Shown: positions 1-64,000, numbered from the stretch's first letter. The stretch is DNA of 64,000 bases from Dolomitihabitans soli (GCF_022213955.1 NZ_JAKNTW010000033.1:1-64000); one strand, 5' to 3'. The notes: generated from the letters alone by a model not told the origin. Numbers and translations: made by a program.

Positions 1-81
1 CGGCAGGCCGCGCTCCGGCGCGCCGGGGCGCGTCGCTCGCTGGCCCGCAGGGGCGCGGCGCGCGCCGACGGGCGGGGGCCG

Positions 82-918
82 GTGCGGATCGTGCCGCCCG
101 CCGCCGAGCCGGAGCCGCCCCGGAGTTTCGACGAGCAGGTACCCCGCGGGGACGCTCGGACGTCTTCGCGCCGGGGCGAAAGGGCCGACGGGGAGACGCG
201 GTCGCGTCCGGGTGTGGAGGCGCGGTTGTCTTCGCGCCGGGGCGGGGAGACGCACGGGGAGGCACGGTCGTCTTCGCGCGGGGGTGGAGGGGCCGCCGGA
301 GAGACGCGGTCGCCCTCGCGTCCGGGTGCGGGGGCGCGGTTGTCTTCGCGCGGGGGTGGGGAGACGCGCGGGGAGGTGTGGCTGGGTTCGCGCCCGGGTG
401 CGGAGGTGCGGGGGCAGGTGCGGGTGCGGACGTCTTCGCGTAGGGGTTCGGAGGTGCAGGCGTCATCACGCGGAGGTGGGGAGGCGCGGGGGGAGGTTTC
501 GCGAGCCCGCGTGTCGCCGCGTCGGGGTGCCGGGGTGCGAGGGGACGGTTTGAGAGGGCCGGGGGTGGCGCGCAGGGGGGCCGGGGAGCGGGCTTTACGG
601 GGGCGGCGTCCGATGGGCGGCGGCGTCGGGCGGCGTTCGGGAGGCGGCAGGCCGAGAGCGGCGGGTCGGGTGCGGAGGCGGGTGCGCGGACCGGGGCGGG
701 TGATCGCGCCTCTTCGGCTGACGCGCCGGGGGCGGATCGTGCTCGCGGTCGCGGTGGTGATGATCGCTCTGGGTGTCTTCTGGCTGGGCACTCGGGCGGT
801 GGGCATCGCCTCCACGTGGAATCATGAAGGTGGGGAACACGCCCGTCTGCCATGGGTCACCGCGCATCAGGGTGGCGACCCCCTTACGATCGTGTCGGCG
901 GTCGGCGCCTCCCGCTGA
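82..918 (+). CDS. Arg/Gly-rich repeat protein with one membrane segment, probably a decayed LysM-type protein
   Basis: The reading frame is open to the left edge, so the GTG at 82 is only the first clear start. About 200 residues are low-complexity Ser/Arg/Gly repeats. Then comes a basic stretch (LRLTRRGR, about 212-218) and one hydrophobic segment (about 219-240). The last 20 residues (GGDPLTIVSAVG) faintly resemble the start of a LysM repeat (GD-LW-I) but stop after about 15 residues. A short LysM membrane protein is a common neighbour of nrdR in this group, so I infer a truncated or degenerate version. The product may not be functional. An alternative is non-coding, repeat-expanded DNA that happens to stay open. 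Confidence 0.4.
   Translation: MRIVPPAAEPEPPRSFDEQVPRGDARTSSRRGERADGETRSRPGVEARLSSRRGGETHGEARSSSRGGGGAAGETRSPSRPGAGARLSSRGGGETRGEVWLGSRPGAEVRGQVRVRTSSRRGSEVQASSRGGGEARGEVSRARVSPRRGAGVRGDGLRGPGVARRGAGERALRGRRPMGGGVGRRSGGGRPRAAGRVRRRVRGPGRVIAPLRLTRRGRIVLAVAVVMIALGVFWLGTRAVGIASTWNHEGGEHARLPWVTAHQGGDPLTIVSAVGASR
185..500. repeat. Degenerate G-rich tandem repeats, about 114-bp period
   Basis: A roughly 40-bp block containing CGCGGTTGTCTTCGCGC occurs at 221 and again at 335, with related but more diverged blocks before and after. It encodes the repeated Ser-Ser-Arg-Arg-Gly-Gly-Glu-like segments of the overlapping ORF. The strong G bias on one strand and the imperfect copies point to slippage expansion. 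Confidence 0.6.
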
Positions 919-1035
919 TCGCCACCGTGCGGCGGTGCGCCGCTGTGACACGCGCTGCGCGAAACGTGATCTCGGTCGACGTCGTGCTCGCCGTACGAGG
1001 GGTCGTGGACTTCGAGGGTCGGTCGGGGCGCTGCC

Positions 1036-1140
1036 CTGACGCGGATGCTCTCCCTGACGCGGACGCGCTTGCTCACGCGGGCGCGCTTGCTCACGCGGGC
1101 GCGCTTGCTCACGCGGGCGTGCGCTCATGCGGGCGCGCTC
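1036..1140. repeat. 18-bp tandem repeat, three perfect copies plus degenerate edges
   Basis: GCGCTTGCTCACGCGGGC is repeated exactly at 1065, 1083 and 1101, with diverged copies on both sides. It lies in the roughly 450-bp stretch between the LysM-like ORF and the nrdR control region, where I see no convincing gene. The short ORFs that cross it owe their length to the repeat. Confidence 0.85.
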
Positions 1141-1367
1141 CCTGCGTACGGGCGCGCCGCCCTGGCGCGGGTGCGGGGCTCCGCCTCGTCCGGACCCCTC
1201 CAACGGGTTGCCGGAGCGTGCTTCGCCGGGGCGTGGTGTGTCGTCGGTTGTGGTGCCGGTGTGGCGACACGCCGATGATGGGGCAGGTGAGGGCTCTGAG
1301 CAGCGAGTTCAGCGGCGGGGGGCGCTTCAACTTGCGTTCATGGTCGAGCGCTCCTAGGTTTAGACCA

Positions 1368-1410
1368 CAACATCTAGTAGTTGCACCGATGTAGTTCACC
1401 ATAGGTTGTG
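1368..1410 (+). promoter_or_regulatory. Candidate pair of NrdR boxes upstream of nrdR-nrdJ
   Basis: CAACATCTAGTAGTTG (1368-1383) is a near-palindrome with perfect CAAC, CTAG and GTTG blocks. A second, weaker element CACCATAGGTTGTG follows at 1397-1410. NrdR normally binds two such 16-bp boxes about three helical turns apart in front of ribonucleotide reductase operons. Centre spacing here is about 28 bp, slightly short of the usual 31-32. The first box is convincing, the second tentative. It would give NrdR autoregulation. Confidence 0.5.
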
Positions 1411-1537
1411 TTTCCGTTACCGCATCATGGGCGACTGTGAGGCGTGCGTGAGCGTCCCTTGGCGAGGGGTTTCACCGTGCGGAGGAGCCGACGGGGTTGG
1501 TGGGCTCGGGTGGGTGGTCAAAGGGAGGCGACGCCGC

Positions 1538-1996
1538 GTGCACTGTCCGTTCTGCAGGCATCCCGACACGCGGGTCATCGACAGTCGCTCCACCGAGGAC
1601 GGCGCGGCGATCAGACGCCGCCGTACGTGTCCTGAGTGTGGGCGGAGATTCACCACCCAGGAAACGGTGCTGCTCATGGTGAGCAAGCGCAGCGGTGTGA
1701 CGGAGGCGTTCTCCCGGGACAAGGTGATCGCCGGAGTGCGGCGGGCCTGTCAGGGCAGACCGGTGAGTGAGGATTCGCTCGCCCAACTCGGTCAGCTCGT
1801 CGAGGAGAGCATCCGGGCCACCGGCGCGGCCGAGATGCCCTCCAACGAGGTGGGCCTGGCCATCCTGGGGCCGCTGCGTGACCTCGACGAGGTGGCCTAC
1901 CTGCGTTTCGCCTCGGTGTACCGCGGATTCGAGACGCTGGCCGACTTCGAGGCCGAGATCGAACAGTTGCGCGTCAAGCGCACTGCCAACAGCTAG
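1538..1996 (+). CDS. nrdR: Transcriptional repressor NrdR
   Basis: A nucleotide-sensing repressor of ribonucleotide reductase genes. The GTG at 1538 is chosen because the protein then begins directly with the zinc ribbon (HCPFC), as in all family members, and because a GGGAGG ribosome site lies 10 bases upstream. The 152 residues match the family length (about 150). Zinc ligands are Cys3, Cys6, Cys31 and Cys34 (TCPECGRRF). An ATP-cone domain follows from about residue 46 ([16 protein letters not shown]) to about 138. nrdJ starts 80 bp downstream on the same strand, so the pair is probably cotranscribed. The longer in-frame extension to 1406 lacks any family similarity. Confidence 0.95.
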
Positions 1997-2076
1997 ATCA
2001 ACCGGTGTCGCGGGTGACGCGACGCGACAACTTGGTCCGTGATCGAGGGCTCCAGCGAGCCCCGGGAGGGGGAGTC

Positions 2077-4905
2077 ATGACGGAGACGGTGAGTGGCGCG
2101 GTGGCGCGCGGGGGGAAGCGGGTCCGCAAGGGCCTGAAGATGAAGCGCATCTACACCACCCCGGGCGTGCATCCATATGACGAGCTGACGTGGGAGCGCC
2201 GCGACGTCGTCATGACGAACTGGCGCGACGGGTCGGTCAACTTCGAGCAGCGCGGTGTGGAGTTCCCCGCGTCCTGGTCGGTGAACGCCGCGAACATCGT
2301 GACGACCAAGTATTTCCGTGGGGCGGTCGGCACGCCGCAGCGCGAGTCGAGCCTGCGGCAGCTCGTCGACCGCGTGGTGGGCGTCTACACCCGGACCGGG
2401 GTGGAGGAGGGCTACTTCGCCTCCGCGGACGACGCCGAGATCTTCGACCACGAGCTCAAGCACGCCCTGGTGAACCAGCTTTTCAGTTTCAACTCACCGG
2501 TCTGGTTCAACGTCGGCACGGCCAGCCCGCAGCAGGTCTCGGCGTGTTTCATTTTGGCGGTCGACGACCAGATGGAGTCGATTCTGGAGTGGTACAAGGA
2601 AGAGGGTGTGATCTTCAAGGGGGGCTCCGGCTCGGGGGTCAACCTCTCCCGGATCCGTTCCAGCAAGGAACTGCTGTCGAGCGGGGGCACGGCGAGCGGC
2701 CCGGTGTCGTTCATGCGCGGGGCCGACGCGTCTGCGGGCACGATCAAGTCGGGCGGGGCGACCCGCCGGGCGGCCAAGATGGTGGTCCTCGACGTCGATC
2801 ACCCCGACATCGAGGAGTTCATCGAGACCAAGGCGCGCGAGGAGGACAAGGTCCGCGCGCTGCGTGACGCCGGGTTCGACATGGACCTCGGTGGCAAGGA
2901 CATCGTCTCGGTGCAGTACCAGAACGCCAACAACTCCGTCAGGGTCTCCGAGGAGTTCATGGAGGCCGTGCAGAAGGGCAACGACTTCGGCCTGCGTGCC
3001 CGGCTGACCGGCGAGGTCATCGAGAAGGTCGACGCCCGCGACCTGTTCCGCAAGATGGCCAAGGCCGCCTGGGAGTGCGCGGACCCGGGCATCCAGTACG
3101 ACGACACCATCAACGCCTGGCACACCACCCCGGAAACCGGACGTATCACGGCCAGCAATCCTTGTTCTGAGTACGTCCATCTGGACAATTCCTCCTGCAA
3201 CCTGGCCAGCATCAACCTGCTGAAGTTCCTCAAGGACGACGACACCTTCGACGTCGCGCGGTTCGTCAAGCTGACCGAGCTGATCATCACCGCGATGGAC
3301 ATCTCGATCACCTTCGCCGACTTCCCCACGGAGAAGATCGGCGAGACCACCCGGGCCTACCGGCAGCTCGGCATCGGTTACGCCAACCTGGGCGCGCTGC
3401 TGATGGCGACCGGCCATGCCTACGACTCCGACGGCGGCAGGTTCGTCGCCGGGGCGATCACCAGCCTGATGACCGGCGTCTCCTACCGCCGCAGCGCCGA
3501 ACTGGCCGGTGTCGTCGGGCCGTACGACGGCTACGCCCGCAACGCCGAGGCGCACAAGCGGGTCATGGGCAAGCACGCCGCCGCCAACGCCGGGCTGGAG
3601 ACGTTCGGCGGGATGGACGCCAAGCTGCACGCCGAGGCGTCCAGGCAGTGGGCGGAGTGCCTCAGGCTGGGCGAGAAGAACGGGTACAGAAACGCTCAAG
3701 CCTCGCTTCTCGCTCCGACCGGGACAATCGGCCTGATGATGGACTGCGACACGACCGGCATCGAGCCCGATCTGGCGCTGGTGAAGTTCAAGAAGCTGGT
3801 CGGCGGCGGGTCGATGCAGATCGTCAACCAGACGATTCCGCGCGCGCTGCGGCAACTCGGCTACCAGGAGGAGCAGGTCGAGGCCATCGTCGAGTTCATC
3901 GCCGAGCACGGCCACGTGATCGACGCGCCCGGCCTGCGCCGCGAGCACTACGAGGTGTTCGACTGCGCGATGGGGGAGCGGGCGATCGCTCCGATGGGCC
4001 ATGTCCGGATGATGGCCGCCGCCCAGCCGTTCCTCTCCGGCGCGATCTCCAAGACCGTCAACCTGCCGGAGACGGCGACGATCGAGGACATCGAGCACGT
4101 CTACCTCGAAGGGTGGAAGCTCGGGCTCAAGGCCCTGGCCGTCTACCGCGACAACTGCAAGGTCGGGCAGCCGTTGTCGATCTCGAAGCGGGCCGAGGAG
4201 AAGGCCGAGACGCCTGCCGTACAGGTGGTCGAGGTGACCAGGCCGACCCGGCGGCGGATGCCGAACCAGCGGCCCAGCACCACGACCCGCTTCACGGTCG
4301 GCGGCGCGAAGGGCTACATGACCGCCTCCTCCTACCCGGACGACGGTCTCGGCGAGGTCTTCCTGAAGATGTCCAAGCAGGGCTCGACCCTGGCCGGCGT
4401 GATGGACGCCTTCTCCGTCGCGATCTCCATAGGTCTCCAGTACGGCGTGCCGCTGGAGACGTACGTCAGCAAGTTCGTCAACATGCGGTTCGACCCGGCC
4501 GGCATGACCGACGACCCGGATGTGCGGATGGCCGCCTCGGTGATGGACTACATCTTCCGGCGGCTCGCCCTCGACCACCTGCCCTATGACGACCGGGCCG
4601 CGCTCGGCATCTTCTCCGCCTCCGAGCGCGCGGCGCAGCAGCGCGGCGAGGACCCGGCGGCCCTGCACGGCGACGACGTCATCGACGCCGAGATGCTGGC
4701 GCAGTCCGCCCCCATAGAGCGGCCGAAGGCCGTCGAACCGCCCGCGGCGAGCCCCGCCCCGCGCCAGGAGCAGGGCCACACCCTGGAGAGCCACCAGGGC
4801 CGCACCGCCGACGCGCCACTCTGCATGACCTGCGGAACCAAGATGCGCCCGGCCGGTAGCTGCTACGTCTGCGAGGGCTGCGGCAGCACCAGCGGCTGTA
4901 GCTGA
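2077..4905 (+). CDS. nrdJ: Vitamin B12-dependent (class II) ribonucleoside-diphosphate reductase
   Basis: Reduces ribonucleotides to deoxyribonucleotides with adenosylcobalamin as radical source, so it works with or without oxygen. The ATG at 2077 follows a strong GGGAGGGGG site. The protein is 942 residues, the usual size for actinobacterial NrdJ. Visible landmarks are the GSGSGVNLSRIRSS substrate loop, the active-site region NPCSEYVHLDNSSCNLASINLL (the NPC cysteine near residue 363), the LLAPTGTIG segment, and a Cys-rich tail (CMTCGTKM...CYVCEGCG) that shuttles reducing equivalents. It pairs with nrdR immediately upstream. An intrinsic terminator follows at 4978. Confidence 0.97.
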   Translation: MTETVSGAVARGGKRVRKGLKMKRIYTTPGVHPYDELTWERRDVVMTNWRDGSVNFEQRGVEFPASWSVNAANIVTTKYFRGAVGTPQRESSLRQLVDRVVGVYTRTGVEEGYFASADDAEIFDHELKHALVNQLFSFNSPVWFNVGTASPQQVSACFILAVDDQMESILEWYKEEGVIFKGGSGSGVNLSRIRSSKELLSSGGTASGPVSFMRGADASAGTIKSGGATRRAAKMVVLDVDHPDIEEFIETKAREEDKVRALRDAGFDMDLGGKDIVSVQYQNANNSVRVSEEFMEAVQKGNDFGLRARLTGEVIEKVDARDLFRKMAKAAWECADPGIQYDDTINAWHTTPETGRITASNPCSEYVHLDNSSCNLASINLLKFLKDDDTFDVARFVKLTELIITAMDISITFADFPTEKIGETTRAYRQLGIGYANLGALLMATGHAYDSDGGRFVAGAITSLMTGVSYRRSAELAGVVGPYDGYARNAEAHKRVMGKHAAANAGLETFGGMDAKLHAEASRQWAECLRLGEKNGYRNAQASLLAPTGTIGLMMDCDTTGIEPDLALVKFKKLVGGGSMQIVNQTIPRALRQLGYQEEQVEAIVEFIAEHGHVIDAPGLRREHYEVFDCAMGERAIAPMGHVRMMAAAQPFLSGAISKTVNLPETATIEDIEHVYLEGWKLGLKALAVYRDNCKVGQPLSISKRAEEKAETPAVQVVEVTRPTRRRMPNQRPSTTTRFTVGGAKGYMTASSYPDDGLGEVFLKMSKQGSTLAGVMDAFSVAISIGLQYGVPLETYVSKFVNMRFDPAGMTDDPDVRMAASVMDYIFRRLALDHLPYDDRAALGIFSASERAAQQRGEDPAALHGDDVIDAEMLAQSAPIERPKAVEPPAASPAPRQEQGHTLESHQGRTADAPLCMTCGTKMRPAGSCYVCEGCGSTSGCS

Positions 4906-4977
4906 GTCCCCGAAGTCATCCGGTCCAACCGGAACTCGGCGCTTCGGCTGAGGTCGTGCTGATGCTGGGTTTGCGAG

Positions 4978-5010
4978 GAGGTCCGGCCTTTTGGTCGGGC
5001 CTCTTTGCTA
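4978..5010 (+). terminator. Rho-independent terminator after nrdJ
   Basis: GAGGTCCGGCC (4978-4988), a TTTT loop, then GGTCGGGCCTC (4993-5003) form an 11-bp stem with two G-T wobbles, followed by TTTGCTATT. It lies about 70 bp after the nrdJ stop. Confidence 0.85.
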
Positions 5011-5140
5011 TTGCCGCAGGGCCCTCACGTGCCGGCCGGAGCGCGTACGTAGTAAGCCGTTTCGTGCTCCCAGAGCAGGCTGAGCACGGGGGCGGCAGGT
5101 CTCAGACCCTGAACCCCAAGCAGAACGAGCCCGCCGACGA

Positions 5141-5359
5141 TCACCGCGTTGTTCCTCGGTCGAGGCGGGAGACCTGGTAGTGGGTGATGAGCCAGCCCTC
5201 CGCGGTCCGCCGTACCAGCACGCTGAGGTAGACGTGGAGGGTGGGGTGGTCGGTGAGGGAGAAGTCGACAGCCAGGTAACCGAGGACGAGGTCGTCCGCG
5301 GGGCTCTGGTACGCGTGCAGACTCGCTTTGAGCACACACGGCCATCCGAACTGCGCCAT
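5141..5359 (-). pseudogene. Remnant of a SnoaL/NTF2-like protein
   Basis: The frame encodes 72 residues in which HVYLSVLVRRTAEGWLITHYQVSRLD looks like the last strands of a SnoaL/DUF4440-type fold, where this ending is typical. The N-terminal half of the roughly 130-residue fold is missing and the frame has no clear ribosome site. Other frames around it contain no better candidate. I infer a decayed fragment. It points away from the toxin-antitoxin genes and its 5' end abuts their operator. Confidence 0.35.
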
Positions 5360-5360
5360 G

Positions 5361-5388
5361 CAAGTACATCAAGTACTTGACGTACTTG
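5361..5388 (+). promoter_or_regulatory. 28-bp near-perfect palindromic operator of the toxin-antitoxin module
   Basis: The order is CAAGTAC, AT, CAAGTACTTG, AC, GTACTTG, so 26 of 28 positions are symmetric and the CAAGTAC half-site appears four times. The centre TCAAGTACTTGA (5369-5380) is a perfect 12-bp palindrome. It overlaps TTGACG (5377) and TTGACT (5386), possible -35 elements, 46 bp before the antitoxin start. Such nested symmetry suits cooperative autorepression by the antitoxin or the complex. Confidence 0.7.
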
Positions 5389-5434
5389 ACTAGGGGTGGC
5401 ACTCTGAAGGCAATTCTCGCTGGAGGTTGCCACC

Positions 5435-5851
5435 ATGGCCGTCGTTCACTTCGACAGCTATACCGAAGCTCGTACTCATCTCAAGGCGCTCCTGGACGCG
5501 GCTGAGCGAGGGCGCGTGGCCACCGTGCGGCGCGAGTCGTCCGTGACGGCTTTCGTGGATGTTGAAAGGTTGCGTCACTACCTCGCGATGGTCACTCCTT
5601 CTCGTGCGCAGGTGGTCCCTGAGGCAGGCGGCTGGTCGATTTTCATTCCGGGGCTACCTGTCGCTGCGGACGGTGCGACCTTTGATCAGGCCGTTGCGGA
5701 GATGGTCGAAGGGCTACGTGAGTACGCCGAGGACTGGCAGGATCACCTGCTCGACGTTCCGAATCACCGTGAGAACTGGGGGGTCGTGCAGCTGATCAGC
5801 CTCAGTAATGACGATCAGTTGCGCGAATGGCTGGTAGGAGCTGTCCGGTGA
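5435..5851 (+). CDS. Antitoxin, Phd/YefM-like N-terminus with HicB-like C-terminus
   Basis: 138 residues from an ATG with GGAGG eight bases upstream. Residues 1-50 (FDSYTEARTHLKALLDAAERGRVATVRRESSVTAFVDVERLRHYL) match the DNA-binding and dimerising part of Phd/YefM antitoxins. Residues about 60-110 (GGWSIFIPGLPVAADGATFDQAVAEMVEGLREY) look like the HicB partial RNase H fold. It should bind its own operator at 5361 and neutralise the next gene's product. The stop overlaps that gene's start by four bases. An inverted repeat GGTGGCA/TGCCACC lies between operator and start codon. Confidence 0.75.
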   Translation: MAVVHFDSYTEARTHLKALLDAAERGRVATVRRESSVTAFVDVERLRHYLAMVTPSRAQVVPEAGGWSIFIPGLPVAADGATFDQAVAEMVEGLREYAEDWQDHLLDVPNHRENWGVVQLISLSNDDQLREWLVGAVR

Positions 5852-6273
5852 GCCGGCCGCAGCCCACTCGCGAACACCATGATCGGTTCTGTCGACTGGA
5901 GGGCTGGCGTCAGGTGCGGAACGCTCGGGGGGGAACGGGTACCCACCACGTCACGTACGAGCTGGATCTTCCTGACGGCAGGATGCTGAGAACCCGGATC
6001 TCGCATCCAGTCGATCGCAGCACCTATGGTCCGGCTATCTGGAGTCACATTCTTCGTGATCAGCTTCAGGTGGATGAGGCGGCATTCTGGGCGTGTGTGC
6101 AGAATGATGTGAAACCCGATCGCGGAGTGCCAGAACTGCCGTCGGAGGCGTTGCCTGCAGATCTCGTCTTCATGTTGATCTCAAGGGTGGGTCTCGACGA
6201 GATGACGGTCGCAGCGATGAGCAGGGACGAGGCCATCGCCAGGCTGCAAAAGTACTGGATCGACGGCACCTGA
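5848..6273 (+). CDS. Putative toxin of the toxin-antitoxin pair (cytotoxic translational repressor-like)
   Basis: 141 residues from a GTG (GTGA overlap with the antitoxin stop) with TAGGAG nine bases upstream. The protein opens PTREHHDRFCRLEGWRQVRNARG and continues HHVTYELDLPDGRMLRTRISHPVDRSTYG. I recognise this pattern from actinobacterial proteins annotated as cytotoxic translational repressor of a toxin-antitoxin system. They have a HicA/RelE-like small basic N-terminal half and a more acidic C-terminal half. The active site is not known to me. The translational coupling and the shared operator support the toxin role; no activity can be read from the sequence. Confidence 0.65.
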   Translation: MSRPQPTREHHDRFCRLEGWRQVRNARGGTGTHHVTYELDLPDGRMLRTRISHPVDRSTYGPAIWSHILRDQLQVDEAAFWACVQNDVKPDRGVPELPSEALPADLVFMLISRVGLDEMTVAAMSRDEAIARLQKYWIDGT

Positions 6274-6350
6274 TCCGAGGGAATACCGCCTCCTTCGAAT
6301 AAGTGCACTGCCCCAGTACTCCCCGAAGTGATCAGGTCTGTCCGGCTTCG

Positions 6351-7301
6351 TCATTTTCGAGGCCCTCGGGTCGAGCGCGGACTGACGATCAGTGCGTCGC
6401 GTTGCGCGGAGCTCAGGCGGTCAGGCCTCGGGGTGATGGCGTACGCGCCGCGCCCGACCTGCTCCACGGTGAGCGGGTCGGCGAGGATCGGACGACGGCT
6501 GATCGCGTCCAGGGCGTCGGCCACCCGCTGGATGGGCCAGTCCAGTGCCGTGGCGAGTTCGTCCACGGTGAGTGGCCGAGCGGCGTACACCAGCGCGGCC
6601 AGCACTGTCAGCGCGTCGTGCGCGACGGCGTCGGTGAGGCCGCTGTCGTTCATCTGCTCGCTGATCCAGGTGAAGAACTGAGCCATCTGGCCCAGCCGGG
6701 TGCCGGCGGGCGTGTCGGCGTCGAAGATCTCGATCCCGTGCCGCGCGGCCGCCGCGACCTCGGCGTGTGCCCCGGTGTCGGCTTTGAACGCCCGGAGCCA
6801 GACGTCGTCGTCGATGACGTACCGTTCGCGGCGGCCGGCATCCTGCGTGCGTCTGACCAGCTCGATCTCCTCGAGGTAGCCGATGGCCTTGGACACCGAC
6901 GCCGGGCTGACCTGCAGCAGGCGTACGAGCTCGGCGGACGTCAGGCTCCCGGAGCCGGAGGTGAGCAGGCAGACGAACACGCGAGCGGGCATCCGGGGGA
7001 GTCCGGTCCCGACGAGCAGCGTCGCGAACTGCTCCACGAAACCGCGCACGGGCTCGGCCGGCCGCCCGTCGGCTGGTGGCTCCGTGGCCTGAACCGGTCT
7101 GCGGCGGCGGGCGCGCTGTCCGGCGGCCTGCTGTGCGTGGTCGGCCAGGTAGCCGCTGGGCGCGCTGTTGCGTGCCGCTTCGCGGCTGATCGTGGACGTG
7201 GGCCTGCCCAGCCGCCTGGCGATCTCGGCGTATCCCAGCCCTTCGGCCAGCCAGATCGCGATCTGCCGGCGATCCTCGTGGGTCAGCCTGCCTCCGGGCA
7301 T
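6351..7301 (-). CDS. Regulator with IS30-type HTH plus GbsR/MarR-type winged helix
   Basis: 316 residues. The ATG at 7301 is preferred over upstream in-frame codons because AGGAGG lies ten bases upstream and the protein then starts at the first domain. Residues 4-45 (RLTHEDRRQIAIWLAEGLGYAEIARRLGRPTSTISREAARN) are the HTH_38 domain of IS30 transposases. Residues about 85-160 (LTSAELVRLLQVSPASVSKAIGYLEEIELVRRTQ) are a MarR/GbsR winged helix. A further helix-turn-helix-like stretch (TVDELATALDWPIQRVADALDAISRRP) is near the C-terminus. It is divergent from the serine hydrolase gene, with repeated GTTGCAAC-like sites between them, so it may control both genes. Confidence 0.75.
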   Translation of the reverse strand: MPGGRLTHEDRRQIAIWLAEGLGYAEIARRLGRPTSTISREAARNSAPSGYLADHAQQAAGQRARRRRPVQATEPPADGRPAEPVRGFVEQFATLLVGTGLPRMPARVFVCLLTSGSGSLTSAELVRLLQVSPASVSKAIGYLEEIELVRRTQDAGRRERYVIDDDVWLRAFKADTGAHAEVAAAARHGIEIFDADTPAGTRLGQMAQFFTWISEQMNDSGLTDAVAHDALTVLAALVYAARPLTVDELATALDWPIQRVADALDAISRRPILADPLTVEQVGRGAYAITPRPDRLSSAQRDALIVSPRSTRGPRK

Positions 7302-7353
7302 CGGCTCGCCCTCCTGTCGGTTCGGGTTCACGGGAGCGTTCACCAACAGTACA

Positions 7354-7475
7354 TTGCAACGGCTGGTCAGCGCGGGTTGCATTTATCAACAATGCTGTTG
7401 CAACGATTGGCATGAAAGCCCAGTACTGAAGCACATCATTGGAGGTTTCTCGTTGACGAGACTTGAAATGCAACG
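7354..7475. promoter_or_regulatory. Divergent promoter region with four GTTGCAAC-type sites
   Basis: TTGCAACG at 7354, GGTTGCAT at 7375, the perfect palindrome GTTGCAAC at 7397 and ATGCAACG at 7468 all carry a GTTGCA/TGCAAC core. They fill the gap between the HTH regulator (minus) and the serine hydrolase (plus). Repeated half-sites in a shared promoter are what an autoregulated divergent regulator would use. Confidence 0.5.
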
Positions 7476-7522
7476 TAGCCTTTTCTCGCTTGGAAAGAAT
7501 CGGACAGGACGAGGAACCCCTT

Positions 7523-9178
7523 ATGGCAAGAGCGTTGGATGTGACCCGGATGCGAGCTCGCGTCGCCGAGCTGCTCGCGGAGTACCGGATCCCGAGTGCC
7601 GTGATCGGCGTCCTCAGCGACGGGGAGATCACCGACTTCGCGGTCGGCGTCAAGAACATCTCCACCCGGGAGCCCGCGACGACCGACACCATCTACCAGT
7701 GCGGCTCCGTATCAAAGACCTGGACCGCCCTCGCCTTCATGCAGCTCGTCGACGAGGGGAAAGTCGCCCTGGACGAGCCGGTGCGGACCTACCTCCCCGA
7801 TTTCCGGGTGGCCGACCCCGACGTCAGCGCCAAAGTCACACCCCGCCATCTCCTCAACCACACCAACGGCATCGAGGAGAACTACGGAGATCCGGGCGAG
7901 GACGACGACGTGTACGAGCGCATGGTGGAGAACATCGCCGGCGCACGCCAGGTCCACCCCTTGGGCCGCACTCACGGCTACAGCGCGGCCCTGGGCTACG
8001 CGATCCTCGCCCGCATCATGGAGGTGATCGACGCCAAGCGGTGGGACGACATCATGAAGGATCGTCTGTTCGACCCCTTGGGACTGACCTCGACGAGCAG
8101 CCGGCGTGAGTACGCGGACCAGGACCGGGCCGCGACCGGATACCTGATCCGATCCCTCCAAGAGGGACCCGTCCTCTCACCGCTGGGTCACCTGCCGCGC
8201 TCCTTCGGCCCCGGAGGCAACGTCAACACGACAGCCCGGGAATTGCTGATGATGGCTTATGTCTTCCTCAACGAAGGAAAGGCGCCGAACGGGACCGGAA
8301 TCGTCTCACCCGGCGTCATCCGTGAGATGACGGAGTCGCGGGTCCCCCTACCTGACCCGTACATGTTCGGGCCGGAATGGGCACTCGGCCTCATCGTGTG
8401 CGATTGGCACGGCCAAACCGTCTACGCCCACGACGGCAGCGCAGTCAGCCAGAGCGCCCGCCTGCGGATCCTGCCGGAATCGAACATCGCCGTCTCGATG
8501 CTGGTGAACGCCGGGCCGCGCGACAGCTTCTACCGGAAGGTGTTCAACGAAATCCTGGCCGACCTCGGCGCGGTCACGATCCCCGACCTGCCGGAGCCCG
8601 ACCCGACCCTGGCCCTCGACCTGTCCAGGTACGAAGGCTCCTACGAGCGCCCCGGCACTCGCTACGAAGTGGCGGCCGACCGCGGAAAGCTCCACCTCAA
8701 ATTCACCCTGAACCCCATGGAGGCGCAGCTCCTCAATAGACCGGAGCAGCTCGACTACGAGCTGTTCCCGATCAGCGAGACCCACTTCCTGATGCCTTCG
8801 GACGATCCGCTCGAAGACCCTCAGACCGTCGCGATCTACGACTTCGAGAATGGTGCCGCACAGTATCTCCACATCAATTGCCGAGTGAATCCGAGAATCA
8901 ATGAGGAGGGTGCCACGGTGCACGTCATGGCTGTTTCCACGATTTCCGACAACGACGGTTTCTGGGATTCCCTGAAGTCGGCGTACGGCCGGCTTCCCAA
9001 GGGTGCCAAGTGGACGCTGGGGGTGGCGAGCACCGACGGGACCAAGGCGGTGAACGTCATCGTCCATGACTCGATCGACGGCGTCAGGAGCTTCTTCGAA
9101 GATCACGCCGGCCCCTTCGCCACGACGGAATACTTCGAGGCCGACGCGTCCAACGCGGTCGGCCTCCCCACGACGTAG
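7523..9178 (+). CDS. Serine hydrolase (class C beta-lactamase family) fused to a C-terminal 86-residue domain
   Basis: 551 residues from the ATG at 7523 (GAGGAA upstream). The beta-lactamase/penicillin-binding fold spans about 8-350: the SxxK nucleophile motif is Ser62-Val-Ser-Lys65 (CGSVSKTW), a YSA triad (THGYSAALGY) takes the usual YxN place, and YAHDGS takes the KTG/HxG place. Residues about 370-460 resemble the beta-rich tail (DUF3471-like) of such hydrolases. The last 86 residues (HVMAVSTISDNDGFWDSLKS onward) look like a separate alpha/beta small protein with its own internal start at 8918. No signal peptide, so cytoplasmic. The substrate is unknown; an esterase or D-aminopeptidase is as likely as a beta-lactamase. 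Confidence 0.85.
   Translation: MARALDVTRMRARVAELLAEYRIPSAVIGVLSDGEITDFAVGVKNISTREPATTDTIYQCGSVSKTWTALAFMQLVDEGKVALDEPVRTYLPDFRVADPDVSAKVTPRHLLNHTNGIEENYGDPGEDDDVYERMVENIAGARQVHPLGRTHGYSAALGYAILARIMEVIDAKRWDDIMKDRLFDPLGLTSTSSRREYADQDRAATGYLIRSLQEGPVLSPLGHLPRSFGPGGNVNTTARELLMMAYVFLNEGKAPNGTGIVSPGVIREMTESRVPLPDPYMFGPEWALGLIVCDWHGQTVYAHDGSAVSQSARLRILPESNIAVSMLVNAGPRDSFYRKVFNEILADLGAVTIPDLPEPDPTLALDLSRYEGSYERPGTRYEVAADRGKLHLKFTLNPMEAQLLNRPEQLDYELFPISETHFLMPSDDPLEDPQTVAIYDFENGAAQYLHINCRVNPRINEEGATVHVMAVSTISDNDGFWDSLKSAYGRLPKGAKWTLGVASTDGTKAVNVIVHDSIDGVRSFFEDHAGPFATTEYFEADASNAVGLPTT
8903..8920 (+). other. Internal ribosome site and GTG start inside the hydrolase gene
   Basis: GAGGAGGG followed by TGCCACG and a GTG at 8918, in frame with the surrounding gene. 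It would give an independent 86-residue product (HVMAVSTISDNDGF...) ending at the same stop, 9178. The arrangement looks like two once-separate cistrons joined by loss of a stop codon. Confidence 0.5.
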
Positions 9179-9208
9179 CCGCCGTCCGCCCAAGGCATTC
9201 GGATCCGG

Positions 9209-9865
9209 TCAGCCGGGCCCTGCGGAGCCCGCATCGGCTGCTGGAGCCGCTGCCGCGTAGCTGAGCACGTGGTCGCGCAGCATCCGCCCGGTCGCCGGGT
9301 CGCGCCGCCGGAACGCCGCCACCAGCGGCTCGTGGTCGGCCGCGTTCCGGTAGGGATCGACGCGGTGCAGGCGGAAGGCCAGGTGGGTCCACACCTCGAC
9401 GCCCAGTGACTCCCACACCGAGCGGAGCACCCCGTTGCCCGAGGCTCCGACGATCACCCGGTGGAAGGCGACGGCGTGTTCGACCTGCCCGTTCACGTCG
9501 CCGGCCCGCGCCGCTTCGTGGAGCAGCCGCTCGTGGCGTTCCAGCGCCTCCAGGTGGGCCCCGATGCGGGGCATGGCCAGACCGGCGGCCGTCTCCTCCA
9601 GCCCGGCCCGTACCTGGTTGACCTCGCGCAACTCGGCGAGGGTGAACGCCTTCACCCTGACTCCCTTGTTGGGGGAGGACTCGATCAGCCGCAGGGACTC
9701 CAGCTCTCTGAGCGCCTCGCGGACCGGTGCCTGGCTGACCTCCAGCTCGGCCGCGACGCGCCGCTCCACGATGCGTTCGCCCGGCTGCCATCGCCCGCTG
9801 ACCAGGCCGTCGAGCAGCACCTGGCGGATCTGGTCACGAAGCGGCCCGCGCACGATGGACGTCAC
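9209..9865 (-). CDS. GntR-family regulator, FadR subfamily
   Basis: A ligand-responsive repressor. I choose the GTG at 9865 (TSIVRGPLRDQIRQVLLDG), giving 218 residues and beginning just before the winged helix as usual; in-frame starts at 9904 (ATG) and 9913 (GTG) add only unconserved residues and have no ribosome site. Residues 8-70 are the GntR winged helix (GERIVERRVAAELEVSQAPVREALRELESLRLI). Residues about 78-205 are the all-helical FCD effector domain, with metal or ligand residues in VEHAVAFHRVI and the DHEPLVAAF segment. It is convergent with the serine hydrolase, 30 bp away. The effector is not predictable; FCD proteins commonly sense small organic acids. Confidence 0.85.
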   Translation of the reverse strand: MTSIVRGPLRDQIRQVLLDGLVSGRWQPGERIVERRVAAELEVSQAPVREALRELESLRLIESSPNKGVRVKAFTLAELREVNQVRAGLEETAAGLAMPRIGAHLEALERHERLLHEAARAGDVNGQVEHAVAFHRVIVGASGNGVLRSVWESLGVEVWTHLAFRLHRVDPYRNAADHEPLVAAFRRRDPATGRMLRDHVLSYAAAAPAADAGSAGPG

Positions 9866-9878
9866 AGGCCGCCACGCT

Positions 9879-9903
9879 ATCAACTTTGAGTATTGATCGA
9901 TCA
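9879..9903. promoter_or_regulatory. Candidate operator of the FadR-type regulator
   Basis: ATCAA (9879) and TTGAT (9893) form an inverted repeat nine bases apart, and TGATCGATCA (9894-9903) is a perfect 10-bp palindrome. Both lie in the 40 bases before the preferred start of the minus-strand regulator, a usual place for GntR autoregulation. Confidence 0.4.
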
Positions 9904-10028
9904 TTACGGCCACTAGGTGCTCATCGCGAAATCGGGCGCGAGACGCAGCGTCGGACTTTCACCGCGACGGTCACGTCCGGCCGCCCGCACGCGTCGATCA
10001 GGATCGCCGTGGTCGTCGAGCGTGGTGG

Positions 10029-11030
10029 TCAGGGGGTGGGACCGGCGAGGGCGGCGGTCACCCGGGCCGTGGCCCACGGGAGCGTCAGGAAGCCGCGTTT
10101 CACGGTGAGCATGTTGACGCCGGCCGTCCAGGACTGGATGCCGGAGATGCCGGCCAGCGTGCGGCTGGTGAACCGGTGGAGGTCCGAGGTGGTCGGCATG
10201 ATCACCTCGCACAGCAGGGAGGCGTGGCCGAGGGTGGCGGAGATGTAGCGGACGCCGCGCAGCTCGGTCAGGGCCTCGGCGACGCTCTCCAGGCGGGCCG
10301 GCTCGACCGACAGCCAGAACAGCACCTCGGCCTCGTATCCCAGGGCTGAGGCGGGGATGAAGGTGGCGACGGTCGCGCAGCCGCGCTCGATCATGCCCTC
10401 GAAGCGCCGCCGTACGGTGCTCTCGCTGACGCCGAGGCGTTTGGCCACGGACTGGAAGCTGGCTCTGCCGTCCGTGCGCATCGCGCCGAGGATGTCCATG
10501 TCGACGTCGTCGAGGTGGCCGGGGGCGCAGGTGTGCGGGACCGGCGGGGCCGGGAGGTTGCCCGCGCTGCCGTCCAGGGATTGCAGGCTCCAGTCGTAGG
10601 AGACCTTGTAGGTGTGCAGCAGGAGGTCGGCGTGGCTGTGCAGCGCGCCGGGGATCCGCTGCACGTAGTCGACCAGGATCGTGTAGAGGTCGCGGTTCTT
10701 GGGCGCGACGAGCTCGAAGACGATGTCCTGGCCGCCGGTGACGACCGCGACGAACCTGATCTCCGGGTAGCGCGCCAGCTCGCCCGCCACCCGGAGCTGG
10801 CTGCCGGGCGCGCAGGTCAGCCGGACGACGAAGATGTCGACCGGGCCGTCGTGCTCCAGATGGGGCAGGGCGGCGACGCAGATCATCCCGTCGCCGATGA
10901 GCTGCTGGGCGCGGCGGGCGACGGTCGTCGTGGACGTTCCGATGACCTGCGCGATGTCGGTCCAGCTCGCGCGGCCGTTCACGTTCAGCTCGGCGAGGAT
11001 CTGCCGATCGAGTAGGTCGAGATCATTCAT
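10029..11030 (-). CDS. Double-length Lrp/AsnC-family transcriptional regulator
   Basis: 333 residues, two Lrp-like units in tandem instead of the usual single 150. Unit 1: HTH at 5-50 (LDLLDRQILAELNVNGRASWTDIAQVIGTSTTTVARRAQQL), then an AsnC/RAM ligand domain to about 150. Unit 2: HTH at about 178-220 (DDVDMDILGAMRTDGRASFQSVAKRLGVSESTVRRRFEGM), then a second RAM domain to about 315. Such proteins typically sense amino acids. It follows the alpha/beta hydrolase gene after only 20 bp on the same strand, at the end of the peptide utilisation locus, so it is the likely local regulator of peptide or amino acid use. Confidence 0.9.
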   Translation of the reverse strand: MNDLDLLDRQILAELNVNGRASWTDIAQVIGTSTTTVARRAQQLIGDGMICVAALPHLEHDGPVDIFVVRLTCAPGSQLRVAGELARYPEIRFVAVVTGGQDIVFELVAPKNRDLYTILVDYVQRIPGALHSHADLLLHTYKVSYDWSLQSLDGSAGNLPAPPVPHTCAPGHLDDVDMDILGAMRTDGRASFQSVAKRLGVSESTVRRRFEGMIERGCATVATFIPASALGYEAEVLFWLSVEPARLESVAEALTELRGVRYISATLGHASLLCEVIMPTTSDLHRFTSRTLAGISGIQSWTAGVNMLTVKRGFLTLPWATARVTAALAGPTP

Positions 11031-11050
11031 CGGAGGAAGTGTGACGGTTT

Positions 11051-11899
11051 CTAGCGTCCTATGAGCGCATTTTTCAGGAATTCTCGGACGGTTGCTTCGA
11101 ACAGATCCGCCTCCTCCACCTGTGGCGAGTGCCCCGACTTCTCGAACACTGCCAGCCGGCCGTCCCGCACCCCCGCCGCGATCGTCTCGCTGCAGGCCAC
11201 GGGCGTGATCCAGTCGTGCCTGCCGACGGTCACCAGGGTCGGCGCGGTGATCTGGGACAGGCGCGGCTTGATGTCATAGTTCGGCTGGTTCACCGCGAAC
11301 GCGAAGTTGTGCGTCCGATACCGGTACGGCGTCGCCGCCACGCGTTCGGCGACCTTCGCGGGATCGTAGTCGTGGTCGTAGAGCGGCAGGATCTCGCGCC
11401 AGCAGTCACGCAGATCGTCGTCGTCGCGAACGGTGCCGGACATGATCCGGTCGAGCTTCACCCGGTCGATCTCCACCCGGGAGGACGCCAGCGCGTTGCG
11501 GATCGCCATTTCCTGGTTGGAGTTGTCGGCCGAGGTGTCGCGCAGCACCAGCGCGCTCACCCGGTCGGGATGGGTGATCGCGTACTCCATCGCGATGAAC
11601 CCGCCGTAGGAGCCGCCCGCCAGCACGATCCGCTCGGCCCCCGCCCACGCGCGGACCCCGTCCACGTCGGCCACCCACTGCTCGTGCGTGTACGGCTCCC
11701 GCCCCTCGCTCGCCCCCGATCCCCGGGCGTCGAACACGATCACCCTGAACGCGTCGGCGAACCGCCCGAAGGTCGCCCGGGGCTCCCCGAGGGAGCCCAG
11801 GCCGGGGGCGCCGTGGTGGGCCACCATGGTCGGTTTGCCCGGCCGGTCGTCGCCGAGCACCTCGATGTTGAGCCGGTTGCCGTTGATCTCGACGAGCAT
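11051..11899 (-). CDS. Alpha/beta hydrolase, proline iminopeptidase-like
   Basis: 282 residues from the ATG at 11899, which has AAGGAGG eight to nine bases upstream. The fold starts with the oxyanion segment HHGAPGLGS, then VIVFDARGSGAS. The nucleophile elbow is GGSYGG, the acid is the Asp in VGRHDWITP and the base is the His in KSGHSPQVEE. HGxPG and DxRGSG-type motifs are typical of the S33 peptidase group, which releases N-terminal proline or hydrolyses amides. Its place after the M24 peptidase in a peptide uptake locus fits an intracellular peptidase. An esterase or lactonase cannot be excluded. Confidence 0.75.
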   Translation of the reverse strand: MLVEINGNRLNIEVLGDDRPGKPTMVAHHGAPGLGSLGEPRATFGRFADAFRVIVFDARGSGASEGREPYTHEQWVADVDGVRAWAGAERIVLAGGSYGGFIAMEYAITHPDRVSALVLRDTSADNSNQEMAIRNALASSRVEIDRVKLDRIMSGTVRDDDDLRDCWREILPLYDHDYDPAKVAERVAATPYRYRTHNFAFAVNQPNYDIKPRLSQITAPTLVTVGRHDWITPVACSETIAAGVRDGRLAVFEKSGHSPQVEEADLFEATVREFLKNALIGR

Positions 11900-11971
11900 C
11901 GCTCGCTCCTCCTTCACGAATCGCATGAATCAGCATGAATAGGCATAAGTCAGACATCAACCAGGCGCAGG

Positions 11972-13153
11972 TCAGGCGATGACGATGTCGGCGAGGTCGC
12001 GCGGGTAAGCCGTCAGCCTGCGCGGGCCGTCCTCGGTGACCAGCACCGTGTCGGAGATCCGGTAGCCGGCGTGCCCGGGGACGTAGACGCCCGGCTCGCT
12101 GGACAGGACCATGCCGGCGGCCAGTTCGGTCGGGTCGCCGCCCTCCAGCCACGGCGGCTCGTGGAAGCCGAGCCCGATGCCGTGCCCCTGCCGGTGCCGC
12201 AGGTAACCGCCCAGCCCGGCGTCCTCGATCACCGAGAGACAACGCCGGTTGGCCTCCGCGCAGGTCACCCCGGCATGCAAAGCCTGGGTACCGGTCTCCT
12301 GCGCCTCACGGACGGCCTCGTAGTAGCGGCGCTGCTCGGCGGTGGGCTCGCCGAGGATGAACGTCCGCTCGCTCTCCACGAACCGCCCGCCGACGGCGCA
12401 GCCGAGCGACAGCATGAAGGACTCGCCGTGCCTCAGCCGCCTCCCGTCGGGCAGCCGGTGCGGCTGCGCCGAGTTCGGCCCGCCGTACACCAGGCCGCCG
12501 GTCAGCATCGGGACCACCACCACGTTCCGGTGCTCGCCGTACATCAGGCGGGAGCCGTGCGAGATGACGTGCGCGGCCAGGTCCGTCTCCGAGGGCAGTT
12601 CGCCGCCGGCGGACAGCGCGGCGCGGACCAGTTCCACGCCTGCGCCGATCATGAGGTCGGCGATCCGCGCCGCCTCCTCGTGCAGCACGATCTCCTCGGG
12701 CGTCTTGCGCTGCCGGGCCGTGCCGACGATCTCGCTGACCCGCCACGAGGTGCGCGGGAACGCCTGCTCCAGCGCCGTGGTGCGGCCGATCGAGGTCGAG
12801 GACGCGTAACCGGCGGTCGCCGGGTCGGCGTTCACGTGCCCGGCCAGCACCGCGAAGGGCGCGGTCACGCCGGGGAACTCCGGGTAGGCCACGATCTCGG
12901 CGTGCGCGCCCTGGTCCCCGGCGTACTCGCGTTCCAGGTCGGGCACCAGCAGGATCGGCGGCCCCTCGGCGGTGAGCAGGCAGGCGACCGGCCGTTCGTT
13001 GGGGAAGTGCTGGAAGCCGGTGAGATAGGCGACGTCCAGCGGGTCGTCCAGGAGCAGCGCGGCGAGCCCGTCGCGGGCCATCGCGGCACGCACCCGGTCG
13101 ATCGTGCCCTCGTAGAACGCGGCGGACAGACGTTGGTCGAACAGCGGGATCAC
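11972..13153 (-). CDS. M24-family (creatinase/Xaa-Pro peptidase fold) protein with altered metal ligands
   Basis: 393 residues; the GTG at 13153 overlaps the permease stop by four bases (GTGA). The creatinase-N domain spans about 1-135 and the pita-bread domain about 145-390. Compared with the M24B ligand set, the first Asp (usually DxG) is Ser in FMLSLGC, the second (usually SDxTRTF) is Glu in VESERTF, and the last Glu (usually RIEDTV) is Ser in RISDTV. The His of GQGHGIGLGFHEPP and the Glu of LSSEPGVY remain. This resembles metal-independent creatinase-like members more than a di-metal aminopeptidase. The operon context implies peptides or small amide compounds as substrate. Confidence 0.85.
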   Translation of the reverse strand: MIPLFDQRLSAAFYEGTIDRVRAAMARDGLAALLLDDPLDVAYLTGFQHFPNERPVACLLTAEGPPILLVPDLEREYAGDQGAHAEIVAYPEFPGVTAPFAVLAGHVNADPATAGYASSTSIGRTTALEQAFPRTSWRVSEIVGTARQRKTPEEIVLHEEAARIADLMIGAGVELVRAALSAGGELPSETDLAAHVISHGSRLMYGEHRNVVVVPMLTGGLVYGGPNSAQPHRLPDGRRLRHGESFMLSLGCAVGGRFVESERTFILGEPTAEQRRYYEAVREAQETGTQALHAGVTCAEANRRCLSVIEDAGLGGYLRHRQGHGIGLGFHEPPWLEGGDPTELAAGMVLSSEPGVYVPGHAGYRISDTVLVTEDGPRRLTAYPRDLADIVIA

Positions 13154-14001
13154 CTCGTGCGGTGGTTGCGGGCGTCGTTGTAGGCCACCGACAGCAGGGT
13201 CGTCGCGACGACGAGCAGCAGGATGGCGAAGGACGGGAAGAGAGTGGTCCACCAGGCGGACGCCAGCGACCCCGACATCTGCGCCTTGTGCAGGATCGCG
13301 CCCCAGGACCAGCTGTTGGGGTCGCCCAGCCCGAGGAAGGACAGCCCCGCCTCGGCCAGTACGGCACGCGAGGTCGTCAGCACCACCGACACGCCGACCA
13401 CCGGGATCACGCCGGGGAACAGGTGCTTGCGGATGATCCACGTCGCCGAACCGCCCACGACCCTGGCGGCCGAGACATAGGGCAGCGGGACGATCGCGAG
13501 CGCCTGGGACCGCACCACCCGGGCCACCTCCGGCCAGCTGAACAGCGCGATCACCACCACCAGCGTCCGCACGCTCGGCCCGGCCAGCGCCGCGACCAGG
13601 ATCATCAGCGGCAGCACCGGCAGCGACAGCGACAGGTCGATCAGCACCCCCAGCGGGGTGTCCAGCCGCCGGAAGTAGGCGGCGGCCACCCCCACCAGCA
13701 GCCCGATCACGATGGCCAGGATCGAGGCGCTGACGCCGACCATGATGCTCACCCTGGTGCCCCAGACGACCTGGGCGAAGACGTCCTGCCCGATGTCGTC
13801 GGTGCCGAACCAGTGCGCCCCGCTCGGCGGCTGCGAGGTGTCGGTCCCGTACCCCTCGGGGAACGGGGCGATCAGCGGCGCGCAGACCGCGACCAGGATC
13901 AGCAGGATCAGTACGGCCGCGCTCCCCGTGCCCAGCGGGTTGCGCCGGAACGCCTCCCAGGTCCTGCGACGGGGGGTGGGCTCGGCGGCGGTCAGGGTCA
14001 T
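13150..14001 (-). CDS. ABC peptide importer permease, DppC/OppC type
   Basis: 283 residues from the ATG at 14001, which overlaps the preceding permease stop by four bases. After a short cytoplasmic N-terminus there are about six membrane segments. The GSATWIIRKHLFPGVIP region carries the EAA-type loop that contacts the ATPase, and FGTDDIGQDVFAQVVWGTRVS is the characteristic DppC N-terminal signature. The C-terminal AEAGLSFLGLGDPNSWSWGAIL is also typical. It forms the inner-membrane channel with the DppB-type permease. Confidence 0.92.
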   Translation of the reverse strand: MTLTAAEPTPRRRTWEAFRRNPLGTGSAAVLILLILVAVCAPLIAPFPEGYGTDTSQPPSGAHWFGTDDIGQDVFAQVVWGTRVSIMVGVSASILAIVIGLLVGVAAAYFRRLDTPLGVLIDLSLSLPVLPLMILVAALAGPSVRTLVVVIALFSWPEVARVVRSQALAIVPLPYVSAARVVGGSATWIIRKHLFPGVIPVVGVSVVLTTSRAVLAEAGLSFLGLGDPNSWSWGAILHKAQMSGSLASAWWTTLFPSFAILLLVVATTLLSVAYNDARNHRTR

Positions 14002-14957
14002 GAGGTGCGCACCCGGGGGTCGAGGAATCCGTAGGCCACGTCGGTGATCAGGTTCGCTGCCACGACGGCGGCGGCGAGCAGCACGAACGCCCCCTGGAGC
14101 ACCGGGAAGTCGAGCTGCCCGACGGCTTCGAAGATCGCCCGCCCGATGCCGGGGTAGGCGTAGATGGTCTCGGTCAGCACCGCGCCGCCGACCAGCGCGC
14201 CGAGTTGCAGCCCGGCGATGGTGGTGGTGGGCAGCAGCGCGTTGCGTACGGCGTGCTTCCACACGACCGAGGCCGGCCGTACCCCCTTGGCCTTGGCGAG
14301 GGTCACGTAGTCTTCGCCGAGTGCCTCGATCAGGGTGGCGCGCATGGTGAGCACGTAACCGCCGAGCTGGATGAACACCAGCGACAGGCACGGCAGCACC
14401 AGGTGGTGCAGCATGCTGAGGCTGGCCGCCAGGCCGGTGGCGTCGGGATCGACCGCCCCGCCGATGGGGAACCAGCCCAGCAGCACGCCGAAGACGTAGA
14501 GCAGGAAGACGCCGACGCTCGGCACGAACAGCGACTGGGCGGTGATCCCGGCGACCTGGATGAGCCGGTCGACCCATCCCTTGGCCTTGGTGGCGGCGAG
14601 CACGCCGAGGGGGATGCCGACGACGACGGTGGCGATCATCGCCGACAGGGTCAGGATCAGCGTCCAGGGCAGCCGTTCCATCAGCACGGTGGTGACGGGG
14701 ATCGACTGCCGGAAGGACATGCCCAGGTTGCCCTGGACGAGCTGGAGGAGATACTCGCCGTACTGGACCGGCAACGGCTGGTCCAGGCCGAAGTCGGCGA
14801 GCAGTTTGGCACGCAGTTCCTCGGTCATGTTGGGGTCGGCGACCGCGAGCACGGGGTCGCCGGGCAGCAACCGTACGAGGAAGAAGGTCACGGTGACGGC
14901 GAACCACAGGGTCACCGCCCCCCGCAGCAGCCGTGTGCCGATGAATCTGAGCCGCAC
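13998..14957 (-). CDS. ABC peptide importer permease, DppB/OppB type
   Basis: 319 residues starting at a GTG with GAGAGGG upstream. The N-terminus IGTRLLRGAVTLWFAVTVTFFLVRLLPGDP is the classic DppB opening. The ELRAKLLADFGLDQPLPVQY segment is the periplasmic loop and GEDYVTLAKAKGV the EAA loop. Six membrane segments are visible. It lies 15 bp after the binding protein gene and overlaps the DppC-type gene. Confidence 0.93.
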   Translation of the reverse strand: MRLRFIGTRLLRGAVTLWFAVTVTFFLVRLLPGDPVLAVADPNMTEELRAKLLADFGLDQPLPVQYGEYLLQLVQGNLGMSFRQSIPVTTVLMERLPWTLILTLSAMIATVVVGIPLGVLAATKAKGWVDRLIQVAGITAQSLFVPSVGVFLLYVFGVLLGWFPIGGAVDPDATGLAASLSMLHHLVLPCLSLVFIQLGGYVLTMRATLIEALGEDYVTLAKAKGVRPASVVWKHAVRNALLPTTTIAGLQLGALVGGAVLTETIYAYPGIGRAIFEAVGQLDFPVLQGAFVLLAAAVVAANLITDVAYGFLDPRVRTS

Positions 14958-14972
14958 CGTGATCCCTCTCGC

Positions 14973-16544
14973 TCAGCCGGCCGGCTTGACCTGGGCCAGG
15001 GACAACGGGTTGATGATCGACAGCAGCTCGCTCGGCATCGGCTTGAAGTTGGTCCACTTCGCCGAGTGGGCGATGTTGAACGTCTCCACGTAGAGCACGT
15101 TGTCGTACACCTTGTCGTGGATGATCCGCGCGGCCTCCTGGATCGGGGCCTTGGCGGCTTCCGGCGTGAGCGCCCGCTGGCCCTTGTCGATCAGCTTGTC
15201 GAGCTGGGGATCCTCGACCTGGGCGTAGTTGATGAACCCGCCCGACTTGAAGGCCAGCCCGAGGTTCGCGGGCGGGTTGTCCATGACGGCCCACGACCCG
15301 GCGTAGATGTCGAAGTCGCGCTTGAGCGTCTTGGCCAGGTAGGTGTTGCGCTCCAGGCCCTGCAGCTTGATCGTGATCCCGGCCTGCTTGGCGGAGTCGC
15401 GGACCATCGGCGCCCACTTGGCGATGTTCGGGTCGGCCTGGTCGTAGACCATCGAGAAGGTCGGCGAGGTGACGCCGGCCTCCGCGAGCAGCGCCTTCGC
15501 CTTGGCCGGGTCGAAACCGTACTCCTTGGAGGTGCTGTCGGCGTAGCCGGGCTGGGAGGGGGTCAGCACGCTGCCGTTGGAGGACTTGGCGAAGCCCTGC
15601 AGGGCGATCTTCCTGATCGCCTCGTTGTCGACCGCGTGCGCGAGCGCCTGGCGGACCCGCACGTCGTCGAGCGGCTTCCGCTTGGTGTTGTACTGCAGGT
15701 GCGCCCACCCCAGCGAGGGGATCTGTTGCAGCTTGATCTTCGCGTCGCTCTTCAGCGTCGCGGCCGTGGCCGGCGGGAGCACGTTGCCGATCACGTCGAC
15801 CTCGCCGTTGCGCAGCGCGAGGACCTCGGTGTTCACATCGGGGAACACCCGGAACACGATCTCCTTGACGCTCGGCTTGGGGGTGAACGACTCCACCCGC
15901 TCCATCAGATAGCGCTGCCCGCGCTCGACCTTGGTCAGCTTGTACGGCCCGGCGCTCACCCAGCCGGAGTCGTTGGCGAACTTCTGCACGCTGGGCGCCT
16001 TCTCGAAGACGTGCTTGGGCACGATCGGCATCCAGAAGCCGATGTTGTCGAGGAAGGTGCCGTCGGGGCGGGTGAGGGTGAACTCGATCTCGGTCGGCGA
16101 GACGGCCTTCGCCTTGTCGAAGGCGGTGATCAGCCCGGCCACGACGCCGAACTTCTCCTTGTCCACCGTCTCGATCGTGTAGACCACGTCGGCGGCGGTC
16201 ACCGGCTTGCCGTCGGACCACTTCATGTCGTCGCGCAGCTTCAGGGTCGCCGTCTTGCCGCCCTTGCCGTACGCCCACTCGGTGGCGAGGTAGGGGATCC
16301 GCTTACCCGCCTCGTCCATCTGCATGAGCTTCGGGTACATCAGGTTGGTGATCCAGGAGTCGGTACGGCTGTTGCCGACCAGCGGGTTGTAGTTGACCAC
16401 GTCGGCGGTCGTGCCGATGGTCAGCCGGTCGGCGGCGCCGGAGTTCGACGTAGTTCCGGTGCCGGACCCCGGTGTACTGGGGGCGCATGCCGCGACCGCG
16501 ACGGCGAGAGCCGCCACGGTGGCCGCGATCAGGGTGCGACGCAT
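14973..16544 (-). CDS. Peptide-binding lipoprotein (extracellular solute-binding protein family 5)
   Basis: 523 residues. The N-terminus RRTLIAATVAALAVAVAACAPS is a lipoprotein signal with the lipobox AVAAC. The mature part shows the family-5 pattern: LTIGTTADVVNYNPL, LATEWAYGK, LKLRDDMKWSDGKPVTAADVVYTIE and DVRVRQALAHAVDNEAI. It captures oligopeptides, dipeptides or similar solutes for the two permeases downstream. The ATG at 16544 shares one base with the dipeptidase stop (TGATG), so translation is coupled. Confidence 0.93.
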   Translation of the reverse strand: MRRTLIAATVAALAVAVAACAPSTPGSGTGTTSNSGAADRLTIGTTADVVNYNPLVGNSRTDSWITNLMYPKLMQMDEAGKRIPYLATEWAYGKGGKTATLKLRDDMKWSDGKPVTAADVVYTIETVDKEKFGVVAGLITAFDKAKAVSPTEIEFTLTRPDGTFLDNIGFWMPIVPKHVFEKAPSVQKFANDSGWVSAGPYKLTKVERGQRYLMERVESFTPKPSVKEIVFRVFPDVNTEVLALRNGEVDVIGNVLPPATAATLKSDAKIKLQQIPSLGWAHLQYNTKRKPLDDVRVRQALAHAVDNEAIRKIALQGFAKSSNGSVLTPSQPGYADSTSKEYGFDPAKAKALLAEAGVTSPTFSMVYDQADPNIAKWAPMVRDSAKQAGITIKLQGLERNTYLAKTLKRDFDIYAGSWAVMDNPPANLGLAFKSGGFINYAQVEDPQLDKLIDKGQRALTPEAAKAPIQEAARIIHDKVYDNVLYVETFNIAHSAKWTNFKPMPSELLSIINPLSLAQVKPAG

Positions 16545-17752
16545 CACTGCCAGACCTCCTTGAGAACCCGAAGGACGTTGCCGCCCACGACCTTGGTGAT
16601 CTCGTCGTCGGAGTATCCGTTGCGGACGAGCCACGCGATGATGTTCCAGAAGCACTCGGCCGGGTTCTCCAGGCCGTCGACGTAGGGCACCTTGTCGTAC
16701 GTGGTGCCGGCGTGCGCCTCGGCGATCGACAGCTGCACCGCGAAGGCGTCGTGCAGGCCGACGTGGTCGCCGAAGAGGGTGTCCGGGCCGAAGGCGACGT
16801 GGTCGATGCCGACCAGGTCGACGCAGTAGGTGAAGTGGTCCATCACCGATTCGAGCGAGTGCCGGGGGTGCGCGGGCGACAGGGTGGTGTGCGGCGCGGC
16901 CTCCAGGCCGATGACGCCGCCGCGCTCGGCCGCCGCCTTGATGACCTCGTCGGGCTTCATCCGGTTCGTCGGCCACACCGACCGGGCGCCCGCGTGGGTG
17001 ATCAGGATCGGCTTGGTGGAGTGTCTGATGGTGTCGAGCGAGGTCTGGTCGCCCGAGTGGGAGACGTCGATCGCGATGCCGAGCTTGTTCATCCGGCGCA
17101 CGGCCCGCTCGCCGAACAGCGTCAGCCCGCCGTCGCCGCGCTCCTTGAGGCCGCTGCCCAGGGTGTTGGCCTCGCTGTAGGCGATGCCCATCTGCCGTAC
17201 GCCGAAGCCGTACAGCATGTCGATCCGGTCGACCTCGTTCTCGATCATGGTCGCCGCCTCCAGGGCGAGGACCAGGCCCAGCCGGCCGGTGGTGTGCGCC
17301 CGCTCGACGTCCGCGAGGGTCTCGACCTTGATCACGTAGTCCTGATGGGCGATGTCGGAGAGCCGCATGCCGATGTCGGCGATCACGTCGTTCCACTTCC
17401 AGCCGGCCTGGCTGGTGATGCAGCAGGTGCCGTCCATCAGGTTGTCGAAGACCACCGTCATGCCGGAGCGGGCCAGACCCTCGAAGCCGGTGTGGTGCCG
17501 CGCCGTGCGGTTGTACTCGACGGTCTCCATGATGTCTTCGGGGAAGACCGAGGGATGGTCGTGCAGCGAGATGACCATGCTCTCGGTGAGCAGCTTCCTG
17601 ACGCGGTCCTGCTGCCCGCTGTCGAGCGGCACGCCGTCGTAGGCGGGCACCCGGCCCAGTTCGGGCGCGAGCGTGAACGTCCGGTAATCGGCGCCGGCTT
17701 CCAGATACTCGTAGGAGCGGTAGCCGGTGTACTGCTTGGCGGGCTCGAGCAC
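16544..17752 (-). CDS. M19-family (membrane) dipeptidase
   Basis: 402 residues from a GTG with GAAGGGGG eight bases upstream. M19 enzymes are di-zinc TIM barrels that hydrolyse dipeptides, often with a D-amino acid at the C-terminal side. Visible ligand regions are ISLHDHPSVF (family HxD site, here HDH), LVLALEAAT (bridging Glu), AIDVSHSG and LITHAGARSV (two His) and HVAFGPD (Asp). The HDH reading means the second ligand of the first pair is His rather than Asp. No signal peptide is seen. It is first gene of the minus-strand peptide operon, so imported dipeptides are its probable substrate. Confidence 0.9.
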   Translation of the reverse strand: MLEPAKQYTGYRSYEYLEAGADYRTFTLAPELGRVPAYDGVPLDSGQQDRVRKLLTESMVISLHDHPSVFPEDIMETVEYNRTARHHTGFEGLARSGMTVVFDNLMDGTCCITSQAGWKWNDVIADIGMRLSDIAHQDYVIKVETLADVERAHTTGRLGLVLALEAATMIENEVDRIDMLYGFGVRQMGIAYSEANTLGSGLKERGDGGLTLFGERAVRRMNKLGIAIDVSHSGDQTSLDTIRHSTKPILITHAGARSVWPTNRMKPDEVIKAAAERGGVIGLEAAPHTTLSPAHPRHSLESVMDHFTYCVDLVGIDHVAFGPDTLFGDHVGLHDAFAVQLSIAEAHAGTTYDKVPYVDGLENPAECFWNIIAWLVRNGYSDDEITKVVGGNVLRVLKEVWQ

Positions 17753-17932
17753 GAGCGACGTCCCCCTTCATGGCGGATCGGCCAAGACCCGCACAAAATT
17801 CCACGACTCCGCCGACACCCGGCGAACTGCGGCCAAAGGTTGCCAGAATTCGTCAAATAGGTCAATACTGGAGTTGTTTTCGGGTATAGATCATGGCGTC
17901 TGTGCAAAGTTCCGGCAAAGGAGGCTCCCCGG
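17753..17932. promoter_or_regulatory. Divergent promoter region of the peptide uptake locus
   Basis: The 180 bases between the dipeptidase (minus) and DppD-type ATPase (plus) genes are AT-richer than their surroundings (TCGTCAAATAGGTCAATACT; TTGTTTTCGGGTATAGATCA). TATAGA at 17885 is a plausible -10 for the rightward unit. AAGGAGG (17919) is its ribosome site. No clear palindrome is seen. Confidence 0.5.
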
Positions 17933-18937
17933 ATGACGGTGGGCGAAGCGGCTCTGGAGGTGCGCGACCTCCAGGTGACCTTCACCGGGTCGAAACGGCG
18001 GACGCACGCCGTACGAGGGGTGGATCTGGTCATCAGGCCAGGTGAGACGCTCGCGCTGCTCGGCGAGTCGGGCTCGGGCAAGTCGGTGACGGCCCGCGCG
18101 GTGATGGGCCTGCTGGACCAGCCGGACACCGAGGTCACCATGGGTACGGCGAAGCTCGGCGGGCGCGACCTGCTGGCCATGTCCGCCAAGGAGCGGCGGC
18201 TGCTGCGGGGCAGCGCCATGTCACTCGTCTTCCAGGACGCCCTGTCCGCGCTCAACCCGGTGCTCAGCGTGGGCGACCAGATCGGCGAGCTGTTCCGGGT
18301 GCACCAGGGTCTGTCGCGCAGGCAGGCCAGGGCCCGGTCGGTGGAACTGCTGGAACTGGTCGGCATCCCCGCGCCCGCGGCGCGGGTGCGGGACTACCCG
18401 CACCAGTTCTCCGGCGGCATGCGCCAGCGCATCCTGATCGCGATGGCCGTGGCCCTGGAACCCGGCCTGCTGATCGCCGACGAGCCGACCACCGCGCTGG
18501 ACGTCACCGTGCAGGCACAGATCCTGCGGCTGATCGACCGGCTGCGGCGCGAGCTGGGCACCGCCGTCCTGCTCATCACGCACGACCTCGGCGTGGCGGC
18601 GGAGGTCGCCGACCGGGTGGCCGTGATGTACGCGGGCAGGATCGTGGAAACCTCCCCCGTCGACGACCTCTACGACCGCCCCGCGCACCCCTACACCGAG
18701 GCGCTGCTGGCGGCCATCCCCGACCTCGACCGCCCGGCGGCCGAACTACGGGCCATCCCCGGCGCGCCGCCGGGGCCCGGCGCGGCCGACACGGGCTGCG
18801 CCTTCGCCCCCCGCTGTCCGAGAGCCACCGCCGTCTGCGAGCGCACCCGCCCCGAACTTGTCGCGGTCCCCGGTTCGCCCGCCCGCACCGCCGCCTGCCA
18901 CCATCTCCAGGAGGTGCTCGATGCCGTCCGTACCTGA
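17933..18937 (+). CDS. ABC peptide importer ATPase, DppD/OppD type
   Basis: 334 residues. Walker [10 protein letters not shown]-loop [10 protein letters not shown], signature FSGGMRQR, Walker [13 protein letters not shown] and H-loop ITHDLG are all intact. The C-terminal oligopeptide-transporter extension ([16 protein letters not shown]... [10 protein letters not shown]) carries the Cys motif seen in this subfamily, often an iron-sulfur site. It energises the permeases encoded divergently. The last 17 bases overlap the next ATPase gene. Confidence 0.94.
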
Positions 18938-20168
18938 CCCGGAGGCACGCGCCGAGAACCCGGGATCGCGCGCCGCGAACCCGGAGGCACGCGCCGAGAA
19001 CCCGGGATCGCGCGCCGCGAACCCGGAGGCACGCGCCGAGAACCCGGGATCGCGCGCCGCGAACCCGGAGGCACGCGCCGAGAACCCGGGATCGCCCGCC
19101 GCGAACCCGGAGCCACGCGCCGAGAGGCCGGGACCACGTGCCCCGAAGACCGGTTCAACGCAGCCCGCCGAGGGGGCCGGACCGCGCGCCGGGAAGGCCG
19201 AGCCGGTGGTGCTGCGTGCCGAGAACCTGCACAAGACCTACGGGAGCGGGATCTTCGGCAGGGGCGGCGGCGTGCACGCCGTGGACGGGGTCAGCCTGGA
19301 GCTGCGCGCGGGGGAGACGCTCGGCATCGTCGGCGAGTCCGGTTGCGGCAAGTCGACCCTGGCCCGCATGCTGGTCGGCCTGGAACGGCCCGACAGCGGC
19401 GAGGTGACCTTCCACGGCCGCCCGTTCGCCAGGGGACGCAGGGCTCCCGCGCCCGCGGTGCGCCGCCGGGTGCAGATGGTCTTCCAGGACCCGATGACCT
19501 CGCTCAACCCCCGGATGACCGTCCTCGACATCGTCGCCGAGCCGCTCGACGTGCACCGTCTCGCCGCCGGCCGGGCGCAGCGCCGCGACCGCGTCGGCGA
19601 GCTGCTCGACCTCGTCGGCCTCGCGCCCGAGCTGATGCACCGGTTCCCGCACGAGTTCTCCGGCGGGCAGCGCCAGCGGATCGGGATCGCCAGGGCGCTC
19701 GCCACCGACCCCGAGGTGATCGTCTGCGACGAGCCGGTCTCCGCGCTCGACATGTCCGTGCAGGCCCAGGTGGTCAACCTGCTCGCCGGCCTGCAGCGGC
19801 GGCTCGGCGTGGCACTCGTCTTCATCGCCCACGACCTCGCCGTCGTCAGGCACGTCTCGCACCGCGTCGGTGTGATGTATCTGGGACGCCTCGCCGAGCT
19901 GGGCCCCGCGGCCGAGGTGTACGGCTCGCCGGCGCACCCCTACACCAAGGCGCTGCTGTCGGCCGCTCCGGTGCCGCGCCCGCAGGCCAGGGACCGGACG
20001 CGGATCATCCTGGCCGGCGACCCGCCCAGTCCGGTGGACCCGCCCTCGGGCTGCCGCTTCAGGACCCGCTGCTGGAAGGCGGCGGACGTGTGCGCCGGGC
20101 ACGCTCCTCCGCTGGAAGGCGCGGCGGCACATCTGGCGGCCTGCTACTTTCCCGAGGCCGGCCGCTGA
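18921..20168 (+). CDS. ABC peptide importer ATPase, DppF/OppF type, with a repeat-expanded N-terminus
   Basis: 415 residues from the ATG at 18921, chosen for CAGGAGGTG eight bases upstream. The first 95 residues are not part of the family: they hold a 14-residue repeat (EARAENPGSRAANP) in four near-identical copies and a degenerate fifth. The ATPase proper starts at VVLRAENLHKTYG. Walker A GESGCGKS, Q-loop FQDPMTSLNP, signature FSGGQRQR, Walker B VIVCDEPVSALD and H-loop IAHDLA are intact, with the usual C-terminal AHPYTKALLSAAP and Cys motif. It works with the DppD-type ATPase. The extension is probably disordered and its effect is unknown. Confidence 0.92.
   Translation: MPSVPDPEARAENPGSRAANPEARAENPGSRAANPEARAENPGSRAANPEARAENPGSPAANPEPRAERPGPRAPKTGSTQPAEGAGPRAGKAEPVVLRAENLHKTYGSGIFGRGGGVHAVDGVSLELRAGETLGIVGESGCGKSTLARMLVGLERPDSGEVTFHGRPFARGRRAPAPAVRRRVQMVFQDPMTSLNPRMTVLDIVAEPLDVHRLAAGRAQRRDRVGELLDLVGLAPELMHRFPHEFSGGQRQRIGIARALATDPEVIVCDEPVSALDMSVQAQVVNLLAGLQRRLGVALVFIAHDLAVVRHVSHRVGVMYLGRLAELGPAAEVYGSPAHPYTKALLSAAPVPRPQARDRTRIILAGDPPSPVDPPSGCRFRTRCWKAADVCAGHAPPLEGAAAHLAACYFPEAGR
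18942..19145 (+). repeat. 42-bp coding tandem repeat, four copies plus a degenerate fifth
   Basis: Units begin at 18942, 18984, 19026 and 19068. The first three are identical and the fourth differs by one base. A fifth, diverged unit starts at 19110. The period is a multiple of three, so copy number can change without a frameshift. Near-identity of the copies implies recent expansion or ongoing homogenisation. Confidence 0.95.
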
Positions 20169-20171
20169 TCC

Positions 20172-20345
20172 TCAGGCGGCGGACGTGGGGCCGCTCGTGC
20201 GCGGGAAGCGGATGATGTTCCGGCCGGCCCAGGCCCGCAGGTCGACGACCGTGGCGTCTACGGCACGACGGCGTCGGTGCGCCGTCCTGATGTCACGGAT
20301 CTTGTGCCGTGCCACGATGGGCGGTAGCACCACAAGTCTCTTCAT
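20172..20345 (-). CDS. Small basic ORF of unknown function, 57 residues
   Basis: Opens MKRLVVLPPIVARHKIRDIR and includes DATVVDLRAWAGRNIIRFP. The ribosome site is weak (GGGGG). It is not recognised. Its middle shares an ATxxxDLRxxAGR-like pattern with the 33-residue ORF just upstream on the same strand, which is the main reason to list it. It is convergent with the DppF-type ATPase gene. Confidence 0.35.
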   Translation of the reverse strand: MKRLVVLPPIVARHKIRDIRTAHRRRRAVDATVVDLRAWAGRNIIRFPRTSGPTSAA

Positions 20346-20414
20346 CGAAGCCCCCCGGCGTGATGTTTTTGTTACCTAATAAGTATCGATCATCCCGTAA
20401 AACCGCTGTAAAGA

Positions 20415-20516
20415 TCAGTAGGGGAGCGGGCGGCCCGCGGGCGAGCGCAGGTCGAGCTCCAGCGTGGCGGCGGTGCGCTTGCCAGCCTGTGGCCTGGCGA
20501 TCCTGATACGTCGCAT
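20415..20516 (-). CDS. Small ORF of unknown function, 33 residues
   Basis: Begins MRRIRIARPQAGKR and ends LDLRSPAGRPLPY, with GGGAGA seven bases before the ATG. It is very basic at the start and proline-rich at the end. The AATLELDLRSPAGR stretch resembles DATVVDLRAWAGR in the neighbouring 57-residue ORF. It could be a leader, a bioactive peptide or chance. Confidence 0.35.
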   Translation of the reverse strand: MRRIRIARPQAGKRTAATLELDLRSPAGRPLPY

Positions 20517-20638
20517 GACATGTCTCCCTGGTCTATCTCCCTCGTCTGAACCGACCATCCTCCTTCGCGCTTGACATCGGGTTGGCAGACGCTTGCAGCG
20601 CGCCCCGGCCGGCGTGTCCTTGAACAGCCCGGATGAGT

Positions 20639-20827
20639 TCAGGCAGGTCCTCCAGGCCCGAGCCTGGCCGTGCACGCCTCGGCCGCGAGGGACGCGCGGC
20701 CGAGTCTGAACCCCGCGTCCTGCACCACGTCCTCGGCCATGCTGCCGGGCGACCCGTGGGCGACGCCCACCAGACGTGGCCTGATCGCCTCGAACGTCGC
20801 GGCGAGACCGTCGTCGTCATCGTTCAC
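20639..20827 (-). pseudogene. Truncated ECF sigma factor (region 2 only)
   Basis: From a GTG at 20827 the frame reads NDDDDGLAATFEAIRPRLVGVAHG, then SPGSMAEDVVQDAGFRL. This is recognisably sigma region 2 of an ECF factor (FEALRPRL...GS..EAEDVVQDAWLR), with a shortened core helix. Region 4, which recognises -35 elements, is absent, and the rest of the frame is not sigma-like. I infer a decayed gene. It is divergent from the kinase gene whose promoter looks ECF-type. Confidence 0.6.
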
Positions 20828-20877
20828 ACATTCAGGACGGTTCACGCTCCGAGTTTGTGACATCCGCCAGACCGGCC

Positions 20878-20905
20878 AAACTTTGACCCCGGGGCGTGCG
20901 TCCAA
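20878..20905 (+). promoter_or_regulatory. ECF-sigma-type promoter of the first kinase gene
   Basis: AAACTT (20878) and GTCCAA (20900) are separated by 16 bases, close to the sigma-E-class pattern GAACTT-N16-GTCTAA. The second kinase gene has the same pair at the same spacing. The surrounding block GCGTCCAACAyCCCG is also conserved between the two genes. Confidence 0.55.
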
Positions 20906-20935
20906 CATCCCGTCGGCCATTCATGGAGGAGCATT

Positions 20936-23900
20936 GTGCGGTCATTGATCGACGGAGATCCGCAGCGTATCGGGGACTACTGGGTCGCCGGGCGGCTCGG
21001 CTCGGGCGGTCAGGGAGTCGTCTACGACGCCTACGACCTCGAAGGCCGCCGGGTGGCGCTCAAGGTGCTGCACTCCTCCGGCGATCCCGGCACGCGCGAC
21101 CAGTTCGGCCGGGAGGCCACGGCCGCCAGGCGGGTCGCGTCGTTCTGCACCGCGAAGGTGCTCGCCGCCGACCTCGACGGGCGCAGGCCGTACATCGTCT
21201 CCGAGTACGTCGGCGGGCCGAGTCTGCGGCGGGCCGTGCTGGACGGGCGGCGGTTCGCCGGCGACGACCTGCACCGGCTGGCCACCGCGGTGGCGACCGC
21301 GCTGACCGCGATCCACGACTCCGGCGTCGTCCACCGGGACCTCAAGCCCGACAACGTGCTGCTCAGCCCGGACGGGCCGCGAGTGATCGACTTCGGCATC
21401 GCCAGGACCGCCGACATGTCGCTGACCGCCACCGGGCAGGTCGCGGGCACCCCCACCTACATGCCTCCCGAGGTCTTCACCGGGCAACGCGCGGGAACCC
21501 CGGCGGACGTCTTCGCCTGGGGCGCCGTCATGGTCTTCGCCGCCACCGGACAGGACCCGTTCACCGCCGACAACCTGGGCGGCGTCATGCACCGGGTGCT
21601 CTCCCACGAGCCCGACCTGGGCGCGCTGCCGGCACAGCTGAGGCCGTTGGTGGAGTCGGCGCTGGCCAAGGACCCCACGGTCCGCCCGGCCGCCAGGGAC
21701 CTGCTGCTCGCCCTGGTGAGCGGGGACGGCGGCGACGTCGGGGGCCTGCTCGCGAAGGGCAGCCGCGCGGCCAGGGGCGTCCACGTGCCGGCGACGGGCG
21801 ACCCGGCGCTCGGCACGCTCGCCGAGGACGCCTACGGCGCGCTGGCCCCGGAGGAGCGGCGGTTCGCCGCCGAGGTGTTCCTGCGACTGGTCGCGGTGGG
21901 CGAGGACGGCACCGAGACGGGCAGGTGGGCCGCGAAGGAGGAGTTCCTCGACGGCCGGCCCGAGCAGGAGGCCGCCGCCGTCGAGCGGATCCTGCGGGTG
22001 TTCTCCTACCTGCTCACGGTGAAGGACGAACAGGTGGCGCTGTCCCGCCCCGCGCTGCTCCGCGCCTGGCCGCGCCTGCGGCTCTGGGTGGACGCGGAGC
22101 GGGACGGCCTCGCCGTACTGGGTGCGATCACCACGGCGGCGCGGCACTGGGTGGGCAACGGGCGCAGGGACGGCGACCTGCTGCAGGGCAGCCGCCTGGA
22201 CCTCGCCCTGCGCTGGGCCGCCACCGGCCGGCGCAACCTGACCCTCAGCAGGCTGGAGCGCGACTTCCTGAACGCGGGCACCGCCCTGACCCGCCGCAGG
22301 GGGCGCCGGCGGCGGCTCCTCACGCTCTCGATGGCCGTGCTGCTCGTCCTCTCGCTGGCGGGCGGCGGCCTGTCCCTCTACCAGACCGACCGGGTGGGCC
22401 GGCAGCGCGACCAGGCCAGGGGCACCGAGGCCGCGCACACCGCCGACTCCCTGCGCGGCACCGACCCCGTCGCCGCGATGCTGCTGAGCGTGGCGGGCTG
22501 GCGGCTCGCGCCGGGGTACGACTCCAGGTCCAGCATGATGTCCTCGCTCTACCAGCCCGAGACGGCGGTCTTCCGCCAGCCGCCGTCGAAGGGCATCGCC
22601 GTACGGGCCGCGGGTGTGGGCGGCAGGGTCCTGGCGGGGGTGGGCGAGGACGGCGTGCAGGTCTACGACGTGCCGTCGGGGAAGCGGACCGCGGCCTGGG
22701 ACTGGCCCCCCGGCGTGGGCCGGTTCGTGCTGAGCGCCGCCCTCAGCCCGAGCGGCGACCTGCTCGCGGTGGTCACCGACCAGCGGGTCAGCGTGTGGGG
22801 GACCCGCGACGGCAGGCCACGCGGGCACCAGTCGCTCGGCCAGGGCGGCCCGACGCCCGTGGTGTCCTTCGGCGACCACGAGTCGACGCTGGTGGTGACC
22901 CAGGGCGGCGACGCCGTGCTGGTGTGGGACGTCGTCGCGGGCAAGACGCACGGCGCGGACTGGGACGGCGTCCAGAACCTCGCGATCTCCCGCTCGGGCG
23001 CGCTCGGCGCGGCGGCCGGGAACGACGGCGTCGTCGTGCGGCGTCTCCCCTCGGGCGCCGCGGACGGGCGCTTCCCCGCGAACTGCGGCGGGAACACCAA
23101 CGTCGTCGCCTTCAGCCCCGACAACCGCACCCTGGCCTGCGGTGGCCAGGACATCGCGCTGTGGGACACGGCCACCGGCCGGCGCCGCCCCCTGCACCCC
23201 GACAACGGCAACTGGTGGTGGCAGCCCGACGCCTCGACCGCGGAACTGGACCGCGCGGTGACCTCCGGTCTGCGGTTCAGCCCGGACGGCAGCCTGATCG
23301 CGGGCTTCGCCGGCGACACCGTCAGGGTCTGGCGGATCTCCGACAACGCGGAGATCCTGCACTACCGGGCGGAAGGCCCGGTCGACGACCTGTGGGTCGA
23401 CTCGGCGGCGGGCCGCCTCCGCTACCTCCTCGACGACACGGTGGTCACCATCGACCTGGGGCCGCGGATCACCACCACGACCCTGCCCGACGTCTTCAGG
23501 GTGGCGTTCAGCCCGGACGGGCGGTGGCTCGCGGTCGAGGGGCGAACGTCGGAGATCCGGCTGTGGGACGTACGGCGGCGCCGGTTCGCCGGCACGCTGC
23601 CGGGCGTCAGGGAGACGGGGGAGCGCGCCGTCTTCGACAGGACCGGCACCACCATGGCGACCATGAAGTCCTCCGACCGGGTGCGCGGGTGGGACGTCGC
23701 GACCCGCAAGCAACTGTGGAGTTACCGAATCCCCAAGAACTACTACGTCGAGTCGATGGTCTTCAGTCCCGACGGCAGGACCCTGGCGGCGTCCATGGTC
23801 GACTACCCGCCCACCGACAGCCGGCTGAGGGTGTGGGACGCGCGGACCGGCAGGACCGTGCGCGACCTTGAGCTGGAGACCTCGCTCGGCAAGATCGCGT

Positions 23901-24451
23901 TCACCGCCGACGGTCGCTCCCTGGTCTCCTCGACGGGGCGGATCGTCGATGTGCTGACCGGCAAACCGTCCGCGCGCGGCGTCAACGTCGCGGACAGCGA
24001 CGTGTTCGCGGTCAGCCCGCGCGGGCCGCTGATGGCCGTCGGCGGCGAGGCGGGGCGCGTCGCGCTGTGGGACGCCGGGGAGCAGGCGCCGCGTCCCCCC
24101 GTCATGCACGGCCTGACCAGCCGACTGTCGGCCTTCGTCTTCACTCCGGACGGCGGCGTCCTGGCCGGCGTCCACGACGAGCCGGCCGCCGTGCAGTTCT
24201 GGGACACCGGAGCCAGACGCCGCCTCGGGACGCCGGTGCCGCTCGGCACGGACTTCGTCCTCACCCAGGGCTTCGGCGCGGACGGCGGCACCTTCTACGC
24301 CGCCGACGGGAACGGCGTCGTCTACGAGATGCCCATCGCGCCCGAGCGGGTCGCCGACGCGGTGTGCGAACGCGCCGGGCGGACGCTGACCGAATCTGAG
24401 TGGTCCAAGTATCTCCCTGATGTTCCTTATCGAGAGGTGTGTGCCCAATGA
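20936..24451 (+). CDS. Membrane Ser/Thr kinase with winged-helix segment and C-terminal WD40-type propeller
   Basis: 1171 residues from a GTG with TGGAGGA upstream. The kinase is at about 14-270: glycine loop LGSGGQGVV (21-29), Lys43, HRDLKPDN (Asp135), DFG 152-154 and GTPTYMPPEV, so it should be active. Residues about 285-455 (AEDAYGALAPEERRFAAEVFLRLVAV... LLRAWPRLRLWVDAERDGL) are the winged-helix part normally found after the NTPase of nSTAND/WD40 proteins. One membrane segment is at about 462-484. The rest is WD40-type repeats with FSPDG and VWD signatures (to about 1140). The kinase is inside and the propeller outside if the topology is standard. It is paralogous to the next gene. The ligand and targets are unknown. 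Confidence 0.9.
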   Translation: MRSLIDGDPQRIGDYWVAGRLGSGGQGVVYDAYDLEGRRVALKVLHSSGDPGTRDQFGREATAARRVASFCTAKVLAADLDGRRPYIVSEYVGGPSLRRAVLDGRRFAGDDLHRLATAVATALTAIHDSGVVHRDLKPDNVLLSPDGPRVIDFGIARTADMSLTATGQVAGTPTYMPPEVFTGQRAGTPADVFAWGAVMVFAATGQDPFTADNLGGVMHRVLSHEPDLGALPAQLRPLVESALAKDPTVRPAARDLLLALVSGDGGDVGGLLAKGSRAARGVHVPATGDPALGTLAEDAYGALAPEERRFAAEVFLRLVAVGEDGTETGRWAAKEEFLDGRPEQEAAAVERILRVFSYLLTVKDEQVALSRPALLRAWPRLRLWVDAERDGLAVLGAITTAARHWVGNGRRDGDLLQGSRLDLALRWAATGRRNLTLSRLERDFLNAGTALTRRRGRRRRLLTLSMAVLLVLSLAGGGLSLYQTDRVGRQRDQARGTEAAHTADSLRGTDPVAAMLLSVAGWRLAPGYDSRSSMMSSLYQPETAVFRQPPSKGIAVRAAGVGGRVLAGVGEDGVQVYDVPSGKRTAAWDWPPGVGRFVLSAALSPSGDLLAVVTDQRVSVWGTRDGRPRGHQSLGQGGPTPVVSFGDHESTLVVTQGGDAVLVWDVVAGKTHGADWDGVQNLAISRSGALGAAAGNDGVVVRRLPSGAADGRFPANCGGNTNVVAFSPDNRTLACGGQDIALWDTATGRRRPLHPDNGNWWWQPDASTAELDRAVTSGLRFSPDGSLIAGFAGDTVRVWRISDNAEILHYRAEGPVDDLWVDSAAGRLRYLLDDTVVTIDLGPRITTTTLPDVFRVAFSPDGRWLAVEGRTSEIRLWDVRRRRFAGTLPGVRETGERAVFDRTGTTMATMKSSDRVRGWDVATRKQLWSYRIPKNYYVESMVFSPDGRTLAASMVDYPPTDSRLRVWDARTGRTVRDLELETSLGKIAFTADGRSLVSSTGRIVDVLTGKPSARGVNVADSDVFAVSPRGPLMAVGGEAGRVALWDAGEQAPRPPVMHGLTSRLSAFVFTPDGGVLAGVHDEPAAVQFWDTGARRRLGTPVPLGTDFVLTQGFGADGGTFYAADGNGVVYEMPIAPERVADAVCERAGRTLTESEWSKYLPDVPYREVCAQ

Positions 24452-24454
24452 CGA

Positions 24455-24482
24455 GAACTTTGTGGTCATAGTCGGCGTCCAA
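24455..24482 (+). promoter_or_regulatory. ECF-sigma-type promoter of the second kinase gene
   Basis: GAACTT (24455) and GTCCAA (24477) are separated by 16 bases, matching the first kinase promoter in both hexamers and spacing. It lies immediately after the first kinase stop, so the second gene probably has its own start site rather than depending on read-through. Confidence 0.6.
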
Positions 24483-24514
24483 CACCCCGACGACCGACGC
24501 CTGGGGGATGACCG

Positions 24515-27500
24515 ATGGGGAACGCGCTGATCGACGGGGATCCGCAGCGGCTGGGTGAGTACTGGCTCGCCGGGCGGCTCGGCGCGGGCGGTCAGGGCGT
24601 CGTCTACGAGGCGTACGACGCCGAGGGGGTGCGGGTCGCGGTCAAGGTGCTGCACGGCGACCCGGCGGAGAACGCCGAACTGCGGGAGCGGATGGGCAGG
24701 GAGGCCACGGCCGCCCAGCGGGTCGCGTCGTTCTGCACGGCCAGGGTGCTGGCCTCCGACCTCACCGCCGCCCGGCCGTACATCGTCAGTGAGTACGTCG
24801 AGGGGCCGAGTCTGCGCGGTGCGGTGACCGGGGGGCGGCGGTTCGCCGGGGACGACCTCTACCGGCTGGCCACCGCGATCGCCACCGCGCTGACCGCGAT
24901 CCACGAGGCGGGGGTCGTGCACCGCGACCTGAAGCCCGACAACGTGATGCTCGGCCCGGACGGCCCCCGGGTGATCGACTTCGGCGTCGCCAGGACCATG
25001 GAGATGTCGCTGACCTCCACGGGCATCGCCACCGGCACCCCGACCTACATGCCGCCCGAGGTGTTCATGGGGGAGCGGGCCGGGATGCCCGCCGACGTGT
25101 TCGCCTGGGGAGCGATCGTCCTCTTCGCGGCGGTGGGGGAGGACCCGTTCCGGGCCGACAGCCTCGGCGCGGTGATGCACCGGGTGCTGTCCGTCGACCC
25201 GGACCTGGGGGTGCTGCCCGGCTCGCTGCGCGACCTGGTGGCCGCCGCGCTGGCCAAGGAACCGGGAGGCAGGCCCACGGCGTCCGAGCTGCTGCTCGCC
25301 CTGATCAGCGGCGACGGACGGCTCGACATGGCCAGGCTCCTCGCCGAGGGGAGCCGGGCGGCGGGCGAGGTGGTCTCGGCCGCCCCCGTCGATCCCGCGC
25401 TCGGCACCCTCGCCGAGGACTCCTACGGCACGCTGAGCCCCGCCGACAGGGAACTGGTCCCCGAGGTGTTCCTCCGGCTGGTCACCGTCACCGACGACGG
25501 CGCGCTCGCGGTCCGCCGGGCGTCGCGGGCGGAGATCCTCGACGGCCGGCCGGAGCACGAGGCCGAGGGCGTCGTCCGCATCCTGGGCGCGTTCTCCTAC
25601 CTGATCTCGGCCGGCGAGGAGATCGCGTTCACCCGGCCCGCGCTGCCGTACGCCTGGCCACGGCTGCGCGCCTGGATCAGGGCCAACCGCGAGGGCCTCG
25701 CCGTACACCGGGGGATCGCCACCGCGGCGCGCCGCTGGCACACCCAGGGCCGCCGCGCCCCCGACCTGTTCCAGGGCGGCGACCTCGACGGCGCGCTGCG
25801 CTGGGCGGCCACCGAGCGGCGCAACATCACGCTCACCCCGGTCGAGCGCGACTTCCTCGACGCCGGCGCCGCGCTCACCCGCCGCAGGGCCAGGCGGAAC
25901 AGGCTGGTCACCGTGGCGATGGCCGTGCTGCTGGTCGCCGCGCTGGTCGCGAGCTTCCTGGCGGTACGGCAGAGCGGCCAGCTCACCGTGCAGCGCGACG
26001 AGGCGGAGGCGCGCAGGATCGCGGCGGTCGCGGACGGACTTCGGACGACGGATCCGGCGCAGGCGATGCTGCTCAGCGTGGCCGCCTGGCGGCTCGCCCC
26101 CGTCGCCGAGGCGCGTGCGGCGCTGACCGGCTCCCTGGCCCAGCGGAAGGTGCGCACCTTCACCGACCCGGCGGCGCAGGCCAGGCGGCTGCTCAGCGGT
26201 GACGGGCGGACCCTGGTCAGCGTCGGCGACGACGCCGCGCGCGCCTGGGACGTGCGCACCGGCGAACGGATCGGCGGCGTGGACCGGCTCGGCACCGACG
26301 GGCGGCGGGTGCTCGGCGCGAGTCTCAGCCCGAGCGGCCGGACGCTCGCGGTCGCCACCGTCACGGGCATCCGGCTGTGGGACGTCAAGACGGGTGACCC
26401 CCTGCCCGGCACTTACCCGAGCGCCAGCGAGCAGATCCACTACGACATCTACTTCGGCGAGGCGGAACATCTGCTCACGGTGATACTCGGGGACAGCATG
26501 ACCGTGTGGAACACCCACACCGGCAGGCGGACGGGTCTCGGCGACTGCTGTGCGCCGGTTCCCCTGCCGGACGAGAAAGCGGTGATCATGCCGCTGCTGG
26601 ACGGCCGCGGGGTCCACCGGTTCGCGCTGCCGCAGGGCGAGCGTGCCGCGCTCGTCGAGCGGTGCACGTCGTGTTCGGTTGCGGTGAGCCCCGACAGCCG
26701 CCTGATCGCCGTCGGGGAGGGCACGGAGATCGTCCTGCGCGACGCGCGGACGGGCGAGCAGCGCGACGGCGCCCCCATGACCGACTGGAACGGCGGGACG
26801 CTGCGGTTCAGCCCCGACGGCACGATGCTGGCCTCGGCCGCCCCCACCGGCGTCCAGGTGTGGCGGCCGGCGGACAGCGTTCAGGTGCTGGACCACAGCG
26901 TCTCGGGGACCGGCGGGAAACCCGCCTTCGACCCGGACGGGCGGACCCTCCGCTATCTCGACGGCGACACCGTGGTCACCTTCGATCTGCCTGCCGACGT
27001 CCGCCCCGGCGGCAGGCGGTGGGACGCGCTGAGCCCCGACGGGAGACTGCTGGCGGCCCGCGTGCCGGACACCGGGGAGGTGCGCCTGTCGGACGGGCGG
27101 CTGCTCGGCAGCGGAAGGCGCGGCGAGATCCACACCTTCCACGCCGCCTTCAGCCAGGACGGCACGCTCGTCGCCGACGGAGGACACACGCAAGACGGCG
27201 AGATCAACGTCTCCACGATCGCCGACCCCGCCAAGCGCGTCACCCTGCGGGACGCGTCGGTCCACTATCCGGATGCCCTGGCGTTCAGCCCGGACAAGCG
27301 GCGGCTCGTCACCATCGGAGCGCCCCTGAGCAACGCCGAGACACGCGTGATCATGTGGGACCTCGCCGCCGGGCGCGCCCTGTGGCGGCTGAACACCACG
27401 GTGGCCAGAGAAGTCACCTTCACCCCCGACGGGCGTTCGGTGATGCTGCGGTACGAGGAGGAGGTCAGGCGCGTCGACGCCGTCACCGGCAGGCTCACCG

Positions 27501-28000
27501 GCCCCGCCACGCTCGACGGCGGCTCGCGCGGGCTGCGGTTCGCCGCCGACGGCACCGTCTTCGCGCCCGGCGACGCCTCCGGGCACCTGAAGGTGTGGGC
27601 CGCCGGTACGGCGGGCCCCCGGGAACTCATCCTGCGCGGCCCCACCCGGGGGATCGTCGCCCTGGCCTTCTCCCCTGACGGGAAGGTGCTGGCCACCGGC
27701 GACAGCACCGGCACGCTCACCCTGTGGGACACCGGCACCGGACGCCCGCTCGGCCGCCCCGCCACCGAGCGGGTGTCCGGCTTCCGGACCCTGGCGTTCT
27801 CCTGGGACGGCTCCCGGCTGCTGACGCTCGACACGGCCGGCGGCTTCGCGGAGTATCCGGTGGACCCGGCCCGCCTGCCCGCCGCCGTGTGCGAACGGGC
27901 CGGGCGCGGCCTGTCGGAACGGGAATGGCGCACCTACCTGCCCGACACCCCTTACAGCGACCCCTGCCCGGCACGCCGCGCGGCCCACGGGGCCAGCTGA
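24515..28000 (+). CDS. Paralogous membrane Ser/Thr kinase with winged-helix segment and WD40-type propeller
   Basis: 1161 residues, same plan as the preceding gene: kinase at about 16-270 (GAGGQGVVYEAYD, VAVKVL, HRDLKPDNV, DFGVAR, PTYMPPEV), winged-helix stretch at about 290-455 (TLAEDSYGTLSPADRELVPEVFLRLV... PYAWPRLRAWIRANREGL), membrane segment at about 463-487 (VAMAVLLVAALVASFLAV), and a WD40-type propeller to the end. All kinase motifs are intact. The kinase halves are more alike than the propellers, so the sensor part diverged after duplication. ATG at 24515 with GGGGG upstream. Confidence 0.9.
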   Translation: MGNALIDGDPQRLGEYWLAGRLGAGGQGVVYEAYDAEGVRVAVKVLHGDPAENAELRERMGREATAAQRVASFCTARVLASDLTAARPYIVSEYVEGPSLRGAVTGGRRFAGDDLYRLATAIATALTAIHEAGVVHRDLKPDNVMLGPDGPRVIDFGVARTMEMSLTSTGIATGTPTYMPPEVFMGERAGMPADVFAWGAIVLFAAVGEDPFRADSLGAVMHRVLSVDPDLGVLPGSLRDLVAAALAKEPGGRPTASELLLALISGDGRLDMARLLAEGSRAAGEVVSAAPVDPALGTLAEDSYGTLSPADRELVPEVFLRLVTVTDDGALAVRRASRAEILDGRPEHEAEGVVRILGAFSYLISAGEEIAFTRPALPYAWPRLRAWIRANREGLAVHRGIATAARRWHTQGRRAPDLFQGGDLDGALRWAATERRNITLTPVERDFLDAGAALTRRRARRNRLVTVAMAVLLVAALVASFLAVRQSGQLTVQRDEAEARRIAAVADGLRTTDPAQAMLLSVAAWRLAPVAEARAALTGSLAQRKVRTFTDPAAQARRLLSGDGRTLVSVGDDAARAWDVRTGERIGGVDRLGTDGRRVLGASLSPSGRTLAVATVTGIRLWDVKTGDPLPGTYPSASEQIHYDIYFGEAEHLLTVILGDSMTVWNTHTGRRTGLGDCCAPVPLPDEKAVIMPLLDGRGVHRFALPQGERAALVERCTSCSVAVSPDSRLIAVGEGTEIVLRDARTGEQRDGAPMTDWNGGTLRFSPDGTMLASAAPTGVQVWRPADSVQVLDHSVSGTGGKPAFDPDGRTLRYLDGDTVVTFDLPADVRPGGRRWDALSPDGRLLAARVPDTGEVRLSDGRLLGSGRRGEIHTFHAAFSQDGTLVADGGHTQDGEINVSTIADPAKRVTLRDASVHYPDALAFSPDKRRLVTIGAPLSNAETRVIMWDLAAGRALWRLNTTVAREVTFTPDGRSVMLRYEEEVRRVDAVTGRLTGPATLDGGSRGLRFAADGTVFAPGDASGHLKVWAAGTAGPRELILRGPTRGIVALAFSPDGKVLATGDSTGTLTLWDTGTGRPLGRPATERVSGFRTLAFSWDGSRLLTLDTAGGFAEYPVDPARLPAAVCERAGRGLSEREWRTYLPDTPYSDPCPARRAAHGAS

Positions 28001-28073
28001 TGCTCGGCAGCCAGACCGCCGGTTGCCGGTCACCTCCGGACCGGCCCTGCCTCCGGTCCGACTCCCCTCTTTG

Positions 28074-28106
28074 TTCGATTAATCGTCAAACTAATGACGA
28101 TTCGAA
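28074..28106. repeat. Imperfect inverted repeat after the second kinase gene
   Basis: TTCGATTAATCGTCA (28074-28088) and TGACGATTCGAA (28095-28106) pair over 12 bases with a three-base bulge. It stands out as AT-rich in a GC-rich region. No T-tract follows, so it may be an operator for the SapA-like gene or a weak terminator. Confidence 0.5.
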
Positions 28107-28229
28107 CGTCGCGTCGACGCCGTGTGCGCGGGCGGACCCGCTTGCGCGCAGGTCAGCGACTACGTAAGGATCAATGCTGTTTTGCTCGCCGCGGGCGTGT
28201 TCCGCGGCGATTGAAAGGAAAGGAACCAC

Positions 28230-28679
28230 ATGATCAAGACTGCGACGAAGGTCGCCATCGCCGCCACGCTGGCGGCGGGGGCGCTCATGGCCAACCCGGC
28301 GCACGCCGTTGCCGCCGCGTACACCCCGGAGGGGGTCTGCGGGGCCGGATTCTCGAAGGTGAAGGACGGGACGCGGGCCGTCAAGTCCGGCAAAGACCTC
28401 TACGGCCATGTCTACCTGCTCTACAACCGCAGGACGGGCTACAACTGCGCCACGTTGATCAAGACCGCGTTCCGTCGCACGGCCACCACCACCAGCGTGA
28501 CGCTCCAGGTGGAGGGGCAGAAGCCCAAGAGCGACACGGGGCGGTTCAAGTACTACGCGGGCCCGGTGAAGCTGAAGGCCGACGGCGACTGCGTGCGGTA
28601 CTCCGGGTACACCACTGACACCCGCATCGACCAGGCCCACGCCAGCGGGGGCCGCAAGACCTACGGCAACTGCAAGTAA
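28230..28679 (+). CDS. Secreted protein, spore-associated protein A-like
   Basis: 149 residues with GAAAGGAAAGGA before the ATG. The Sec signal peptide is about 1-26 (KTATKVAIAATLAAGALMANPAHA). The mature protein has four cysteines (GVCGAG, YNCATL, GDCVRY, GNCK), enough for two disulfides. The pattern CGxGF...VYLLYNRRTGYNC...FKYYAGPVKLKADGDCV matches spore-associated protein A of Streptomyces as I recall it. It has no enzymatic motif and is probably a cell-surface or spore-coat component. A GC hairpin (28187-28209) precedes the ribosome site. A strong terminator follows. Confidence 0.75.
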   Translation: MIKTATKVAIAATLAAGALMANPAHAVAAAYTPEGVCGAGFSKVKDGTRAVKSGKDLYGHVYLLYNRRTGYNCATLIKTAFRRTATTTSVTLQVEGQKPKSDTGRFKYYAGPVKLKADGDCVRYSGYTTDTRIDQAHASGGRKTYGNCK

Positions 28680-28698
28680 CCCTGCGGGGGAGATCCAC

Positions 28699-28731
28699 GG
28701 AAGGCGCGGTGCGTTTCGCACCGCGCCTTCC
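28699..28731 (+). terminator. Strong hairpin terminator after the SapA-like gene
   Basis: GGAAGGCGCGGTGCG, a TTT loop and CGCACCGCGCCTTCC form a perfect 15-bp stem 19 bases after the stop codon. There is no T-tract, as is common in actinobacteria. Confidence 0.85.
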
Positions 28732-28761
28732 GGCGTTCCCGGGTACGGCAAGGCGTTGACG

Positions 28762-28786
28762 TTTGTTGGTATGGTCGGCAAACTAA
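28762..28786 (+). promoter_or_regulatory. ROK/XylR-type operator upstream of the GH31 operon
   Basis: TTTGTTGG, nine bases, then CAAACTAA (25 bp), 36 bases before the GH31 start. The same pattern in the other orientation lies upstream of the importer operon next to the ROK regulator (52404-52428): both read TTTGTT-N13-AACTAA. Architecture and half-sites resemble the Bacillus xyl operator bound by the ROK protein XylR (AGTTTG...CAAACT). Confidence 0.6.
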
Positions 28787-28821
28787 TTGCGACTTGTGAA
28801 CTGCCTTGAAGGAGCCTTCCG

Positions 28822-31086
28822 ATGCCCTATCGCCCCCCGCTGGTGGCGCATGAGTACTTCGTCGCGGACCCCCCGGAACTCCCCGTGCGGGCGCGTGGCG
28901 AGGACGGCCTGTCGGTGTTGACGCGGGCCGAGCTGGTGGCCTCGGACGGCCAGGGGGTGACGTTCAAGGGAACGACCGCCGCCGAGGAGACCCTCGTGGT
29001 CCAGGTGGCCGCCGCGGGCGAGGGCGTGATCAGGGTGCGGCTCGGGCAGGACGCCGACGCACGGACCAGGTCGGCCAGGGCGACCACCATGGTGCACCCC
29101 GGGGAGTACCCGGAGGCCGGGGTGGTGGTGGGCGAGGAGTCGGTGGTGATCGACGCCGGGTCGTTGCGCGCCGAGATCACGCTGAGCCCGTGGCACCTGC
29201 GCTTCACCGACGCCTCGGGCGCCCTGCTGGTCGAGCAGGACTCCGGGCACGTGGACATCAGCGGCCGGTTGCGCACGCTGCCGTTCGGGCGGTCGAGCGC
29301 CGACGGCGGCACGGTGGCCTACCACGAGAGCCTCGCCGCCGCGCCCGACGAGTCGTTCGCCGGGTTCGGCGAGTCGTTCACGCCGCTGGACAAGCGCGGG
29401 CAGCGGCCGGTGATGTGGAACTACGACGCCTTCGGGGCGGAGTCGCAGCGGGCGTACAAGAACACCCCCTTCTACCTCTCCAGCCGGGGATACGGCGTGC
29501 TCGTCGACAGCGGCATGCCGGTCGAGTTCGACGTGTGCCAGTCGACGCACAGCTGCGTGCAGATCCTGGTGCCGGACGACCTCATCGACTACTACGTCAT
29601 GGCCGGGCCCACGCCGGCCGACGTGCTGCGCAGGTTCGATCTGCTGACGTGCGCGCCGCTGCTTCCGCCGAAGTGGGCGTTCGGGACCTGGATCTCCTCG
29701 GGGTTCTTCGTCGACACCCAGGAGCGGGTGCTGGCCAGGGCGCGGAAGATCAGGGAGCGCGGGATCCCCTGCGACGTGCTGCACCTCGACTGCTACTGGC
29801 AGGTGAAGAGCCACTGGTCCGACATGCGGTGGGACCGTGACAACTTCCCCGACCCGGACGGCATGCTGGCCGAGCTGGCGGAGATGGGGTTCAAGGTCAG
29901 CCTGTGGATGAATCCGTATATTTCCCACAAAAGCCCGGATTTCCCCGAGGCCGCCCAAAAGGGATATTTCCTGAAGAACGGTGATGGCGAGACCTACGTC
30001 GCCGACTCCTGGCACGGCAGCCACCCCGCCTGCGGCATCGTCGACTTCACCAACCCCGACGCCACCGAGTGGTTCCAGGCCAAACTGCGCCCGCTGCTCC
30101 AGCAGGGCGTCGCGGTGTTCAAGACCGACTTCGCCGAGGGCGTCCCGCAGGACTCGATCGCGTTCAACGGCATGACCGGCACCGAACTGCACAACGTCTA
30201 CACCCTGCTGTTCAACGACGCGGTCTCCGCCGTCACCCACGAGGTCAACGGGCACGGCCTGGTCTGGGCGCGGTCCTCGTTCCTCGGCGGCCAGCGGCAC
30301 TCGGCCCAGTGGGGCGGCGACACCTACACCAGCTACGCCGCGATGGGCAGCACGCTGCGCGGCGGTCTGTCCCACGGCCTGTCCGGCGTGCCGTTCTGGA
30401 GCCACGACGCGGGCGGCTTCACCGGCACCCCCACCGACGACCTCTACATCCGCTGGGCCCAGTTCGGCGCGCTGTCGCCGCTGGTCCGCTTCCACGGCAC
30501 CACCAGCCGCGAGCCGTGGGAGTTCCCCGAGCACGCGGAGAAGGCCGTGGTGGAGGCGCTCGAACTCCGCTACCGGCTGATGCCGTACCTCTACACCGCC
30601 GCGGTGACCGCCGCGCGCACCGGCGCTCCGATGATGCGCGCGCTGTGCGTCGACCACCCCGACGACCCGGTGGCCTGGCAGGCCGACCTGGAGTACCTCC
30701 TCGGCCCCGACCTGCTGGTGGCCCCGATGACCGCGCCCGAGGGCACCCGGCAGGTCTACCTCCCGGCCGGGTCCTGGATCGACTACTGGAGCGGCGAGAC
30801 GCTGGAGGGCGGCCGCTACGTCAAGGTGACGCGGCCGCTCGACCGCGTCCCCCTGTTCGTACGGCACGGCGCCCTCATCCCGACGGCCGAACCCGGGCCC
30901 GCCGTGGGCGACGGTCTCTTCGGCGAGATCACCGTGCTCGGCTTCGGCGCGGACGGCGGCAGCCGTACGACCATCGAGGACCTCGACGGCACGACGACCG
31001 TCACCGCCACCCGCGAGGGCGACGTCCTGCGGCTCACGGCGGCGGGACCCGCCCGGGTCGGCACGACCGAGATCCCCGCCGTCTGA
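28822..31086 (+). CDS. Alpha-xylosidase or alpha-glucosidase, glycoside hydrolase family 31 (YicI-like)
   Basis: 754 residues; GAAGGAG before the ATG and no signal peptide, so cytosolic. Beta-sandwich N-terminal domain about 1-250, catalytic barrel about 260-600, C-terminal beta domains after that. The nucleophile is Asp436 in VFKTDFAEG, the KTDFGE-type motif of the YicI alpha-xylosidase group, and the acid/base is Asp500 in HSAQWGGDTY. ILVPDDLIDYYVMAG and WISSGFFVD are other group signatures. It releases alpha-linked xylose (or glucose) from oligosaccharides. First gene of an operon with a sugar importer and a secreted GH3 enzyme, so the pathway is probably xyloglucan-type oligosaccharide use. 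Confidence 0.9.
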   Translation: MPYRPPLVAHEYFVADPPELPVRARGEDGLSVLTRAELVASDGQGVTFKGTTAAEETLVVQVAAAGEGVIRVRLGQDADARTRSARATTMVHPGEYPEAGVVVGEESVVIDAGSLRAEITLSPWHLRFTDASGALLVEQDSGHVDISGRLRTLPFGRSSADGGTVAYHESLAAAPDESFAGFGESFTPLDKRGQRPVMWNYDAFGAESQRAYKNTPFYLSSRGYGVLVDSGMPVEFDVCQSTHSCVQILVPDDLIDYYVMAGPTPADVLRRFDLLTCAPLLPPKWAFGTWISSGFFVDTQERVLARARKIRERGIPCDVLHLDCYWQVKSHWSDMRWDRDNFPDPDGMLAELAEMGFKVSLWMNPYISHKSPDFPEAAQKGYFLKNGDGETYVADSWHGSHPACGIVDFTNPDATEWFQAKLRPLLQQGVAVFKTDFAEGVPQDSIAFNGMTGTELHNVYTLLFNDAVSAVTHEVNGHGLVWARSSFLGGQRHSAQWGGDTYTSYAAMGSTLRGGLSHGLSGVPFWSHDAGGFTGTPTDDLYIRWAQFGALSPLVRFHGTTSREPWEFPEHAEKAVVEALELRYRLMPYLYTAAVTAARTGAPMMRALCVDHPDDPVAWQADLEYLLGPDLLVAPMTAPEGTRQVYLPAGSWIDYWSGETLEGGRYVKVTRPLDRVPLFVRHGALIPTAEPGPAVGDGLFGEITVLGFGADGGSRTTIEDLDGTTTVTATREGDVLRLTAAGPARVGTTEIPAV

Positions 31087-31121
31087 TCCCCGCCTGACCA
31101 CTCACCCCCAGGAGAGACACC

Positions 31122-32420
31122 ATGTCGAAGCTACGCGCGGTCGCGGTCCTCGCCGCCGCCGCCCTGACCCTCGCCGCGTGCGGCGGCGGGGACGATCCCG
31201 GCGGCTCCGCGGCCGAGGCGAAGACGCTCACCCTGTGGCACTACGAGGGGGCCGAGAGCGCGATGGGGGTCGCGTGGGCCGACGCCATCAAGCAGTTCGA
31301 GGCGAGCCATCCGGGGGTGAAGGTCAAGTTCGAGGAGAAGGGCTTCGAGCAGATCCAGAAGACCGCGGGCATGGTGCTCAACTCCGACGAGGCGCCCGAC
31401 CTGCTGGAGTACAACAAGGGGAACGCGACCGCGGGCCTGCTGTCCAAGCAGGGGCTGCTCACCGACCTGAGCGAGCAGGTCACCAAGCGCGGCTGGGACA
31501 AGCTGCTCAGCCCGTCGGTGCAGACCACCGCGCGGTATGACGAGCGCGGCATCATGGGCAGCGGCAAGTGGTTCGGCATCCCCAACTACGCCGAGTACGT
31601 CATGGTCTATTACAACAAGGACCTGTTCAAGAAGCACAAGGTCGAGGTGCCCGCCACCCTCGACGAGTTCACCGCCGCGATGGACACCTTCGTCAAGGCC
31701 GGTGTGACCCCGCTGTCGGTCGGCGGCGCGGAGTACCCCGCCCAGCAGATCGTCTACCAGCTCGCCCTCAGCAAGGCCAACCGCCAGTGGGTGGACGCCT
31801 TCCAGCTCTACAAGGGCAAGGTCGACTTCAAGGGGCCGGAGTTCACGTACGGCGCGCAGACGTTCGCCGACTGGGTGAAGAAGGGCTACCTCTCCAAGGA
31901 CTCGGCCGGCATCAAGGCCGAGGACATGGGGCTCGCGTTCATGTCGGGCAAGTTCCCGATCATGATCTCGGGCAGCTGGTGGTACGGCAGGGTCGCCGCG
32001 GAGTCCAAGGGCTTCGAGTGGGGCACCTTCCTCTGGCCGGGCAACCAGTTCAACGCGGGCTCCAGCGGCAACCTCTGGGTCGTCCCCGAGAAGGCGAAGA
32101 ACAAGGACCTCGCCTACGACTTCATCGACATCACCATGAAGAAGGACATCCAGAACAAGCTGGGCAACGCGGGCGGCGTGCCGGTGGCGGCCGACTCCTC
32201 GGCCATCACCGAGGAGAAGAACAAGGAGCTCATCGACAACTTCAACAAGCTCAGCGAGCAGGACGGGCTGGCCTTCTATCCCGACTGGCCCGCCCCCGGT
32301 TACTACGACACGCTCGTCGCCGGGGTGCAGGAGCTGATCAACGGCAGCAAGCCGCCGGCCGAGGTCCTCGACGAGATCGCTCAGCCGTACAACGACAACC
32401 TCGCCGACATCGGCGGCTAG
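31122..32420 (+). CDS. Sugar-binding lipoprotein of an ABC importer (family 1)
   Basis: 432 residues from an ATG preceded by AGGAGAG. The lipoprotein signal ends in the lipobox LAAC (residues about 17-20). The mature protein shows LTLWHYEGAESAMG, HPGVKVKFEEKGF and an aromatic-rich C-terminal half (SWWYGR, WGTFLWPGNQF) typical of oligosaccharide binding proteins. It delivers sugars to the two permeases downstream. No ATPase gene is present here; actinobacterial importers of this type usually share one ATPase (MsiK) encoded elsewhere. Confidence 0.93.
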   Translation: MSKLRAVAVLAAAALTLAACGGGDDPGGSAAEAKTLTLWHYEGAESAMGVAWADAIKQFEASHPGVKVKFEEKGFEQIQKTAGMVLNSDEAPDLLEYNKGNATAGLLSKQGLLTDLSEQVTKRGWDKLLSPSVQTTARYDERGIMGSGKWFGIPNYAEYVMVYYNKDLFKKHKVEVPATLDEFTAAMDTFVKAGVTPLSVGGAEYPAQQIVYQLALSKANRQWVDAFQLYKGKVDFKGPEFTYGAQTFADWVKKGYLSKDSAGIKAEDMGLAFMSGKFPIMISGSWWYGRVAAESKGFEWGTFLWPGNQFNAGSSGNLWVVPEKAKNKDLAYDFIDITMKKDIQNKLGNAGGVPVAADSSAITEEKNKELIDNFNKLSEQDGLAFYPDWPAPGYYDTLVAGVQELINGSKPPAEVLDEIAQPYNDNLADIGG

Positions 32421-32430
32421 GGCGTTGCGA

Positions 32431-33306
32431 GTGAAACGGGGCGGCTACCGGCTCTACCTCCTGCCGAGCGCGGTGCTCTTCACCGCCGTGATCGCGGTGC
32501 CGTTCCTGATGAACCTGGGAACCAGTTTCACCAAGTGGACGGGTGTCGGGACGCCGGAGTGGACCGGCCTCACCAACTACACCCGGCTGTTCGCCGACGC
32601 GAACTTCTGGGCGTCCTTCAGGAACAACGTGCTGCTGATCGTCGCGATGGCGATCGTGCCGACGCTCCTCGGCCTGGTGCTCGCCGCCGCGCTGTTCGAC
32701 TACATCGGCAAGAAGTTCGGCGGGCGCACGGCCAGCGTGCTGCGCGCCGCCTACTACCTGCCGCAGGTCCTGCCCGTGGCGGTGGCGGGCGTCGTGTGGG
32801 GCTGGATGCTGCATCCCTCGTACGGCGCGCTGAACCAGATCCTGGACGCCGTCGGGCTCGGGTCGCTCGGGCAGAACTGGCTCGGCGACTCGGACTTCGC
32901 GCTGGCGACCGTGATGGCGATCATGGTGTGGTTCCAGCTCGGCTACCCGGTCGTCATCTTCATGGCCGGGCTGCAACGGGTCGATCCGGCGCTGTACGAG
33001 GCCGCGGAGATCGACGGGGCCTCGTGGTGGCGGCGGTTCCGGCACATCACGATCCCGCAGGTCCGCCAGGAGATCTTCGTCGTCCTGCTGACCTGCACGA
33101 TCGCCGCGCTGAAGGTCTTCGGCCCGATCTTCGTGCTGACCAGGGGCGGGCCGGGCAAGGCGACCATCGTCCCGTCGTACTTCAGCTACACCAACTTCTT
33201 CGAGAAGGCCAACGTGGGGTACGGCTCGGCCATCGCCACCGTGCTCGCGCTGATCATCGTCGTGGTGACCGCCTTCTTCCTGCGCTTCCAGGACAGGGAC
33301 TCATGA
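32431..33306 (+). CDS. ABC sugar importer permease (MalF-like)
   Basis: 291 residues if the GTG at 32431 is used (TAGGGCG ahead); an in-frame TTG at 32425 is the alternative. Six membrane segments; the EAA loop is EAAEIDGASWWRRFRHITIPQ. It overlaps the next permease by four bases (ATGA). Confidence 0.9.
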   Translation: MKRGGYRLYLLPSAVLFTAVIAVPFLMNLGTSFTKWTGVGTPEWTGLTNYTRLFADANFWASFRNNVLLIVAMAIVPTLLGLVLAAALFDYIGKKFGGRTASVLRAAYYLPQVLPVAVAGVVWGWMLHPSYGALNQILDAVGLGSLGQNWLGDSDFALATVMAIMVWFQLGYPVVIFMAGLQRVDPALYEAAEIDGASWWRRFRHITIPQVRQEIFVVLLTCTIAALKVFGPIFVLTRGGPGKATIVPSYFSYTNFFEKANVGYGSAIATVLALIIVVVTAFFLRFQDRDS

Positions 33307-34136
33307 GATCCATCCCGGTGCGGCCGGGCAGGTGGGCGGTGCTGGCGGCGCTCGTCGTGCTGGCCGTGGTGATGCTGGCGCCGTTCGTCATCGTCACGAT
33401 GAACGCGGTGAAGTCGCCGGCCGACTACGCCGCGGGCGGGCCGCTGTCGCTGCCGTCGGAGTTGTACCTCCAGGGCATCGTGGACTTCTGGCAGCGCGTC
33501 GACTTCGGCCGGAAGCTGCTCAACAGCCTGATGATCAGTGGTGCGGTGGCGATCCTCGCCGTGGTGCTGTCGGTGCTGAACGCCTACGCGCTGGGGATCG
33601 GCCGGGTGCGCGGGCGGCTGTGGATCCTGGTGGGCTTCCTGCTGGCCAACACGCTGCCGCAGGAGGCGCTGGCCTACCCGCTGTACTACCTGTCCAAGGA
33701 GGTGGGCCTCTACGACACGCAACTCGCGGTGATCATCATCTTCACCGCGATCCAGGCCGCCTTCGGCACCTACCTGCTCTCCTCGGTGCTCGGCCAGTTC
33801 CCGAGGGCGATCCTGGAGGCCGCGGAGATCGACGGCGCGAGCCGGTGGCGGATCCTGTGGCGGATCGTGGTGCCGATCAGCCGCCCCACCCTGGCGGTGC
33901 TGATGATCTTCTTCTTCATCTGGACCTGGAACGAGTTCTTCCTCCCGCTGATCTTCCTGATCGGCAACGACAACCAGACCGTGCCGGTAGCGCTGGGCGT
34001 GCTCCAGGGCGAGCGGATGATGGACGCCACCATGTCCAGCGCCTCCGCGCTGCTCGGCATCATCCCCGCGGTCGCGTTCTTCCTGATCTTCCAGCGCACT
34101 CTCACCCGGGGCGTGACCGTGGGTGCGATCAAGTAA
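33303..34136 (+). CDS. ABC sugar importer permease (MalG-like)
   Basis: 277 residues with six membrane segments. The EAA loop EAAEIDGASRWRILWRIVVPISRP and the closing FQRTLTRGVTVGAIK are family hallmarks. It partners the permease just upstream. The secreted GH3 gene follows after 33 bases, so the importer and the hydrolases are one transcript. Confidence 0.92.
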   Translation: MRSIPVRPGRWAVLAALVVLAVVMLAPFVIVTMNAVKSPADYAAGGPLSLPSELYLQGIVDFWQRVDFGRKLLNSLMISGAVAILAVVLSVLNAYALGIGRVRGRLWILVGFLLANTLPQEALAYPLYYLSKEVGLYDTQLAVIIIFTAIQAAFGTYLLSSVLGQFPRAILEAAEIDGASRWRILWRIVVPISRPTLAVLMIFFFIWTWNEFFLPLIFLIGNDNQTVPVALGVLQGERMMDATMSSASALLGIIPAVAFFLIFQRTLTRGVTVGAIK

Positions 34137-34169
34137 CACGCGCTTCGACTCCCCTGACTTGGAGGCGCA

Positions 34170-37139
34170 ATGTCCCTTCGGCGACCCCTATGGCCGGCCG
34201 TCCTCTCTCTCGTGTCCCTGGTGGCTGCACTGGCCGCGGTGCCCGCGCAGGCGGCGGCCGAATTCCCGTTCCGCGACCCCGGCCTGCCGCTCGCGCAGCG
34301 GATCGACGACCTGCTCGGGCGGCTGACGCTCGACGAGAAGATCTCGCTGCTGCACCAGTACCAGCCGCCGATCGAGCGGCTGGGGATCGGTCTGTTCAAG
34401 ACCGGAACGGAGGCTCTGCACGGCGTCGGCTGGTCGACTGACTACGACAATTCCGGAAATGTCGTGACGGCTAACGGGACGGTGTTCCCGCAGGCGGTCG
34501 GCCTGGCCAGCACCTGGAACCCCGGGCTCATCAAGCGGGTCGGCTCGGCCGTCGGCGACGAGGCCAGAGGATACAACTCGACCAATCCCAGGGTCTGGGG
34601 CCTGAACCTGTGGGCTCCCGTGGTCAACCTGCTGCGCGACCCCCGCTGGGGCCGCAACGAGGAGGGCTACTCCGAGGACCCGCACCTGACCGGCGCGATC
34701 TCCACCGCGTACGGCAAGGGCATGATGGGCGACGATCCCGACCACCTCAAGTCGGCCCCGGTGCTCAAGCACTACCTCGCGAACAACAACGAGATCCGCC
34801 GCGACACCAGCTCCGCCAACCTGCGGCCCAGGGTGCTGCACGAGTACGACGAGGCCGCGTTCAAACCGGCGATCACCGCCGACGCCGCCACCGGCGTGAT
34901 GACGGCCTACAACCTGGTCAACGGGCGGCCGATGACGGCGCACGCCGATCTCGACGACGTCGTGCGGACCTGGACCGGCAAGACGCTGATGAACGTCACC
35001 GACGCCACCGCGCCGAACAACCTCGTCGGCTCCCAGGCGTACTATCCGGACCTTGCCGAGGCCGACGCCGCCACCCTGAAGGCCGGGAACGACAGCTTCA
35101 CCACCGACAACACCGACGCGGCCCCCACCACCACCGCGATCAAGACCGCGCTGGCCAGGGGCCTGCTCGCCGAATCCGACGTGGACACCGCCGTCGAGCA
35201 CATCCTGAGCGTCAGGTTCCGGCTCGGCGAGTTCGATCCGGGCGGCGGGCCGTACGGGAAGATCACCAAGGACGTGATCGACAGCCCGGCGCACCGGCGG
35301 CTGGCCAGGGAGACCGCCGCCGAGGCGATGGTGCTGCTCAAGAACGCGGGCGGGGCCCTGCCGCTGGACGCCGCCAAGGCGAAGAAGGTCGCGGTCATCG
35401 GCCCGCTGGCGGACACCGTCTACACCGACTGGTACTCCGGCGGCCTGCCGTACAAGGTCACTCCGCGGGAGGGGATCAAGGCGCGGCTCGGTCACGGTGC
35501 GAGTGTCACCGGCACCGAGGGCGTGGACAGGATCGCGCTCAAGGACGTGGCCAGCGGGAAGTACGTCACGGCGGGCACGGGCGGGGGCGGGCCGTTGAAG
35601 GTGAGCGCGTCCACGGCGGGCGCGACCGAGCAGTTCGACGTCTTCGACTGGGGTCAGGGCGTGCTGACCCTGCGCAGCGTGGCCAACGGCAGGTTCGTCG
35701 GCTACAACTGGTCGGCCTTCGCGAACGACCAGGTCCAGCCCAACGGCTGGTTCGTCATGCAGCAGTTCAAGCTGGAACGGCAGGACGACGGCAGCTACGC
35801 CGCCCGCTACGTCGGCTATGAGAAGGCGTTCGACTGGGCGGGCCCGAACCACTACCTGACCGTCGGCGCCGACGGCGCCCTCGCCCTCGGCTCGCCCACC
35901 GCCGCCGGGGCCGCCCGCTTCACCAAGGAGGTCGTCAGCGGCGGCGCCGAGACCGCCGCCAAGGCCGCGACCGGCGCCGACGCCGCGATCGTGGTGGTCG
36001 GCAGCATGCCGTTCATCAACGGCCGCGAGGACCACGACCGCACGAGCACGGCGCTGGCCGAGGGCCAGTCCGAACTGATCAAGGCGGTCCGGCGGGCCAA
36101 CCCCAACACCGTCGTGGTCGTGCAGAACAGCTACCCGACCACGCTCACCTGGGAGCAGGGAGCCGTCCCGGCGCTCCTGTGGAGCACCCACGCGGGCGCC
36201 GAGACCGGAAACGCGCTGGCCGACGTCCTGTTCGGCGACCGCGACCCCGGCGGCCGGCTCACCCAGACCTGGTACCGGTCGGACGCCGAACTCCCCGACA
36301 TCCTCGACTACGACATCGTCAAGACCGGCCGCACCTACCTCTACTACAAGGGCGACCCCCTCTACGCCTTCGGCCACGGCCTCTCGTACACCACCTTCAG
36401 GTACGGCCGGCTGAGCCTCAGCTCTCCGAGGATCGGCGAGGACGGCACGGTCACGGCGAGCGTCGAGGTCACCAACACCGGCAGGCGGTCCGGCAGCGAG
36501 GTGGTCCAGCTCTACGGCCGCCAGCGCACCTCACGCGACCAGCTGCCGCTCAAGCAACTCCGCGCGTTCGAGAAGGTCACCCTGAAACCGGGCGAGTCCC
36601 GCACCGTACGGCTGGCGGTCAAGGCCGCCGACCTCGCCCACTGGGACGTCACCCGGGGCCGCTGGGTGGTCGAGTCCGCCACCCACGACCTGATGGCCGG
36701 CGCCTCGGCCGCGGACATCAGGCAGCGGGCCACCGTCGCGGTCGACGGTGACCGGATCCCCGCCCGCGACCTCGGGAAGGACACCCGTGCCGTCGACTTC
36801 GACGACTACGCGGGCATCGACCTGGTGGACGAGTCGAAGGCGCGCGGCGACGCGGTCGGGGCGGGCGCGGGGGACTGGGTCGAGTTCGCCGACGCCCGGC
36901 TCGACGCGGGCGTCTTCACCGCGAAGGTCTCCCGCGCGGCCGCGGGCGAGGCCACGGTCCAGATCCGGCTCGGCGACCCGGTGAAGGGACGGCTGCTCGG
37001 CACGGCCAAGGTCGCCTCGACCGGCGACAAGTACACCTACACCACCACGACCGCCGCCCTGAGCGGGGCGCGCGGCCGGCACGACGTCTACCTGGTCTTC
37101 ACCGGAGACCTGCGGATCTCGTCCTTCTCCCTGAGGTGA
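34170..37139 (+). CDS. Secreted glycoside hydrolase family 3 enzyme with inserted and C-terminal accessory domains
   Basis: 989 residues, TTGGAGG before the ATG. Sec signal about 1-29 (LSLVSLVAALAAVPAQAAA). GH3 barrel about 35-330: the nucleophile is probably Asp278 in MNVTDATAPNN, and LKHYLANNNE holds the substrate-binding KH. The second GH3 domain is split by an insertion at about 450-585 (VDRIALKDVASGKYVTA... FDVFDWGQGVLTLRSVANGRFVGYN), which looks like a fascin/ricin-type beta-trefoil. A fibronectin III-like domain is at about 750-830 and a CBM6/35-like domain at about 870-989. Beta-xylosidase or beta-glucosidase activity is expected. The same plan without a signal peptide is found at 54078. 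Confidence 0.9.
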   Translation: MSLRRPLWPAVLSLVSLVAALAAVPAQAAAEFPFRDPGLPLAQRIDDLLGRLTLDEKISLLHQYQPPIERLGIGLFKTGTEALHGVGWSTDYDNSGNVVTANGTVFPQAVGLASTWNPGLIKRVGSAVGDEARGYNSTNPRVWGLNLWAPVVNLLRDPRWGRNEEGYSEDPHLTGAISTAYGKGMMGDDPDHLKSAPVLKHYLANNNEIRRDTSSANLRPRVLHEYDEAAFKPAITADAATGVMTAYNLVNGRPMTAHADLDDVVRTWTGKTLMNVTDATAPNNLVGSQAYYPDLAEADAATLKAGNDSFTTDNTDAAPTTTAIKTALARGLLAESDVDTAVEHILSVRFRLGEFDPGGGPYGKITKDVIDSPAHRRLARETAAEAMVLLKNAGGALPLDAAKAKKVAVIGPLADTVYTDWYSGGLPYKVTPREGIKARLGHGASVTGTEGVDRIALKDVASGKYVTAGTGGGGPLKVSASTAGATEQFDVFDWGQGVLTLRSVANGRFVGYNWSAFANDQVQPNGWFVMQQFKLERQDDGSYAARYVGYEKAFDWAGPNHYLTVGADGALALGSPTAAGAARFTKEVVSGGAETAAKAATGADAAIVVVGSMPFINGREDHDRTSTALAEGQSELIKAVRRANPNTVVVVQNSYPTTLTWEQGAVPALLWSTHAGAETGNALADVLFGDRDPGGRLTQTWYRSDAELPDILDYDIVKTGRTYLYYKGDPLYAFGHGLSYTTFRYGRLSLSSPRIGEDGTVTASVEVTNTGRRSGSEVVQLYGRQRTSRDQLPLKQLRAFEKVTLKPGESRTVRLAVKAADLAHWDVTRGRWVVESATHDLMAGASAADIRQRATVAVDGDRIPARDLGKDTRAVDFDDYAGIDLVDESKARGDAVGAGAGDWVEFADARLDAGVFTAKVSRAAAGEATVQIRLGDPVKGRLLGTAKVASTGDKYTYTTTTAALSGARGRHDVYLVFTGDLRISSFSLR

Positions 37140-37148
37140 GCGCCGCTG

Positions 37149-37183
37149 CCCGCCCCCGGTGGCTTGACCGGACCGGGGGCGGG
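37149..37183 (+). terminator. Hairpin terminator after the GH3 operon
   Basis: CCCGCCCCCGGT (37149-37160) pairs perfectly with ACCGGGGGCGGG (37172-37183), 11-base loop, nine bases after the stop. Confidence 0.8.
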
Positions 37184-37222
37184 TAGGGCTTCGCGGAGAA
37201 CGCCGGTGACTTGGGGGAGATC

Positions 37223-37468
37223 ATGGCGCGCTGTGAGGTCTGCGGAAACGACTACGACTTGAGCTTCGAGGTGCACGCGCAGGGGGCGACGCACACGTTC
37301 GACTCCTTCGAGTGCGCGATCCAGCGGATGGCGCCCGTCTGCGAGCACTGTGGATGCCGGATCATCGGCCACGGAGTGGAGGCCGGCCGCCGCTGGTTCT
37401 GCTGCGCGCACTGCGCCCGCCAGGAGGGCGCGGAGGCGATCGTGGACCGGGTGGGCGCCGAGGTCTGA
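37223..37468 (+). CDS. Small Cys-rich metal-binding (metallothionein/zinc-ribbon-like) protein
   Basis: 81 residues from the ATG at 37223 with GGGGGAG upstream. Nine cysteines: Cys4/Cys7 (CEVC), Cys31 (FECA), Cys40/43/45 (CEHCGC), Cys60/61/64 (FCCAHC), plus several His. The layout resembles prokaryotic metallothionein-like or TRASH-type zinc proteins. It stands alone between the GH3 terminator and the convergent kinase genes. Zn or Cu storage or sensing is possible; nothing more specific can be said. Confidence 0.7.
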   Translation: MARCEVCGNDYDLSFEVHAQGATHTFDSFECAIQRMAPVCEHCGCRIIGHGVEAGRRWFCCAHCARQEGAEAIVDRVGAEV

Positions 37469-37490
37469 GCCCGCCCGGCGGCAGGCCGGT

Positions 37491-39425
37491 TCACTTCGGG
37501 GTGAACCAGACCACGACCTCGTCCAGTTCCGCCTTCGGGCCGTCGACGAGGGTGCGGACGACCTTGCCGCGCAGGTCGATCAGCACGATCCTGGACACCT
37601 TGCCGTCGGGCACGGTGGCCATCATGTGCTTCCCGTCGAGCCAGCCGTGGACGAGGGTGCCCTTCGGGGGGCGGAACGCGGTCTTCGGTGCGCCCGTGTC
37701 TCCATCCCATAAACAGAAATATCCGGCTTTGTCGGGGCATTTCGTTACGATCACGTCGCCGAGCGACGTGGCCGCCATGCCGTTGCCCACCAGTTCGCCC
37801 ACCGAGCGGAGCGTGCGCACCACCCGGCCGTCGAGGTCGTACACCCGGACCGCCCCCTCCGGCGCCTGCCGTACCAGCTTCGTGCCGGTCGAGTCCCACA
37901 GGTAGGCGTGATCGGTCTTGTCGGATGATGCGACCGTGACGACCCTCGCCGACCTCGCCGCGGCGTCGACGATCACGAAACCGGTGGTCCGCCGGGCGCC
38001 CTCAGGGCCGGCGAAGACGGACAGCAGCAGGAACCGCCCGTCAGACGTCCAGCGGGGCTGGAAGGTCGAGGCGGGCTTGTCGACGGTGCGGATCTGGAGG
38101 TCCTCGCCGGTGGTGCGATCGACCAGCCTGACCGTCTCGAAGTCGGTGCGGGTGAGCCTGGTGGCCGCCAGCGCGGCGACGTACGCGCCGCCGGGAGAGA
38201 CGACCGGCTCCTGGAAGGTGCCGAAGAAGGCGAAGGCGCGCGAGGCCGGATCGCGGACGTAGGAAGGCACGCCCAGGCCCTCCGGCCGGGAGTCCCGGTA
38301 GGAGGTGACCCAGGTGGGGTCGGCTTCGGTCTCGTGCAGCGTGATGCGGGTGTCCGGCAGGGTCAGCTCGGAATCGGCGGAGAGCGGCATCGGCCCTGAC
38401 CGGGGGGTGGGCGGCACCCGCGCCGGGGTGGTGGCGCCGGTGGCGCCGGGGCGCTCAACCGTTTCCTGGTTCGCCGCGCGCACCGCCCAGAACCCGCCGG
38501 CGGCCAGCAGCGCGACGACCGCGACCACCGTCGTCCCCACCAGCAGCGGGCGGCGGCGTTCGGGCGGCGCGGGCGGGGCGGCCGACTGCTGCCCCTCCTC
38601 CAGCAGCCGTTGCGGAGGCACCGGATGGCCGAGCAGGGTCAGCAGGGCCCGGGTCGCGGTCGGTCGGGCGGCGGGGTCCTTGGCCAGGCAGCTCATCACC
38701 AGCTCGCGCAGGCCGCCGTCGAGATCGCCGAGCGCGGGCTCGCCGTACACGATCTTGTTGATCAGGGCGGGCAGCTCGCCCGAGCCGAAGGGGGGCCGGC
38801 CGGTGGCGGTGCAGACCACGGTCGCGGCCCACGCGAAGAGGTCGGCGGGCGGCCCGGCCCGCTCCCCGGAGAACTGCTCGGGCGCCATGTACGCGGGGGT
38901 GCCGACCAGCACGTCGCTGGTCTGCTCGGTCACCTCCAGGGCCTGCGAGATGCCGAAGTCGATCACCCGTGGGCCGTCCCTGCTCAGCAGCACGTTGCCC
39001 GGCTTGAAGTCGCGGTGCACCACGCCCGCCTGGTGGATGGCGGCCAGCGCGGTCAGCGTGCCGATGGCCACCCTGCGCAGCTCCGCCCCGTCGAGCGACC
39101 CCCGATCGATGATCGCCTGCGCCAGCGAGGGCCCGTCCACGTACTCACTGACGATGTACGGCAGGCCGCCCGCCTCGCCGGTGGCCAGCACCTGCGCCGT
39201 GCAGAACGCCTTGACCCGGCGGGCCAGCTCGATCTCCTTGCCGAACCTGGCCAGCGATCCCGGGCCGTCGTCGAGGGCGGGACGCACCAGCTTGACCGCC
39301 ACCGGCGTGCCGTCCGGCGACTCGCCGAGGTAGACCACGCCCTGGCCGCCCTCGCCGAGCCGGCCCACGATGCGGTGACCGCCGACCACGGCGGGGTCGC
39401 CGCTCAGCAGGGGCCGGGCGGGCAT
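37491..39425 (-). CDS. Membrane Ser/Thr kinase with extracellular beta-propeller-like domain
   Basis: 644 residues. Kinase about 14-275: GEGGQGVV loop, Lys45, HRDFKPGN (Asp139), Asp156 of DFG and GTPAYMAPEQ are intact, so it should be active. A Pro-rich linker is followed by one membrane segment (about 294-316). The extracellular part, about 320-644, has TolB/WD-like repeats (VVSPGGAYVAAL, PRWTSDGRFLLLS, YDLDGRVVRTL). The ATG shares one base with the stop of the pseudokinase gene (TGATG), so the two are made together. Confidence 0.88.
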   Translation of the reverse strand: MPARPLLSGDPAVVGGHRIVGRLGEGGQGVVYLGESPDGTPVAVKLVRPALDDGPGSLARFGKEIELARRVKAFCTAQVLATGEAGGLPYIVSEYVDGPSLAQAIIDRGSLDGAELRRVAIGTLTALAAIHQAGVVHRDFKPGNVLLSRDGPRVIDFGISQALEVTEQTSDVLVGTPAYMAPEQFSGERAGPPADLFAWAATVVCTATGRPPFGSGELPALINKIVYGEPALGDLDGGLRELVMSCLAKDPAARPTATRALLTLLGHPVPPQRLLEEGQQSAAPPAPPERRRPLLVGTTVVAVVALLAAGGFWAVRAANQETVERPGATGATTPARVPPTPRSGPMPLSADSELTLPDTRITLHETEADPTWVTSYRDSRPEGLGVPSYVRDPASRAFAFFGTFQEPVVSPGGAYVAALAATRLTRTDFETVRLVDRTTGEDLQIRTVDKPASTFQPRWTSDGRFLLLSVFAGPEGARRTTGFVIVDAAARSARVVTVASSDKTDHAYLWDSTGTKLVRQAPEGAVRVYDLDGRVVRTLRSVGELVGNGMAATSLGDVIVTKCPDKAGYFCLWDGDTGAPKTAFRPPKGTLVHGWLDGKHMMATVPDGKVSRIVLIDLRGKVVRTLVDGPKAELDEVVVWFTPK

Positions 39426-41344
39426 CAGCGTGCCACGGGGGCGAACTGGACGAAGGCCCGCTCCGCCGTGACGTCCGCCAGCACCCGGACGAACTTTCCG
39501 ACCAGGTCGATGATCACAACTTCCTCCTTGCCCTTCTTCTTGGCCGCCCGCTGCAACAGGATGTGGTTCTCGTTGAAGAAGCCCAGCACCTGGGCGTCGC
39601 CCTTGACGCGCACGGTGGCCTTGCGGTCGCCGGTGCGGGCGTCCCACACGCAGAGGTCCCCGCCCTCGGGGCACACGGTCAAGAACTGGGTGCCGGAGGG
39701 CGTGTACCAGTCGCGGGCGCGCGGCGTGCCGACCCAGTGCAGGGTCCGGGTGACCTTTCCCCCGAGGTCGTAGAACTCGATCCCGTTGCGCTCGCCGTCC
39801 CAGTAGCCCCGGGCGATGGTGCCGTCGGGGGTGAAGGTGAAGGCCATGGAGGCGTCGTCGTTGTACTCCGTCTCGACGTGGACGGCCTTCCTGGTCCGCA
39901 GGTCGACGACCACGAAACCGACGACCCTTCGCGGCTTCTTGTCGTCGATGACCGACAGCAGCAGCCTCGTGCTGTCCCTGGACCAGACGGGAGTCAGGTT
40001 GGACAACGGCTTCTTGACCGTCGTGACGGTGAACTTCTCCCCGGTCCGCAGGTTCTGGAACTTGATCTGGTCCAGGTCGGACTCCTGGAACTTGAGCCAG
40101 GGGTTCAGCGCCACCCAGGCGCCGTCGGGGGACACGGACGGTTCCTCGCCGGTGCCCACCCGGGTGAACTCGCCGGACGCGTTCCTGACATGGGTCCCGA
40201 AGTCTGGCTCGCTCTTCACGTAGCCCATCAGCCGGGTCTGGTCCTTGGGATGTTCGTGCAGGGTGAGCCCGATATCGGACAGCTCGGTGTCCTTCGTGGC
40301 CTTCTTCTCCACCGGTTCCAGCGGGGCGACCGTCGTCAACGAGGAGATCTTCGGATCGGCGGTGATGATGGCCGGGTTGGGGGAGGGGGTGACCGGGCCG
40401 GCCGCGACGGGGATGGGACGGTCGCCCGTCAGCGCGTAGACGCCGGCCCCCGAAACGAGCGCGCCCACCAGGAAGGCGGCCACGAGGCCCAGCAGCAGTC
40501 CGCCCCGCCGCGGCCGGGCGGCGGACTCCGGCTTCGTGCTGCCCGGGGTCGGGCCGACGATTCCGGACAGGAAGGACGTCTGGCCCACCAGGCGCAGCAG
40601 CACCTCGCTCGCGGCAGGCCGCTCGGCCGGGTCCTTGGCCAGGCACATCGCGATCAGTTCCCGCAACTCGCCGAGGTCGGGCAGGTCGGGCTCGTCGTTG
40701 ACGATGCGGTTGACCGTGCCCGTCATCGACCCGCCCTCGAACGGCGAGCGGCCCGAGGCGGCGAACGCCATCGTCGCGGCCCACGAGAACACGTCGCCGG
40801 GCGCGGCGGCGGGGGTGCCGTCCAGCCGCTCCGGCGCGGTGAAGGCCGGGATCTCGACCTTGCGGGTCGCGGTGGTGGACGTCGCCTGCATCGCGCCGGC
40901 GACCCCGACGTTGATCACCCGTGGCCCGTCCGGGCCGAGGACCACGTTGCCCGGCCGGAGATCCCCGTGCACGACGCCCGCCTGATGGATGGCCACCAGC
41001 GCCGTCATCGTGCCCACCGCCAGCCGGTGCAGCGCCACGTCGCGCAGCGTGCCCCCGGCCTCCTCCAGGTCGGGGCCGTCGATGTACTCGCTGACGACGT
41101 AGGGACGATCGTCGAGGGCGCCGGTCGCCAGGACGCGGGCGGTACTGAACGCGGTGATGCCCTGCAGCGGTTCCACCGCCCGGACGAGCCGCGCGACGTC
41201 CATGCCGGGATGCAGCAGCTTGACGACCACGGTCGCGCCGTCGCCCGCGCGGCCGACGAACGCGCTCTCGCCGAGCCGGCCGGTCAGGGCGTAGCCGCCG
41301 ACTTCGGCGGGATCATCCGGACGTAAACCCGTGATCTCCGGCAT
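39425..41344 (-). CDS. Membrane pseudokinase with extracellular beta-propeller-like domain
   Basis: 639 residues, AGGAGG before the ATG. Kinase fold about 17-255 but key residues are lost: the glycine loop is GESAFVG, HRD is HGD (126-128, Asp kept), and DFG is NVG (Asp to Asn145), while Lys42 remains. Without the DFG aspartate, Mg-ATP catalysis is unlikely. A membrane segment at about 281-305 is followed by a propeller-like part (SVSPDGAWVALN, PVWSRDSTRLLLSV, YDLGGKVTRTL) similar to its neighbour. It probably acts as sensor or activator for the active kinase encoded immediately downstream. Confidence 0.88.
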   Translation of the reverse strand: MPEITGLRPDDPAEVGGYALTGRLGESAFVGRAGDGATVVVKLLHPGMDVARLVRAVEPLQGITAFSTARVLATGALDDRPYVVSEYIDGPDLEEAGGTLRDVALHRLAVGTMTALVAIHQAGVVHGDLRPGNVVLGPDGPRVINVGVAGAMQATSTTATRKVEIPAFTAPERLDGTPAAAPGDVFSWAATMAFAASGRSPFEGGSMTGTVNRIVNDEPDLPDLGELRELIAMCLAKDPAERPAASEVLLRLVGQTSFLSGIVGPTPGSTKPESAARPRRGGLLLGLVAAFLVGALVSGAGVYALTGDRPIPVAAGPVTPSPNPAIITADPKISSLTTVAPLEPVEKKATKDTELSDIGLTLHEHPKDQTRLMGYVKSEPDFGTHVRNASGEFTRVGTGEEPSVSPDGAWVALNPWLKFQESDLDQIKFQNLRTGEKFTVTTVKKPLSNLTPVWSRDSTRLLLSVIDDKKPRRVVGFVVVDLRTRKAVHVETEYNDDASMAFTFTPDGTIARGYWDGERNGIEFYDLGGKVTRTLHWVGTPRARDWYTPSGTQFLTVCPEGGDLCVWDARTGDRKATVRVKGDAQVLGFFNENHILLQRAAKKKGKEEVVIIDLVGKFVRVLADVTAERAFVQFAPVAR

Positions 41345-41484
41345 GTCAAAGCCTCCTGAGGAGTTTCAACCCGTAGATCACTCATTATCGTCATCCGGCG
41401 AGTCGAATTGGAGGCTTTGCGGGCTCGTAATGGCCACGTAATCGCGTGCCGGACGGGCCTTGCGCGCCGCGTGCGCCGACCGGC
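41345..41484 (-). other. Gap holding the kinase-pair promoter; end of the RiPP-type unit
   Basis: The 140 bases between the pseudokinase start and the DUF6176-like stop include an AT-rich part (TAGATCACTCATTATCGTCA, plus strand) where the minus-strand promoter should lie. No confident -10/-35 pair and no clear terminator could be assigned. Confidence 0.4.
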
Positions 41485-41808
41485 TCAGCCGCACTCGAAG
41501 TCGAGGAGCACCTCGGGCTCGACGATGCCCGCGAACGCCGCCGTCAGCACCTCGCGGTGGTCGAGGTCGACCTGATGGGCCGACTGCTCGAAGGTGGTGA
41601 TGGCCTGTGCCGTGTCCTCCGCTTCGATGGCGTAGATCATCAGCGGGCCGTCCGAGGTGTGGAGCAGATGCACGTGCTCGTGCCGTACCCCCTCCTGCAG
41701 GAGAGTCGTCAGAAACTCATCGCGGCGGGGACCGGAGACGGTGCCGAACCACTCTCTCAGCCGGTCCGCCTGATCCGGTTTCACCTTGCTGACCATCACG
41801 CGAAGCAT
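41485..41808 (-). CDS. DUF6176-like small protein
   Basis: 107 residues from the ATG at 41808, 13 bases inside the end of the peptidase gene. MVSKVKPDQADRLREWFGTV, EGVRHEHVHLLHTSDGPLMIYAIEAED and HQVDLDHREVL match DUF6176 (dimeric alpha/beta-barrel style) as I recall it. The function is unknown. Ferredoxin-like small folds of this kind sometimes act as monooxygenases or binding proteins. The overlap makes it the last gene of the RiPP-type unit. Confidence 0.65.
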   Translation of the reverse strand: MLRVMVSKVKPDQADRLREWFGTVSGPRRDEFLTTLLQEGVRHEHVHLLHTSDGPLMIYAIEAEDTAQAITTFEQSAHQVDLDHREVLTAAFAGIVEPEVLLDFECG

Positions 41809-43343
41809 CGGGAACCTTTCTTGTCGTCGATCCGGTCGATCCGGTCGAGCCAGGAGAAGAACCGGGGGAACACCCGTCTCGCGGCGTAGTCGGTGAGCAT
41901 GCCGTGGCCCTCGTCCTCGATCCCGACCCACTCGGAGCCGGGCGGCAGGTCGCCGAGGTGGGCGTGGACCGCCTCGGCGGGGATGCGGGGGTCCTTCTCG
42001 CCGTGCGCCACGAAATGCGGCACCTGGGCGAAGGCGACCTCGGGCGCGAACCGATCGGACGCCACCCGCAGGAAGGCCCGGACCTGGTCGTGGTCGGATC
42101 CGTCCAGGTCGGACGAGCGCAGAAAGCCGCAGATCACGAACACGCCGCGCACCTCGGGGGCGATCCTGGCGGTCCGGGCCGCCAGGTAGCCGCCGTAGCT
42201 GACCCCGCCGACCACCACCGGCCCGGTCCCCAGCTGCCGCAGCACGCTACGCACGTCCTCGGCGTCGTGCACGCCGTACCGTTCGGGGGCGGGGGGACGG
42301 AGCGCCGGGTCGAGCACGCCGCTCCCGCGCAGGTTCGGCTGGACGACCCGCCAGCCGGCCAGCGCCAGGGACTCGGCCAGAGGTGACCAGGTCGCCAGGT
42401 TCGCGCCGTTCGGGCCGCCGTGGAGCAGCAGCACGGTGCCGCGAGGGTCGCCGTGCGGGTCGCGCACGATGCAGGGGAGCGGGCAGTTCGGCCCCGCCAG
42501 CACGGTCGCGCGGGGCGGCGGGGGCGCGTCGCCGGCGGGCGGATCCGGCAGCAGCCGTACCCGCCGTCCCGCGCGGAGGTCCGCGACGGGCACGAGGTGC
42601 AGGCGGCGTGGCTGCTCGCCGGAGGTCCAGCTCAGTCCGGCGAGCTCGCCCTCGGCCCGGACGTCGCCCACGACCACCCCGGCGGTCTCGACCAGCCGGC
42701 GTCGCGCCCCGGAACGCACGTCCCAGGCGTACGGCGTGCGGCCCGGCCACGACTCCACCACCAGGACGAGTTCGTCTTCCGACAACCACGGCCCGATCGA
42801 CGTCACCGGGCCGTCCCAGTGGGTGGTTCCGCCGCCGTCCGCGCAGACGACGCGGCGCGCGGAACCCTGGGTGAGCAGGATCGCGACCCGGTCGTCCCGG
42901 AACGAGTTCGGCGCGACGGCTTGGACGGCGGCGCGCGGCGACAGCGCGACCCCGCTGAGGGAGGGATGTGTCAGCGCCCGCTCATGAGGTGTGGCGCGCG
43001 AAACGATCTGAGCAGGTCCGATGCCTTCCGCCGGTGCGGTGAGCGGGATCTCGCGGCTCCGGGCCCGCTCACCGGCGAGGTCGTCGAACACCTCGGAGAC
43101 CAGGTGCTCTCCCGACCAGTCAGGCCGGCAGTGCCACTGTGTTCCCGCGGTGATCCGGGTCCATCGATCACCGGTGAACGCGGCGAGCTGGCGGCCCGAC
43201 CAGGCGTCCGTGCTCACCACCGGACCGGCGGGGGTGAGCGCGAACGCCGGCTGCGTCCCGTCGAGCTGGGCCCGCCTGAAGGGGTCGGGCAGACCGGCGG
43301 TGATCTGCCGCGGCCGGTCCGGCAGCGAAGCGATCTGTGGCAT
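41796..43343 (-). CDS. Prolyl-oligopeptidase-like serine peptidase (S9 family)
   Basis: 515 residues, AAGGAGAG before the ATG. N-terminal beta-propeller about 1-270, then an alpha/beta hydrolase domain about 275-505. Catalytic Ser is in GGVSYGGY, Asp in AHGEKDPR and His in EDEGHGM; LLLHGGPNG is the oxyanion loop. No signal peptide is seen. In a peptide-modification locus it is the best candidate for removing the leader of the modified precursor before or during export. The alternative is a self-protective or general oligopeptidase. Confidence 0.85.
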   Translation of the reverse strand: MPQIASLPDRPRQITAGLPDPFRRAQLDGTQPAFALTPAGPVVSTDAWSGRQLAAFTGDRWTRITAGTQWHCRPDWSGEHLVSEVFDDLAGERARSREIPLTAPAEGIGPAQIVSRATPHERALTHPSLSGVALSPRAAVQAVAPNSFRDDRVAILLTQGSARRVVCADGGGTTHWDGPVTSIGPWLSEDELVLVVESWPGRTPYAWDVRSGARRRLVETAGVVVGDVRAEGELAGLSWTSGEQPRRLHLVPVADLRAGRRVRLLPDPPAGDAPPPPRATVLAGPNCPLPCIVRDPHGDPRGTVLLLHGGPNGANLATWSPLAESLALAGWRVVQPNLRGSGVLDPALRPPAPERYGVHDAEDVRSVLRQLGTGPVVVGGVSYGGYLAARTARIAPEVRGVFVICGFLRSSDLDGSDHDQVRAFLRVASDRFAPEVAFAQVPHFVAHGEKDPRIPAEAVHAHLGDLPPGSEWVGIEDEGHGMLTDYAARRVFPRFFSWLDRIDRIDDKKGSRCFA

Positions 43344-43369
43344 GGTCTCTCCTTGATCGCGGCGCGGGG

Positions 43370-44077
43370 CTAGGCCGGCGCGTACCGCTTGGCCCGCAGC
43401 ACGACCGGCACGACCCGATCGCCGATGTGCAGGCTCACCTGGTCGCCCGGCTTGTGGCTCTCCACCCAGAAGTCCAGGTCGTCCAGGCTGTCGAAGAGGA
43501 AGTCGTCGGCGGCGCGGATGATGTCCCCCGCGCGCACCCCGGCGAGATCCGCGGGCGCTCCGAGGGCCACGTCCTGCACCAGCATGCCCTGGCCGCGGAC
43601 CGCTCCGATGGGGATCACGCCGAGCTCGGTCGCGTGCATGGTGTGGTAGCTCTTCGGGGTGCCGTCCAGGTAGTCGGCGAGCAGGTCCAGGAAGTGGTCC
43701 CAGTGGTGACGGAAGCCGTCGTGTTCGAACCTGCCGGGGCCGTCGGCGGGGAAGCCGTCCTGCTGCAGGGTCAGCCGGGTGTGCCCGTCGCCGTGGTCGG
43801 ACAGCTCGAAGACCATCCGGATGTCGGCCTCCAGGGCGACCAGGCCGACCACCAGCTCCAGCCGCTCGTACCGCTCCAGGACGTCGATCCGCCCGGAGAA
43901 GACGACCGGCTTGCGGGCGCCGGCGTCGTACATCCAGCAGAAGGCGGCTCCGGGCCGCTCCGGCATGATGGCGCCCACCACGCCCAGCCAGTGCTCGGCC
44001 GCGTCGGTGTCGAACAAGGTCTGCCAGACCTTCTCCCTGGAATACCGCAGAACACGTTCGTAACTGTTGCTCAACAT
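43370..44077 (-). CDS. SRPBCC-domain protein fused to a PDZ domain
   Basis: 235 residues, CAAGGAG before the ATG. Residues 1-140 (SNSYERVLRYSREKVWQTLFDTDAAEHWLG... FRHHWDHFLDLLADYL) are an AHSA1/SRPBCC fold, a hydrophobic-ligand cavity also used by cyclases and aromatases. Residues about 150-235 (GVIPIGAVRGQGMLVQDVALGAPADLAGVRAGDIIRAADDF) are a PDZ domain, which binds C-terminal peptide tails. In this locus a PDZ next to a ligand cavity suggests a peptide-handling or maturation role, as inference only. It lies three bases after the exporter gene. Confidence 0.75.
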   Translation of the reverse strand: MLSNSYERVLRYSREKVWQTLFDTDAAEHWLGVVGAIMPERPGAAFCWMYDAGARKPVVFSGRIDVLERYERLELVVGLVALEADIRMVFELSDHGDGHTRLTLQQDGFPADGPGRFEHDGFRHHWDHFLDLLADYLDGTPKSYHTMHATELGVIPIGAVRGQGMLVQDVALGAPADLAGVRAGDIIRAADDFLFDSLDDLDFWVESHKPGDQVSLHIGDRVVPVVLRAKRYAPA

Positions 44078-44080
44078 CGC

Positions 44081-45388
44081 TTACTCCTTGGTGTCGGTTT
44101 CGGTCTGACTCTGGTCGAGCAGTTGGTTGACCCGGGCGCGGGTGATCGTGAAGGCGGCCAGTACGGCGAGCAGCAACAGGATCAGACCGGCGACCACGAA
44201 GGAGGCGCGCAGCCCGGCGGTCGACGCCAGGACGCCGCCGAGCAGTGCGCCGAACGGCATGCCGCCGTAGGTGACGAGCCGGTGGACGCCGCTGACCCGG
44301 CCCAGCAGGTGATCGGGGGTGCCCGCCTGCCTCAGCGACATCTGGTTGACGTTCCAGACCGCGGCGGCGAATCCGGCCAGGATCTCGCCGGCGCCGGCGA
44401 TCCACACGTTCGGCGCGACGGCGGTGATCAGGCAGGCGAGACCGGCTCCGGTCAACGCCAGTTTCAGGCTGAGCGCGCTGCCGAACCACCGGTTGAACCG
44501 GCCGACCTGCGCGGCTCCGTAGAGCGCGCCGAACGAGCCCACCGCGAGCAGCAGGCTGAAGCCGATCGCGCCCTGGCCCAGCTCCTGCTGCGCGAACAGG
44601 ACGAAGATCGCGCTCTGCGCCAGGCACGCCACGTTGAACAGGCCCGCGATGCCGGTGATCGCCCGCAACATCGGTTGCCGCCACAGCCAGGCCACGCCCT
44701 CGGTGAGGGAGCTCCGCATGCTGGTCCCGCCGTACACGTTCCGGGACACGTGGTAGTCGCCGCGCATCCTGCGGATCAGGAACGCGCTGAGCACGAAGGA
44801 CAGCGCGTCGGCCACGAACGGCAACGGCCGGAACGCGCTGAACAGCAGGCCGCCCAGCGGAGGCCCGACGAAGGACTCGGTGGTGGTTCGCGTGCCCACG
44901 AGCCAGGAGTTGGCCTTCTGGATCTGCTCGGGGTGGGTGGAGACCACCTTGGGGAGCACGGCTGAGCTGGCGCTGTCGAACATGGTGTCGGCGATGGCGA
45001 GCAGGAAGCCCACCACCATCAGTAGCAGGATGCTCGCCCAGCCCATCAGGACGGCCGCCGCCAGAGCCATCGTGAGACCCGCCCTGACCAGGTCGGACAC
45101 CCACATGGCGCGCTTACGGTCCCACCGGTCGGCCATCACCCCCGCGGGCAGGGCGAACACCAGCCAGGGCACCCGGCTGGCGAGGACCACCCCGGCGACC
45201 ACCATGGGGTCGCTGGACAGCGAGGCGGCCAGCAACGGAAGGGCCGCGGAGGAGATCCCGCTGCCGAGGAACGACACCCCCGACGCGCCCCAGAGGGCGG
45301 GAAAGTCCGGTGCGAAGGACCCGAAGAACGAGCGACGGGGGGGCCCGGGAGGATCCGGCGCCACGCGACTCTCGGTGACGTTCGTCAT
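44081..45388 (-). CDS. MFS exporter
   Basis: 435 residues. The ATG at 45388 is preferred over a GTG three bases upstream because GGGAGG then has proper spacing; the ATG overlaps the stop of the 51-residue ORF (TGATG). Twelve membrane segments are inferred. DRWDRKRAMWVSD is the loop 2-3 motif and the type is DHA3 (macrolide efflux-like). It is the probable exporter and self-resistance protein for the locus's peptide product. Confidence 0.88.
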   Translation of the reverse strand: MTNVTESRVAPDPPGPPRRSFFGSFAPDFPALWGASGVSFLGSGISSAALPLLAASLSSDPMVVAGVVLASRVPWLVFALPAGVMADRWDRKRAMWVSDLVRAGLTMALAAAVLMGWASILLLMVVGFLLAIADTMFDSASSAVLPKVVSTHPEQIQKANSWLVGTRTTTESFVGPPLGGLLFSAFRPLPFVADALSFVLSAFLIRRMRGDYHVSRNVYGGTSMRSSLTEGVAWLWRQPMLRAITGIAGLFNVACLAQSAIFVLFAQQELGQGAIGFSLLLAVGSFGALYGAAQVGRFNRWFGSALSLKLALTGAGLACLITAVAPNVWIAGAGEILAGFAAAVWNVNQMSLRQAGTPDHLLGRVSGVHRLVTYGGMPFGALLGGVLASTAGLRASFVVAGLILLLLAVLAAFTITRARVNQLLDQSQTETDTKE

Positions 45389-45543
45389 CACATCCTCCCT
45401 TCGGCCGGCGCGGCTGGAGATCCGGCGGATGCCCGGCTCGGCGAGTGCCGGTCGCCGAGCTCGCGCCGGGGAGGGCAGGACCGGTCCGGGACGGGCGACG
45501 TGCCCATGCTCCGGAACTTGAGCTGTCGGTGCGTGTACGGCAT
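45388..45543 (-). CDS. 51-residue ORF inside the RiPP-type locus
   Basis: Starts MPYTHRQLKFRSMGTSPVPD with GGAAGG seven bases upstream. Later residues are Arg, Ser, Pro and Ala rich, with one Cys (DRSCPP). Its stop overlaps the exporter start and its start is 16 bases after the previous gene, so it sits snugly in the transcript. It is unrecognised. It could be a second precursor, a small partner of the 399-residue protein, or a coupling leader for the exporter. Confidence 0.45.
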   Translation of the reverse strand: MPYTHRQLKFRSMGTSPVPDRSCPPRRELGDRHSPSRASAGSPAAPAEGRM

Positions 45544-45559
45544 GTTCGTCCTTCCGGGA

Positions 45560-46759
45560 TCAATGGGTTGCCGGGTCGAGATCGCGGCACAGGAGCCGGG
45601 CGCGGGCCGCGTCGTCCGGCCGGCCCAGCTGTTCCGCGCACACCGCCGCCGCGTTGGCCGCCATCGCCCCGCGCAGCGTGCCGGAACCGGCGGCCTGCCA
45701 GAAGACGCCGTGTGCCGCCTCCCAGTCGTCTCGGGCCGCCAGGTAGTGCCCGATCGCGTAGAGCGGTTCCGGGTCGACCGGATCCAGCGTCAGCAGTTGC
45801 TCCACGGCGTCGGCTGGTGCGCTCGCCTTACCTGTGAGGGTGTCCAGCTTGAGGTGGGCCTCGAGCACGAGCCCACGGTTCTCCCGCTGGTAGTGGGTCC
45901 GCACCGGGTCGTCGACGAGCCCCGCCAGGGCGTCGTCGTGCCGCAGGGCCTCCCGCATGTGGCCGACCACCGTCTCGTGATCGCCTCCGGACAGCTCGTG
46001 CAACGCGGCCGCGCGGTGATGGCGGCTGCGCACGAGGTGCGCCAGCCACGCCGGCTCCGCGTGCAGGTCGTCCGCGGCCTTGCCCGCCACGCCGAGCCAC
46101 CGGCCCGCGGCCGTCGGATCGCGGGTGTCGCGGGACTTGGCGGAGACGAGCTGCAGCGCCGCGAGGGTGCGCAGCGCCGGCCGTACGGCGTGCTCGGCCA
46201 GCCAGGCGAAGATCTTGGCGGGCACCGGCGACTTCCGGTTGAGCTGGAAGGCGGCCCGGCCCGCTTCGTAGGCCAGGTGCTGGCGCAGCGGATCGCCGCT
46301 GGGGAACAGGGTGGGCAGGAGGCCGACGACGTGACGGTGGAAGCCGAGCTGCGTCAGCAGCATGACGACCACGATCCTGTCGGGGACCGGGAGCTCCTGC
46401 CAGTGGTCGAGGAACCGCACGAGTGCCCGCCACCGCGGGGTGCGCAGGTGCTCCGGCAGCTGCTCGGGCCGGCCGCACTGGTGTTCATGGGCCCTGGCCT
46501 GGGCGACGACCTGGTAGCGGGAGCTGGTCACCGAGACGGTGCTGAACCAGCTCGGCGCCTCCAGCTCGTCCTCACCCGTCAACATGCGGGCGAGGTGGAC
46601 GGCGTGCAGGGAGCGCAGCGGAGCGGGGTCCGCGTCGGACAGATCGATCCACGCCGACCAGCGGCGGGCGAGCTCGGCCACGTCGAGCGTCTCCACCTCG
46701 GGAAACCGCAGTTCCCCGAACGACTGGGACTCGTCGCGACGGTAGGCGAATGTGAGCAC
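45560..46759 (-). CDS. Unknown 399-residue helical-repeat protein of the RiPP-type locus
   Basis: GTG start with TAGGAG six bases upstream; nine bases after the YcaO stop. Opens LTFAYRRDESQSFGELRFPEVETLDVAELARRW, then mostly alpha-helical with Ala/Leu-rich repeats of about 34-40 residues (AGRWLGVAGKAADDLHAEP; LEAHLKLDTLTGK; DWEAAHGVFWQAAG; AMAANAAAVCAEQLGRPDDAARA) like TPR units. I see no catalytic motif. Position between YcaO and exporter suggests a scaffold or precursor-recognition protein for the YcaO, which has no other partner here. The family is not recognised. Confidence 0.7.
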   Translation of the reverse strand: MLTFAYRRDESQSFGELRFPEVETLDVAELARRWSAWIDLSDADPAPLRSLHAVHLARMLTGEDELEAPSWFSTVSVTSSRYQVVAQARAHEHQCGRPEQLPEHLRTPRWRALVRFLDHWQELPVPDRIVVVMLLTQLGFHRHVVGLLPTLFPSGDPLRQHLAYEAGRAAFQLNRKSPVPAKIFAWLAEHAVRPALRTLAALQLVSAKSRDTRDPTAAGRWLGVAGKAADDLHAEPAWLAHLVRSRHHRAAALHELSGGDHETVVGHMREALRHDDALAGLVDDPVRTHYQRENRGLVLEAHLKLDTLTGKASAPADAVEQLLTLDPVDPEPLYAIGHYLAARDDWEAAHGVFWQAAGSGTLRGAMAANAAAVCAEQLGRPDDAARARLLCRDLDPATH

Positions 46760-46768
46760 GGGGAACTC

Positions 46769-47821
46769 CTAGGCGAGGGGGCAGGGCAGGCCGGCGGGTG
46801 GGGTGAGCGGCTCGACGACCTCATAGCCATGGCAGACGACGCGGTGCACCACGTACTCGCCGATCGTGGGCAACGCCACGTCCACCGGCTGGCGGCCGAA
46901 CAACTCCTCCGCCGCGTCCACGAGGGTCATCAGGTCGGCTGACGTGCTTCTGGCGGTGCCGCTGCCGACGGTACGGGCGGCGACGAACCGCAGGTGGGCC
47001 TCGCTGGCGGCCACGGCGGCCAGTCCTTTGGCGTGGTCCAGACTCGGGGCCGACCCCTGAGGGCGTGCCGAGCCGAGCGCGAGCCGGGCCGCGGTGGCCT
47101 CGAACACCGCGTGCCGTACGGCCTCGGCGGTGTCGCCACGGGCCGCCGCGCCGCAGGTGAGCACGGTGCCGTCGAGGCGGTGCAGGAACGCCACGACCAC
47201 GTCGGGACGAACGCCTGCCACGCGTAGGGTGCGCAACGCGACGTGGCGCTCGCGCAGCGAGTCGAGGAACGCGGGCGGCAGTGTCGCGGTGTGCAGATGA
47301 TCAAGGTCCTCGAACAGGATGTCGCCGGTGCGCCACCCGCTCACCAGCACGTGCCGCTCGATCACCTCCCGCAGGGCCGTCTCCTGTGCCTGCCGGTGGC
47401 CGAGCCCGGCGGCGCTGCCGGCCGAGGTCTGCACGCACCACCGGACCTCACCCTGCGGCGGGTCCCAGCCGAGGAAGACCGCCTGCGCCGGCACCGCGAT
47501 CTCGGCGCCGTCGCGCAGGCCGTGCCCGAGCACCCAGCTCGTCGGGGGAGAGCCCGCCCCCAGCCAGGCGGCGGGCTCGATCCGGGGGCGGTCTCCGGGG
47601 TCCGCCAGTACGGGCAGCACCCCGGCGGCGGACACGTGGCTCATCCGCTCCACGTACTCGCCGGTCGCGCGTAGTGCCGCACGCCCGGCATCGGCGTCGC
47701 AGGCACCGCCGCTCGTTCCGTCGTCGCCGGTCACCCAGGCGACATGGACGGAACCGTTGATCAGTGGGCGCACCGTGGGGCGCGGCATGCTCGTCGCCTG
47801 CGAAGGGCTGTTCTGTCCCAT
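46769..47821 (-). CDS. YcaO-family ATP-dependent peptide cyclodehydratase/amidine synthase
   Basis: 350 residues from the ATG at 47821 (GAGGTGAAG upstream). YcaO proteins use ATP to activate peptide backbone amides, giving azolines, thioamides or amidines. ATP-site signatures are present: Glu55 and Glu58-Arg59 in GEYVERMS, TSAGSAAGLGHRQAQETAL (about 132-150), and Glu152/Glu155-Arg156 in REVIERHVL. The C-terminus ends GLPCPLA, short of the PxPxP tail of azoline-forming members. It is shorter than most (about 400-450). No E1/ThiF-like, dehydrogenase or TfuA gene is nearby, which points to a stand-alone type as in bottromycin pathways. Confidence 0.88.
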   Translation of the reverse strand: MGQNSPSQATSMPRPTVRPLINGSVHVAWVTGDDGTSGGACDADAGRAALRATGEYVERMSHVSAAGVLPVLADPGDRPRIEPAAWLGAGSPPTSWVLGHGLRDGAEIAVPAQAVFLGWDPPQGEVRWCVQTSAGSAAGLGHRQAQETALREVIERHVLVSGWRTGDILFEDLDHLHTATLPPAFLDSLRERHVALRTLRVAGVRPDVVVAFLHRLDGTVLTCGAAARGDTAEAVRHAVFEATAARLALGSARPQGSAPSLDHAKGLAAVAASEAHLRFVAARTVGSGTARSTSADLMTLVDAAEELFGRQPVDVALPTIGEYVVHRVVCHGYEVVEPLTPPAGLPCPLA

Positions 47822-47881
47822 GTTCTTCACCTCGATTCCGGCTGTGATTTCGGTTGTGATTTCTGCTGTTCGGACGATTGG

Positions 47882-47915
47882 CGTGGGGGCGTTGGCTGGG
47901 CGACCCGCCCCCACG
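47882..47915 (-). terminator. Hairpin between precursor and YcaO genes (attenuator-like)
   Basis: CGTGGGGGCG and CGCCCCCACG form a perfect 10-bp stem with a 14-base loop, 63 bases after the precursor stop and 60 before the YcaO start. There is no T-tract. Partial terminators here are common in RiPP operons, raising precursor over enzyme transcript. Confidence 0.65.
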
Positions 47916-47977
47916 ACGTCAGCGGCTCCGCTCCTCCCGGTCGCAGGGCGATGAGCGATCCACGTCGTGTGCCGGGC

Positions 47978-48058
47978 CTAGTAGGACTTGGTCCCGAGCA
48001 CGTCGAACTCCTGCGCCTCTTCGTCGACCTGACCGAGGTCCCAGATGTTGGAATCCAT
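47978..48058 (-). CDS. RiPP precursor peptide, 26 residues
   Basis: ATG at 48058 with a strong GGGGAGG eight bases upstream in an A-rich leader. The peptide begins MDSNIWDLGQ, has an acidic middle (VDEEAQ), and ends EFDVLGTKSY followed by TAG. It holds two Thr/Ser near the C-terminus (Thr23, Ser25), one near the N-terminus (Ser3) and no Cys. The acidic leader-like part, the short polar C-terminal tail, and the position first in a YcaO transcript make it the precursor candidate. The core is probably the C-terminal LGTKSY region, though N-terminal core with a C-terminal follower, as in bottromycin, cannot be excluded. Confidence 0.75.
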   Translation of the reverse strand: MDSNIWDLGQVDEEAQEFDVLGTKSY

Positions 48059-48544
48059 GTATTTTCACCTCCCCTTTCGGTTTGCCTTGATTTGCTTTTG
48101 TGGTGCTTTCCTTGCATTTCCAACTTTGCGGCCTGGGGAGGGCTGAAACCAGGATTTCGGACGTCAGCAAGCTGCCTGCGGTTGCCGTTTCCTGCCACGC
48201 CCACGCCGGGCGGCGGCGACGCATCTCAGGTAGGTGCTCCCTGTAGGGGACGCGGATGCGCGTCGCAGGGGATCCGGTGCCGGGTGCCGGGGGCACGGGT
48301 GACGTGCGTGTCATCCTCCCGCACGGGCCCGACAGCCTGTTGTGTCCACGCGAGGGCACCGGGTGTCGAGGCGGCCGGTACTGCCTGCCGTACGGGCATC
48401 TGGGAGAGGGGGAGACGCGGTACGGGAGGCGGGGCCGCGGACACTGACGGCGCGGCGTACCGACGGGTCGAAGGGAGGGCAGGGGCGCGGATGGCCACGG
48501 CAGGATGGGGTGGCGCGATGCCTGGTGTAATCGGAAATCGCTAT
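48059..48544 (-). promoter_or_regulatory. Leader and upstream region of the RiPP-type locus
   Basis: About 490 bases without a convincing gene. The part nearest the precursor (48059-48125) is AT-rich for this genome and A-rich on the transcribed strand (AAAGCACCACAAAAGCAAAT), as expected for a long, well-translated leader; the promoter should lie at about 48100-48160. Farther upstream only low-quality short frames exist. No operator palindrome was found. Confidence 0.45.
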
Positions 48545-48584
48545 GCCGTACCCCGATGCGAAAAGCCTGCGAAAGGGGTACGGC
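48545..48584 (-). terminator. Terminator after the second sugar-importer operon
   Basis: GCCGTACCCC (48545) and GGGGTACGGC (48575-48584) form a perfect 10-bp stem with a 20-base loop, 12 bases after the stop of the minus-strand permease gene. It separates that operon from the RiPP-type locus. Confidence 0.75.
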
Positions 48585-48596
48585 GCGGCGAAACGG

Positions 48597-49493
48597 TCAG
48601 CCCTTCACGGCGCCGATGACGACTCCCTTGGTGAAGTGCTTCTGCACGAAGGGATAGATGAACAACACCGGGACCAACGCGATGACGACGATCGCCATCT
48701 GGATCGCCAGGCTCGGCGGCAGCGCCTGCCCGACCGTGGTGACGCCGCCCTGACCGGCGTAGATGGACTGGCCCTGGAGGACGTACTGGCGCAGCACGAG
48801 TTGCAGCGGCCACTTGGCGTTGTCGTTGATGTAGAGGACCGCGTTGAAGAAGGCGTTCCAGTAGCCGACGGCGTAGAAGAGCCCGATGACGGCGATGACG
48901 CCCTTGGACATCGGCAGCACGATCCGCCACATGATGGTGTACTCGGTGGCCCCGTCGATCCGTGCGCTGTCGGTCACCTCCTGCGGGATGTTCATGAAGA
49001 ACGCCCGCATGACCACCAGGTTGAAGGCCCACACGGCGGTCGGCAGGATCAGCGACCAGTAGCTGTCCACCAGGCCGAGCGAGCTGACCACCAGATAACT
49101 CGGGATCATGCCGGGCACGAACAGGAAGGTCAGCAGGATCATGAACAGGATCGGCCGGTGCAGCACCGACCCGGTCCGGGACAGCCCGTAGGCCGCCAGT
49201 ACGGTCACCACCAGGCTGAGCGCGGTGCCCACGGCGGTGACGCCCAGGCTGACCAGCACCGCCCGGGTCACCACGCCACCGGAGAAGAGTTCCCGGTAGG
49301 CGGCCAGGGACAGCCCGCCGGGCCGGGTGACCAGGCCACCCGCCTCGGTCACGGCCTCCTGCGTGGAGAAGCTGGTCAGCACCACCATGTAGATCGGAAA
49401 CAGGACGCTGACCACGATGAGCGTCAGGAGCACGCCTTTGGCGGTACGGCCCGCGGGGCTCGGCCGCTCCATCCAGGCCGGTGAAGTCGTCAT
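48597..49493 (-). CDS. ABC sugar importer permease (MalG/LplC-like)
   Basis: 298 residues from the ATG at 49493 (AAGGAG upstream). Six membrane segments, EAA loop DSARIDGATEYTIMWRIVLPMSKG and closing VQKHFTKGVVIGAVKG. Last gene of the importer operon, 132 bases after the LplB-like permease. That gap contains a CCCCTGCC/GGCGGGG hairpin (about 49514-49532) and a second ribosome-like AGGGGAGGAATTC, but no gene. Confidence 0.92.
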   Translation of the reverse strand: MTTSPAWMERPSPAGRTAKGVLLTLIVVSVLFPIYMVVLTSFSTQEAVTEAGGLVTRPGGLSLAAYRELFSGGVVTRAVLVSLGVTAVGTALSLVVTVLAAYGLSRTGSVLHRPILFMILLTFLFVPGMIPSYLVVSSLGLVDSYWSLILPTAVWAFNLVVMRAFFMNIPQEVTDSARIDGATEYTIMWRIVLPMSKGVIAVIGLFYAVGYWNAFFNAVLYINDNAKWPLQLVLRQYVLQGQSIYAGQGGVTTVGQALPPSLAIQMAIVVIALVPVLFIYPFVQKHFTKGVVIGAVKG

Positions 49494-49625
49494 CGAAACT
49501 CCTTGAGCGTGGATGCCCCTGCCTCCAGGCGGGGGAGGAGTCATCCTCGTCGACGGGCGGTTGGCGGTGGAGCAGGAATCCGCACGGGCGACCGTGGAAT
49601 CTCCCTGTTCACGAAGGGGAGGAAT

Positions 49626-50663
49626 TCAAGATTTCTTGTAGATGCCCTGCTCGCCGAATCGATGGGCGACCTTGTTGGCTATCACGATCAGAATGAGGCC
49701 GACGATGCCCTTGACCAGGCCGGCCGCCGCGCCGTAGCTCCACTCGCCGGTGAGCAGCGTCCGCCAGTAGACGAAGGTGTCGAGCACCTCCGCGGCGTCC
49801 CTGCCGACCGCGTCGCGTTGCAGGAAGAACTGCTCGAAGCCGACGTTGAGCGCGTCGCCGAGGCGGAGGATCAGCAACAGGATGATCACCGGGCGCAGGC
49901 CGGGCAGCGTGATGTGCAGCATCCGCTGCCACCGGGTCGCGCCGTCGACCGCCGCCGCCTCGTACAGGTGCGGGTTGATCGCGGCCAGGGCGGCCAGGAA
50001 GATGATCGTTCCCCAGCCGGCGTCCTTCCAGATGGTCTCGGCGGTGACCAGCAGGATGAACGTGTCGGGGTTCGTCATGAGGTCGACGCCCTGGAAACCG
50101 TTGTCGCGCAGCACCTGGGACAGCAGCCCGGCGCCGCCGAACATCTGCTGGAACAGCGTGACGACCAGCACCCAGGAGAAGAAGTGCGGCATGTAGACGA
50201 TGCTCTGCACGACCAGCCGCACCCGGCGGTTCATGATGCTGTCCAGCAGGATCGCCAGCATGATCGGGATCGGGAAGTAGAAGATGAGCTGGAAGACCAT
50301 GATGGTCAGCGTGTTGATGGTCGCGTCCCAGAAGCTGGCGTCGAGCATCAGCCACTGGAAGTTCGAGAACCCGACCCACGGGCTGTCCGCGATGCCGACG
50401 TAGGGCGAGTAGTCCTGGAAGGCGATGACGCTGCCGAGGATCGGCACGTAGTAGAAGATCACCAGCAGGGCGATGGCCGGCAGGGTCATCATCAGCAGCG
50501 GCCAGTCGCGTCTCAGCCTGGCCCGCAGCGGCGACCGATTCTTCCGACCAGCGTTCTTCCGACTTGCGCGAACGGGTCGCTTGGGGACATCGTTTGTAGT
50601 GCCGGTCCCGGCGGGTGAGGTCAGGTCACCCGCCGGGCCGGTCTTCGAGCGACTGCTAGGCAC
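49626..50663 (-). CDS. ABC sugar importer permease (LplB-like)
   Basis: 345 residues from a GTG that overlaps the binding-protein stop. A basic cytoplasmic N-terminus of about 55 residues precedes six membrane segments. The EAA loop is EAAAVDGATRWQRMLHITLPGLRP. VIAFQDYSPYVGIADSPWVGFSNF and the C-terminal VANKVAHRFGEQGIYKKS type are typical of LplB permeases, which take up complex plant or host oligosaccharides with a large binding protein. Confidence 0.92.
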   Translation of the reverse strand: MPSSRSKTGPAGDLTSPAGTGTTNDVPKRPVRASRKNAGRKNRSPLRARLRRDWPLLMMTLPAIALLVIFYYVPILGSVIAFQDYSPYVGIADSPWVGFSNFQWLMLDASFWDATINTLTIMVFQLIFYFPIPIMLAILLDSIMNRRVRLVVQSIVYMPHFFSWVLVVTLFQQMFGGAGLLSQVLRDNGFQGVDLMTNPDTFILLVTAETIWKDAGWGTIIFLAALAAINPHLYEAAAVDGATRWQRMLHITLPGLRPVIILLLILRLGDALNVGFEQFFLQRDAVGRDAAEVLDTFVYWRTLLTGEWSYGAAAGLVKGIVGLILIVIANKVAHRFGEQGIYKKS

Positions 50664-52338
50664 GGCCGTTTTCCTGGAGAACCTTCAGGAAGAAGTCGCG
50701 TCCCTCGTTGCCGCCGTCGCGCTGCCACTCCGCGACGATGTCCTTGGCGTCGCTGACGGGACGGCGACCACGCATGATGTCGGTGAACTTGTCCTCGGTG
50801 GGGACCTGCAGGCCCGACAGCTTGGCGGGCCGCTGGACCCGGATGCCCGAGGTCGGCTGCGTCTGGATGTACTTGAAGCTGTCGTTCTGCCACTGGGCGC
50901 AGGCTGTGACCGCGTCCGGGTAGGCCACCCAGTCGGTCACCAGCGGCCGGCCGCCGAGGAAGATGTACGACTCGGCGGCCTCCTTCAGGCCGAGCTCGGT
51001 CCTGTCGGGCGCGCCGTTCTCGTCCCGGGTGAAGTGCTTGCCCTCCACGCCGTAGATGTAGAGCTCGTACTCCTTGGTGCCGAACGGCGCGGCGGTGAAG
51101 TTGAGGATCGAGAGGATCTCCTCGACCTTCGCCTTGGGCGTCCCCTTCTTGATGAAGGTGAAGATCCCCGCGGCGTTGTTGTGGTAAGTGATCGGGGTGC
51201 CGCCGTCGTGCGCGAACAGTGGCATCACGCCGATGTTGAAGTCGGGGTTCTTCGGGCGCTGCTGGTCCAGCAAGGGCTTCCAGCCGCCGATGCCGTCGCG
51301 GAAGACGGTGGTCTGGCCCGCGGCGAACAGGTCCTTCTCATTGGCGCCCTTGCTGCTCACCACGTTGGGGTGGATCAGCTCCTCTTCGAAGAGCTTGCGC
51401 ATGAACTCCAGCATCAGCACGTATTCGGGCGTCTCGTACTTGTGGACGAGCTTGCCGCCCTCCAGCCGCCACTCCTGCGGGATGTTGAAGATGGGCCAGG
51501 CCATCTCGTGGATGTCGCCGAACGCCCAGCGCTTCGCCTTGGCGTCGGTGATCGTCTTGCCCAGTTGGTAGAGCTCCTCGGCGTTCTTCGGGAGCGGCCA
51601 GCCGTTCTCGTCGAACAGGTCCTTGCGGTAGAGCAAGCTCAAGGGGTACGGCTCCGTCGGGAAGGGGACGGCCATGAGCTTGCCGTTCCACACCGACCAC
51701 TGCCAGGCGGGGGTGGGCAGGTTGGCCAGCAGCGGCCACGACTTGACCTTGTCGCCCTGCAGATAGGGGGTGAGGTCCTCGAAGGCCTTGTCGACGGCGA
51801 CGTTGAAGTCGGCCATCTTCTCGATCTCCCATTGCGGGATGACCATGATGTCGGGCAGGTCGCCCGAGGCCATCCGGGCGATGGCCTTGTCGGCGTAGGT
51901 GGTGCCGTCGGCGATCTGGAACTCGACGGTCGCGCCGATCTCGGCGTTGACGGCCTGGAAGAAGGAGTTCTCGTCCAGGGCGGGCGGGATGGGGGCCCAC
52001 AGCGGGGTCATCGCCTTGTAGGAGCCGCCCTTGCCGAGCTTCTGCGGGATGGCCTGCGTCAACGTCGCCGGATATTTCGTGAAACCGCCGCCGTAACCCG
52101 GCACGCCGGGGAGCTTGGACACCGTGCCAGGGATGTCGGGCTTCGCCCCTTCGAAGGGGATGTAGGTCGGGGTGAGAGAGGTCAGCTTGTCACCGGCCGC
52201 CGCGGTCGCGCCGCCGGAGCCGGGGCGCGGGCCGCTCGGAGTGGAGCAGGCGGACAACAGCCCGCCGGCCGCGGTGAGGCCGACCAGACCGAGGAATCCG
52301 CGCCGGCTGGTGGTCGCGCCATCGAGGGGAAGTGTCAC
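50656..52338 (-). CDS. Oligosaccharide-binding lipoprotein (LplA-type, Tat-exported)
   Basis: 560 residues from a GTG with GAAGGGAG upstream. The N-terminus TSRRGFLGLVGLTAAGGLLSAC combines a twin-arginine motif with a lipobox (LSAC), so export folded by Tat and lipid anchoring are likely. The mature part is the long family-1 LplA type (FFQAVNAEIGATVEFQIADGTTY, GDLPDIMVIPQWEIEKM). It pairs with the two permeases downstream. Divergent from the ROK regulator, with a 25-bp operator ahead of it. Confidence 0.92.
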   Translation of the reverse strand: MTLPLDGATTSRRGFLGLVGLTAAGGLLSACSTPSGPRPGSGGATAAAGDKLTSLTPTYIPFEGAKPDIPGTVSKLPGVPGYGGGFTKYPATLTQAIPQKLGKGGSYKAMTPLWAPIPPALDENSFFQAVNAEIGATVEFQIADGTTYADKAIARMASGDLPDIMVIPQWEIEKMADFNVAVDKAFEDLTPYLQGDKVKSWPLLANLPTPAWQWSVWNGKLMAVPFPTEPYPLSLLYRKDLFDENGWPLPKNAEELYQLGKTITDAKAKRWAFGDIHEMAWPIFNIPQEWRLEGGKLVHKYETPEYVLMLEFMRKLFEEELIHPNVVSSKGANEKDLFAAGQTTVFRDGIGGWKPLLDQQRPKNPDFNIGVMPLFAHDGGTPITYHNNAAGIFTFIKKGTPKAKVEEILSILNFTAAPFGTKEYELYIYGVEGKHFTRDENGAPDRTELGLKEAAESYIFLGGRPLVTDWVAYPDAVTACAQWQNDSFKYIQTQPTSGIRVQRPAKLSGLQVPTEDKFTDIMRGRRPVSDAKDIVAEWQRDGGNEGRDFFLKVLQENGRA

Positions 52339-52403
52339 GGCGCGCTCCCTTCGTTCATTCGATCAGACAGGGGGTGTTAGCGGAGGAGGGCTCCGGGGTA
52401 GAG

Positions 52404-52428
52404 TTAGTTCGTCTTTCGACCAAACAAA
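52404..52428 (-). promoter_or_regulatory. ROK/XylR-type operator of the importer operon
   Basis: TTAGTTCG, nine bases, CAAACAAA. Read on the minus strand it is TTTGTT-N13-AACTAA, the same as the site at 28762. It lies 66 bases upstream of the binding protein gene and 152 before the ROK gene, so it could serve both. Confidence 0.6.
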
Positions 52429-52579
52429 TTAGTCGAGGGTGACCGTCGCCACAAGGGATCGCCCACCGCGACTCAACAAGGGCGGGGTCACAGATTGGTG
52501 AAGGGACCGCCGGAATGACCCTCGGCCGCGTGATGCGGCATGATGGGCCCAGCCTGGCCGACCGGGAACGGGGCTGACC

Positions 52580-53806
52580 TTGATCACTTCTACCACGGGC
52601 CCACAACCCGCGGACTTCACCGACGTCAGGGCTACGAACCTGGCCGTCGTGCTGAGGTTCGTCAGGGAGCACGCGCCGTGCTCGCGCGCGGACATCGCCG
52701 CCTCGACCGGGCTCAACAAGGCGACGGTCTCCAGCCTCGTCGCCGATCTCATCGATCGGCGGCTGGTCCGCGAGACCGGCCTGACCGAGAACCGGGTCGG
52801 CCGTCCGGCGACCATGCTCGTCCTCGACGGCTCGCCGTACGCCGCGGCCGGCATCGAGGTGAACGTCGACTACCTCACGGCGGTCGCCGTCGACCTGTCG
52901 GGGCAGCGGCTGCTGTCCTGGCGGCGGTCCTTCCCCGGGGCGACCGCCACGGCGAGCCAGGCGGTCGCGGCGGTCGCCGCCCTCGCCCGCCGCGCGGTCA
53001 ACCGCATGGTGAAGGAGGAGCGGCAGGTCCTCGGGCTGGCCATCGCCGTACCCGGCCTGATCGACGTCGACGGGCGGGTGCGCATCGCGCCCAACCTCGG
53101 CTGGCACGACGTCGACCTGACCGGTGACCTCACCAAGGCGCTGCGCGACCCCGGCTTCCCGGTCCAGGTCGACAACGACGCCAACCTCGGAGCCCTGGCC
53201 GAACATCGTTTCGGGCCGTTGGGCGGGGTCGACAACCTGCTCTACCTGACCGGCGAGGTCGGCGTCGGAGCCGGCGTGATCCTCGACGGGCGGCTGCGGC
53301 GCGGCGGCAGGGGATACAGCGGGGAGATCGGCCACATCCAGATCGATCCCGCCGGCCCCGTCTGCAACTGCGGCCGGACCGGGTGCCTGGAAGCGGTCGC
53401 CGGGATCGGTGCCGTGATCGGCAAGGTGGCGTCCGGCACGCCTGGTGCGCCCGTCTCACCCGCCGAGGTGGAGCCCGAGATCGACGAGGTCGTACGGCTG
53501 GCCAGGAACGGCGACACCGCCACGCTGGCCGCGCTGGCCGAGATCGGCGGAAACCTCGGCAAGGGCGTCGCCATCCTGGCGAACGTGCTCAACCCCGAGG
53601 TGGTGGTCCTCGGCGGCTACTACGTGCCGCTCGCCCCCTGGGTGCTGCCCGCGGCCCAGGCCGAGGTACGGCGGCGCACGATCGCGCCCGAGGCGGGCGG
53701 CTGCCGCATCGTGGCCTCCACCCTGGGCTACGGCGCGGCGGCCCTCGGCGGCGCGGCCCGGGTCCTCGACTCGGTCGACTCGGGACGGCTGCCCCACCGG
53801 ACCTGA
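52580..53806 (+). CDS. ROK-family transcriptional repressor (XylR-like)
   Basis: 408 residues from a TTG start with ACGGGG upstream. N-terminal winged helix at about 14-70 (LAVVLRFVREHAPCSRADIAASTGLNKATVSSLVADLIDRRLV). The ROK sugar-kinase-like domain follows, with VDNDANLGALAEH and the zinc motif CNCGRTGCLE in HIQIDPAGPVCNCG. The zinc His and Cys are intact; a catalytic kinase role is not expected for the HTH-bearing group. It probably releases DNA when xylose or a related sugar binds, controlling the divergent importer and, by the shared site, the GH31 operon. Confidence 0.92.
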   Translation: MITSTTGPQPADFTDVRATNLAVVLRFVREHAPCSRADIAASTGLNKATVSSLVADLIDRRLVRETGLTENRVGRPATMLVLDGSPYAAAGIEVNVDYLTAVAVDLSGQRLLSWRRSFPGATATASQAVAAVAALARRAVNRMVKEERQVLGLAIAVPGLIDVDGRVRIAPNLGWHDVDLTGDLTKALRDPGFPVQVDNDANLGALAEHRFGPLGGVDNLLYLTGEVGVGAGVILDGRLRRGGRGYSGEIGHIQIDPAGPVCNCGRTGCLEAVAGIGAVIGKVASGTPGAPVSPAEVEPEIDEVVRLARNGDTATLAALAEIGGNLGKGVAILANVLNPEVVVLGGYYVPLAPWVLPAAQAEVRRRTIAPEAGGCRIVASTLGYGAAALGGAARVLDSVDSGRLPHRT

Positions 53807-54003
53807 CCCCACCGGACCTGACCCCGCCGCGCCGGGAGCCGCCGGAACCGCTGGGCCGCGTCGTGCGTCCCGGCGGGCCACGGGGTCCGATCGCCGGTCA
53901 CGGGGCGGGGTGAAAATTTCATCCGGTCTTGACCGGACCTGGCTGAGGCGGCAAAGTGCATAGAACCCACGAATTAACACCGTCGTAATCTTCTCGTACA
54001 TCT

Positions 54004-54057
54004 TCGAAGCGCTTCGATCGAGGCGCTCCTTTTCGCAGGTTCGTCGAAGCGCTTCGA
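54004..54057 (+). promoter_or_regulatory. Two identical LacI-type operators
   Basis: The perfect 14-bp palindrome TCGAAGCGCTTCGA occurs at 54004-54017 and 54044-54057. Centres are 40 bp apart, close to four helical turns, so a LacI dimer pair or tetramer could bind on one face. They end 21 bases before the GH3 start of the GH3-LacI-GH1 operon. The 197 bases between the ROK gene and the first site hold only the palindrome CCGGTCTTGACCGG (53923) and no gene. Confidence 0.85.
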
Positions 54058-54077
54058 CGTGAAGGATGGTCCCCCCC

Positions 54078-56876
54078 ATGAACGAACCGGTTCCCTTCAG
54101 AGACCCGGAACTCCCCCCGGCCGAACGGCTCGCCGACCTGATGGGACGGCTGACGCTGGAGGAGAAGGTCGGCCTGCTGCACCAGTACCAGGCGCCGGTC
54201 GACCGGCTCGGGCTGAAGAGGTTCAGGACCGGGACGGAGGCGCTGCACGGGCTGGCGTGGCTGGGGCCCGCGACGGTGTTCCCGCAGGCGATCGGGCTGG
54301 CCAGCACCTGGAACCCGGAGCTGGTGCGGGCGGTGGGCGAGGCGACGGCCGACGAGGTGCTGGCCTTCCACCACAAGGACCCCACCGGGGCGGGCCGGAA
54401 CGTCTGGGCCCCGGTCGTCAACCCGCTGCGCGACCCCCGCTGGGGCAGGAACGAGGAGGGCTACTCCGAGGACCCCTGGCTCACCGGCGTGCTGAGCACC
54501 GCCTACGCGGGCGGGCTGCGCGGCGCGGACCCGAAGGTCATGAAGACCGCGCCGACCCTCAAGCACTTCCTCGGCTACAACAACGAGACCGACCGCTGCA
54601 CGACCTCCAGCAACCTGCCGCCCCGCGTGCTCCACGAGTACGAACTGCCGGCCTACAAGCCCGCGCTGGAGTCGGGTGCGGCGGTCGCGGTGATGCCCTC
54701 GTACAACCTGGTCAACGGCCGTCCCGCGCACCTGAGCCCGCTGATCGGCGACGTGCTGCGGACCTGGGCCGCCGATGACCTCCTGGTGGTCAGCGACGCC
54801 TACGCCCCCGCCAACCTGGCCGGCCTGCAGGCCTACCACGCCGATCTCCCCGAGGCGTACGCGCACGCGATCAAGGCCGGCGTGGACAGCTTCACCCAGG
54901 ACGACGAGCGGACCGAGGCGACGCTGGGCCACATCAGGGAGGCCATGGCGCGGGGACTGCTGACGGAGCAGGACGTCGACGAGGCGGTACGGCACGCGCT
55001 GTCGATCCGGTTGCGGCTGGGCGAGTTCGACCCGGCCGAGCCGTACGAGGAGGTCACCGAGGCGGTCGTGAACTGCCCGGAGCACCAGGCGCTGGCGCTG
55101 GAGGCGGCGCGGCAGTCGATCGTGCTGCTGAAGAACGACGGCCTGCTGCCCCTGGCGGGCCGGCCGAAGGTCGCGGTGATCGGCCAGCTCGGCGACACCC
55201 TGATGGAGGACTGGTACAGCGGCACCCTGCCCTACGCCGTCACCGCCTTCGGGGGCCTGGCCGAGCGGTGCGAGGCGGTCTTCTGCGAGGGCGTGGACCG
55301 GATCGCGCTGCACACCCCGGGCGGCTACCTGGTGGGCGGCGAGGAACTGGGCGGCGGCCCGCTGGGGATCGCCCCGGCGGCCGACGACCGGAACGCCTGG
55401 TTCGACCTGTTCGACTGGGGCGGCGGGGCCTACGCCCTGCGCGCCGTCGCCAACGGCCGTTACGTCTCGGTGGGCGAGGACGGCGTGCTCGTCAACGACC
55501 AGCCGGGCCCCAACGGCTGGGAGGTGCGCCAGACCTTCAGGCTGGAGGAACGGCCGCGCGGCGCACTGGTCCTGCGGCACATCTCCACCGGCGGGTACGT
55601 CACCGCGGACGGCGGCACGCTGCGGCTCACCGACGACGCGGACACCGCGACCGTGCTCACCCCCGAGCTGATCACCAGCGGCCTGGAGACCGCCGCCGCG
55701 GTGGCCGCGGCCGCGGACGTCGCGATCGTCGTGGTGGGGGACCACCCGCTGGTGAACGGCCGGGAGACCGAAGACCGCACCGAGCTGGACCTGCCGGCCG
55801 CGCAGGAGGCCGTGCTGCGGGCCGTGCACGCGGCGAACCCGCGCACGGTGCTCGTCGTGAGCAGCGGCTACCCGTTCGCGGTGCACTGGGCGGAGGAGAA
55901 CCTGCCGGCGGTGCTGTGGTCGGCGCACGGCGGCCAGGAGTACGGCCACGCGCTGGCCGAGGTGCTGTTCGGCGACATCGACCCCGGCGGCAGGCTCACC
56001 CAGACGTGGTACCGCGCGGCGTGCGAGCTGCCCGACCTGCTCGACTACGACATCATCGCCGCCGACGCCACCTACCTCTACTTCCGGGGCGCGCCGCTCT
56101 ACCCCTTCGGCCACGGCCTCAGCTACACGACCTTCGACTACACCGACATCTCCGTCTCGGTCGACGACGACGAGGTCACCGCCTCGGTGACCGTGACCAA
56201 CACCGGCGCCCGCGCCGGGATCGAGATCGTGCAGTTCTACTCCCACCAGCAGCGTTCCCGGGTCAAGCAGCCGCTGCGCCAGCTCCGCGGTTTCCAGCGG
56301 GTACGGCTCGCGGCGGGCGAGAGCCGTACCGTCTCCCTCGTCATGAAGGTCGCCGACCTCGCCTTCTGGGACGTCACCCGGAACAGGTTCGTCGTCGAGG
56401 AGGCCCCGCACAAGCTGATGGCGGGCAGGTCCGCGCGGGACATCAGGCTGTGCGCGCCGTTCCACGTCACGGGGGAGCGAATCCCGCCGCGGGACGCCTT
56501 CGCCGGGCCGATCGAGGCCGCCGACAACGACGAGTACGACGGGGTGACGCTGGTCGACGCGGCCAAGGAGCGCGGCGACGCGGTGCGATCCGACGCGGCG
56601 GGCGGCTGGATCCGGTTCGGCGGCGTGGACTTCGGCGCGGGCGCGAGCGCCTGCCAGCTCACCGCGTCGAGCACCGAGGGCGCCGTGCTGACGCTCCGGC
56701 TGGACGACCCGCTGCTCGGCCAGGTGGCCGCCACGGTCCCGGTGCCCCGTACGGCGAGCCGGTACGAGCCGTCCGAGATCCGGTGCGCACTTGCGGGAAC
56801 CGGCGGACTCCACGACCTTTATGTGGTGTTCGAGAACGATGGCGTGACGTTGAGCACGCTCCAGGTGCTGCCGTGA
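54078..56876 (+). CDS. Cytosolic glycoside hydrolase family 3 enzyme
   Basis: 932 residues using the ATG at 54078; an ATG at 54066 sits directly on the GAAGGA ribosome site and is less likely. No signal peptide. Barrel about 10-300 with the nucleophile probably Asp240 in VVSDAYAPANL and LKHFLGYNNE for binding. The second domain is split by the same kind of insertion (about 404-530, VDRIALHTPGGYLVGG... FDLFDWGGGAYALRAVANGRYV) as the secreted paralogue at 34170. Fibronectin III-like and CBM-like parts end the protein. It likely cleaves imported beta-linked oligosaccharides. Its stop overlaps the LacI start. Confidence 0.9.
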   Translation: MNEPVPFRDPELPPAERLADLMGRLTLEEKVGLLHQYQAPVDRLGLKRFRTGTEALHGLAWLGPATVFPQAIGLASTWNPELVRAVGEATADEVLAFHHKDPTGAGRNVWAPVVNPLRDPRWGRNEEGYSEDPWLTGVLSTAYAGGLRGADPKVMKTAPTLKHFLGYNNETDRCTTSSNLPPRVLHEYELPAYKPALESGAAVAVMPSYNLVNGRPAHLSPLIGDVLRTWAADDLLVVSDAYAPANLAGLQAYHADLPEAYAHAIKAGVDSFTQDDERTEATLGHIREAMARGLLTEQDVDEAVRHALSIRLRLGEFDPAEPYEEVTEAVVNCPEHQALALEAARQSIVLLKNDGLLPLAGRPKVAVIGQLGDTLMEDWYSGTLPYAVTAFGGLAERCEAVFCEGVDRIALHTPGGYLVGGEELGGGPLGIAPAADDRNAWFDLFDWGGGAYALRAVANGRYVSVGEDGVLVNDQPGPNGWEVRQTFRLEERPRGALVLRHISTGGYVTADGGTLRLTDDADTATVLTPELITSGLETAAAVAAAADVAIVVVGDHPLVNGRETEDRTELDLPAAQEAVLRAVHAANPRTVLVVSSGYPFAVHWAEENLPAVLWSAHGGQEYGHALAEVLFGDIDPGGRLTQTWYRAACELPDLLDYDIIAADATYLYFRGAPLYPFGHGLSYTTFDYTDISVSVDDDEVTASVTVTNTGARAGIEIVQFYSHQQRSRVKQPLRQLRGFQRVRLAAGESRTVSLVMKVADLAFWDVTRNRFVVEEAPHKLMAGRSARDIRLCAPFHVTGERIPPRDAFAGPIEAADNDEYDGVTLVDAAKERGDAVRSDAAGGWIRFGGVDFGAGASACQLTASSTEGAVLTLRLDDPLLGQVAATVPVPRTASRYEPSEIRCALAGTGGLHDLYVVFENDGVTLSTLQVLP

Positions 56877-57892
56877 GCCGGCGGGCGGTCACCATCTCCG
56901 AGGTGGCCAGGCACGCGGGGGTCGCGGTCAGCACGGTCTCCTACGTGCTCAGCGGCAAGCGGACCATCTCCGCGACGACCCGGCAGCGGGTGCTCGACAG
57001 CGTCCGGGTGCTGGGATACCACCCGAACGCCGGGGCCCGCGCGCTGGCGAGCAAACGGGCCAACGTGATCTCGCTGGTGCTGCCGTTGCGCGCCGGGATG
57101 CACCTGCCGGTCCTGATGCAGTTCGCCACCTCCGTGGTGACCACCGCCCGGCGATACGATCACGACGTGCTGCTGATGACGGCGGACGAGGGCCCCGACG
57201 GGCTGCGCAGGGTCGCCGCCAGCGCGCTGGTCGACGGCCTGGTGCTGATGGACGTCGAGGTGCACGACCAGCGGGTGCCGCTGCTCCGCGAGCTGGCCGA
57301 GCCGAGCGTGCTGATCGGCTTCCCGGCCGACTCCGACGGGCTGACCTGTGTGGATCTCGACTTCGCCGGGGCGGGCGCGCTCTGCGTCGACCACCTGGCG
57401 GCGCTCGGGCACCGGGAGGTCGCGCTGCTGGGCGCGCCCGCCGTCGTCTACGACCGGGGCACCGGCTACGCCAGGCGCACCCGTGAGGGGTTCGTCGAGG
57501 CGGTGCGGGCGCACGGCCTGTCCGGCGCCCCGCTGCCGTGCGAGGAGACCTTCGACGAGGTCTGCGGCGCCGTGAAAGAGCTCTTCGAGGTCCAGCCCGG
57601 GCTCTCCGGCCTGGTAGTGCACAACGAGGCCGCGGTCGGGCACGTGCTCGGCGCGCTCCGGGTGCTGGGCAGACGGGTGCCGGAGGACGTCTCGGTGGTC
57701 GCGATCTGCCCCGACGACGTGGCCGACCGGGCCAGCCCGCCGTTGACCTCGGTGTTGATTCCGGCCGAGGATGTCGGCCACCAGGCGGTGCGGCTGCTCA
57801 TGGAAAAGCTCGACGGCCGTGCCGTACCCGACGCGACGCTGCTTTCGCCGCGTCTGACCGTGCGAGGGAGCACGAGTGATCACATTTCCTGA
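56873..57892 (+). CDS. LacI-family transcriptional regulator
   Basis: 339 residues from a GTG overlapping the GH3 stop (GTGA). HTH and hinge at about 6-60 ([47 protein letters not shown]), then a periplasmic-binding-protein-like effector domain ([49 protein letters not shown]). It lies inside the operon it probably represses through the two operators at 54004-54057, so autoregulation is expected. The inducer is probably a glucoside or xyloside handled by the flanking hydrolases. Confidence 0.93.
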
Positions 57893-59183
57893 AGGGTTCC
57901 TCTGGGGCGCGGCCACCGCGTCCTACCAGATCGAGGGCGCCGTGGCCGAGGGCGGCAGGGAGCCGTCGATCTGGGACACGTTCTCGCACACGCCCGGCGC
58001 GGTCCGCGACGGGCAGACCGGCGATGTCGCCTGCGACCACTACCACCGTTTCGCCGACGACGTCGAGCTGATGGCCTCGCTCGGCCTGCAGACCTACCGC
58101 TTCTCGGTGGCCTGGCCGCGGCTGTCCGACCTGTCCTTCTACGATCGGCTGGTCGACGCGCTGCTGGAGCGGGGGATCGCGCCGGTCGCCACGCTCTACC
58201 ACTGGGACCTGCCGCAGCGGCTGCAGGACGCCGGCGGCTGGACCTCACGGGACACCGCCCTCCAGTTCGCCGAGTACGCGCTCGCGGTGCACGAGCGGCT
58301 GGGCGACCGGGTGCACACCTGGACGACGCTGAACGAGCCTTGGGTGTCGGCCTTCGTCGGGTACGGCTCCGGCCGGCACGCGCCCGGCGTCACCGATCCC
58401 GCGGCGGCCTTCACCGCGGCGCACCACCTGTTGCTCGGGCACGGACTGGCCACTTCGGCGCTGCGCTCGGCGGGGGCTCAGTCGGTCTCGCTGACGCTGA
58501 ACCTGTCGCCGATCCACGGGGACGCGGAGCCCGCGCGGCTGGTTGACGGGCTGGCGAACCGGCTGTTCCTGGATCCGGTCCTGAAGGGGGCCTATCCGGC
58601 GGACATGCTTGACTATATGGCGAAATATGTTGATGTTTCGGGGTTTGTTGATGATGTTCCGTTGATCGCCCAGCCGATCGACGTGCTCGGCGTCAACTAC
58701 TACACGACCAACACGGTCTACACCGACCCGGACGCGCGCGGACACCGCGAGTACCCCGGCACCGAGGGCATCCGCTTCGCCGCTCCCACCGCGCCGGTGA
58801 CCGAGATGGGCTGGGGCGTCGTGCCCAGCGGCCTGACCGACCTGCTCCTGCGGCTGACCCGCGACTACCCCGGCACCCCCCTGATGGTGACCGAGAACGG
58901 CGCGGCCTACGACGACAAGGTCGACGCCTCGGGCCAGGTCCCCGACCCCGAGCGGATCGCCTTCCTCGACGGCCACTTCCGTGCCGCGCACGCCGCCATC
59001 GAGCAGGGTGTGGACCTGCGGGCCTACTACGTCTGGTCGCTGCTGGACAACTTCGAGTGGGCGCACGGCTACCACAAGCGCTTCGGCCTCGTGCACGTCG
59101 ACTACGACACCCAGCGCCGCACCCCCAAGGCGAGCGCCGGATGGTACCGCGACGTCATCGCCCGAAACGGCCTTCCCGACTAG
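57876..59183 (+). CDS. Beta-glucosidase, glycoside hydrolase family 1
   Basis: 435 residues from a GTG 17 bases inside the LacI end, GAGGGAG upstream. [15 protein letters not shown] opens the barrel; the acid/base is the Glu in TTLNEPW and the nucleophile the Glu in [25 protein letters not shown] is the aglycone-side signature. No signal peptide, so cytosolic. The segment after [10 protein letters not shown] is about ten residues shorter than in typical members, running straight into [12 protein letters not shown]. Residues about 244-263 use unusually AT-rich codons. It should hydrolyse beta-glucosides or beta-glycosides released or imported by the neighbouring systems. Confidence 0.93.
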
Positions 59184-59224
59184 CGCCGGCCTCCTCCCCG
59201 CCCGGCCGCGAACCGCCGTGCTCA

Positions 59225-59262
59225 GCCGGCCACGCGGTCGTGGGTGTGACCGCGTGGCCGGC
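59225..59262. terminator. Bidirectional terminator between GH1 and LPMO genes
   Basis: GCCGGCCACGCGGTC and GACCGCGTGGCCGGC form a perfect 15-bp stem with an 8-base loop, between convergent genes. Confidence 0.85.
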
Positions 59263-59272
59263 CGGCAGCGGG

Positions 59273-60538
59273 TCAGGTGACGGCGCAGGCGGTGTCGTTC
59301 AGGGTGAATGCGGTGGGGGCGGAGTTGGTGGTGGCCATCGAGGCGTTGAAGCCGATGGTGGTGGAGCCGCCGGGGGGCAGGGTGCCGTTGAAGTCGACGT
59401 TCTTGGCGGTCACCCGGCGCGCGGTCTGCGCCCAGGTGGCCGACCAGCCCTGGCTGAGCTGCTGGCCGTCGTTCCAGTCGAAGGCCAGGGTCCAGCCGGA
59501 GACGGCGGTCGTGCCGGTGTTGGTGATCGTCACCGAGCCGGTGAACCCGCCGAACCACTGCGTGCCGACCTTGTACGCCACCGCGCAGTTGCCGGTCACC
59601 GGTCCCGAGCCGGTGGTGAGGGAGACGGCGGGGGAGGCGGCTGAGGTGTTGCCCGCCGCGTCGAGGGCGACCACGTAGAAGGAGTACGCGGTCTGGGCGG
59701 TGAGCCCGGTCAGCGTCGCCGAGGTGCCGGTGACGGTGCTCACGAGCTGGTCCTGGGCGCCCGCCTCGCGGTAGACGCGGTAGGCGCTGACGCCCACGTT
59801 GTCGGTGGCCGCAGCCCAGGAGAGCTTCGCCCCGGTGGCGGTCACCTCGGAGGCGGTGGGGGTGCCCGGTGCGGTCGGCGCCTGGGTGTCGCCGCCGCCG
59901 CCGTTGGTGAAGTTCACGTCAGAGCAGTTGTAGAACGCCTCGGGGCTGTCGGACCGCTGCCAGATCGTGTAGATGATGTGCTTGCCCGTCTTGCCGGACG
60001 GGAGCTGGGCGCTCCAGCTGTACTCCCCGCCGCCGAGCGGCGGATTGGTGATCGAGTAGAACGGCGTGGCCTCCAGGTCCGACCACTTCAGCGGCTGGCG
60101 CGGGTCGAAGCCGTTCTTGGTGACGTACATCTCCCAGGTGCCCGGGTGCGGCGCCCAGGCGTTGTACTTGAAGTCGAACTGGCTGCCCGACCGCAGCGTG
60201 GTGGACGGCCAGTCGTCCCTGGCCATGTTGTAGGCGGCGTACTTCGTGGTGCCCGCGCCGCAGAGCTGGCCGTCGGGGATGATCTCCCGGTGACGGCCGG
60301 CGGCGTTGGAGATCAGCAACCCGAACCAGTCGTAGAGCGGCTGGGTTCCGCCCTGGGCGACGGCGTCCTTGCAGGCGGCGGAGTCCGGGCTCTCCGGGTT
60401 CTCCTGGTAACAGAAATAGGTACGGGTGGCGGGGCTGGTCATCGCGCCATGGGCCAGCGCGGAACTCGTCGGCAGGATGACGAGGAACATGCCGATCAGG
60501 CTGACGAGCAGCGCGACAACACCGGCTCTCCGTCGCAT
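59273..60538 (-). CDS. Secreted lytic polysaccharide monooxygenase (AA10) with fibronectin III and CBM2 domains
   Basis: 421 residues from the ATG at 60538 (AAGGAGG ten bases upstream). Signal peptide 1-29 ends ALA, giving mature His30 (HGAMTSPATRTYF). With His131 (NAWAPHPGTW) it forms the copper histidine brace; Phe210 (CSDVNF) is the axial residue. AA10 domain about 30-212, fibronectin III about 218-310, CBM2 about 315-421 (WFGGFTGSVTITNTG... GWSATWAQ), which binds crystalline cellulose. It oxidatively cuts cellulose (or chitin). A CebR-type operator precedes it, supporting cellulose. Confidence 0.93.
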   Translation of the reverse strand: MRRRAGVVALLVSLIGMFLVILPTSSALAHGAMTSPATRTYFCYQENPESPDSAACKDAVAQGGTQPLYDWFGLLISNAAGRHREIIPDGQLCGAGTTKYAAYNMARDDWPSTTLRSGSQFDFKYNAWAPHPGTWEMYVTKNGFDPRQPLKWSDLEATPFYSITNPPLGGGEYSWSAQLPSGKTGKHIIYTIWQRSDSPEAFYNCSDVNFTNGGGGDTQAPTAPGTPTASEVTATGAKLSWAAATDNVGVSAYRVYREAGAQDQLVSTVTGTSATLTGLTAQTAYSFYVVALDAAGNTSAASPAVSLTTGSGPVTGNCAVAYKVGTQWFGGFTGSVTITNTGTTAVSGWTLAFDWNDGQQLSQGWSATWAQTARRVTAKNVDFNGTLPPGGSTTIGFNASMATTNSAPTAFTLNDTACAVT

Positions 60539-60566
60539 TTCCGGGTGCCTCCTTCGAGCGGGAACA

Positions 60567-60580
60567 TGGGAGCGCTCCCA
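60567..60580 (-). promoter_or_regulatory. CebR-type operator upstream of the LPMO gene
   Basis: TGGGAGCGCTCCCA, a perfect 14-bp palindrome identical to the established binding box of CebR, the LacI-family cellulose-utilisation repressor of actinomycetes. It lies 28 bases before the start codon. No cebR gene was identified here; the LacI regulator at 56873 faces a different box. Confidence 0.9.
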
Positions 60581-60734
60581 AAGTTGAGTTGTTCCTGTCT
60601 GGCGGATCAGCACCTCTTCCGTCAAACCGTCACCCGTGCCCGCCGTACCCTCGCCCCCGCGACTCCCACTCCGACCTGCCCAGACGTACGGCAGGCCGGA
60701 TTCGGACCGGCGAAAGTTTCAGATTGACCAGATG

Positions 60735-61541
60735 TCAGGTGGCCTTGTCCGTCTTGGGCCGGCGGCGGCCCGCGACCAGCATGTCGCCCGTCTCGATGGT
60801 CTCGTCCACGGTCGGGCGGGTCTCCGACTTGGCGGGGCTGGTCCGGCGGCGACGCTTGGGCGCCTCGTCGGCGTCGCCCTCGTCGTCGCCGGACTCCTGA
60901 CGCGGGCGAGGCGTCTCGGCGTCCCGCCCCGGCGCGGCCCGCTCGGCCACGGGCTTCTCCGGCACGGCCCGCTCGGTCGTGGGTCGCTCGGTCACCGGCC
61001 GCTCGCCCGTGTGCCGCTCGCCCGTGTGCCGCTCGCCTGTGTGCCGCTCGGTCATCGGCTCGCGCAGGGAGGCGAGCACGTCCTCGGCCTCGGAGTCGGC
61101 GGCGAAGTCGTCCGCCGCCTCCGCCTCACGCCGCTTGATGACCACCATGTGATCGACCGACAGCCGTCCCGCGCCCGTGACGCCGAGCAGGATCGAGGCG
61201 GCGCCGAGCGCGACGATCAGGTTCACGTCGCCGCCGGTCAGCGGCTGACCGGGGTCGCCGCTCGCGACGAAGAAGACCGCCAGGGCCTCGGCGAACAGCA
61301 GCAGGCCGCAGAAGGGCACCACGAGCCCCGCCACCAGCAGGGCGCCGCCGATGAGCTCGGTCAGCATGGTCACGGCGGCCCAGACGCCGGGGGCCGGCGC
61401 GTCCAGCGCGGCGAACTGGCCGCCCGTCGCGGTGAGCCCGGCCTCCAGCTTGTGCCAGCCGTTGGCGAAGAAGATGCCGCCCACACCGATCCGGGCGGCG
61501 AGCGTCGCAAGATCTCGGAGGGTTCGTCGCACGTCACTCAT
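60735..61541 (-). CDS. DoxX-family membrane protein with charged C-terminal tail
   Basis: 268 residues from the ATG at 61541. Residues 1-130 are a four-helix DoxX membrane domain (RIGVGGIFFANGWHKLEAGL... TELIGGALLVAGLVVPFCGLLLFAEALAVFFVA). After about residue 140 comes a hydrophilic tail rich in Arg, Glu, Thr and Pro, with three HTGER repeats. The gene's own ribosome site is weak; an 11-residue ORF with AGGAGG overlaps its start (ATGA), so translation is probably coupled. It follows the efflux pump gene on the same strand. The role is unknown. Confidence 0.8.
   Translation of the reverse strand: MSDVRRTLRDLATLAARIGVGGIFFANGWHKLEAGLTATGGQFAALDAPAPGVWAAVTMLTELIGGALLVAGLVVPFCGLLLFAEALAVFFVASGDPGQPLTGGDVNLIVALGAASILLGVTGAGRLSVDHMVVIKRREAEAADDFAADSEAEDVLASLREPMTERHTGERHTGERHTGERPVTERPTTERAVPEKPVAERAAPGRDAETPRPRQESGDDEGDADEAPKRRRRTSPAKSETRPTVDETIETGDMLVAGRRRPKTDKAT
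61001..61045. repeat. 15-bp tandem repeat, three copies
   Basis: GCTCGCCCGTGTGCC at 61001 and 61016, and one copy with a single change at 61031. It encodes the HTGER repeats in the DoxX protein tail. Confidence 0.85.
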
Positions 61542-61573
61542 CCCGATAGGCCCAAACCCGGTCGCGCATACAT
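61538..61573 (-). CDS. 11-residue coupling ORF before the DoxX-like gene
   Basis: MYARPGLGLSG, ATG at 61573 with AGGAGG seven bases upstream, the best ribosome site of the intergenic region. Its TGA overlaps the DoxX start codon as ATGA. It is most likely a device to load ribosomes for the DoxX gene rather than a functional peptide. It starts 29 bases after the efflux pump stop. Confidence 0.45.
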   Translation of the reverse strand: MYARPGLGLSG

Positions 61574-61601
61574 GTCTGACCTCCTGAAGGGGTTCCAAAC
61601 G

Positions 61602-63167
61602 TCAAGAAGGGTCATCGTCCGGTGTCCTGCGGGGCACCAGGAAGGCCGCCACCACCGCGGTGAGGCTCAACAGGACGACGCTGACGATCACGGTCGAGTG
61701 CAGCGCGGCGATGAAGGCGGCCCGCGCGTCCCGCAGCAGGATCGCGCTGTGCGGCCCGCCGAGCCGCTCCGCGACGTGCGCCGCGGCGGCCAGCGACTGC
61801 CTGGCCTGGTTCATCGGACCCTGCGGCACCCCGGCCACCGAGGCGAGGGCGGGCGCGTAGACGATCGTGGTGATCGTGCCGAGGACCGCGATGCCGAGCC
61901 CCGCGCCCAGCTCGTAGGCGGTCTCCTCGATCGCCGCCGCGCCCCCGGCCCTCGACTCGGGCGCGGCGGCCATGATCGTGTCGGAGGCCGCGAGCAGCGC
62001 CACCTCGACGCCGAAGCCGATGCCCGCGAAGCAGAGGGCCAGCATCACGGGGTGCTGCTCGGTGCCCCAGGTCAGCGTGGGCGTCAGCGACAGCGCGGTG
62101 AGCGCCAGGCCGCCGCTCATGGTCGCCCGCAGCCCGCAGCGGCGCAGCAGGTGGGCGGCGGTGAGCCCGCCCGCGATCGCGGCGACCATCAGCGGCAGCA
62201 TCCGCACCGCCGCCTGCAGCGGGCTGTCGCCGAGCACGAGCTGGAGATACTGCGCCAGCATGAGCTGCAGCCCGACCAGCGCGAACACGGCCAGCAGCAC
62301 GCTCGCGACCCCGGTCGAGAACGTCCGGTCGCGGAACAGCCCGATCTCCAGCAGCGGATAGGGCAGCCGCCGTTGCCTGCGGACGAACCAGACCAGCAGC
62401 CCCGCCCCGCACAGGAAGACCAGCACCGCCGCCGGGCGGCCGAGCAGGTGGCCGGAGCCCGCCTCCTTCAGGCCGAAGGCCAGCGCGAGGATCCCCAGCG
62501 TGGACAGCGCCGCGCTCATCGCGTCCCACCGGTGCCCCGGACGGCCGCGCGACTCCGGCAGCAGCCGTGCGGCGGCGGGCAGCAGCACGAGCAGGATCGG
62601 CACGTTGATCAGGAAGACCGCACCCCACCAGGCGTGCTCGACGAGCACCCCGCCGACGAGCGGGCCGATCGCCGCCCCGCCCGCCGCGACCGCGCTCCAC
62701 ACGCCGAGCGCGATGGCCCGCTCACGGCGGTCGGTGAAGACCTGGCGGAGGATGGAGAGCGTGGCCGGCATGATCATCGCGCCGCCGACGCCCAGCAGCA
62801 CCCGGGAGACGATCAGGGCCAGCGGGGTGCCCGCCATCGCCGCCGCCGCCGACGCGATCCCGAAGACCACGTATCCGGTCAGCACCAGCCGCCGCCTGCC
62901 GTACCGGTCGCCGAGCGTGCCGAAGGTGACGAGCAGCGGCGCGACCACCAGCGAGTAGACGTCGATGATCCACAGGAGTTCGACCGCGCTGGGCTCCAGC
63001 GCGGCGGTCAGCGCCGGGACCGCGATGTGCAGCACCGTCGCGTCCACCGCGATCAGCAGCAGGCTGAAACAGAGCAGCACGAGTATCGACCACCGGTTGG
63101 TCCGGTGCTCATCCGTGCTGGTCCCGGCCGGCTCGGCGCGGGAGTCGGTGACTCCGAACGTGATCAT
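61602..63167 (-). CDS. MFS drug efflux pump, DHA2 (14-TMS) type
   Basis: 521 residues. FSLLLIAVDATVLHIAVPAL is the D1 motif of the EmrB/QacA group, GTLGDRYGRRRLVLTGY the loop 2-3 motif and VLLGVGGAMIMPATLSIL the motif B-like helix. WWGAVFLINVPI and repeated hydrophobic segments support 14 membrane helices. It probably exports cationic or hydrophobic drugs with the proton gradient. Two palindromes lie upstream. It is followed by the DoxX-like gene. Confidence 0.93.
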   Translation of the reverse strand: MITFGVTDSRAEPAGTSTDEHRTNRWSILVLLCFSLLLIAVDATVLHIAVPALTAALEPSAVELLWIIDVYSLVVAPLLVTFGTLGDRYGRRRLVLTGYVVFGIASAAAAMAGTPLALIVSRVLLGVGGAMIMPATLSILRQVFTDRRERAIALGVWSAVAAGGAAIGPLVGGVLVEHAWWGAVFLINVPILLVLLPAAARLLPESRGRPGHRWDAMSAALSTLGILALAFGLKEAGSGHLLGRPAAVLVFLCGAGLLVWFVRRQRRLPYPLLEIGLFRDRTFSTGVASVLLAVFALVGLQLMLAQYLQLVLGDSPLQAAVRMLPLMVAAIAGGLTAAHLLRRCGLRATMSGGLALTALSLTPTLTWGTEQHPVMLALCFAGIGFGVEVALLAASDTIMAAAPESRAGGAAAIEETAYELGAGLGIAVLGTITTIVYAPALASVAGVPQGPMNQARQSLAAAAHVAERLGGPHSAILLRDARAAFIAALHSTVIVSVVLLSLTAVVAAFLVPRRTPDDDPS

Positions 63168-63271
63168 AGGCCGCTCAGGGGGTCCCGGCCCGCTTGAACA
63201 TGCGTGGCAGCTTAGGCCATCTCCCGCGGCCGGGGGCGGGCATCCGCCGATCGGTCCGGCCGTGCGCGCAG

Positions 63272-63303
63272 CGTCACCGGCCGGTGACGTCCTCTCTAGA
63301 GAG
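63272..63303. promoter_or_regulatory. Two adjacent palindromes upstream of the efflux pump gene
   Basis: CGTCACCGGCCGGTGACG (63272-63289) is a perfect 18-bp palindrome and CTCTCTAGAGAG (63292-63303) a perfect 12-bp one, two bases apart, about 105-135 bases upstream of the efflux pump and before the rightward TPR gene. They may be operators for a drug-responsive repressor encoded elsewhere. Nothing else is seen in this 264-base gap. Confidence 0.5.
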
Positions 63304-63431
63304 ATACAGCCGTGTGCCCTGATCTAGGCAAAATGTGCTGACGCGCGGACGATGGCGATCGTGGCCAGGCAATCCGAGGACCGGCAACCGTCGTCGATTC
63401 CGCCTCCCTCACCGACCACCCGGCACCCCGG

Positions 63432-64000
63432 GTGAGGCCGGCCCTGCGAGGGAGAGGCGACGCGGGCGCGCCCGGTCCGCCCGCCAGGAAACCCGCGGCG
63501 GGGCCGGGCACCGCACGGGAGTGGTGTGTCACGGCGATCGCCCGGCTCGACGCGGACCGGCCGGAGACGGCGCTGCAGGCCGCCCGTGAGGCGATCAGGC
63601 GCGACCCGTCCCTCGACTGGGCGCACCGGCTCGCCAGCCTGGCGCTGGAGCGGCTGGGCCGGGACACCGACGCCGTCGTCTCCGCCGAGCAGGCCGTACG
63701 GCTGGCGCCCGGCGCGTGGACCGCGCGGCTACGACTGGGCGGCGCGTTGCGGCGGGTGCCGGGGCGCTGGCGCGAGGCGTCGGCCCAGGCGGCCAGGGCC
63801 GTGTGGTTCGCCCCCGGGGAGCCTGACGCGCACGTGCTGGCCGGCGACCTCGCCCTCGTCCGGGGCGAGCACCGGCGGGCCGCCGGCGCCTACCGGACCG
63901 CGCTGCGCGCCGCGCACGACCACCCTGGCGCGCGGATCAACCTCGGCCTGGCCCTGCTGCGCTGGGAGCGGCGGCGCACGCACCACGACCCCGCCTGGAC
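63432..64000 (+). CDS. TPR-repeat protein, N-terminal part (runs off the window)
   Basis: An open frame from a GTG at 63432 to the end of the window (190 codons). After a Gly/Pro/Arg-rich start it reads REWCVTAIARLDADRPETALQAAREAIRRDPSLDWAHRLASLALERLGRDTDAVVSAEQAVRLAPGAW and continues in the same manner. These are TPR units of about 34 residues with the usual Ala/Gly and Pro positions (RDPSLDWA; RLAPGAW; WFAPGEP). TPR arrays mediate protein contacts. The function is unknown because the rest of the gene is missing. No clear ribosome site supports the start. Confidence 0.65.
   Translation, partial: MRPALRGRGDAGAPGPPARKPAAGPGTAREWCVTAIARLDADRPETALQAAREAIRRDPSLDWAHRLASLALERLGRDTDAVVSAEQAVRLAPGAWTARLRLGGALRRVPGRWREASAQAARAVWFAPGEPDAHVLAGDLALVRGEHRRAAGAYRTALRAAHDHPGARINLGLALLRWERRRTHHDPAW

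Follow-up and report, generated by a model that had tools for sequence, protein, structure and literature searches.

We describe a compact gene cluster of Dolomitihabitans soli, which apparently represents an undescribed subfamily of YcaO RiPPs and whose product is most likely a very small modified peptide derived from a precursor of 26 residues. The cluster occupies positions 41485-48058 of the window, by which we mean the whole stretch of 64,000 nucleotides analysed. We read it as a RiPP operon in which a TPR protein would guide azoline formation by the YcaO enzyme at residue 23 of the precursor, with a JmjC_2 hydroxylase taking part only where that residue is Asn, followed by cleavage by an S9 peptidase and export by an MFS protein. 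We hold this scheme as a working model, with confidence a little short of even. It builds on the observed genes and their synteny, the constraint on the precursor, the TPR fold class, the catalytic residues of the hydroxylase and the peptidase, and the association of Asn with the hydroxylase.

Organisation of the locus and its relatives

Eight minus-strand genes have the positions, strand, and order given in the original prediction, as confirmed by re-reading the sequence and by Pfam, which matched YcaO, MFS_3, AHSA1 and PDZ, alpha/beta-hydrolase/S9, and DUF6176 domains but nothing in the 399-aa protein or the 51-aa ORF. The features are as follows.

48546..48583, minus strand: inverted repeat CCGTACCCC...GGGGTACGG, read from the sequence, 3' of the upstream ABC permease gene
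47978..48058, minus strand: precursor peptide gene, MDSNIWDLGQVDEEAQEFDVLGTKSY, 26 aa, kept 5' of YcaO in 8 other genomes
47882..47915, minus strand: hairpin with a 9-bp GC stem, between the precursor stop and the YcaO start
46769..47821, minus strand: YcaO enzyme, 350 aa (PF02624, E 2.1e-22)
45560..46759, minus strand: TPR solenoid protein by profile and fold matches, 399 aa, adjoining YcaO
45388..45543, minus strand: 51-aa ORF, probably no gene, without counterpart in relatives
44081..45391, minus strand: MFS exporter, 436 aa (PF05977, E 1.7e-34), syntenic in all close relatives
43370..44077, minus strand: SRPBCC (AHSA1)-PDZ protein, 235 aa (PF08327 and PF13180)
41796..43343, minus strand: S9 / prolyl-oligopeptidase-like serine hydrolase, 515 aa (PF00561 and PF00326)
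41485..41808, minus strand: DUF6176 protein, 107 aa, accessory (PF19673, E 1.2e-12)

The YcaO start is most likely the ATG at 47821 behind AGGTG rather than the GTG at 47914, so that about 156 nt separate it from the precursor stop; the near-continuous overlap of genes seen at first therefore does not extend to this junction. The peptidase probably starts at the internal ATG at 43343, and the DUF6176 protein most likely at the internal ATG at 41808. The inverted repeat is the probable operon boundary, and the ABC permease gene beyond it has no counterpart beside the relatives' cassettes among the matches listed. The 51-residue ORF, first taken for a gene, has no counterpart in any relative.

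A YcaO profile search of 343 Streptosporangiaceae genomes (E 1e-15 or better) found the group in nine, and a sample of 395 genomes of the class outside the family contained none (E 1e-12); a plasmid search and an Rfam search gave no match. The close relatives all belong to the Streptosporangiaceae, Streptosporangium and Sphaerisporangium among them. Eight of these genomes share the order precursor-YcaO-TPR-[JmjC]-MFS-SRPBCC/PDZ-S9; this close group comprises the window, L012, L013, L014, L015, L027, L030, and L031, and the YcaO of the window is 60-67% identical to those of its close relatives. The ninth, L028, is distant (YcaO 33%, TPR protein 28% overall, and S9 protein about 29% identical) and keeps a core of precursor-YcaO-TPR-exporter-S9. 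Its MFS exporter, between the TPR and S9 genes, does not match the window's exporter, and an O-methyltransferase and an FAD oxidase gene follow. The SRPBCC-PDZ gene is syntenic in all close relatives and absent from L028; the DUF6176 gene is not in every locus, and L012, L013, and L014 alone show a long match to it. The catalytic Ser (GxSYGG), Asp (HGxxDxRIP), and His (EGHG) of the S9-type protein, which we propose as the leader peptidase, are conserved, L028 included. This synteny, together with the constraint on the precursor, bears out the view that the region is a compact RiPP locus centred on a stand-alone YcaO.

The precursor gene follows a Shine-Dalgarno sequence, GGGGAGGTGA, and encodes the leader motif WDLG...EFDVL and the putative core G-T23-K-S-Y. 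Each of the eight other genomes has a short precursor ORF at the same place 5' of YcaO. Such a co-conserved ORF was the sign that the original prediction had proposed to look for, and its recurrence removes the objection that homologous loci might lack it. The peptide is nearly invariant among the seven close relatives, reading MEISWDLGQVDEEA[QA]EFDVL[GA]NKSY in six and MEVTWDLGEVDESAEEFDVLGTKSY in L027, and varies at residue 23 and the N-terminus; L028 has a precursor containing MEFDWDLGVQEDDQDYPVLLCTDYMA. Codon changes across the close group are mostly synonymous, with up to 7 synonymous against 0-5 amino-acid differences in the last 21 codons. We found no paper with these peptide motifs in a literature search largely confined to the main texts of open-access papers, and an earlier detection, for instance in the supplementary data of PMC8442711, is possible.

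Conservation is suggested for the hairpin between precursor and YcaO as well: 84.6% of cells are paired across 8 loci versus 32-61% in slid controls, and one pair shows 3 compensatory changes, a C-G/U-A exchange in three genomes, with a z of -1.1 in the window alone. The hairpin is possibly a partial terminator or an mRNA-stability element and may set the ratio of precursor to enzyme. One could also see an attenuator in the conserved short ORF and hairpin before YcaO, in which case the ORF would encode a regulatory leader peptide, and YcaO and the TPR protein would modify a cellular protein. We consider such a non-RiPP function very improbable, since the sparse distribution (9/343 family genomes, none in the 395 sampled outside), the exporter and peptidase, the coupling of residue 23 to the hydroxylase, and the occurrence of a similar peptide at a different TPR locus fit a specialised metabolite.

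The YcaO enzyme and its proposed site on the precursor

The YcaO protein scores 80.3 bits against PF02624 (cut-off 25.7). In a YcaO tree whose deep nodes are weak, the group and the L028 protein form one clade (UFB 97), and the E. coli YcaO and the genome's four other YcaOs fall outside it, in an order with UFB 38-40. The concern raised at the outset, that the protein might belong with the YcaOs of ribosomal methylthiolation, is thus not borne out. Pfam detects no fused C-terminal TPR in the window YcaO, and solved relatives were not found by phmmer, with profile matches only at E 0.05-0.1. To our knowledge, stand-alone YcaO proteins mostly lack an assigned reaction. The C-terminus reads LPCPxA in most members, with no clear PxPxP, and the first ATP motif has QH instead of ER in close relatives; we count both features against the azoline explanation.

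The locus contains neither an E1-like/ThiF or Ocin-ThiF partner nor a SagB/McbC-type dehydrogenase by Pfam or NCBIfam, and no TfuA gene lies in it, in line with the partnerless enzyme originally described. The only TfuA of the 10.8 Mb genome, which has five YcaO genes, adjoins another YcaO on contig C13. A sulfur donor could nevertheless be supplied in trans to give a thioamide RiPP, because the E. coli YcaO, to which a TPR domain is fused, converts uL16 to the thioamide with no TfuA of its own (PMC13063428) and the genome does have one TfuA elsewhere. Given that this TfuA already neighbours a different YcaO and that the E. coli enzyme lies outside the present group, we regard the thioamide as quite improbable.

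The variation at residue 23 is the only site-specific evidence. Six relatives carry an extra JmjC_2 (PF08007) gene of 430-490 aa between the TPR and MFS genes, at the site of the window's 51-aa ORF spacer, and the metal ligands HxD...H of its product are conserved in the motifs HWD and GHWH. Residue 23 is Asn in all six (..VL-[GA]-N-KSY) and Thr in both close genomes without JmjC_2, namely the window and L027. L028, also without JmjC_2, has Cys aligned to this position, an alignment that leans on a short motif. The contrast of 6/6 and 3/3 corresponds to a Fisher p of about 0.012 if the genomes were independent, which they are not; the association covers nine genomes and few independent events. 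When five proteins are concatenated for a tree of the close relatives, the two genomes with Thr23 lie on opposite sides (UFB 98) and their sisterhood is rejected (AU p 0.016), which implies at least two joint changes of residue 23 and JmjC_2. With L028 as outgroup, the tree is weakly resolved (UFB 49-59), and the uncertain root makes gain and loss of JmjC_2 indistinguishable. By blastn, the window spacer holds no hydroxylase remnant. We also considered that the hydroxylase had moved elsewhere in the window's genome and rejected this, as only a 29%-identical JmjC was found. A precedent is reported for another RiPP family, in which JmjC/cupin hydroxylases modify core residues and the arginase and hydroxylase are both missing from clusters with a precursor that does not contain their target residue (PMC12257519).

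In the simplest reading of this pattern, residue 23 would be the YcaO site and would have to bear a beta-OH or SH, as YcaO cyclodehydration to an azoline requires. We infer the following pathway for leader binding, ring chemistry, modification site, cleavage, and export. In the precursor, an acidic leader (WDLGxVDExxxEFDVL) would precede a core of roughly five residues (G-T-K-S-Y). By binding the leader, the TPR protein would present the core to YcaO, the job of E1-like/RRE proteins elsewhere. YcaO would activate the backbone amide before residue 23 in an ATP-dependent manner, and the side chain of this residue would close a five-membered ring, giving a methyl-oxazoline from Thr23 in the window and a thiazoline from the Cys of L028. 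In the Asn23 relatives, the JmjC_2 oxygenase would first beta-hydroxylate Asn, providing the missing nucleophile for an oxazoline; Thr23 already bears a hydroxyl, so that JmjC_2 would not be needed and is absent. The S9-type peptidase would then cut off the leader and the MFS protein export the product, roles suggested by their protein families and, for the peptidase, by its conserved catalytic residues. The product is expected to be an azoline rather than an azole because the window locus has no dehydrogenase. Telomestatin and YM-216391 offer a precedent for a hydroxylated substrate, as a P450-hydroxylated Phe feeds phenyl-oxazole formation there. The hydroxyl could also be needed in the product and not for ring closure.

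The nearby invariant residues allow other sites. Ser25 is the same in all eight close genomes, and an azoline or another YcaO modification might form there or at the Lys-Ser amide, with the hydroxylated or beta-branched residue 23 as mere decoration; the precursor of L028, with Asp aligned to Ser25 and Cys at position 23, makes this unlikely in our view. We judge equally unlikely an amidine RiPP, in which the activated amide would be attacked by an amine, either the free N-terminus after leader cleavage or Lys24, to form a ring as in bottromycin, klebsazolicin, and streptamidine. Cleavage by the S9 peptidase could expose such an N-terminus, Lys24 does not vary within the close group, and a stand-alone YcaO without a recognised E1-like partner has precedents in bottromycin and streptamidine (PMC8442711). 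However, amidine formation leaves the pattern of Asn23 with and Thr23 without the hydroxylase unexplained, Lys24 is not kept in L028, and the streptamidine markers AmiB, AmiE, and FecBCDE were not seen in the locus. The original prediction had left the choice between a new family and a branch of amidine RiPPs. The gene set matches no RiPP class we could check; an amidine is possible but not favoured, as no observation here indicates one and the residue-23 pattern fits cyclodehydration better.

Under cyclodehydration at residue 23, the named likely modified residue and the natural switch between Asn with and Thr without the hydroxylase make the chemistry testable in E. coli, and a 26-residue precursor with a core of about five residues is convenient for mass spectrometry. 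This raises the questions of whether a beta-hydroxylated residue can serve as substrate for cyclodehydration by YcaO and whether an E1-like/RRE partner is replaceable by a TPR protein.

The TPR protein and a possible wider family

The 399-residue protein, originally described as an unknown helical-repeat protein, is indeed helical in prediction and is, by profile and modelled fold, a TPR solenoid. It has a weak TPR_hemY match, and a profile comparison with the PDB retrieves consensus TPR proteins. An AF2 model built on four sequences consists entirely of helices and has a mean pLDDT of 70; most ten-residue blocks in residues 181-390 exceed pLDDT 80, and residues 1-82 are unreliable. Foldseek retrieved TPR solenoids in the PDB, several of them peptide-binding (E about 1e-3 to 1e-2). 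No RRE-type strands are predicted in the model, although an RRE might lie in the poorly modelled N-terminal residues 1-82. The TPR gene always adjoins YcaO in the group, L028 included, and we propose the protein as a leader-binding partner of YcaO.

A TPR profile search of the family genomes detected more distant TPR genes in six further genomes (E 1e-17 to 1e-56), most of them in RiPP-like clusters without a nearby YcaO match. L061 combines the precursor-like MGETTTALDVVEDTSEYDVMLLQCECY with two nitroreductases, S9, MATE, and an O-methyltransferase, and L063 has a B12-radical SAM, three TPRs, MATE, and S9. Short ORFs ending in EEFGVLLAAEYNYQAQ and EEFGTLMSAEYNYMAQ accompany two TPRs and MFS in L064 and L065, with an FAD halogenase in L064. 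L066 contains ThiF, TPR, cupin, B12-radical SAM, and P450 genes, and L067 a short ORF, ThiF-like, S9-like, TPR, and MFS genes. Separately, a tandem TPR gene near an MFS gene in L035 (genome G575), without YcaO or a recognisable precursor, was not counted as evidence. The occurrence in YcaO-less clusters means that the TPR protein is not tied to YcaO and suggests that it reads the leader or acts as a scaffold. The ammosamide peptide-scaffold cluster is likewise reported to encode a TPR protein, one without an assigned function (PMC12424672).

Short ORFs with a Shine-Dalgarno sequence, the motif, and a Tyr-containing tail numbered 9 of 303 in the scanned loci, one per YcaO-group locus scanned and one in L061, versus 0/1197 in shuffled sequence, a test that is descriptive only, as the motif was picked after the peptides were seen. 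It did not pick up the peptides of L064, L065, and L067, so that the leader motif is firm for the YcaO group and only suggestive beyond it.

These clusters might together form an undescribed RiPP superfamily, a distinctly tentative idea, in which a free-standing TPR protein would replace the RRE/E1-like module as leader reader. Its short acidic precursors would share the motif E-[FY]-x-V-[LM] and a tail with Tyr, and the core-modifying enzymes would differ per cluster (YcaO with or without JmjC in the present group; a nitroreductase pair, ThiF, B12-radical SAM, or FAD halogenase in other Streptosporangiaceae clusters). An exporter of the MFS or MATE type would usually be present, and an S9 peptidase often. 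Should other RiPP enzymes indeed be served by the wider TPR family, it would offer a new genome-mining handle, possibly missed by RRE-based tools.

Comparison with known systems

By gene content, the locus fits none of the bottromycin, streptamidine, thioamitide, and azole-peptide clusters. Bottromycin clusters have an MFS exporter and an alpha/beta-hydrolase, and their precursor has an N-terminal core plus a follower. The locus resembles them in these two gene types and in a YcaO without an E1-like partner. It has a single YcaO, compared with two there (PMC8442711), and differs further in its TPR protein and in a putative core at the C-terminus. With the streptamidine (ami) clusters (Russell et al. 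2021, PMC8442711), it shares an actinobacterial stand-alone YcaO, a short precursor, a partner without a recognised domain, a peptidase/hydrolase, and an exporter. The ami precursors span 31-89 aa and bear motif A or B, and the clusters require AmiB (TruD-like), the AmiE dehydrogenase, and FecBCDE (PMC8442711). Membership was ruled out by precursor and gene content, with AmiB judged absent from the missing E1-like match.

Thioamitide clusters differ in that the window YcaO has no adjoining TfuA. The E. coli YcaO (PMC13063428) likewise works with a TPR domain, but with a fused one and on a ribosomal protein, whereas the window TPR is a separate gene and its YcaO groups apart. Linear azol(in)e peptides and cyanobactins, made by E1-like proteins with YcaO, share the azoline chemistry proposed for the window, although the window locus has no E1-like domain or SagB/McbC-type dehydrogenase. 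Finally, the biphenomycin-type systems (PbsQ/BpmG, PMC12257519) use MNIO/B12-rSAM chemistry and no YcaO, yet their JmjC/cupin hydroxylase also acts on a core residue and is present only with its target residue.

Genes around the YcaO locus and elsewhere in the genome

20936-28000, +: two neighbouring kinases of ~1170 aa each
28822-37139 and 48597-56876: carbohydrate-use genes
contig C13, 141331-142990: canonical YcaO-TfuA pair

Both kinases carry nSTAND1 and WD40 propeller domains and are likely tandem duplicates. The carbohydrate-use genes, encoding sugar ABC transporters, GH31 and two GH3-CBM6 enzymes, flank the YcaO locus in the window. The canonical YcaO-TfuA pair lies elsewhere in the same genome, which holds three more YcaO genes, on contigs C31, C30 and C11.

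Streptosporangiaceae loci with distant TPR relatives

L061:5112-5195, L061:5219-13901 and L062:228-6757: nitroreductase cluster
L064:10473-14832 and L065:9338-13439: tandem-TPR loci
L066:7709-15354: ThiF and B12-radical SAM locus
L067:9718-13928: short ORF with its neighbours

The nitroreductase cluster looks like an undescribed RiPP cluster, combining a precursor-like peptide (MGETTTALDVVEDTSEYDVMLLQCECY) with two nitroreductases, two TPR proteins, an S9 peptidase, an O-methyltransferase and MATE, and, farther on, ThiF and an FAD halogenase. The short ORFs of L064 and L065 end in AEYNY(Q/M)AQ and are accompanied by MFS and tandem TPR genes; L064 contains an FAD halogenase, and the products of these loci might possibly be halogenated tyrosine peptides. 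At L066, a 55-aa ORF ending in ILSYEY is followed by ThiF, TPR, cupin/JmjC-like, B12-radical SAM, MFS and P450 genes.

L067: an adenylating enzyme instead of YcaO

The short ORF of L067 (MQEIEVADEVVEIYEALNEWEYGL) adjoins TPR, MFS, S9-like and ThiF-like (E1-like) genes. This locus shares the chassis of the window's YcaO locus but has an adenylating enzyme where the latter has YcaO.
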